From positions 1-24,320 of IMG/VR virus record IMGVR_UViG_3300006805_000157: 24,320 nt of DNA; one strand, 5' to 3'. Shown one piece after another: positions 1-24,320 of this stretch. This DNA comes from a virus. A program made the position numbers and the translations under genes. Under the pieces are notes generated by a model, which was not told where the DNA came from, searched no databases, and saw only the letters and a program-made list of their open reading frames with translations. Positions within the stretch are counted from its first letter, which is position 1, and the number at the start of each line of letters is the position of its first letter.

Positions 1-1
1 C

Positions 2-190
2 ATCTACGGCTCCGCACAGGTAGGCAGCATCTCCGGCTCCGCAAAGGTAGGCAACATCTCCGACTCCGCAAAGGTAGACTACATCTACGGCTCCGCACAG
101 GTAGGCAACATCTACGGCTCCGCAAAGGTAGGCAGCATCTCCGGCTCCGCAAAGGTAGACTACATCTACGGCTCCGCACAGGTAGGCAAT
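2..190 (+). repeat. Seven tandem 27-bp coding repeats
   Basis: Seven consecutive 27-base units start at 2, 29, 56, 83, 110, 137 and 164 and probably continue upstream of the window. Each encodes nine residues of the pattern I-[YS]-[GD]-S-A-[QK]-V-[GD]-[SNY]. Units differ by few bases, with tac/tcc, cag/aag and ggc/gac switches. The tract is visibly more GC-rich than the rest of the window. Units 1, 4 and 7 are nearly identical, which suggests recent expansion or recombination between units. Confidence 0.95.
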
Positions 191-349
191 CTAAAGGGTA
201 GAGCTATCCTCTGTGTATTCGGAGAAAAAGTTGAATATAAAAAAATAGAAGAAAACGGAATGGCAATTTTATATTACAAACAAAATCCTGAAATAGTTGT
301 AGCAAATAAAAATATGAAGTTAATAAACTTTGAGGATAAGGCAAAATGA
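2..349 (+). CDS. Nonapeptide-repeat protein, 3' end (N-terminus outside window)
   Basis: This is an open frame entering from the left edge and ending in TGA at 347-349, giving 115 visible residues. The first 63 are seven nine-residue repeats with regularly spaced small and hydrophobic residues (consensus IYGSAQVGN). That spacing is typical of solenoid or beta-helix proteins, though the fold is inferred. The last roughly 52 residues form a non-repetitive cap starting around LKGRAILCVFGEK that looks like a small beta-rich domain. I do not recognise a catalytic motif. Similar short G-S-A-x-V repeats are found in phage and bacterial proteins of unknown role. The stop overlaps the next start (ATGA at 346-349), so the two genes are probably translationally coupled. 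Confidence 0.8.
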   Translation: MYGSAQVGSISGSAKVGNISDSAKVDYIYGSAQVGNIYGSAKVGSISGSAKVDYIYGSAQVGNLKGRAILCVFGEKVEYKKIEENGMAILYYKQNPEIVVANKNMKLINFEDKAK

Positions 350-615
350 CAACCTTTAACCAGCGGATAAGGAAAATACTTAGCAAGTATATTTACTACG
401 ACCCAATAGAACACGTTGATACTGATGACGAAAAGAACGATAGATATACAAAAGAAATGATTGATACTGTTCTCTCCTCAATCCAAGCGGAAGTAAGGAA
501 GGTGATACCGCCTAAAGAGAAAATATGCAACGGCGTAGAAAAAGTAGAAGAGCAGCTAAGGCTCGTTGGCTACAACCAAGCCATAGCAGATTGTCTAAAG
601 AGATTGGAGGGGTGA
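346..615 (+). CDS. Small hypothetical protein
   Basis: An 89-residue protein whose ATG overlaps the preceding TGA (ATGA), with AAGG at 338-341 as ribosome site. It is rich in charged residues and looks mostly helical. There is no signal peptide, membrane segment, cysteine cluster or recognisable motif. The C-terminal part, around VEEQLRLVGYNQAIADCLKRLEG, resembles a short amphipathic helical tail. It is first in a run of small coupled genes ending near 2300, a typical arrangement for phage accessory genes. Function unknown. Confidence 0.75.
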   Translation: MTTFNQRIRKILSKYIYYDPIEHVDTDDEKNDRYTKEMIDTVLSSIQAEVRKVIPPKEKICNGVEKVEEQLRLVGYNQAIADCLKRLEG

Positions 616-616
616 T

Positions 617-1015
617 ATGGTTCAAAATAGAAAAAGAGGCGATGTGGATACAGTTGTTGTGGTTATATCCCTTATTATTTTCTTTTCGTTTATAGCAGCA
701 TTAGCTTGTTTGCAAGAAAAGGAAGACAAAGAATTTATTGATACCACACAAAATACTACACAAGAGTTTATTAAAACCACTCAAGAGCGGCATAATAAAT
801 ATAGAGAGCATCTGCAAAAATTATCTTATCTTAGAGATACAGCATTTTTGCTAAATAAGATGTCTATTATAATTGCTCCAGAAAGGAAATCTATTGAGGA
901 ATATGAAGCAATGAGAGAAGAGATGTTAAGTCTTGTGAATAGTGAATCTTCTAAGGTTTTAATTATGCTTAATGATGATAAATTATCTAACCTGGAAGAA
1001 AGCGAGGAGAAATGA
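617..1015 (+). CDS. Small membrane-anchored coiled-coil protein
   Basis: A 132-residue protein with a strong ribosome site (GGAGGGG just before the ATG). Residues 1-10 are hydrophilic and basic. Residues about 11-31 (VDTVVVVISLIIFFSFIAALA) form one clear transmembrane helix. The rest is charged and helical with coiled-coil character (about 35-80) and an acidic end. This architecture, a short cytoplasmic N-terminus, one membrane span and an outward helical domain, resembles inner-membrane spanins, but it sits far from any obvious holin and has no lipoprotein partner, so that is only a possibility. Its TGA overlaps the ATG at 1012. Confidence 0.75.
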   Translation: MVQNRKRGDVDTVVVVISLIIFFSFIAALACLQEKEDKEFIDTTQNTTQEFIKTTQERHNKYREHLQKLSYLRDTAFLLNKMSIIIAPERKSIEEYEAMREEMLSLVNSESSKVLIMLNDDKLSNLEESEEK

Positions 1016-1188
1016 AATCTCAAAAAGGTAAGCGGAGAAAGAAGAGTTTGGAAGAAGTGATTTTTGGTTGTGCCTCAGAACATCACAATGGAATTGATAG
1101 CATTATAGTTTCAGAAGCAGAAGTTGAATTGAGGATATTAGATTGGTTAAGAGATAAAACCCTTAGAGAATTGAAGGAGTTATTATGA
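1012..1188 (+). CDS. Very small hypothetical protein (58 aa)
   Basis: A 58-codon frame that is easy to miss by length. It has ATG at 1012 overlapping the upstream TGA (ATGA), GAGGAG at 1004-1009 as ribosome site, and ends TGA at 1186-1188 overlapping the next ATG at 1185. The N-terminus is very basic (MKSQKGKRRKKS), followed by an acidic, probably helical body and a C-terminal helix ending in KELL. Stop/start overlap on both sides plus the good ribosome site make it a convincing gene. The basic tail could contact nucleic acid, but function is unknown. Confidence 0.75.
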   Translation: MKSQKGKRRKKSLEEVIFGCASEHHNGIDSIIVSEAEVELRILDWLRDKTLRELKELL

Positions 1189-1694
1189 CAAACAAGAGAG
1201 AGCAGATAGCAAAGAAGATTGAAGAAAATGGTAAAGTTTATTTAGATAATGTTTTTGAATTAGCCGACCAAATCCTCTCCCTTTTCCCCGATACGCCGAA
1301 GGTAACGGAGGAGGAAGATAAATATAAACAAGCCTTGCTTGATATAGGCAAGCGGATAGGTTCTTCTGTTGTTATGAGCCATGCTCCAGAAATTGTCAAG
1401 AAAGAAATAGAACAAATAAAAAATGACATAAGCAAGATAATTGAAGCCCAAGATAAGTTAGGAAGGCTTTTTTGTTCTAAGTGTGGGAAAATACGGAGTA
1501 ATAAAAACCGCAAAACAAGTTTTACAATTTGTGAAGAATGTTTTGATAAAATGCAAGGATGTATTTCACTTACTAAAACGAAGATAGAGAAGTTAAAAAA
1601 ATTAGGTGCTGGTGATATTGATGCATGCTTTTCTAATGAAGATTTAGGTAATAAAATCAACGAAATAATAGACCATGTGAATAAGGGGGATTGA
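1185..1694 (+). CDS. Zinc-ribbon-containing hypothetical protein
   Basis: A 169-residue protein. ATG at 1185 overlaps the previous stop and is preceded by AAGGAG (1175-1180). Residues 1-95 look helical and charged. Residues 97-119 contain C97-S-K-C100 and C116-E-E-C119 separated by 15 residues, a C-x2-C/C-x2-C zinc-ribbon arrangement. The C-terminal 45 residues are helical. Single zinc ribbons in small phage proteins usually mediate binding to nucleic acid or to a host polymerase component, but no family can be assigned. Neighbours are unrecognised small genes, so context does not help. Confidence 0.75.
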   Translation: MTNKREQIAKKIEENGKVYLDNVFELADQILSLFPDTPKVTEEEDKYKQALLDIGKRIGSSVVMSHAPEIVKKEIEQIKNDISKIIEAQDKLGRLFCSKCGKIRSNKNRKTSFTICEECFDKMQGCISLTKTKIEKLKKLGAGDIDACFSNEDLGNKINEIIDHVNKGD

Positions 1695-1775
1695 TAACGG
1701 GTGTATTTAGCCTTAATCAACCTGATTTTCGGGGAAGTAGATGAAACTGGCTATGCCAAGCCAAATGGAGGATAA

Positions 1776-1940
1776 ATGGCAGAGGAAGATGTCAAGAAAG
1801 CCTTAAAGCGGCTTGAAGGAGCAGAGGTTAAGGTTATATTAAGGGGAGGAGATGTAGTTAAAATCCCCCCCCAAGAGATTGAGTTGCAAGAGAGAGATGG
1901 GATAATCACTAAATATAAGATACCAGCAGAGATAATCTAA
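1776..1940 (+). CDS. Very small hypothetical protein (54 aa)
   Basis: A 54-codon frame with ATG at 1776, preceded by GGAGG (1768-1772) at a short spacing, and TAA at 1938-1940. The product begins MAEEDVKKALKRLEGAEV and continues into alternating hydrophobic and charged residues that look like a beta-hairpin (VKVILRGGDVVKIPPQEIEL). That is the pattern of a small alpha+beta or SH3-like phage protein. No motif allows a functional call. A 24-codon GTG frame (1701-1775) ends immediately before this ATG and might be a leader, but I do not annotate it. Confidence 0.6.
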   Translation: MAEEDVKKALKRLEGAEVKVILRGGDVVKIPPQEIELQERDGIITKYKIPAEII

Positions 1941-2006
1941 CTAAGCATAACCACCGAAGGCGAGTAATCCACCAGAGGCGTTTTGCGGGAAAAGAAAGGA
2001 TACCCA

Positions 2007-2297
2007 ATGAACGCCTTTTTATCTAAACAAGAAGAAGCCCCCCTTAAAACCTGTGTTAATTGTAAAGACCGCCCCTGTATAAAAACGGGGAAGATATGTA
2101 AAGAGGTAGAAAAACTGCTCAAGCCCCTTACAACAGGAAGAAGGAACTGGCTAACCTATAAAGACCCCTCTTATATTGAGAACTACCGCCTTGCGAACAG
2201 AGTTTTAATTCGGGGGAAGAACAAGAAGGACAAGGAAGAAGCCCTTTATGTAAGCAAGGGTAGGAGAAAGACACCCCTCCACAATTCGGGGGAATAA
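2007..2297 (+). CDS. Small cysteine-cluster protein, possible regulator
   Basis: A 96-residue protein starting at ATG 2007, chosen over an in-frame TTG at 1983 because AAAGGA at 1995-2000 is well placed for the ATG. Residues 16-31 carry C16-x2-C19-x4-C24-x6-C31 within KTCVNCKDRPCIKTGKIC, which looks like a small metal-binding knuckle. The rest is strongly basic (RGKNKKDKEE, KGRRK). Cysteine knuckle plus basic tail suggests nucleic-acid binding, possibly a transcription regulator, but I cannot place it in a family. It is the last rightward gene before the convergent leftward unit. Confidence 0.7.
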   Translation: MNAFLSKQEEAPLKTCVNCKDRPCIKTGKICKEVEKLLKPLTTGRRNWLTYKDPSYIENYRLANRVLIRGKNKKDKEEALYVSKGRRKTPLHNSGE

Positions 2298-2301
2298 AGA
2301 C

Positions 2302-2344
2302 AAAAAAACAAGGGAAGCCCCTCTAAAGAGAAGCCCCCCTTGTT
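2302..2344 (-). terminator. Intrinsic terminator of the leftward unit
   Basis: On the minus strand, AACAAGGG (2344-2337) pairs with CCCTTGTT (2314-2307). An inner CTCT/AGAG stem lies at 2330-2321, and the hairpin is followed directly by a run of Ts (TTTTTTTG, 2308-2301). It begins two bases after the stop of the leftward gene 2347-2487. On the plus strand the hairpin is followed by AATTAC rather than a T-run, so it should work mainly leftward, although it may also slow rightward transcripts ending near 2297. Confidence 0.75.
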
Positions 2345-2346
2345 AA

Positions 2347-2487
2347 TTACTGCTCCTTTTCAACCTGTTCAATCCCCTTTAAGTAGATTTCTGGGTGTGA
2401 AAGTTTACTCCCCTTTTTAACCCTTTCAGCCCTTTCTGCCTTGTCACCTGTTAAGGTAATGTAAATCTGAAGCACATTTTTAATCAT
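2347..2487 (-). CDS. Very small hypothetical protein (46 aa)
   Basis: A leftward 46-codon frame that begins MIKNVLQIYITLTG and ends with the helical IYLKGIEQVEKEQ. The ATG (2487-2485) is preceded by an excellent AAGGGGG ribosome site. A short strand followed by a basic helix (AERAERVKKGSK) and a second helix recalls ribbon-helix-helix-sized regulators, but the match is too loose to assign. It is the last gene of the leftward unit, and the terminator hairpin starts right after its stop. Confidence 0.65.
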   Translation of the reverse strand: MIKNVLQIYITLTGDKAERAERVKKGSKLSHPEIYLKGIEQVEKEQ

Positions 2488-2511
2488 TTAAGCCCCCTTT
2501 TTAGTTAGTGG

Positions 2512-2739
2512 CTAAAGTAATTCACCTTCTTTTAATCTATAATTTTCTATTTCTTGTGTAGCTTTTGCCTTTGTTGTCGTGCAATTACTATGGGTTACTC
2601 CGTCAATCGTTTTAAACTCATACCAATATTTGTAGCTTGGCATATATTGAGAAGTTAAGGCGTGGTCATTTTTGCCCTCAAATGTCCGCCTTTTTATTTG
2701 TATACTTGCATTATCAATCTTTCCATATCTTATTTTCAT
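2512..2739 (-). CDS. Small hypothetical protein
   Basis: A 75-residue leftward protein with a strong ribosome site (GGGGGTGGAG upstream of the ATG). The composition is basic and aromatic, for example SYKYWYEF at about 35-42, with one cysteine. A predicted beta-rich N-terminal half is followed by a C-terminal helix (KATQEIENYRLKEGELL). No motif is recognised. It lies third in the leftward unit, whose position and size are typical of phage genes that modulate the host early in infection; that role is inferred from context only. Confidence 0.65.
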   Translation of the reverse strand: MKIRYGKIDNASIQIKRRTFEGKNDHALTSQYMPSYKYWYEFKTIDGVTHSNCTTTKAKATQEIENYRLKEGELL

Positions 2740-2759
2740 TTCTCCACCCCCTTTATAGG

Positions 2760-2912
2760 TTAGTTAGATAATCTTACCATTTCCTTAAAAATATCATTTG
2801 AGTTGACTTGATACTTTTTGCCTAATTCTAAAAGATAACCGCATTTTATAGCCCAACCAGGATATTCAGCAATAGCTTCTTGAGCAATTTCTGTTATAGT
2901 CTTTTTTACCAT
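2760..2912 (-). CDS. Small helical hypothetical protein (50 aa)
   Basis: A leftward gene read from the ATG at 2912-2910, because AAGGGGAG sits just upstream. A longer in-frame version (to 2975) would add 21 residues overlapping the preceding gene and lacks an equally good ribosome site. The 50-residue product (MVKKTITEIAQEAIAEYPGW...) looks entirely helical: helix, turn at YPGW, helix, helix. The first helices resemble small DNA-binding folds, but no helix-turn-helix can be asserted. Function unknown. Confidence 0.6.
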   Translation of the reverse strand: MVKKTITEIAQEAIAEYPGWAIKCGYLLELGKKYQVNSNDIFKEMVRLSN

Positions 2913-2943
2913 TTTTCTCCCCTTTCTGCCTGTAGTTAGGCGG

Positions 2944-3237
2944 TTAACGACTAATAAAACCTTGTATTGTGTCAAAGTTAAGGTTTAGGTAATATGCTTT
3001 GTGATACCCTTCTTTAACTATATCCTTGTAAAGTTGTGTCTGTGTTATGAGTGCCTTAATATACTTGATATAATCTTTTTTCTCTGCTTGAGGCTTTGCT
3101 CTGTATTCCTTGTTTAATTCTTTAGGGTCTAAACCAAAATTGCGGAGAGAATAATCCTCAAAAGAAATATGATTATAATGCACTTTATCCCACGGAATAT
3201 ATCCCTTCCAATACTCTACTTTGTGATATATCTTCAT
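2944..3237 (-). CDS. Hypothetical protein, first gene of leftward unit
   Basis: A 97-residue leftward protein with AAAGGAGAAGGAG preceding the ATG. It is rich in Tyr, Lys and Trp (MKIYHKVEYWKGYIPW at the N-terminus) with a helical, lysine-rich middle (QAEKKDYIKYIKALITQ). There are no cysteines and no membrane segment. It is the promoter-proximal gene of the leftward unit, about 45 bases downstream of the -10 box, so it should be the most strongly expressed of the four. No family recognised. Confidence 0.7.
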   Translation of the reverse strand: MKIYHKVEYWKGYIPWDKVHYNHISFEDYSLRNFGLDPKELNKEYRAKPQAEKKDYIKYIKALITQTQLYKDIVKEGYHKAYYLNLNFDTIQGFISR

Positions 3238-3285
3238 CTCCTTCTCCTTTCTTTAGGTTAACTTCTCTTTATCCTCTACAATGCA

Positions 3286-3313
3286 AGTATAGCATATATA
3301 GTTAGTTTGTCAA
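3286..3313 (-). promoter_or_regulatory. Strong sigma-70 promoter driving the leftward unit
   Basis: Read on the minus strand: TTGACA (3313-3308), a 16-base spacer, then TATACT (3291-3286). TG one base before the -10 (TGC-TATACT) makes an extended -10. This is close to the consensus for host housekeeping sigma factor, as expected for an early phage promoter. The start site should fall near 3278-3280, giving a roughly 40-base leader before the ATG at 3237. Confidence 0.8.
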
Positions 3314-3345
3314 GTCTTTTTTTCAATTATTTTTTAAGCAAAAAT

Positions 3346-3447
3346 TCGGGGATAAAAAGAATAAATCGTAATTCGTGCATTATTGAGAGGGGTATATATA
3401 AATAGGTAGGGCAAGGAATAAAATCGGGGAAAGAAGGAATAAATCAT
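3346..3447 (+). repeat. Pair of 24-bp imperfect direct repeats before the small terminase gene
   Basis: Copy 1 (3346-3369) and copy 2 (3424-3447) both read TCGGGGA...AATAAATC and match at 20 of 24 positions. They are 78 bases apart, and the second ends exactly at the ATG of the small terminase gene, covering its ribosome site. Between them lies an AT-rich stretch (TATATATAAATA, 3393-3404). The placement suggests an operator or translational control element, or a recognition site for the terminase; none can be proven here. Confidence 0.6.
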
Positions 3448-3855
3448 ATGCTCACAAGAAGAAAGCAATCATTCATAGAGAACTACATAATAAACAAGAA
3501 CGCTACTAAATCAGCAGAATTGGCAGGATACTCATCAAGGACGGCATATAGTCAAGGGAGTAGGCTGTTAAAGAATGTTGAGGTTAAAGAGATAATAAAC
3601 AAGCGGTTTGAGGAGATAAGCAGGGGATTAGAGATAACAAGAGAACAGATTGAGCTAAATCTCTGGAAAGAAGCCAATAACGCCCAAAGAAGTGCAGATA
3701 GGATAGCCGCCAACCTTGCCTTAGCCAAGTTAAAGAACTATATTAAGGACAATACTAATACGCAAGTCGCTATATTTCAAGGACTTAACGAAAAAGACTT
3801 GCCGCCCATAGAAGCCCAAGCAGATGTTGACATAAGCCCAAAAGATATAGCGTAA
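3448..3855 (+). CDS. terS: Terminase small subunit
   Basis: A 135-residue protein beginning LTRRKQSFIENYIINK and continuing NATKSAELAGYSSRTAYSQG, the characteristic N-terminal helix-turn-helix of the Terminase_2/XtmA family (residues about 3-45). It recognises the packaging site on phage DNA. The middle (about 45-85) is the helical oligomerisation region. The C-terminal 40 residues are acidic and proline-containing, as expected for the segment that contacts the large subunit. Length is normal for the family (about 130-180). AAGGA (3434-3438) precedes the ATG. It lies upstream of the large subunit, separated by an unusual 308-base gap. Confidence 0.9.
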   Translation: MLTRRKQSFIENYIINKNATKSAELAGYSSRTAYSQGSRLLKNVEVKEIINKRFEEISRGLEITREQIELNLWKEANNAQRSADRIAANLALAKLKNYIKDNTNTQVAIFQGLNEKDLPPIEAQADVDISPKDIA

Positions 3856-3885
3856 CCCATTGTAGCACAACGACATAGAAGGTAA

Positions 3886-4084
3886 CATAACATTTATTAT
3901 AGGAAGTAGCATAACATATTGTAATACATAGGTTTATAATTTGATGTTCTTATAATGGTAATGGATTGTTTAGTGGATAGGGTATAGGCATACCCCCCGC
4001 CACGGGGTCTTTATGTGTATAGACCCATCCCCTAATCTGGCTACAATTTTAGGATTTGCTTAGGTTTTGAGGTTGACATAACAT
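3886..4084 (+). repeat. Three CATAACAT motifs in the terminase intergenic gap
   Basis: The octamer CATAACAT occurs at 3886-3893, 3910-3917 and 4077-4084, and in each case an AT-rich sequence with TATTA, TTGTAAT or CTACAAT follows. The first two are 24 bases apart, about two helical turns. All lie in the non-coding gap 3856-4163 between the two terminase genes. Iterated short motifs next to terminase genes could be recognition sites for the small subunit (a pac/cos region) or operator sites. Confidence 0.5.
3980..4026 (+). other. Two adjacent hairpins in the terminase gap
   Basis: Hairpin 1: GGGTAT (3980-3985), loop AGGC, ATACCC (3990-3995). Hairpin 2: GGGTCT (4005-4010), a 10-base loop, AGACCC (4021-4026). 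Both have six-pair GC-containing stems and are nine bases apart. Neither is followed by a T-run, so they do not look like classical terminators. In an otherwise AT-rich gap they may be RNA structures acting on downstream translation, or part of a packaging site. Confidence 0.5.
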
Positions 4085-4102
4085 TCTACAATGCCCTTTA
4101 TT
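4073..4102 (+). promoter_or_regulatory. Possible promoter upstream of large terminase gene
   Basis: TTGACA at 4073-4078 is a perfect -35 box. The best -10 at acceptable spacing is TTTATT (4097-4102, 18-base spacer), matching four of six consensus bases. It overlaps the third CATAACAT motif, so a protein bound there could control it. The -10 is weak and expression is not demonstrated. Confidence 0.3.
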
Positions 4103-4163
4103 TGTGTTTTAAGGCATACTGGAGGCTCTAATAGATAAAAAACAGGCACTTGCCTACTATAAG

Positions 4164-5558
4164 TTGTTTTCAGGCTCTTTTTTAGAGTATGTTAAATACT
4201 TCCATAAGGACTTTCTTACTTCTGCAATCCCCGATTTTCATCTTGAGATATATGATTTGCTCCCCAAGTCCCCAAGAATAGTCATAGCTTCACCCAGAGG
4301 ACACGGGAAAAGCACGATTTGTAGCGTATTTTACCCTATGTGGCTCTCTTTGTTCCAAAAGAGGCGTGATATTACCATTATCTCTGCTTCCGAGAGCTTA
4401 GCGATAGAGTGGTTAAGGAAGATAAAAAGAGAATTTGAGACAAACAAGAAGATTTTAGCCTTTTTCGGGGATTTAAAATCAGATAAGTGGACTGAAAATC
4501 ACATAATCCTTAAAAACGACAAAAGAGTAAACATAAGGGCAAGGGGAGCAGGGGGTCAGATTAGAGGTTTTAGACCTGACTGCCTGATAATGGATGACCT
4601 TGAGACAAACGAAAGTGTTGAAAGCGAAGAACAGCGTAAAAAACTTAAAGACTGGATATTCAAAGACTGTCTTAACACACTCTTACCGGAAGGACAGTTT
4701 GTTGTCATTGGAACTATTATACATCCGCTTTCTGTCCTTGCTGATTTACTGGTGGCGGACAATGGTTGGGTTCATAAGAAGTATCAGGCTTACATTGGGG
4801 GGAGACAGGAAGCAGGTAATGAGTTGTGGAGAGCGTTGTGGAGCCATGAGAAGTTACAGGAGAGGAAGAAAGAGATAGGCTCTTGGGCGTTTGCTTCGGA
4901 GTATATGAATGACCCCATAAGCGATGAAACCGCTCCTATCAAAGAACACCAGATTCGTTACTGGACAGAGTTTCCAAAGACATATTCAAGCGTTTTAGCG
5001 GTTGACCCAGCATATTCGGATGATGAGAAAGCCGACTTTAAAGTCGTGTCTCACATCGCAATAGACCAACAGATGAATCGCTACCTTGCTTCATACATAA
5101 GAACCCATAGTCCTATTGGTGAGTTTCAGGATGCCATTATTAACTTGTGGCTTCAGAACCGTTCCACCATTACGGCTATCGGGATACCTAATTCGGGGGT
5201 AGAGAAATCATTTTTTGACTCCTTCCTGAAAAAGTGCGAAGAAAGGAAGCTCTACCCTCCAGTTGTGGAGCTTAAAAATGCGTTTACGCAAACGGGAACG
5301 TCAATAAGTCAGCGGGGCAAAAAAGCCCGCTGCACCGCTGCTCTGCAACCGTTATTTGAACAGGGTAAATACTTTATCCACCCTGACCACATTGAGGCAA
5401 GGGATGAACTCCTGACAATGGGTTCGTCCCGCTGGGATGACCTTGTGGATACTATGGCTTATGCAGAACAAATTTTAGTTCCTGCTTTTCAGGAGGTAGT
5501 CGTAGAGCAGGATTACATTAGAGAACAAAAACATCACAGTAACTACGGAATGGAGTAA
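4164..5558 (+). CDS. terL: Terminase large subunit (packaging ATPase/nuclease)
   Basis: This is the motor that pumps DNA into the prohead and cuts it. Counting from the TTG at 4164 (464 residues), the Walker A region is SPRGHGKST (43-51) and Walker B is CLIMDDLE (140-147). The RNase H-like nuclease begins AVDPAYSDDEKAD (279-291), with D281 and D291 as likely metal ligands. The start is unclear. The frame stays open back to 4113 and the extra residues (EALIDKKQALAYYK) look like genuine family N-terminus, but there is no ATG. The strongest ribosome site, GGAGG at 4121-4125, points to ATA 4131, while CTG 4119 and TTG 4164 are alternatives. The true protein is probably 11-15 residues longer than listed. 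Confidence 0.93.
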   Translation: MFSGSFLEYVKYFHKDFLTSAIPDFHLEIYDLLPKSPRIVIASPRGHGKSTICSVFYPMWLSLFQKRRDITIISASESLAIEWLRKIKREFETNKKILAFFGDLKSDKWTENHIILKNDKRVNIRARGAGGQIRGFRPDCLIMDDLETNESVESEEQRKKLKDWIFKDCLNTLLPEGQFVVIGTIIHPLSVLADLLVADNGWVHKKYQAYIGGRQEAGNELWRALWSHEKLQERKKEIGSWAFASEYMNDPISDETAPIKEHQIRYWTEFPKTYSSVLAVDPAYSDDEKADFKVVSHIAIDQQMNRYLASYIRTHSPIGEFQDAIINLWLQNRSTITAIGIPNSGVEKSFFDSFLKKCEERKLYPPVVELKNAFTQTGTSISQRGKKARCTAALQPLFEQGKYFIHPDHIEARDELLTMGSSRWDDLVDTMAYAEQILVPAFQEVVVEQDYIREQKHHSNYGME

Positions 5559-5560
5559 GA

Positions 5561-6628
5561 GTGGCTAAGAAAGAAAAACCTACTAAAGACACGCTGGTTG
5601 AGTCAATTAAATCATTAGTTGACGAAGCCGTAAATCTAACTACCCAGTGGGAGTCTAATCAGGCAAAGTTCTCCCGTATGAGGTATCGCATCAAAAAAGA
5701 CAAGACCTTCCCATTTGTGGGCTGTGCTAACCTGCGTATGCCTACCATAGAGACTAACATCCGCAAAGTCAAGGCTGCGATAGTCAATGTTATCCACGGG
5801 ATTAGACCAGTTGTTCAGGTAGTTCCATCTCCGTCGGGGAACTGGGAGTCTGCTCTAAAGATAGAAAAGTTTTTAGACCATTTGATTATGGATAAGATTA
5901 AAGTAAAACCTAAGTCCGTGATAGGAATAGACCAAGCGTGTGAAAAGGGTTTCTACTTATTCAAGCCTTACTGGAAAACAGATATTATCACAAGGATTGA
6001 GAAACTCTCCATAGATGATTTGTCTATGGAAGAAGCTATGTTTATCTTTGATGTCAATACTCCCCCTGAAGCAATTAAGCAGGCAATCGCTCAGAAATAT
6101 GATGTGGATATGTCGCCGTTAGTGGCAAAAGATAACGAAGCGTCCTTAGATAAGATAATTGTAGCACTGCAAAAAGGCGATAAGAATATAGATGTTGAAT
6201 TTCAGGATGTGATTTGTAACTACCCTGATATAGCACTCTGCGAGCCAGAGAGAGTTTATGTCCCCACCGATTCAGGTTATCACCCCGATAGCTGTTCTTG
6301 GATTATCCACGAGTTTGATTTGCCAGTAGAAACATTGAGGGTTAACGCTAAGGTCAAGGGTTGGGATATAGGTGATATAGCAGACAAGGCGGTGGAGTTA
6401 AAGTCCAAACAAATTTCTATCAACGTTGGTTCTTCAAGGGATAAAGATATTGACTCCGATAAAGACGACAGGGAAGGGATAGATGTATTAGAGAAAACAG
6501 GCAAAGTAAGAATTTGGGAATATTATGGCTGGTATGATATTAACGGAGACGGTGCTGATGAGAAGTGTGTTATTACTCTCGCCCCAGATTTTGATAAGGT
6601 AATCAGAAAGATTGCCCTTCCGTTTTAA
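5561..6628 (+). CDS. Portal protein, N-terminal part, ending at in-frame TAA
   Basis: Starts at GTG 5561, two bases after the terminase stop. The product (355 residues) opens with a helical segment, then the portal-type sequence FSRMRYRIKKDKTFPFVGCAN (about 37-57), METNIRKVKAAIVNVIHG-like helices and PVVQVVPSPSG. This is the pattern of the large portal proteins of SU10-capsid phages, which form the twelve-subunit DNA entry ring at the capsid vertex. The protein ends abruptly at TAA 6626-6628 inside a conserved segment: before it lies KVIRKIALPF and directly after it, in the same frame, SGKFPFVKIFYELTDDRW. A full portal would be about 716 codons. Neighbouring genes also end in TAA, so the codon is not globally reassigned. 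Confidence 0.85.
   Translation: MAKKEKPTKDTLVESIKSLVDEAVNLTTQWESNQAKFSRMRYRIKKDKTFPFVGCANLRMPTIETNIRKVKAAIVNVIHGIRPVVQVVPSPSGNWESALKIEKFLDHLIMDKIKVKPKSVIGIDQACEKGFYLFKPYWKTDIITRIEKLSIDDLSMEEAMFIFDVNTPPEAIKQAIAQKYDVDMSPLVAKDNEASLDKIIVALQKGDKNIDVEFQDVICNYPDIALCEPERVYVPTDSGYHPDSCSWIIHEFDLPVETLRVNAKVKGWDIGDIADKAVELKSKQISINVGSSRDKDIDSDKDDREGIDVLEKTGKVRIWEYYGWYDINGDGADEKCVITLAPDFDKVIRKIALPF
6626..6628 (+). other. In-frame TAA interrupting the portal gene
   Basis: Codons run ctt-ccg-ttt-TAA-tcg-gga-aaa with no frame change. The frame remains open for 360 further codons to 7709 and encodes typical portal sequence. The two parts lie in the same frame with no insertion, intron-like sequence or new ribosome site at the junction. 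One substitution (TAA from TAT/TAC) would restore the gene, with Tyr a plausible residue here. It may be a nonsense mutation, a sequencing error or real readthrough. Confidence 0.9.
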
Positions 6629-6736
6629 TCGGGAAAATTTCCTTTCGTAAAGATATTCTACGAACTCACCGACGACAGATGGTTCTCTCATAGGGGTATC
6701 CCAGAAATTATAGAGGATATAGTCAAGGAAATAGAT

Positions 6737-7711
6737 ATGCAACACAATATGAAACTTGACTCCCAGACTATGAGAAATGCACCTATGTATATCTTCCGTG
6801 CTGGGATGATTAACAAGAACGCTATGCAGTTTGCTTGGGGTCAGGGTATTGCTGCACAGGGTATGCAACCACTAACCGATTTAATTGCTCCCCTTAACAA
6901 TAACAATCCTAATGTGGAGTTCTCCTATAAAGACGAACAGATGTTGTTAGAGACCAAGGTTCAGGAATTGCTTGGTCAGCCTGATTATACGCTTCAGTCA
7001 ATGATTAATAGGAGACAGCCCAGAACATTGGGCGAAGTCCAGATGCAGTCACAGGGTATGCAAAATATGTTTACTCTTGACGCTGATTTATTCCGTATGA
7101 GTTTTGAGGAATTATTTAACTGGATTTGGGACTTATGGTGCCAGTATGGCGACGAGGAATACACATTTGCTTATTTCGGCAAGAACGGATATGAACCCAT
7201 AAGAATGACTAAAGAAGAAACACAGGGTAAATATAAAATTACCATCCGTGGTAATGACCAGAATACAAATCCACAGTTGAGACTACAAAAAACACAGATG
7301 ATTATACAAATGCAATCTAATCCAGTTGCGTTACAGACAGGGGTTGTCAGCCCTATCAATCTTGCTAATGGTTACAAATTAGCATTACAGGAAATGGATA
7401 TACCGAATTGGGAAGAACTTGTTATGCCTCCAGAGATGATAGCACAGCAGATGCAGGCACAACAGCAACAGCCACAGGCACAGGATATTCGTATTAAACC
7501 TAAAGACTTAACTGACGCTGAAGTAGCCCAGATATTACAGAGCAAGGGTATAAGACCTGATGTTCAAGGCAGGGCGTTGAAGTCTGAGGCAATAGTTCAG
7601 GAAAAGAGAATTGACCAAGGGGCTAAAAAGATTGCTGGTTACAAAGACTTAGCCGAGATAGTCAATTCACTTGATGAACCTAACGAACCTAAAGCACCTA
7701 AAGGAGGGTAA
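6737..7711 (+). CDS. Portal protein, C-terminal part
   Basis: Continuation of the portal frame. The frame is open from 6629. The first ATG is at 6737, preceded by AAGGA (6726-6730), so separate initiation is possible and would give 324 residues. Codons 6629-6736 (SGKFPFVKIFYELTDDRW then HRGIPEIIEDIVKEID) are clearly portal too. The sequence continues with MRNAPMYIFRAG and SMINRRQPRTLGEVQ, the stem/clip region of large portals, then a long Gln-rich helical barrel-like tail (AQQMQAQQQQPQAQ, about 235-250). The C-terminus is basic then acidic. Without readthrough or reversion, the ring-forming wing/clip parts would be made as separate chains. The stop is followed directly by the next gene's start region. 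Confidence 0.85.
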   Translation: MQHNMKLDSQTMRNAPMYIFRAGMINKNAMQFAWGQGIAAQGMQPLTDLIAPLNNNNPNVEFSYKDEQMLLETKVQELLGQPDYTLQSMINRRQPRTLGEVQMQSQGMQNMFTLDADLFRMSFEELFNWIWDLWCQYGDEEYTFAYFGKNGYEPIRMTKEETQGKYKITIRGNDQNTNPQLRLQKTQMIIQMQSNPVALQTGVVSPINLANGYKLALQEMDIPNWEELVMPPEMIAQQMQAQQQQPQAQDIRIKPKDLTDAEVAQILQSKGIRPDVQGRALKSEAIVQEKRIDQGAKKIAGYKDLAEIVNSLDEPNEPKAPKGG

Positions 7712-7712
7712 C

Positions 7713-8069
7713 TTGGCGAGACCGAGAAAACACGCACCCGTAGTAAAGAATTATGCACCAGATATACAGGACAAGTTTATTAAACGGATTGCAGAGTGTC
7801 AGGAAGTTTTAGACCACTTAGATAAGTGTCCGGCGTGGAATGTTATCACAAGGGATTTAGAGAATTTCAAAAAATACATAGACGACAACTGGCAAAATAT
7901 CCCAGAGAGTGATAATCGGCTAAAAGAGTTAAGGGTTACAAAAATGGCGTATATGCACCTGTTAAACCTTAAAGATTCATATAAGGTTGACTTAGAAAAC
8001 GCCCAGAAAGAACTATATAAGATACAAAATCCAGAAAAAGTAATAAACAAGGATTACGACAATGCCTAA
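7713..8069 (+). CDS. Hypothetical helical protein in head module
   Basis: Start chosen at TTG 7713, because the strong AAGGAGGG site (7701-7708) lies just upstream; the longer ATG frame from 7671 would run inside the portal gene. The 118-residue product begins with a basic tail (ARPRKHAPVVKNYAP) followed by two or three long charged helices. It has no cysteine cluster or membrane segment. Its position between portal and scaffold in an uninterrupted head gene order suggests a minor head or assembly role, but I recognise no family. Its end overlaps the next start by eight bases. Confidence 0.75.
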   Translation: MARPRKHAPVVKNYAPDIQDKFIKRIAECQEVLDHLDKCPAWNVITRDLENFKKYIDDNWQNIPESDNRLKELRVTKMAYMHLLNLKDSYKVDLENAQKELYKIQNPEKVINKDYDNA

Positions 8070-8193
8070 AAAATTAGAGAATGTCCTTAAGAAACAAGCA
8101 AAGAAGATGGGATTACTTGGTGATAGGCGTGATGCTTATGTTTATGGCACTTTGCGTAAATCTGGCTGGAAGCCAAAACGGGAGCGTAAATAA
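8062..8193 (+). CDS. Very small conserved-looking head-module protein (43 aa)
   Basis: A 43-codon frame, ATG 8062 to TAA 8191-8193, overlapping the previous gene by eight bases. The product starts MPKKLENVLKKQAKKMGLLG and ends with DAYVYGTLRKSGWKP plus a basic tail. The pattern K-K-L-E-x-x-L-K-x-x-A-K-K-x-G-L-x-G-D-R-x-D-x-Y-V-Y-G-T-L-R-K-x-G-W-K-P is one I associate with tiny proteins recurring between portal and scaffold genes in phages of this type. It is strongly basic, with an amphipathic helix followed by a compact motif. Function unknown. An alternative frame in the same bases (from 8081) encodes a hydrophobic stretch. Confidence 0.75.
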   Translation: MPKKLENVLKKQAKKMGLLGDRRDAYVYGTLRKSGWKPKRERK

Positions 8194-8194
8194 C

Positions 8195-8614
8195 ATGGGA
8201 TTAGAAAAACCTATTGCAGATGCAGTTTTTGGAGAAGGAGCTAACCAGCCTATTGAAGTAAGAAAAATGATTGCTTCAACAATATTAAATAGAATCAATT
8301 CTGGGAGAACTTCTGAATTTGGTGGTGATATAGACACGGTTCTCAGAAAAGGTTACTACGCAGTTAGTAATCCGAATGTGCCTTATAAACAGGCTTACTC
8401 TGGTAAATTTCCAGACAAAGAAAGTGAGTTAAGGTATAAAGAAACATTGCAAATGGTGTCAGGATTACTTAAGGGAACAATCAAACCAGATGAGGGGTTA
8501 TTCTACTTTACCCCTAAGGAAATAAAGAAATTACAAAAAAATCCAAAGGCTTTTGATTTTAAAAAAGTAAAAGAAGTTGGTTCATCTGGAGGCTATAAAG
8601 TATTTACTTATTAG
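8195..8614 (+). CDS. SleB-like peptidoglycan (cell wall) hydrolase
   Basis: The product (139 residues from ATG 8195) begins MGLEKPIADAVFGEGANQP and continues with MIASTILNRINSG. This is the hallmark of the SleB/Hydrolase_2 family, with Glu14 in FGEGA as the likely catalytic acid. The Tyr/Phe-rich segment GLFYFTPKEI near residue 110 matches the family's late FYN/FF motif. Family members cleave the glycan strand of peptidoglycan. Placed between portal and scaffold it is more likely a virion-associated lysin or a helper in passing the wall than the endolysin, though either is possible. GGGAG (8179-8183) precedes this start. An in-frame ATG at 8081 would add a hydrophobic N-terminus. Confidence 0.75.
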   Translation: MGLEKPIADAVFGEGANQPIEVRKMIASTILNRINSGRTSEFGGDIDTVLRKGYYAVSNPNVPYKQAYSGKFPDKESELRYKETLQMVSGLLKGTIKPDEGLFYFTPKEIKKLQKNPKAFDFKKVKEVGSSGGYKVFTY

Positions 8615-8643
8615 ATTTTAGGGTTGTCTCTAAAACGCAATAG

Positions 8644-8656
8644 GGGGCGTTACCCC
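8644..8656 (+). promoter_or_regulatory. Small hairpin before the scaffold ribosome site
   Basis: GGGG (8644-8647), loop CGTTA, CCCC (8653-8656), ending two bases before the AGGAG (8658-8662) used by the scaffold gene at 8671. A competing pairing, AACGC (8634-8638) with GCGTT (8647-8651), would replace it. Structures this close to a ribosome site can set translation level or protect an mRNA end. This is a suggestion from pairing only. Confidence 0.3.
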
Positions 8657-8670
8657 GAGGAGAAAAACCA

Positions 8671-9555
8671 ATGGAAGAAACAAAAGAGGCTGTAAATCCT
8701 ACTGAATCAGCCCCAGTAGAAGAAACACAGGAAGTCGTTAATCAAGAGGCTCAACCGACTTCAGAGCCACAAGCCACTCAACCAGAGCAAGAAACCGCTC
8801 AAGCCCAACCTGCGGGTCAGCAGTCGTATGAAGCGGTTGATGAGTTTGGTGTTCCTTATAAAAACAGGACTTTTGAGTGGAAACGGAAATATGAGGAAAC
8901 TATTGATAAACTGCCTAATCTTATTGAGGAAGCGGTTAAGAGTAGTGTCCAGCAATACGGACAAGCACCGCAGAAGAAATACACGGTTGCGGAACTTGAA
9001 GCGTTTGCACAGCAAAGCCCAGAACACAGACCTTGGGTGGAAGAACAAAAAGCTCAGTTATTGCGTGAGCAGTTGACTAATGAGTTTGAACAAAAAATAA
9101 AATCTGTTGAAAGTCGGAAGGAAGCAGAAATCCGCAAACAACAGGCGTTCAACTATGTGGCTACTACTTACCCAGAGATTTTTGTTAAGAATCAACAAGG
9201 ACAGGTTTTGGGTATTAACAACCAAAGCCCTATGGCACAGCAAATTAACGTTCTTATGAACGACCCAAGATTTGCTAATGACCCAGAGGGTTTAATGGCT
9301 GCTGCTGATATTGCTTATGCAAGGGTTTCACGCAGTCAAATGGGGGTAAACCAGATGAAAGAGCAGAAACTCAAAGCAGAGGTAAAGCACTTACAAAAGC
9401 AGACATTGGTTGAGAGCGGTGCAAGGCAGGGGACACAAGCTGTTCCTGAATACCGTAAAGCCATTGATAGAGCAAAACAAACAGGTTCACTAAAGGATGT
9501 GCAAGCGGCATTGGCAGCTATGGCAAAAGCCAAGCGTGAGGCACAGAAAGAATAG
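8671..9555 (+). CDS. Capsid scaffolding protein
   Basis: A 294-residue protein lying immediately before the major capsid gene. Residues 1-52 are low-complexity, acidic and rich in Glu, Gln, Pro and Thr (EETQEVVNQEAQPTSEP). A conserved-looking aromatic segment EFGVPYKNRTFEWKRKY (about 58-74) follows. The remainder is largely helical with coiled-coil character and many Gln and Lys residues, ending in the lysine-rich AAMAKAKREAQKE. This composition and the position before a HK97-fold capsid gene are typical of scaffolds, which guide shell assembly and then leave. No protease gene is visible nearby. AGGAG precedes the ATG. Confidence 0.8.
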   Translation: MEETKEAVNPTESAPVEETQEVVNQEAQPTSEPQATQPEQETAQAQPAGQQSYEAVDEFGVPYKNRTFEWKRKYEETIDKLPNLIEEAVKSSVQQYGQAPQKKYTVAELEAFAQQSPEHRPWVEEQKAQLLREQLTNEFEQKIKSVESRKEAEIRKQQAFNYVATTYPEIFVKNQQGQVLGINNQSPMAQQINVLMNDPRFANDPEGLMAAADIAYARVSRSQMGVNQMKEQKLKAEVKHLQKQTLVESGARQGTQAVPEYRKAIDRAKQTGSLKDVQAALAAMAKAKREAQKE

Positions 9556-9557
9556 AA

Positions 9558-10463
9558 ATGGCATTAGGTTACGGAAATGTTTATGACAATATAGGCGGAG
9601 CAGTAAGGGAAGATTTACTTGATTTGTTAACCAATTTATCACCGAAACAAACACAGTTGGTTACAGGTCTTGGAACTTCTACTGCTAAGTCTATCAGACA
9701 TGAGTGGTTAGTTGATACACTTAACTCAGTAAAATTAAACGCACAGATTGAAGGTCAGTCTATTACATATCACAACCTTACCAATCCTGCCCGTTTAAGC
9801 AACTATACCCAGATATTCAAGCAAGGGTATAAAGTTGCGGATACTGAGAGAGCAGTTGATGAAGCTGGTTTTGAAGATAGATACAACTATGAAAAAACAA
9901 AGGCTTTGGCTCTCTTAAAGAATGATATGGAATACTCACTTGTTCGTGGTTCTTTAGCTTCTGGCTCAGGGACAGGTGCAAGACAGTTGAGGGGCATTAA
10001 GGCTTCACTTTCCTTAATTACTGCTCAATCTGGTGTTTCATTATCAGAGACCGCCCTTAATGATTACTTACAGTTGGTTTGGGATAACACCTCAACTGAG
10101 GTAAACGCCATATACTGCGATATGTATATGAAAAGGAAAATATCTGGTTTCACAGCTAATTCAACCAAGAATGTTAATGCAGATGACAGAAGGCTTGTCA
10201 ATGCGGTTGATGTTTATGAGGCTGATGCAGCAAAGATGGTTAAGTTATTCGCTCACAGATATGTTTCCATATCTGGAACTGATACTAACCATGGGTTATT
10301 CGGAATTAATGAAGATATGTTCAAGATTGCTTATCTTCGTAAACCGACAACTAAAGAAGAAGACGGCACTGGTGCAGATTATTCTGGTGGAAACATAATT
10401 ACCGAGTTGACACTTGAAAACGCTCACTACAATGCAGGATTCTGGGCTGACCAGCAACTTTAA
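9558..10463 (+). CDS. Major capsid protein, SU10/DUF5309 type
   Basis: A 301-residue shell protein. The N-terminal half carries the segment LGTSTAKSIRHEWLVDTL (about 38-55), then HNLTNPARLSNYTQIFKQ and an EYSLVRGSLASGSGTGARQL stretch (about 124-143). These are recognisable features of the DUF5309/SU10-like HK97-fold capsid family. The protein forms the icosahedral shell. There is no long N-terminal delta domain, consistent with a separate scaffold gene directly upstream (two-base gap). The ribosome site is weak (AGAAAG), so translational coupling to the scaffold may matter. The family is typical of podoviruses such as SU10 and many uncultivated relatives. Confidence 0.9.
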   Translation: MALGYGNVYDNIGGAVREDLLDLLTNLSPKQTQLVTGLGTSTAKSIRHEWLVDTLNSVKLNAQIEGQSITYHNLTNPARLSNYTQIFKQGYKVADTERAVDEAGFEDRYNYEKTKALALLKNDMEYSLVRGSLASGSGTGARQLRGIKASLSLITAQSGVSLSETALNDYLQLVWDNTSTEVNAIYCDMYMKRKISGFTANSTKNVNADDRRLVNAVDVYEADAAKMVKLFAHRYVSISGTDTNHGLFGINEDMFKIAYLRKPTTKEEDGTGADYSGGNIITELTLENAHYNAGFWADQQL

Positions 10464-10484
10464 ACTGGTAAGTCAAAGGGTTCG

Positions 10485-10931
10485 TTGGTTGTCCCACAAA
10501 ACAGCCAACATAAATTTATGGCTAAACTAACAAACGATTTTACTGGTCACAATCCACTTGAAAAAGGTAAATACAAAGAGATACGCAAGTTTATAAACTC
10601 TTGGCTTACCAATCAAACTGTTTATTGTAACAATTGTGGGCTTCCTTTTTATGGAGAGAAATGTTGTGACAACCCAGAGATAGGAAAAAACTTTGACCAT
10701 TGTTGGGCGGTGATAGTCCAGAACAAAGCAAGGCAGAAAATTAGTGCTAATGATTTTGCTTCTAATGAGACAAGGACTATGCGTTTGGGATTAAGTATGC
10801 CAGTTAGCTTATTACAAGCCCTTGAGAGGTTTTGTAAAGAAACCATGGGGCAGAAGCTCTTTGTCAACCAGAAGGATTTAAGGGAATTTGCGAAAGCGTT
10901 TCCTATGTTCGCTATCATGGAGAGAATATGA
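10485..10931 (+). CDS. Cysteine-containing hypothetical protein downstream of capsid gene
   Basis: A 148-residue protein starting at TTG 10485 with AAAGGG just upstream; an ATG at 10518 is an alternative that keeps all main features. Residues 48-73 contain C48-N-N-C51, C60-C61 and H72-C73 (VYCNNCGLPFYGEKCC then DHCWAV), a likely zinc-binding knuckle. The second half is a helical domain (SMPVSLLQALERFCKETMG). Placement right after the capsid gene suggests a head accessory or DNA-associated role, but no family is recognised. Its stop overlaps the first gene of the glycan cassette (ATGA), so the cassette is fused translationally onto the head genes. Confidence 0.75.
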   Translation: MVVPQNSQHKFMAKLTNDFTGHNPLEKGKYKEIRKFINSWLTNQTVYCNNCGLPFYGEKCCDNPEIGKNFDHCWAVIVQNKARQKISANDFASNETRTMRLGLSMPVSLLQALERFCKETMGQKLFVNQKDLREFAKAFPMFAIMERI

Positions 10932-13759
10932 CACTAACGCTACAAGTAATTGCCAAAGATGAAATTAAAGACGTAACAAGGATAATTAAAGATTACATAG
11001 AATACTTTGACAAGATACAGATAGCCTATGATTGCGATAATATAGGGGATTTAGGTAGTCATCCCAAGGTGGATTTGTTTAAGTATGAATGGAAAGATGA
11101 CTTTGCTCATAAAAGGAATTGGCTTGCAGATAAATGCACAACTGATTACTACTTCACCATAGACACTGATGATACAATTATTAACCCTCAACTTGTCAGA
11201 CAAGTTGCACAAGAAGCTAACGATAAGAACCTAAATGTTGTTTATGGTTATTATCTTTATGGTTTTGATGCTGACGGTAATTGTTGTGCGGCACACTGGA
11301 AAGAAAGAATTATAAAGAATACCAGTAATTTACGTTGGAATAAGAAGATACACGAAAATTTAATTCCTCTTTCTACTGTGGGTCATAATTTTGAGTTAGA
11401 CGAAAGATTGACAGTCAAACATAATTCTACCCATGAAGATATAGTCAGGAAAAGTGAACGCAATCTTAAATATTTGCTCGCTGAATACAACCAAGACAAA
11501 GAAAAGACTGACCCAAGAACCATAGCCTATCTTGGGAGAATGTTTTTTGCAAGGGGTGATTTTAAGAAATCAATATATTTTCTTGAGAAACATATTGCCT
11601 TATCTGGTTGGGATGAGGACAGATATCTTTCTTGGTGTCAGTTAGCAGATATATATAGATTACAGAAAGACTATAAGCAGGCGATAGCCTGTAGTTTTGA
11701 GGCTTTAGCAGAAAGACCAGATTATCCCGATGCTTATTTAGCTTTGTTTTGGGCTTATTTTGACCAAGAACAATGGTTAAAGGCAATAGAGTGGTGCGAA
11801 TATGGTCTTAGAAAACCAACACCTAAAACCTTTATCATTACCGACCCATCAAGTTATACATGGCGACCTTCTTTAGCCCTTTCTTATGCTTATTGGAATA
11901 TAGGAGAATACGACAAGGCGATGGGGTTGTTCAATTTCTCCAAGAAATTAGCCCCTTCAGTTCCTTTTATAAAACAAAACGAACACATTTATAAGGAAGC
12001 ACTTGATAGGAAAAATTATATAGACAATTTGTTGCCTGTATTAAACTTTACGAAAGATAACAAGGGGAATATGGAAGCCTTAGCGAATAGTATTCCTCCC
12101 AACATGTTTGAGAACCAAACAATAGCCATGATTAGGAACAAGTATCTTGAACCTAAGAAATGGTCAAGGAAGTCAATAGTAATATACTGCGGAGAAACAC
12201 CTAACGCATGGTCTCCTGATTCAACCAAGGGTGGGATAGGTGGTTCGGAAGAAGCGGTAATACACATGGCTAACGAATTTACTGGTTTAGGTTATGAAGT
12301 AACTGTTTATAATACCTGCGAAAAAGAAGGTAATTACAGGGGAGTAGAATATTTAAGTTCTGTAAGATTTAACCCAAGGGACGAGTTCAATGTAATTATA
12401 TCTTGGAGAACAAATGTATTTGCTTACAGGGTGCAAGGAGTAAGAAAAATAGTTTGGCTTCATGATTTACCAAATTCAGCAAGCTTAACGGAAGAAACTT
12501 GTAGGTTCTTTGACAAAATAGTAGTTCTTTCTAAATACCATAAATCTCTCTTACCGAGTTTTGTTCCAGAAGAAAAGATTTATGTTTCTACGAACGGTAT
12601 AAATCCAAATGACTTTCTTGGATTAGAAGGAATAAAAAGAGAACCACATAGAATAATTTATGCCTCAAGTTATGATAGGGGCATTGAATTAATATTGAAC
12701 AACTGGAAAGAGATAAGAGAAACTATAACAGATGCGGAGTTACATCTTTATTACGGGTTTGATACTTATATAAGTTATGTAAAGAAAGGGTTACTAAAGG
12801 ATGACGGATGGATGGCACAAATGCAAAGATTGCTTTCCCAAGAGGGGGTATTTGACCATGGGAGAGTGGGGCATAATGAACTTGCGAAGGAATATGCAAA
12901 GGCTTCTATATTTGCTTACCCTTGCTCGTATGCAGGTGAAATTAACTGTATTGCTCTTACTAAGGCTATTGCCTGTGGTTGTTTCCCACTTACCAACGAT
13001 TTTGCGGTTCTTCCTGAAAGAAATACGCACGGTAGGGTGGTCAAGAATGAAAAATTTATCCCAGCTCTTATTGCTTTGCTTAGACACGGTGACACGAAAA
13101 TCAACAATGAGGGTTATATTGAACAAAACTCTTGGAAGAAAGTAGCTGAGGATTGGGAACAAAATATATTTTCCTCTGATATAGAAATAGAGTTTAAGAA
13201 TAGGGGACAATGGTTTTTTGGTCAATTAAATCCAAACGATAAGATAGTTGATATAGGTTCTAACGATGGACACTGCTTTTTTGATTATCCACATAGGGAA
13301 AATATAACTTATGTTGATATAGATGAATTTGATATACCAAATTTTGTCCAAGCAAGTGCAGAAAACCTGCCCTTTGAGAACAAGAAGTTTGATGTAGCGT
13401 GTTTGTTTGAAATATTAGAGCATCTTGATAATCCAATCAAGGCTTTGTCTGAGGCGAGGAGGGTTGCTGAGAAAACACTTATTACTGTTCCCTATGAATA
13501 TGAATGGGCTGACGACATGCAACCTTTTTGGACTATTAAAGAAAAGCAGCGTTGGTCAGGTAAGGATTTTGAAGAAGAAATTAAAAGAGAAAATCATGCT
13601 AAAAGTTATCATGCTGATACTTTTGAACACTTATTCCATAAAACTTTTTACACTCCAGAATTATTAAAAGACCACTTAACTCAAGCTGGATTTACGGAGA
13701 TTAAGATTACTAAATTAAGATTTGGTAGGTGGACATGGCTTTCAGCAATATGCAAATAG
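10928..13759 (+). CDS. Multidomain glycosyltransferase-TPR-glycosyltransferase-methyltransferase
   Basis: A 943-residue fusion. Residues 1-165: GT-A family 2 glycosyltransferase, with FTIDTDD (D79-x-D81-D82) as the metal/nucleotide-sugar motif and a basic HWKERI segment. Residues about 175-370: helical TPR-like repeats (DYKQAIACSFEALAERPDYP), a scaffold for protein or glycan contacts. Residues about 415-745: GT-B family-4-like domain opening SIVIYCGETPNAWSPD and GGIGGSEEAV (435-444), ending around the HGRVGHNELAKEYAKASIF and Gly-rich nucleotide-binding region. Residues about 755-943: class I SAM methyltransferase with VDIGSNDGH (about 773-781) and FEILEHLDNPI. The fused activities suggest that one polypeptide makes and caps a disaccharide-like unit. 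No signal peptide or membrane segment, so it is cytoplasmic. It is the first gene of the cassette. Confidence 0.85.
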   Translation: MTLTLQVIAKDEIKDVTRIIKDYIEYFDKIQIAYDCDNIGDLGSHPKVDLFKYEWKDDFAHKRNWLADKCTTDYYFTIDTDDTIINPQLVRQVAQEANDKNLNVVYGYYLYGFDADGNCCAAHWKERIIKNTSNLRWNKKIHENLIPLSTVGHNFELDERLTVKHNSTHEDIVRKSERNLKYLLAEYNQDKEKTDPRTIAYLGRMFFARGDFKKSIYFLEKHIALSGWDEDRYLSWCQLADIYRLQKDYKQAIACSFEALAERPDYPDAYLALFWAYFDQEQWLKAIEWCEYGLRKPTPKTFIITDPSSYTWRPSLALSYAYWNIGEYDKAMGLFNFSKKLAPSVPFIKQNEHIYKEALDRKNYIDNLLPVLNFTKDNKGNMEALANSIPPNMFENQTIAMIRNKYLEPKKWSRKSIVIYCGETPNAWSPDSTKGGIGGSEEAVIHMANEFTGLGYEVTVYNTCEKEGNYRGVEYLSSVRFNPRDEFNVIISWRTNVFAYRVQGVRKIVWLHDLPNSASLTEETCRFFDKIVVLSKYHKSLLPSFVPEEKIYVSTNGINPNDFLGLEGIKREPHRIIYASSYDRGIELILNNWKEIRETITDAELHLYYGFDTYISYVKKGLLKDDGWMAQMQRLLSQEGVFDHGRVGHNELAKEYAKASIFAYPCSYAGEINCIALTKAIACGCFPLTNDFAVLPERNTHGRVVKNEKFIPALIALLRHGDTKINNEGYIEQNSWKKVAEDWEQNIFSSDIEIEFKNRGQWFFGQLNPNDKIVDIGSNDGHCFFDYPHRENITYVDIDEFDIPNFVQASAENLPFENKKFDVACLFEILEHLDNPIKALSEARRVAEKTLITVPYEYEWADDMQPFWTIKEKQRWSGKDFEEEIKRENHAKSYHADTFEHLFHKTFYTPELLKDHLTQAGFTEIKITKLRFGRWTWLSAICK

Positions 13760-14373
13760 GGGCTTTAATAAGAAGCTACGGATTAACAGACCATCTTGAC
13801 GCCGTTTTAAAAAGTTACTCTTGGGTAAATAAGATACTTATTATGAATTATAGATTTAAGGATGTTTCGCCAAGAGAAGATAAAACAATAATTATATCTG
13901 AAAAATACCCTAATACATATATTAGGTCTGGTGAGAACCTTAATCAACATGAAGTTTATAATTTGGGGCTTGAGGATTTTAAGGGATTTGATTGTGTGTT
14001 TATTGCGGATAACGATGAATTAATATCACCACAAGACCAAAAGAAGGTTATAGAAACATTGAGGGGGAATAATGGTGTAGTAGGCACATTAGTTGAGTAT
14101 GCACGTGACTACGAACACATTTATCCCATTAGGGGTCATAAACCAATTATAGCGGTTCATCCTGATACAAGGTTTTATGAAGTCAGGTGTGCCGGTGGCT
14201 CAAATAAACAATCTGATGTATTTGTTCATCATTTCGGTTATGTCTATAAAGATGAGGATTTAGATTGGAAGCTCAGCTGGGAAAGAAAGTGGGAGGGGGA
14301 TAATATAAACAATATTATTTGTCAACTTCCCCAAAGATATGAAATGCCCGAAGAAATAAGGAATATGCTTTGA
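13750..14373 (+). CDS. GT-A-like glycosyltransferase, paralogue of the gene at 20017
   Basis: A 207-residue protein from ATG 13750, preferred over GTG 13729 or ATG 13735 because MQIGALIRSYG aligns with the start MRIGAFIKSYH of the paralogue at 20017. Shared features along both proteins: NKILIMNYRF/DKIVVLNYRF, NLNQHEVYN/GLNQAQIHN, and the DxD site DCVFIADNDELISPQDQ / DLAWVADADEIILPKDQ. The site would bind a metal and a nucleotide sugar. The copy here ends without the cytidylyltransferase domain that the paralogue carries. It overlaps its neighbours by 10 and 4 bases. The acceptor is unknown. Confidence 0.75.
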   Translation: MQIGALIRSYGLTDHLDAVLKSYSWVNKILIMNYRFKDVSPREDKTIIISEKYPNTYIRSGENLNQHEVYNLGLEDFKGFDCVFIADNDELISPQDQKKVIETLRGNNGVVGTLVEYARDYEHIYPIRGHKPIIAVHPDTRFYEVRCAGGSNKQSDVFVHHFGYVYKDEDLDWKLSWERKWEGDNINNIICQLPQRYEMPEEIRNML

Positions 14374-15194
14374 TAGAAATACCAAAATCATACAACTATA
14401 TTTCAGCATTTTTGACTTTCGCTTGTAACTTTAGGTGCCATTATTGTATTAATAAATACAATGGGTTGTATAAATACAAGTCTATGCTAGCGTCAGAATG
14501 GGTTAAGGGATTGAATAGGATACACACGAGGGAAGATTTACCAATTACCGTAACTGGCGGTGAACCAACAGTCCATCCTGATTTTTTTATAATAGTAAAG
14601 AATGTGCGTAAACATTTGGATTTATTGACTAATGGAAGGTTTAAAACAGAAGATTTTTTGAGAATAGTTGAGGTAGATAGATTTAAGCGTAATGCTAAAT
14701 ATTCATCAATTAGATTTTCTTACCACCCTAACTACACAAACATTATCAAACTTGTTAGGAAAGTTTATAGACTTAAAAGAGAAGGTTATTCGGTTGGGAT
14801 ATGGGGTGTAGGTAATACATTGGGGAATAAGATAGTAAAGGGGTTGTGTTCGTTCTTTGGCATAGATTTCAGATTAAAAGAATTTCTTGATAAAACACAT
14901 GGAACCTACAAATATCCTAAAGCTGTGGATGGGATACCAAAGAAATGTTTATGCAAGCCATCTGAGCTTCTTATTGCACCAGACGGGAGATTGTTTAAGT
15001 GTCACTATGACCTATACCATGGGGTTAATTCTTATGGACATTTATTGGATGATAAAGTTAAACTTCCAAAAGATTTTTTACCCTGCGATAATTACGGACT
15101 ATGTAACCCCTGTGATATCAAGTCAAAGTTTGACCGTTTCCAGAGAACTGGTCATTGTTCTGTAACCATAAAGGAGGAAAATGGACAGGTATAA
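14370..15194 (+). CDS. Radical SAM protein with SPASM/Twitch-like C-terminus
   Basis: A 274-residue protein starting at TTG 14370 (AAGGA upstream). C19-x3-C23-x2-C26 in FACNFRCHYC binds the 4Fe-4S cluster that cleaves S-adenosylmethionine, and VTGGEPTVHPD (about 65-75) is the family GGEP motif. The C-terminal third holds CKPSELLIAPDGRLFKC (C-x10-G-x4-C), then CDNYGLCNPC, an auxiliary-cluster arrangement of the SPASM/Twitch type. Such enzymes modify peptides or carbohydrates through radical chemistry. With glycosyltransferases on both sides and no precursor peptide visible, sugar modification is the likelier reading, but it is inference. It overlaps the second radical SAM gene by 14 bases. Confidence 0.8.
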   Translation: MIEIPKSYNYISAFLTFACNFRCHYCINKYNGLYKYKSMLASEWVKGLNRIHTREDLPITVTGGEPTVHPDFFIIVKNVRKHLDLLTNGRFKTEDFLRIVEVDRFKRNAKYSSIRFSYHPNYTNIIKLVRKVYRLKREGYSVGIWGVGNTLGNKIVKGLCSFFGIDFRLKEFLDKTHGTYKYPKAVDGIPKKCLCKPSELLIAPDGRLFKCHYDLYHGVNSYGHLLDDKVKLPKDFLPCDNYGLCNPCDIKSKFDRFQRTGHCSVTIKEENGQV

Positions 15195-16248
15195 CTACGA
15201 TGGGACTAAACTTCTTTGGCACATGGATAGAATTATAGAACACTTTGATAAGGGTAAGAGGATTGCACCTATCCATATAGATATGGGTGCTACTGCAACA
15301 TGTAACTCCGACTGTGTTTATTGCTATGCTAAACATCAAGGGCATAAGGGAGAGATATTAGACAGGATAGTATTTCTTAATCTCATGAAAGAAGCACCCG
15401 CATGTGGGGTAAGGTCAATAGCAATAATAGGGGATGGAGAACCCACACTAAATCCAGCATTGTATGAGGCGGTGGCGGTAGGCAAAGAGAATGGATTAGA
15501 TTTAAGCGTAGGGACTAATGGTATAGCACTTACTCCAGAAAAAATAGATACTCTTTTGAAAAACTGTGTGTGGCTAAGATTCAACCTTTCTGCTGGGACA
15601 AGAGGGGGGTATAGATTTGTTCACGGGAAAGATAATTGGGATAGAGTAACCAATAATATCAAAGATGCGGTCAGGATAAAAAGAGAGAAAGGATACGCCT
15701 GCACGATAGGATTACAGATGGTGCTTGTCCCCCAATGTCTAAGAGAGGTTATCCCTGAAGCCAAGTTTGCGGTAAACACAGGCGTAGATTATATGGTGGT
15801 CAAGCAGTATTCCGACCCCATTTGTTCTGATATGGCTCAAGTTGATAGGGATTGGTATAAAACCAAGGAAACACAAAGTATTCTAAAGACTGCTGAGAGT
15901 ATGTCAACCGAAAAAACTCAGATAATAATTAAGTGGGGGTTAATGCAGTTTCATGACAATAAGTTAAACAAGCATTGTTTAGATTTACCAGTTTTAATAG
16001 AAATGTCCGGAACAGGTAAACTTTATCCTTGCGGTTATCATTTTAGAAACCATCGTTATGAATTTGGAGATTTGAATAAACAAAGTTTTAGGGAAATAAT
16101 AGAAAGTGATAACTACTGGAAAATTATTAAATATATGCGTGAAGAATTTGAAGTAGGTAAATCTTGCCATGGTGCGTGTAGGCATGACCGAACTAACGAA
16201 TTTATTTGGAACTATTTACATAAACCGGAACACATAAATTTTATATGA
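15181..16248 (+). CDS. Second radical SAM protein with auxiliary cysteine cluster
   Basis: A 355-residue protein with an ideal AAAGGAGG ribosome site before ATG 15181. C41-x3-C45-x2-C48 lies in TATCNSDCVYCYAKHQ. GDGEPTLNP (about 90-98) replaces the usual GGEP and is followed by GTNGIALTPEKID. The C-terminal part has CLDLPVLIEMSGTGKLYPC (C-x12-G-x4-C), GDLNKQSFREIIESDNYW and CHGAC, again SPASM/Twitch-like and resembling enzymes that store an auxiliary Fe-S cluster. Two different radical SAM proteins side by side imply two radical steps or a heteromeric system acting on the same substrate. The role is likely modification of a sugar, lipid or protein linked to the neighbouring transferases; the substrate is unknown. 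Confidence 0.8.
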   Translation: MDRYNYDGTKLLWHMDRIIEHFDKGKRIAPIHIDMGATATCNSDCVYCYAKHQGHKGEILDRIVFLNLMKEAPACGVRSIAIIGDGEPTLNPALYEAVAVGKENGLDLSVGTNGIALTPEKIDTLLKNCVWLRFNLSAGTRGGYRFVHGKDNWDRVTNNIKDAVRIKREKGYACTIGLQMVLVPQCLREVIPEAKFAVNTGVDYMVVKQYSDPICSDMAQVDRDWYKTKETQSILKTAESMSTEKTQIIIKWGLMQFHDNKLNKHCLDLPVLIEMSGTGKLYPCGYHFRNHRYEFGDLNKQSFREIIESDNYWKIIKYMREEFEVGKSCHGACRHDRTNEFIWNYLHKPEHINFI

Positions 16249-16652
16249 GCAGACCACCATTCACTTATACTTTTGGAGAAGTTGTAGATAAATTAAGCAT
16301 TGTCTCAAAAAAGGAACAATTTGGACTTCAGGGGGCAAGACAGGAATTAGATAACTTTATGAAATGGTTGAATGATATTGGAGTGGATGCTTATCTCATT
16401 CTTTCAATTATCAGGGTTACAGAAGCCAATATGTCTATATGGAACTTAGAACATGAGCTAAGAAATGCCAAGGAAGGTGATATACCCTTAGACAAAGTTG
16501 GAAGAATAGCAATTAAAGTCCGTGAACACAATAAATCCCGTGTTAGATATATGAATGAACTTGATTCACTCTGTGGGGCAGAGCATATTACGGAAAAAGT
16601 AAAGCACCTATCAGAAGATATTTATGACAAGTTCTATAAAAGAAAAAATTAA
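16245..16652 (+). CDS. Hypothetical protein resembling DUF6165-type glycan-cluster proteins
   Basis: A 135-residue soluble, helical protein. The N-terminal FTYTFGEVVDKLSIVSKKEQF (about 6-26) resembles the GELIDKLTILEIK-like opening of small proteins I associate with DUF6165 and polysaccharide biosynthesis loci. I cannot confirm the match from sequence alone. It then has helices with many charged residues, an internal GDIPLDKVGR loop and a C-terminal EDIYDKFYKRKN tail. No catalytic motif is visible. It starts by a 4-base overlap with the radical SAM gene and overlaps the transketolase gene by 29 bases, so it belongs to the same operon. Confidence 0.6.
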   Translation: MSRPPFTYTFGEVVDKLSIVSKKEQFGLQGARQELDNFMKWLNDIGVDAYLILSIIRVTEANMSIWNLEHELRNAKEGDIPLDKVGRIAIKVREHNKSRVRYMNELDSLCGAEHITEKVKHLSEDIYDKFYKRKN

Positions 16653-17280
16653 CTTATTGAGAAGCGAAATAATGAGAGGAGCTTGTGAAAAAAAGATGGG
16701 GCATATTGCTCCCTCGCTCTCGTGTGTGGATATATTAGCTGTTCTTTCTTATTACCCAGAGTTTGAAAAAGATACAATTTATCTATCAAAGGGGCATGGT
16801 TGTTATGGACTCTATGTCATAAGGGGCAAGTGGGGGTTAGGTTGCTTAGAGGGATTTGGGTCTTTAGGACATGGCTTGCCTATTGCAGTAGGTAATGCTT
16901 TCGGCAGAAAACTACAAAAAAAGTCAGGACATATCTTCTGTATAGTTGGTGATGGAGAAATGCAGGAAGGTTCAATGTGGGAGTCTTTGAACTTTATGCA
17001 GCACCATAAATTAAACAACATTACAGTCATAGTGGATAACAACGGTTTACAGGCTATGGATAGAGTTGAGAATGTTCTTTCCCATAATTTGACCAATAGG
17101 TTAGAAGCATGGGGGTTAGAAACTTGGGTTTGCGACGGACATAATGCAGATAAGCTTCATTATATACTTAAATTTAAACCACAAGTATTGGTAGCCAACA
17201 CCATTAAGGGGAATGGTTATCCTTTTATGGAGGGTGTAGCAAAATGGCACTTTAGGGTTCCGCATGACGACCAGAGATAA
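16624..17280 (+). CDS. Mini-transketolase, thiamine-diphosphate (PP) half
   Basis: A 218-residue protein. MGHIAPSLSCVDILAVL (25-41), LSKGHG (54-59), GSLGHGLPIAVGNAFG (79-94) and the TPP motif GDGEMQEGSMWESLN running to VDNN (G109-D-G111 ... N139-N140) are transketolase N-terminal signatures. The half binds the Mg-diphosphate end of the cofactor. It is shorter than the usual 270-300 residues: the segment between the KGH motif and the GSLGHG motif is compressed. The partner half is the next gene, 17 bases overlapping. Such split enzymes move two-carbon units between sugars or related molecules. In this cassette the pair probably supplies an unusual sugar or ketol unit, which is inferred. Confidence 0.85.
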   Translation: MTSSIKEKINLLRSEIMRGACEKKMGHIAPSLSCVDILAVLSYYPEFEKDTIYLSKGHGCYGLYVIRGKWGLGCLEGFGSLGHGLPIAVGNAFGRKLQKKSGHIFCIVGDGEMQEGSMWESLNFMQHHKLNNITVIVDNNGLQAMDRVENVLSHNLTNRLEAWGLETWVCDGHNADKLHYILKFKPQVLVANTIKGNGYPFMEGVAKWHFRVPHDDQR

Positions 17281-17716
17281 TGTTATAGAAAAGTTAATCC
17301 CATATTTTAACGACCCAAGATATATTTTATTGGTTTGTGATATGGGTTTTGGAAAAATTGATAGATTGAGAGAGGTATATCCTAACAGAATTGTCAACTG
17401 CGGGATAATGGAACAGGCGACGGTGGGTATTGCGTCTGGGTTAGCAGAGAGTGGTCTTATCCCCATTGTCTATTCCATAGCCTCATTCTTAGTTTTTAGG
17501 GCGTTAGAACAGATTAGAAACGATATAGTTTTGAGAAATAAAAACGTAAAGCTGATTGGTAATGGTTCTGGTGATTATTTTAAAGCAATGGGGGCTTGTC
17601 ATTGTTGTGGACAAGACGATTTAAGACTAATGGACATAATCGGTTTAGAGTGTTATGACGGCAATGAATTTGAAGAATGGATTAATTCAAGCGAAGCGGG
17701 GTATATTAGGTTATGA
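17264..17716 (+). CDS. Mini-transketolase, pyrimidine-binding half lacking the C-terminal domain
   Basis: A 150-residue protein. VNCGIMEQATVGIASGLAE (44-62) is the pyrimidine-domain signature; Glu50 in CGIMEQ is the conserved residue that activates thiamine diphosphate. YSIASFLVFRALEQIRNDI (70-88) and LIGNGSGDYF are further family segments. Usual partner subunits run to about 300 residues because of a C-terminal domain that helps bind phosphate. Here the frame ends after the pyrimidine domain in GYIRL, so that domain is absent. The extra CHCC near residue 112 is unusual and could bind a metal. The pair 16624/17264 forms a very small transketolase. Confidence 0.8.
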   Translation: MTTRDNVIEKLIPYFNDPRYILLVCDMGFGKIDRLREVYPNRIVNCGIMEQATVGIASGLAESGLIPIVYSIASFLVFRALEQIRNDIVLRNKNVKLIGNGSGDYFKAMGACHCCGQDDLRLMDIIGLECYDGNEFEEWINSSEAGYIRL

Positions 17717-18921
17717 CGAGGGAGATACAAAAAAGATTATTTAGGGTAGAGAACGCCAGAAAAATTCTACTTGAAGTAAAAAACATATTAGATAGGAATG
17801 ATGTTGAGTTCTTTCTCATAAGTGGAACACTTTTAGGTGCTATAAGAGGCAAAGATATTTTACATCATGATTTTGACATAGACCTTGGTGCTAAACATGA
17901 GATATTACTACCCAAATTAGAGCAATTATATCAACAATTTACCGATGCTGGGTTTAAATGTTATTTAAGATATACTCCATATCCATACGCAAGGTTTATA
18001 AAGATATCTAAAGACAATATACAGGTTGACATTTTAGATTATAAACAAAATGGAAACGATAGGTTTCATTTAATGAGATTCAACAGGGGTTGTTGGGTTT
18101 ACCCAAAAGAGATATTTGATAATCTTGGTGAGATTGATTTTCTCGGTGCTAAATTTAAAATCCCTAATCCAGTAGAAAAATATCTTGAACTTAGTTATAC
18201 AGTAAGTTGGACAGTGGAAGATAAGGAATGGAATTGGCAAAATGCACCTTGTTTGAAATGGGACTACGCTGATTTTATGAGAAAAAGAGATGACCTGATA
18301 ACTCCGGTGCATTTATCTACTAAGAGAGACTATAAGGGGCGTATGGATAACAATAAGGTGGAATGTGCAAGAATAGCGAGAAAATTTGACTATAACTTTT
18401 TTGATGGTGAAAGAAAATTTGGCTATGGTGGATATAAGGATGATGGAAGATGCAAAAGCCTTGCAGAAAAGATTATAAGGATATACGGGTTAGACTCCAG
18501 CAGTAGGGTGTTGGATATAGGTTGTGGGAAGGGTTATTTATTGAACGAGATTAAAAAGCAATGTGATTGCGATGTAACCGGTTATGATATATCGCAATAT
18601 GCTGTTGATAATTGTGTTGTAGAAAATAAATTCCACTTTGTAGCTGGAGAATATACCATATCTGAAAACTTTGACCTTATTATTTCTATAAATACACTTC
18701 ACAATCTAATACTTCCAAAATTAAAACAAGCAATTGAACAGATAAAAGAACACTCTAAGCAGCAATATATTTGTGTTGAAAGTTATAGAAATGAACAGGA
18801 ACTTCATAATTTACAATGTTGGGCATTGACTTGTGAACAATTTTTGAGACCAGAGGAGTGGGAATTCTTATTTAAAGAATGGGGGTATAAAGGTGATTAC
18901 GAATTCATCTTCTTTGAATAA
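17713..18921 (+). CDS. LicD-like phosphotransferase fused to SAM methyltransferase
   Basis: A 402-residue protein of two parts. Residues about 1-210 are LicD-like: FLISGTLLGAIRGKDILHHDFDIDLGA (residues 34-60), with acidic residues D53, D55 and D57 as likely metal ligands. The nucleotidyltransferase-fold LicD/fukutin family transfers phospho-alcohols such as phosphocholine or phosphoribitol from CDP donors onto glycans. Residues about 225-402: class I methyltransferase with FDGERKFGYGGYKDDGR, then VLDIGCGKGYL (about 266-276) and INTLHNLILP. The operon also encodes a cytidylyltransferase domain (gene at 20017), which could make the CDP donor. Both neighbours overlap (4 and 29 bases). Confidence 0.75.
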   Translation: MTREIQKRLFRVENARKILLEVKNILDRNDVEFFLISGTLLGAIRGKDILHHDFDIDLGAKHEILLPKLEQLYQQFTDAGFKCYLRYTPYPYARFIKISKDNIQVDILDYKQNGNDRFHLMRFNRGCWVYPKEIFDNLGEIDFLGAKFKIPNPVEKYLELSYTVSWTVEDKEWNWQNAPCLKWDYADFMRKRDDLITPVHLSTKRDYKGRMDNNKVECARIARKFDYNFFDGERKFGYGGYKDDGRCKSLAEKIIRIYGLDSSSRVLDIGCGKGYLLNEIKKQCDCDVTGYDISQYAVDNCVVENKFHFVAGEYTISENFDLIISINTLHNLILPKLKQAIEQIKEHSKQQYICVESYRNEQELHNLQCWALTCEQFLRPEEWEFLFKEWGYKGDYEFIFFE

Positions 18922-19396
18922 AATTCTTATCACGGGTGCTAAGGGATATATAGGAAGTTTTTTGGTTAAATATCTCGCAGAAAAGGGGTTTAGGACAATT
19001 AGATTTACAGATAACCTTAATAAAATAAAGAAACTTCCTCCGTGTGATTTAATTATCCATAGTGCTGGGAGGAGGTTGAGGAATGGTGTAAAAGTAGAAG
19101 ATTTTGTAAGAGACAATGTAATGGCAACAATAAATCTTACAAAGATTGCTGGCGGTAAACCAATAATTTATCTATCAACTAAAGCAGTGTATGTGTTTAA
19201 ACCATACGGTTTGACAAAAATGCTTGGAGAGTTTGTATTAACTGATGAATACGATAATTCCATAATATTAAGACTTCCTAAGATTATAGATGGAAGAACA
19301 GAGGAAGCCAATATAGACAAGGCGATTTCAATAGGAATAGAAAACTTAGGAGATTGGATACTTGAAACTATTAACAGTTTGTCCGTCAAGGATTAG
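18893..19396 (+). CDS. Short NAD-dependent epimerase/dehydratase-like protein
   Basis: A 167-residue protein from GTG 18893 (GGGGG at 18881-18885 upstream). The Rossmann motif G15-A-K-G18-Y-I-G21 in ILITGAKGYIGS binds NAD(P), followed by CDLIIHSAGRR (51-61). The pair IYLSTKAVY (S95) and Y105-G-L-T-K109 matches the Ser/Tyr/Lys catalytic set of the extended SDR sugar epimerase family. Normal members have about 300 residues; this one ends soon after the catalytic Lys with only a small C-terminal part, so it lacks most of the substrate-binding domain. It could be a reduced enzyme, a truncated gene or a cofactor-binding subunit. It may epimerise or oxidise a nucleotide sugar, which cannot be settled here. 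Confidence 0.7.
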   Translation: MITNSSSLNKILITGAKGYIGSFLVKYLAEKGFRTIRFTDNLNKIKKLPPCDLIIHSAGRRLRNGVKVEDFVRDNVMATINLTKIAGGKPIIYLSTKAVYVFKPYGLTKMLGEFVLTDEYDNSIILRLPKIIDGRTEEANIDKAISIGIENLGDWILETINSLSVKD

Positions 19397-20039
19397 ACCA
19401 GAGCGTATTCAGGAAATGTTAGCGAGTTATGATAGGACTAAAAGTCCATGGAACGACATGGTTATCTATGTGGCTGATGATGACCCAAGACTGGAAGATT
19501 ATAAAAGTGTTCTTTCTAATAGGAATCTTGTAATTGGAAAACGCAGAACATACGCAGAAGTAAATAATTATTGTATGTGTGAACTTTATCCAGATTATCC
19601 CTATTACTCTGAAATTGGAGATGACCATGTCTATCATACCGATAGGTGGGATGAAAAATTAGTAAACGAAATAGAGAGTCATGGTGGTTGGGGATTTGCT
19701 TGTGGAAATATGGGGAATTCACTTCCGTCTGGTATGGTTACATCAGCTAACGTAATTAAGGCTTTGGGGTATTATATAACTCCGATATTAAAACAAGCTT
19801 ATGTTGATAACTTCCACCAAGAATTAGGTGAAGCATGTGGAATGTTATACAGGGTAAACGGGGTGGACATAGAACATAAACATTGGATATTCGGTAAAGC
19901 ACCGCCAGATGAGAATTATGCTGCTGTAACAAATGCAGACAATATGCGGGAGAGTTTGCAACTGTTTAACGAATGGAAGGATAAATATAAACAAAGAGAT
20001 GTGGAGAAAATACTAAATGCGTATCGGGGCGTTCATTAA
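19362..20039 (+). CDS. Small GT-A-like glycosyltransferase
   Basis: A 225-residue protein starting at TTG 19362 after TAGGAG. It opens with a beta-alpha-beta fold (KLLTVCPSRIRPERIQEML) and then IYVADDDPRLEDY (35-47). The segment SEIGDDHVYHTDRWDEKL (about 84-101) carries a DDH/DxD-like acidic site for metal and nucleotide sugar, as in family-2 type transferases. The later part (RVNGVDIEHKHWIFGKAPPDENY, residues about 164-186) looks like a substrate-binding lid with histidines. The acceptor is unknown. It overlaps the epimerase-like gene by 35 bases and the next gene by 23. Confidence 0.65.
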   Translation: MKLLTVCPSRIRPERIQEMLASYDRTKSPWNDMVIYVADDDPRLEDYKSVLSNRNLVIGKRRTYAEVNNYCMCELYPDYPYYSEIGDDHVYHTDRWDEKLVNEIESHGGWGFACGNMGNSLPSGMVTSANVIKALGYYITPILKQAYVDNFHQELGEACGMLYRVNGVDIEHKHWIFGKAPPDENYAAVTNADNMRESLQLFNEWKDKYKQRDVEKILNAYRGVH

Positions 20040-21093
20040 ATCTTATCATTCAACACAGCATTTACTTTTAGTCCTTGAGCAATACAGATGGGTGGACAAG
20101 ATTGTTGTTCTTAATTATAGATTTAACTCGGTTGAGCCTACGACTGATAACACAAGAGAGATTTGCAGGATGTTTGCACACCCAAACCTTATTTGCGAAA
20201 GCGGTGTAGGGTTAAACCAAGCACAAATACATAATCGTGGGATAGAATTGTTAAGGGACTGTGATTTGGCGTGGGTAGCTGATGCCGATGAAATAATTTT
20301 ACCCAAAGACCAACAAATAATACTTAGCGAGGTTAGGGGAAATGGTTGGGCTGCTTGTTGCAGGATAGTTGATTATAATGGTGACTTATACCATGCTATG
20401 CCTGATAGGGGTTATAGCGTAGTGATGGTTTCTCCTAAACATGAGTTTGCAAAGTTTGTTACTTTGAGATGCTTACATCCAAGCTATAACCAGCACAAGA
20501 TACCTAACGCAACTATGCACCACTTGAGCCTTGTATTCCCTAAGGATGTTATCCACTGGAAGGCTGGGTGGGAGTGTAAAGAAGAAGGACAGAGTAAAGA
20601 TAGTTTAATTGATGCTTGGAAGTTCAAGCGAGAAGTAACCCCCCCTCCGGAACTTGTTAGTTTAGTTAACGAAAAGAGCAAAATAGTTTACGCAACCGGA
20701 TGCTTTGATTTATTCCACTATGGACATTTGCAGTATTTAGAAAAAGCGAAGAATTATGGGGATAAATTGTTGGTTGGGGTGAACACCGATGAAACAATAA
20801 GGAAATACAAGGGTTATTCTCCAGTAATTCCCTTTGAACAAAGATTTAGAGTTATAAGCTCTCTTAAATGCGTGGATTATGTTGTAACCCAAGAAGATGG
20901 AGACCCATCAAGCACGCTAAAAAAATTATATGATAAGGGAATGAATATAACGGCGTTTGTTAGGGCTGATGGTAAAAACTGGGGTTCAAATGTGGTGGAG
21001 AATAATGGTGGCAGGGTGGTAAAGATACCACATTACCATGAAATTTCTTCAACAGAGATAAAGAACAAGATATTAAAAGAATGGAAGGGCTAA
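20017..21093 (+). CDS. Glycosyltransferase-cytidylyltransferase fusion
   Basis: A 358-residue protein. Residues 1-210 are a GT-A-like domain paralogous to the gene at 13750, with the DxD site in DLAWVADADEI (D89-x-D91). Residues about 221-358 form a cytidylyltransferase: TGCFDLFHYGHLQYLEKAK with the HxGH motif HYGH, then RFRVISSLKCVDYV, and the closing ISSTEIKNKI. Both are signatures of the glycerol-3-phosphate/ethanolamine/heptose cytidylyl- or adenylyltransferase group. It activates a phosphorylated alcohol as a CDP (or ADP) derivative. With the LicD-like gene at 17713 this suggests a CDP-alditol pathway in the same operon. GGAGA precedes the ATG. The stop abuts the next start with no gap. 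Confidence 0.8.
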   Translation: MRIGAFIKSYHSTQHLLLVLEQYRWVDKIVVLNYRFNSVEPTTDNTREICRMFAHPNLICESGVGLNQAQIHNRGIELLRDCDLAWVADADEIILPKDQQIILSEVRGNGWAACCRIVDYNGDLYHAMPDRGYSVVMVSPKHEFAKFVTLRCLHPSYNQHKIPNATMHHLSLVFPKDVIHWKAGWECKEEGQSKDSLIDAWKFKREVTPPPELVSLVNEKSKIVYATGCFDLFHYGHLQYLEKAKNYGDKLLVGVNTDETIRKYKGYSPVIPFEQRFRVISSLKCVDYVVTQEDGDPSSTLKKLYDKGMNITAFVRADGKNWGSNVVENNGGRVVKIPHYHEISSTEIKNKILKEWKG

Positions 21094-21741
21094 ATGAGTA
21101 AAGCATTTTCAACGATAATAGACAATGTTGGAGCAGAAGTCCAAGATACTTCTTCCACTTTTGAGACGCTTATAAAAAATTGGGTTAACAGGAGATATTT
21201 CCAAATTTTAAGAGAGACAAATTGGAATGTAATAAACGAGGATTACACCATCTCTGTTACATCTTCTGCACAAGATTATGCATTACCATCTGATTTTAGT
21301 AAGGAAATAGCCTGCACTGACACGACCAATGGTAGAAAACTCGTCAGGGTTGATATGCAAAGGTTATGGTTGGATTATCCTGATACTATAAGCGATTCAG
21401 GGACAGTGGAAAGATACGCTATATTCACAAAAGATGACAAAAGCCAATATATTAGATTTCATTATTACCCATCAAGTTCAATAACAGTAGCGTTACCTTA
21501 TATAGTAAAACCAACATCGCTAAGTTCTGACAGTGATACTACTATTTTACCTATTGAGGATTTACTTGAGATAGGTGCCATTGCTGACGCTTGGAGATAT
21601 AAAAGACAGTTTGCAAAAGCCATTGATTACGAAACAAGATTTAGTGTGGAATTACAGAAATTTATATGGGAACAAGAGAATCAACCAAATCAGGTCAATC
21701 AATTCATACCCACAACTTATGACAGGGATGATTTATATTAA
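21094..21741 (+). CDS. Head-tail adaptor-like protein
   Basis: A 215-residue protein with a good AAGGG site. It resembles small head-tail connector proteins of podovirus-type phages: a helical N-terminus with aromatic residues (NWVNRRYFQILRETNW, 29-44), an internal beta-rich part (NWNVINEDYTISVTSSAQDYALP) and a C-terminal helix (WRYKRQFAKAIDYETRF). Such proteins bind under the portal and link head to tail. It starts immediately after the cassette's last stop (TAAATG), which makes the cassette and tail genes one continuous reading string. The family call rests on fold-like features and position rather than a signature motif. Confidence 0.6.
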   Translation: MSKAFSTIIDNVGAEVQDTSSTFETLIKNWVNRRYFQILRETNWNVINEDYTISVTSSAQDYALPSDFSKEIACTDTTNGRKLVRVDMQRLWLDYPDTISDSGTVERYAIFTKDDKSQYIRFHYYPSSSITVALPYIVKPTSLSSDSDTTILPIEDLLEIGAIADAWRYKRQFAKAIDYETRFSVELQKFIWEQENQPNQVNQFIPTTYDRDDLY

Positions 21742-21743
21742 AT

Positions 21744-23330
21744 ATGGCAATTCAAGACATAAGATTAATATCTAACATACGCACCCCAGATGATTCTCCT
21801 TTATATGTGATAAGAAAGGATTTCTCTGGAGGTGTAAATTCTAAACAACATGCATCTACCATAGGAGAAAACCAAGCTGAGGTTCTCTATAATACTGATT
21901 TAAGTGTTTTAGGTGAGACTTCTAAAAGATTAGGTTCTACTTTGATTGGAAATGATGTTGGCGATGTTTCTCCTGTTTGTTTGCATAATTTTGAAGTGCA
22001 GGGTTCTGATGACCAGTTATTAATGTATGAGAATACTACTATTTGGAAGTGGGTAGGTTCAGGTAACTGGAGCTCATTAAAAGCTGATTTTACTGCTTCT
22101 ACCGATGTAGGTATAATTTCTGCAAAAGAAAGCGGACTTTCTCCTGACGATATAGTTATAGTTCAGAACGATACGGATAATGCCTTTAGAATTGATAGTG
22201 CTGGAAATATACAAGATTTAGGTTCTACTTCTGGGACTGGCTCTGATTCTCCCCCAAAGTCAACGGTTATGTGCTGGTATGGGAATAGAATCTGGGTATT
22301 ATTAAACGACTTGTTGTATTTTTCATCCGCATATTCTTCGGATTATTCAAGTGCTTTTGATACTGTGGCAGATGTTTTTAGGCTTCCCGTAGGTGAGGAA
22401 AGAGTGATAATTCCTACCCGTGATACTGGAATGGTGGTTATGGGTAAGGAACAAATATGGGGGTTAAACCCATCGGCTGTTCCTGTTGCAACTGATAAGC
22501 CAGAACCACTCATAACAAATATGGGGGTAGTAAGTAAAAAGGGTGCTGTGTCTTATGGGGATAGTATTTATTTCTTTTCTCAGGATGGGTTTAGGGAGCT
22601 TAAAAGAACAATACAAGATAAGTTACAAGTAGGGATAAGCTATCCCCTATCATATAGGTTGAAAACACAATGGGATAGGATTTCTTGGGCGAATATTGAA
22701 AAGTTATCAATGGTAGCTTGGGATAACAAGATTTTTATATCTGTCCCTACATCATCCACTGCATTTGACACTTGGGTTTATTACCCAGCTATAGATGCAT
22801 TTATGGTTATTACTGGTTGGTCTCCTACTTGCTGGTCAACATTTAAGGTTTCCGGAGAGGAGAGACTTTATTATGGACAGGTATCGCAGGGTAAGGTAAA
22901 TAGAGCTTGGTATGGTTATACTGATGAGGGTGCAACTACCACCACAGGAACAGCAATAACTATGACGATAGATAGTAGGGAAGAAAATCTTGGACAACCG
23001 TTGATATATAAAGTAGGCGGAGAATTAGAAATAGAAGCCGAGGTCGCTGGGAGTGGTAATTCATTAACAATAAATGTTGCACTTGATGGTGGTTCTTTCC
23101 AAAACTTAGGGACGGTATCTTTATCATCAACCACTGCACCTACACTCCCCATTAGCCTACCATTCAACCTATCTGATAGTTATGTGGTTAGGGATAAATT
23201 CCATCTTGAGAGTTTAGGTAGATTTAGGACTATCCAAGTTGAGATTATAAACTCCGACGAAAATACTGACCCGATAAAGGTTTATGGTTACAATATAACA
23301 TCATTTCAGGAGGCTTATGAAAATGAATAA
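21744..23330 (+). CDS. Large tail protein, beta-rich (possible propeller)
   Basis: A 528-residue protein two bases after the adaptor-like gene. The opening DSPLYVIRKDFSGGVNSKQHAST (about 15-37) is a pattern I associate with large tail proteins directly downstream of adaptors in these phages. The body is beta-rich with repeated GxxxxW/aspartate turns (SGNWSSLKADFTAS, STVMCWYGNRIWVLLNDLLYF), fitting a beta-propeller-like fold. A C-terminal domain with VEIINSDENTDPIKVYGY looks like a jelly-roll or fibronectin-like cap. It probably builds the tail tube or nozzle. There is no catalytic motif. The exact role cannot be decided here. Confidence 0.65.
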   Translation: MAIQDIRLISNIRTPDDSPLYVIRKDFSGGVNSKQHASTIGENQAEVLYNTDLSVLGETSKRLGSTLIGNDVGDVSPVCLHNFEVQGSDDQLLMYENTTIWKWVGSGNWSSLKADFTASTDVGIISAKESGLSPDDIVIVQNDTDNAFRIDSAGNIQDLGSTSGTGSDSPPKSTVMCWYGNRIWVLLNDLLYFSSAYSSDYSSAFDTVADVFRLPVGEERVIIPTRDTGMVVMGKEQIWGLNPSAVPVATDKPEPLITNMGVVSKKGAVSYGDSIYFFSQDGFRELKRTIQDKLQVGISYPLSYRLKTQWDRISWANIEKLSMVAWDNKIFISVPTSSTAFDTWVYYPAIDAFMVITGWSPTCWSTFKVSGEERLYYGQVSQGKVNRAWYGYTDEGATTTTGTAITMTIDSREENLGQPLIYKVGGELEIEAEVAGSGNSLTINVALDGGSFQNLGTVSLSSTTAPTLPISLPFNLSDSYVVRDKFHLESLGRFRTIQVEIINSDENTDPIKVYGYNITSFQEAYENE

Positions 23331-23586
23331 AGGTTGGATAAGGTCACCCAGAATAGAGGATAGTTATGAGGAGCTTTATAAAATTAGACCACAGATTTAT
23401 TACTGGATTCCACAGGAAAGAGGAATAAACAAAGTGAAGATTGTCCATAGTGGTAAAGAAATAATTTTAACTGAATTTTTAGAAAGAGGTTGGACTAAAG
23501 AAGTCACAGTGGAGATTGATGGGGTAAAGGTATCACATAATCTTGTTCGTGAGGCAGAGGCAGAAATAAATAAATTATTGAGGTAA
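23317..23586 (+). CDS. Small tail-module protein
   Basis: An 89-residue protein read from ATG 23317 because AGGAGG at 23307-23312 is at ideal spacing. It overlaps the tail protein by 14 bases; a second ATG at 23323 is also possible. It is beta-rich and positively charged with alternating hydrophobics (KIVHSGKEIILTEFLERGW, VTVEIDGVKVSHNLVREA). The size, position between a tail tube-like and a fibre gene and the lack of enzymatic motifs suggest a tail assembly or adaptor part. No family is recognised. Confidence 0.65.
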   Translation: MKMNKGWIRSPRIEDSYEELYKIRPQIYYWIPQERGINKVKIVHSGKEIILTEFLERGWTKEVTVEIDGVKVSHNLVREAEAEINKLLR

Positions 23587-23588
23587 GT

Positions 23589-24284
23589 ATGGCAGGAACA
23601 TTAACTCGTGGTTATACATTCGGAGCAACAGAAGAAGTCACGGCAGCCAAATTACACGCCTTAGTTGATAGTGGAACTGTGTCAGGTATAACGGCTGATG
23701 AGATAGCTTCTGGAACTATTACTAATGACAAAATAAGCGATGTAAGTGGGGCAAAGTTTACTAATCTCGCTAATATTCCCGAAGGAGCTGGAATTATACC
23801 TGCGGCAAATATACCGATTGACACAAGCACAGATTTGGATGGTGCTTTGGCGAGCGATAGTAAGGTTCCCTCACAAAAGGCAGTTAGAACTTATGCTGCC
23901 GCAAAGGGGGCTAATTCAGATATTACATCTTTATCTGGTCTTACTACCCCACTTTCGGTTGGACAAGGGGGAACAGGTGTTATAACAGGGCTTCCTTCTT
24001 TGGGGAGTTGGGTTTCAAAAACAGTAGGAACATCATATCTTGCAGAAACTGATGGTTTTATTGTGGGGGCTATCCGTGCAAGACAGCCATCTGGTGGAGA
24101 ATCCTATGTTTATACAGATAGTAGTAACCCCCCCACAACAGCAAGGGTAACTGCAGTAATGTGGGATGGTGTAGCACTTGTTCCTTTTTGTGTAGCCGTA
24201 AGAAAAAATGATTATTATAAGGTAACAAGCGGTTCAGAAAGCGGATATGTTCCCTATGCATATTGGATACCATTGGGAAGTTAG
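23589..24284 (+). CDS. Tail fibre-like protein
   Basis: A 231-residue protein, two bases after the previous stop. The N-terminal MAGTLTRGYTFGATEEVT is followed by Gly/Ala-rich segments. Residues about 80-103 (STDLDGALASDSKVPSQKAVRTY) are the well-known DxxLxxDSxxKVPSQKAVKTY-type motif of phage tail fibres, and about 108-130 (ANSDITSLSGLTTPLSVGQGGTG) is the GTG-rich fibre linker seen in many fibres. The rest (131-231) forms a small C-terminal domain that could contact receptor. The protein is short for a fibre, so it may be a fibre base or one of several fibre genes: the next gene, entering at 24295, appears to start in the same way. Confidence 0.8.
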   Translation: MAGTLTRGYTFGATEEVTAAKLHALVDSGTVSGITADEIASGTITNDKISDVSGAKFTNLANIPEGAGIIPAANIPIDTSTDLDGALASDSKVPSQKAVRTYAAAKGANSDITSLSGLTTPLSVGQGGTGVITGLPSLGSWVSKTVGTSYLAETDGFIVGAIRARQPSGGESYVYTDSSNPPTTARVTAVMWDGVALVPFCVAVRKNDYYKVTSGSESGYVPYAYWIPLGS

Positions 24285-24294
24285 GAGATTATAG

Positions 24295-24320
24295 ATGAGT
24301 GCAACAATCACAAAAGGTTA
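24295..24320 (+). CDS. Start of another fibre-like gene (partial)
   Basis: ATG at 24295 is preceded by TAGGAG (24282-24287). Only eight full codons are visible (MSATITKG, then TA-). They resemble the start MAGTLTRGYTFG of the fibre at 23589 closely enough to suggest a second member of the same N-terminal anchoring module, so that both fibres could bind the same tail site. The rest lies outside the window. Confidence 0.55.

Follow-up and report, generated by a model that had tools for sequence, protein, structure and literature searches.

An in-frame stop codon in an SU10-type portal gene, private to one metagenomic record, is most likely a one-base error

How can the gene for an essential virion protein contain a stop codon in the middle of an otherwise continuous reading frame? 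The question is raised by the portal gene in a 24,320-nucleotide stretch of viral DNA (IMG/VR record IMGVR_UViG_3300006805_000157), referred to here in its entirety as the window. The relevant features of the gene are the following:

5561..7711, + strand: SU10-type portal gene, 717 codons including the final stop, interrupted by one in-frame TAA
6626..6628, + strand: the in-frame TAA, codon 356 of the frame; the near-identical contig L036 differs from the window at only two bases, of which 6628 is one
6737..6739, + strand: in-frame ATG (Met393) at which a second chain was proposed to start; of 31 distinct relatives, only 9 have Met here

The original prediction held that TAA 6626-6628 interrupts the portal gene in frame, and translation of 5561-7711 bears this out: codon 356 is the single internal stop, and the final TAA lies at 7709-7711. 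Two open reading frames (5561-6628, 355 aa; and 6737-7711, 324 aa, with an ATG start) share one frame. Downstream of the TAA, 360 codons are open, an outcome with a chance of about 2e-11 at the local base composition, and over this stretch each of the five alternative frames contains 13 to 35 stops; the open frame beyond the TAA is therefore not accidental.

As was also claimed, the frame stays in register with portal-typical sequence on both sides of the stop. The two halves match the Pfam profile PF23899 (SU10_portal) consecutively, the first at profile positions 2-300 and the second at positions 350-581. The first half scores 56.6 bits against a curated cut-off of 30, whereas the second half alone (24.9 bits, E 8e-6) falls below the cut-off, yet matches the correct part of the profile. 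Like the portal of SU10 (a Kuravirus; PF23899 / phrog_1216), the window portal thus aligns in its halves to successive parts of one profile; the sole difference is the in-frame TAA, which is absent from every aligned relative. The assignment to the SU10 type combines the profile match of the first half with an adjoining terminase gene and a nearby SU10-type capsid gene. The surroundings of the portal gene, with a major capsid gene and an adaptor gene of the SU10 type, are consistent with a short-tailed, SU10-like phage:

3448-3855: small terminase subunit
4164..5558, + strand: large terminase subunit, immediately preceding the portal gene; its homologous part is intact
9558..10463, + strand: SU10-type major capsid protein, intact
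21094-21741: SU10-type adaptor

The first ATG, GTG or TTG of the large terminase frame is TTG 4164, and similarity to the terminase of one relative reaches upstream of it to about 4131 (4131-4163). The gene may accordingly begin at a rarer type of start codon, or the match over 4131-4163 may be a chance extension. In one related locus (L012, 1618-4044) the large terminase, 809 aa in length, has a LAGLIDADG homing endonuclease domain (Pfam Hom_end) in its first half and thus probably contains an intein, an insert that the terminase of the window lacks.

The nearest relative of the window is the contig L036 (IMG/VR record IMGVR_UViG_3300025896_002214; the same contig as L002), which is 9741 bases long and aligns without gaps to window positions 4313-14053. 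Only two of the 9741 bases differ, at 6628 and 12728. The difference at 6628 creates the window's stop; L036 has a sense codon at 6626-6628, and its portal (read on L002) is one uninterrupted frame of 716 aa. Position 12728 falls within a 943-aa glycosyltransferase/methyltransferase gene, where the window encodes Thr, L036 encodes Ala, and more distant relatives encode Pro or Ser, a pattern that, as far as these sequences go, gives no indication of which contig is derived. When viral contigs were scanned with the exact flanks of the site and any base allowed at 6628, L036 alone was found, in a collection that may omit the window's own record.

More distant relatives agree with L036. The comparison with near relatives, which the original prediction had proposed as a check, began from a scan of viral contigs that recovered 34 relatives, L036 nearest among them; a scan with the capsid added further loci. 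Apart from L036, all loci of the first scan (33, at 52-85% protein identity) likewise have a sense codon at 6626-6628, and every one of the 41 relatives besides L036 that align across the site is open through it, although the number of independent records is slightly below 41 (L034/L041 and L035/L037 are overlapping stretches of two records). The column at codon 356 is varied among 31 distinct rows: Tyr in 16, Asp in 9, Phe in 3, and Asn, Ser and Glu in one each. An apparent internal TAA within the match of G001, the record of L035, was rejected because L035 has an open 716-codon frame (4956-7103) ending just before the end of the match; by its coordinates this TAA is the natural end stop. No match came from 50,697 phage records searched at the DNA level or from bacterial and archaeal genomes scanned for the pattern of a nearby stretch, and a protein search with the second portal half returned only three distant portals, at 33% identity.

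Since neither L036 nor any relative checked has the stop at 6626-6628, it is almost certainly either an error in one base or an isolated broken variant, not a new way of making the protein, and it almost certainly has no function. Between the two, error is the more probable source. The TAA would then be a one-base difference private to the window record in an SU10-type portal gene that is otherwise intact, with base 6628 introduced by a sequencing, consensus or assembly error, and the phage population would probably carry the uninterrupted gene and make a normal portal of 716 residues. Private nonsense errors or variants in other metagenome-assembled viral contigs likewise involve one base in a single record, with a near-identical intact copy in the same public collection, and at the level of contig sequences no difference from them was found.

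Considerably less likely, though the strongest of the alternatives, is that a defective or minority genome carries a real nonsense mutation. The portal would end at residue 355 and be non-functional. In SU10, according to the paper on its virion structure (PMC9509320), genome packaging runs through a dodecameric portal. A truncated portal would therefore not be expected to function. A genome of this kind would persist only where intact phage co-infects, in the form of dead particles, or briefly. The near-identical intact contig would be its source population, and true variation between strains could account for the difference at 12728: the window and L036 may be real sister strains instead of two assemblies of one strain, in which case the base at 6628 could likewise be a real variant. 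Against this, assembly usually reports the majority base, a lethal allele is expected to be rare, and the allele occurs in no relative.

The state of the remaining genes was assessed by comparing relatives' open frames of at least 150 codons with the window. The genes for which relatives exist, and which the comparison covers, occupy roughly 3.4-13.8 kb and parts of 17.6-24 kb. Away from gene ends, the stop at 6626 is the sole one to fall within a match, and 41 of 41 relatives support it. Other stops sit near natural gene ends, each in one to three relatives, and none of the window genes compared requires a frame change relative to any relative. No second internal stop has the backing of many relatives, and the frames are kept throughout the genes compared, so the genome is not decaying.

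The original prediction listed sequencing error, a defective variant, readthrough and a two-chain portal as the options; the first two still stand, and the last two have found no support. If the stop were suppressed or read through, a full-length portal, perhaps alongside the short form, would be made from a downstream frame that is indeed open and conserved. This is very improbable. The stop is kept in none of the 41 relatives, unlike a programmed readthrough site, and the near-identical contig has a sense codon in its place. The base following TAA 6626-6628 is T, and a stop followed by T is a strong termination context in E. coli. Nor does the window resemble a stop-codon-recoded phage: TAA terminates 14 of its 26 probable genes, so the earlier exclusion of global TAA recoding holds, and ARAGORN found no tRNA gene within the 24-kb window, which is possibly only part of the genome. 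The variation at codon 356 also differs from the single residue that a fixed suppressor would explain. That the stop is real and suppressed in the strain's own host, with readthrough giving a reduced level of portal, is even harder to credit. A literature search on the stop itself yielded nothing useful. A real, read-through stop would be an unusual suppressed TAA in an essential virion gene, for which these data offer no support.

A two-chain portal, composed of residues 1-355 and a second chain from ATG 6737, is already contradicted and scarcely credible. In its favour is an AAGGA located 7 bases upstream of this ATG, but those bases belong to conserved Lys-Glu codons, which the protein requires in any case. 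Against it, 22 of the 31 distinct relatives have Ile, Thr or Val in place of Met393, L036 contains this ATG too although its portal frame has no internal stop, and the 36 residues that would be lost (357-392) rank 8th for conservation among 680 stretches of that length, with a mean identity to the window portal of 86% as against 56% for the whole protein.

The case is of value mainly as a warning. When one metagenome contig shows an isolated in-frame stop in an essential gene, near-identical contigs should be consulted before anything else; in the present case doing so dispels the puzzle.

Two further features of the window were observed. In the interval from the capsid gene to the adaptor gene, non-virion genes form a cassette (10928-18921 and 20017-21093) that resembles an island for the modification of sugars or glycans. 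It includes the 943-aa protein, a TPR/glycosyltransferase/methyltransferase fusion, as well as two radical SAM proteins, half of a transketolase/DXP-synthase-like TPP enzyme, a methyltransferase, and a cytidylyltransferase. At the window's left end (1-189) there are 27-base tandem repeats, at least six units in number, which are open in frame.
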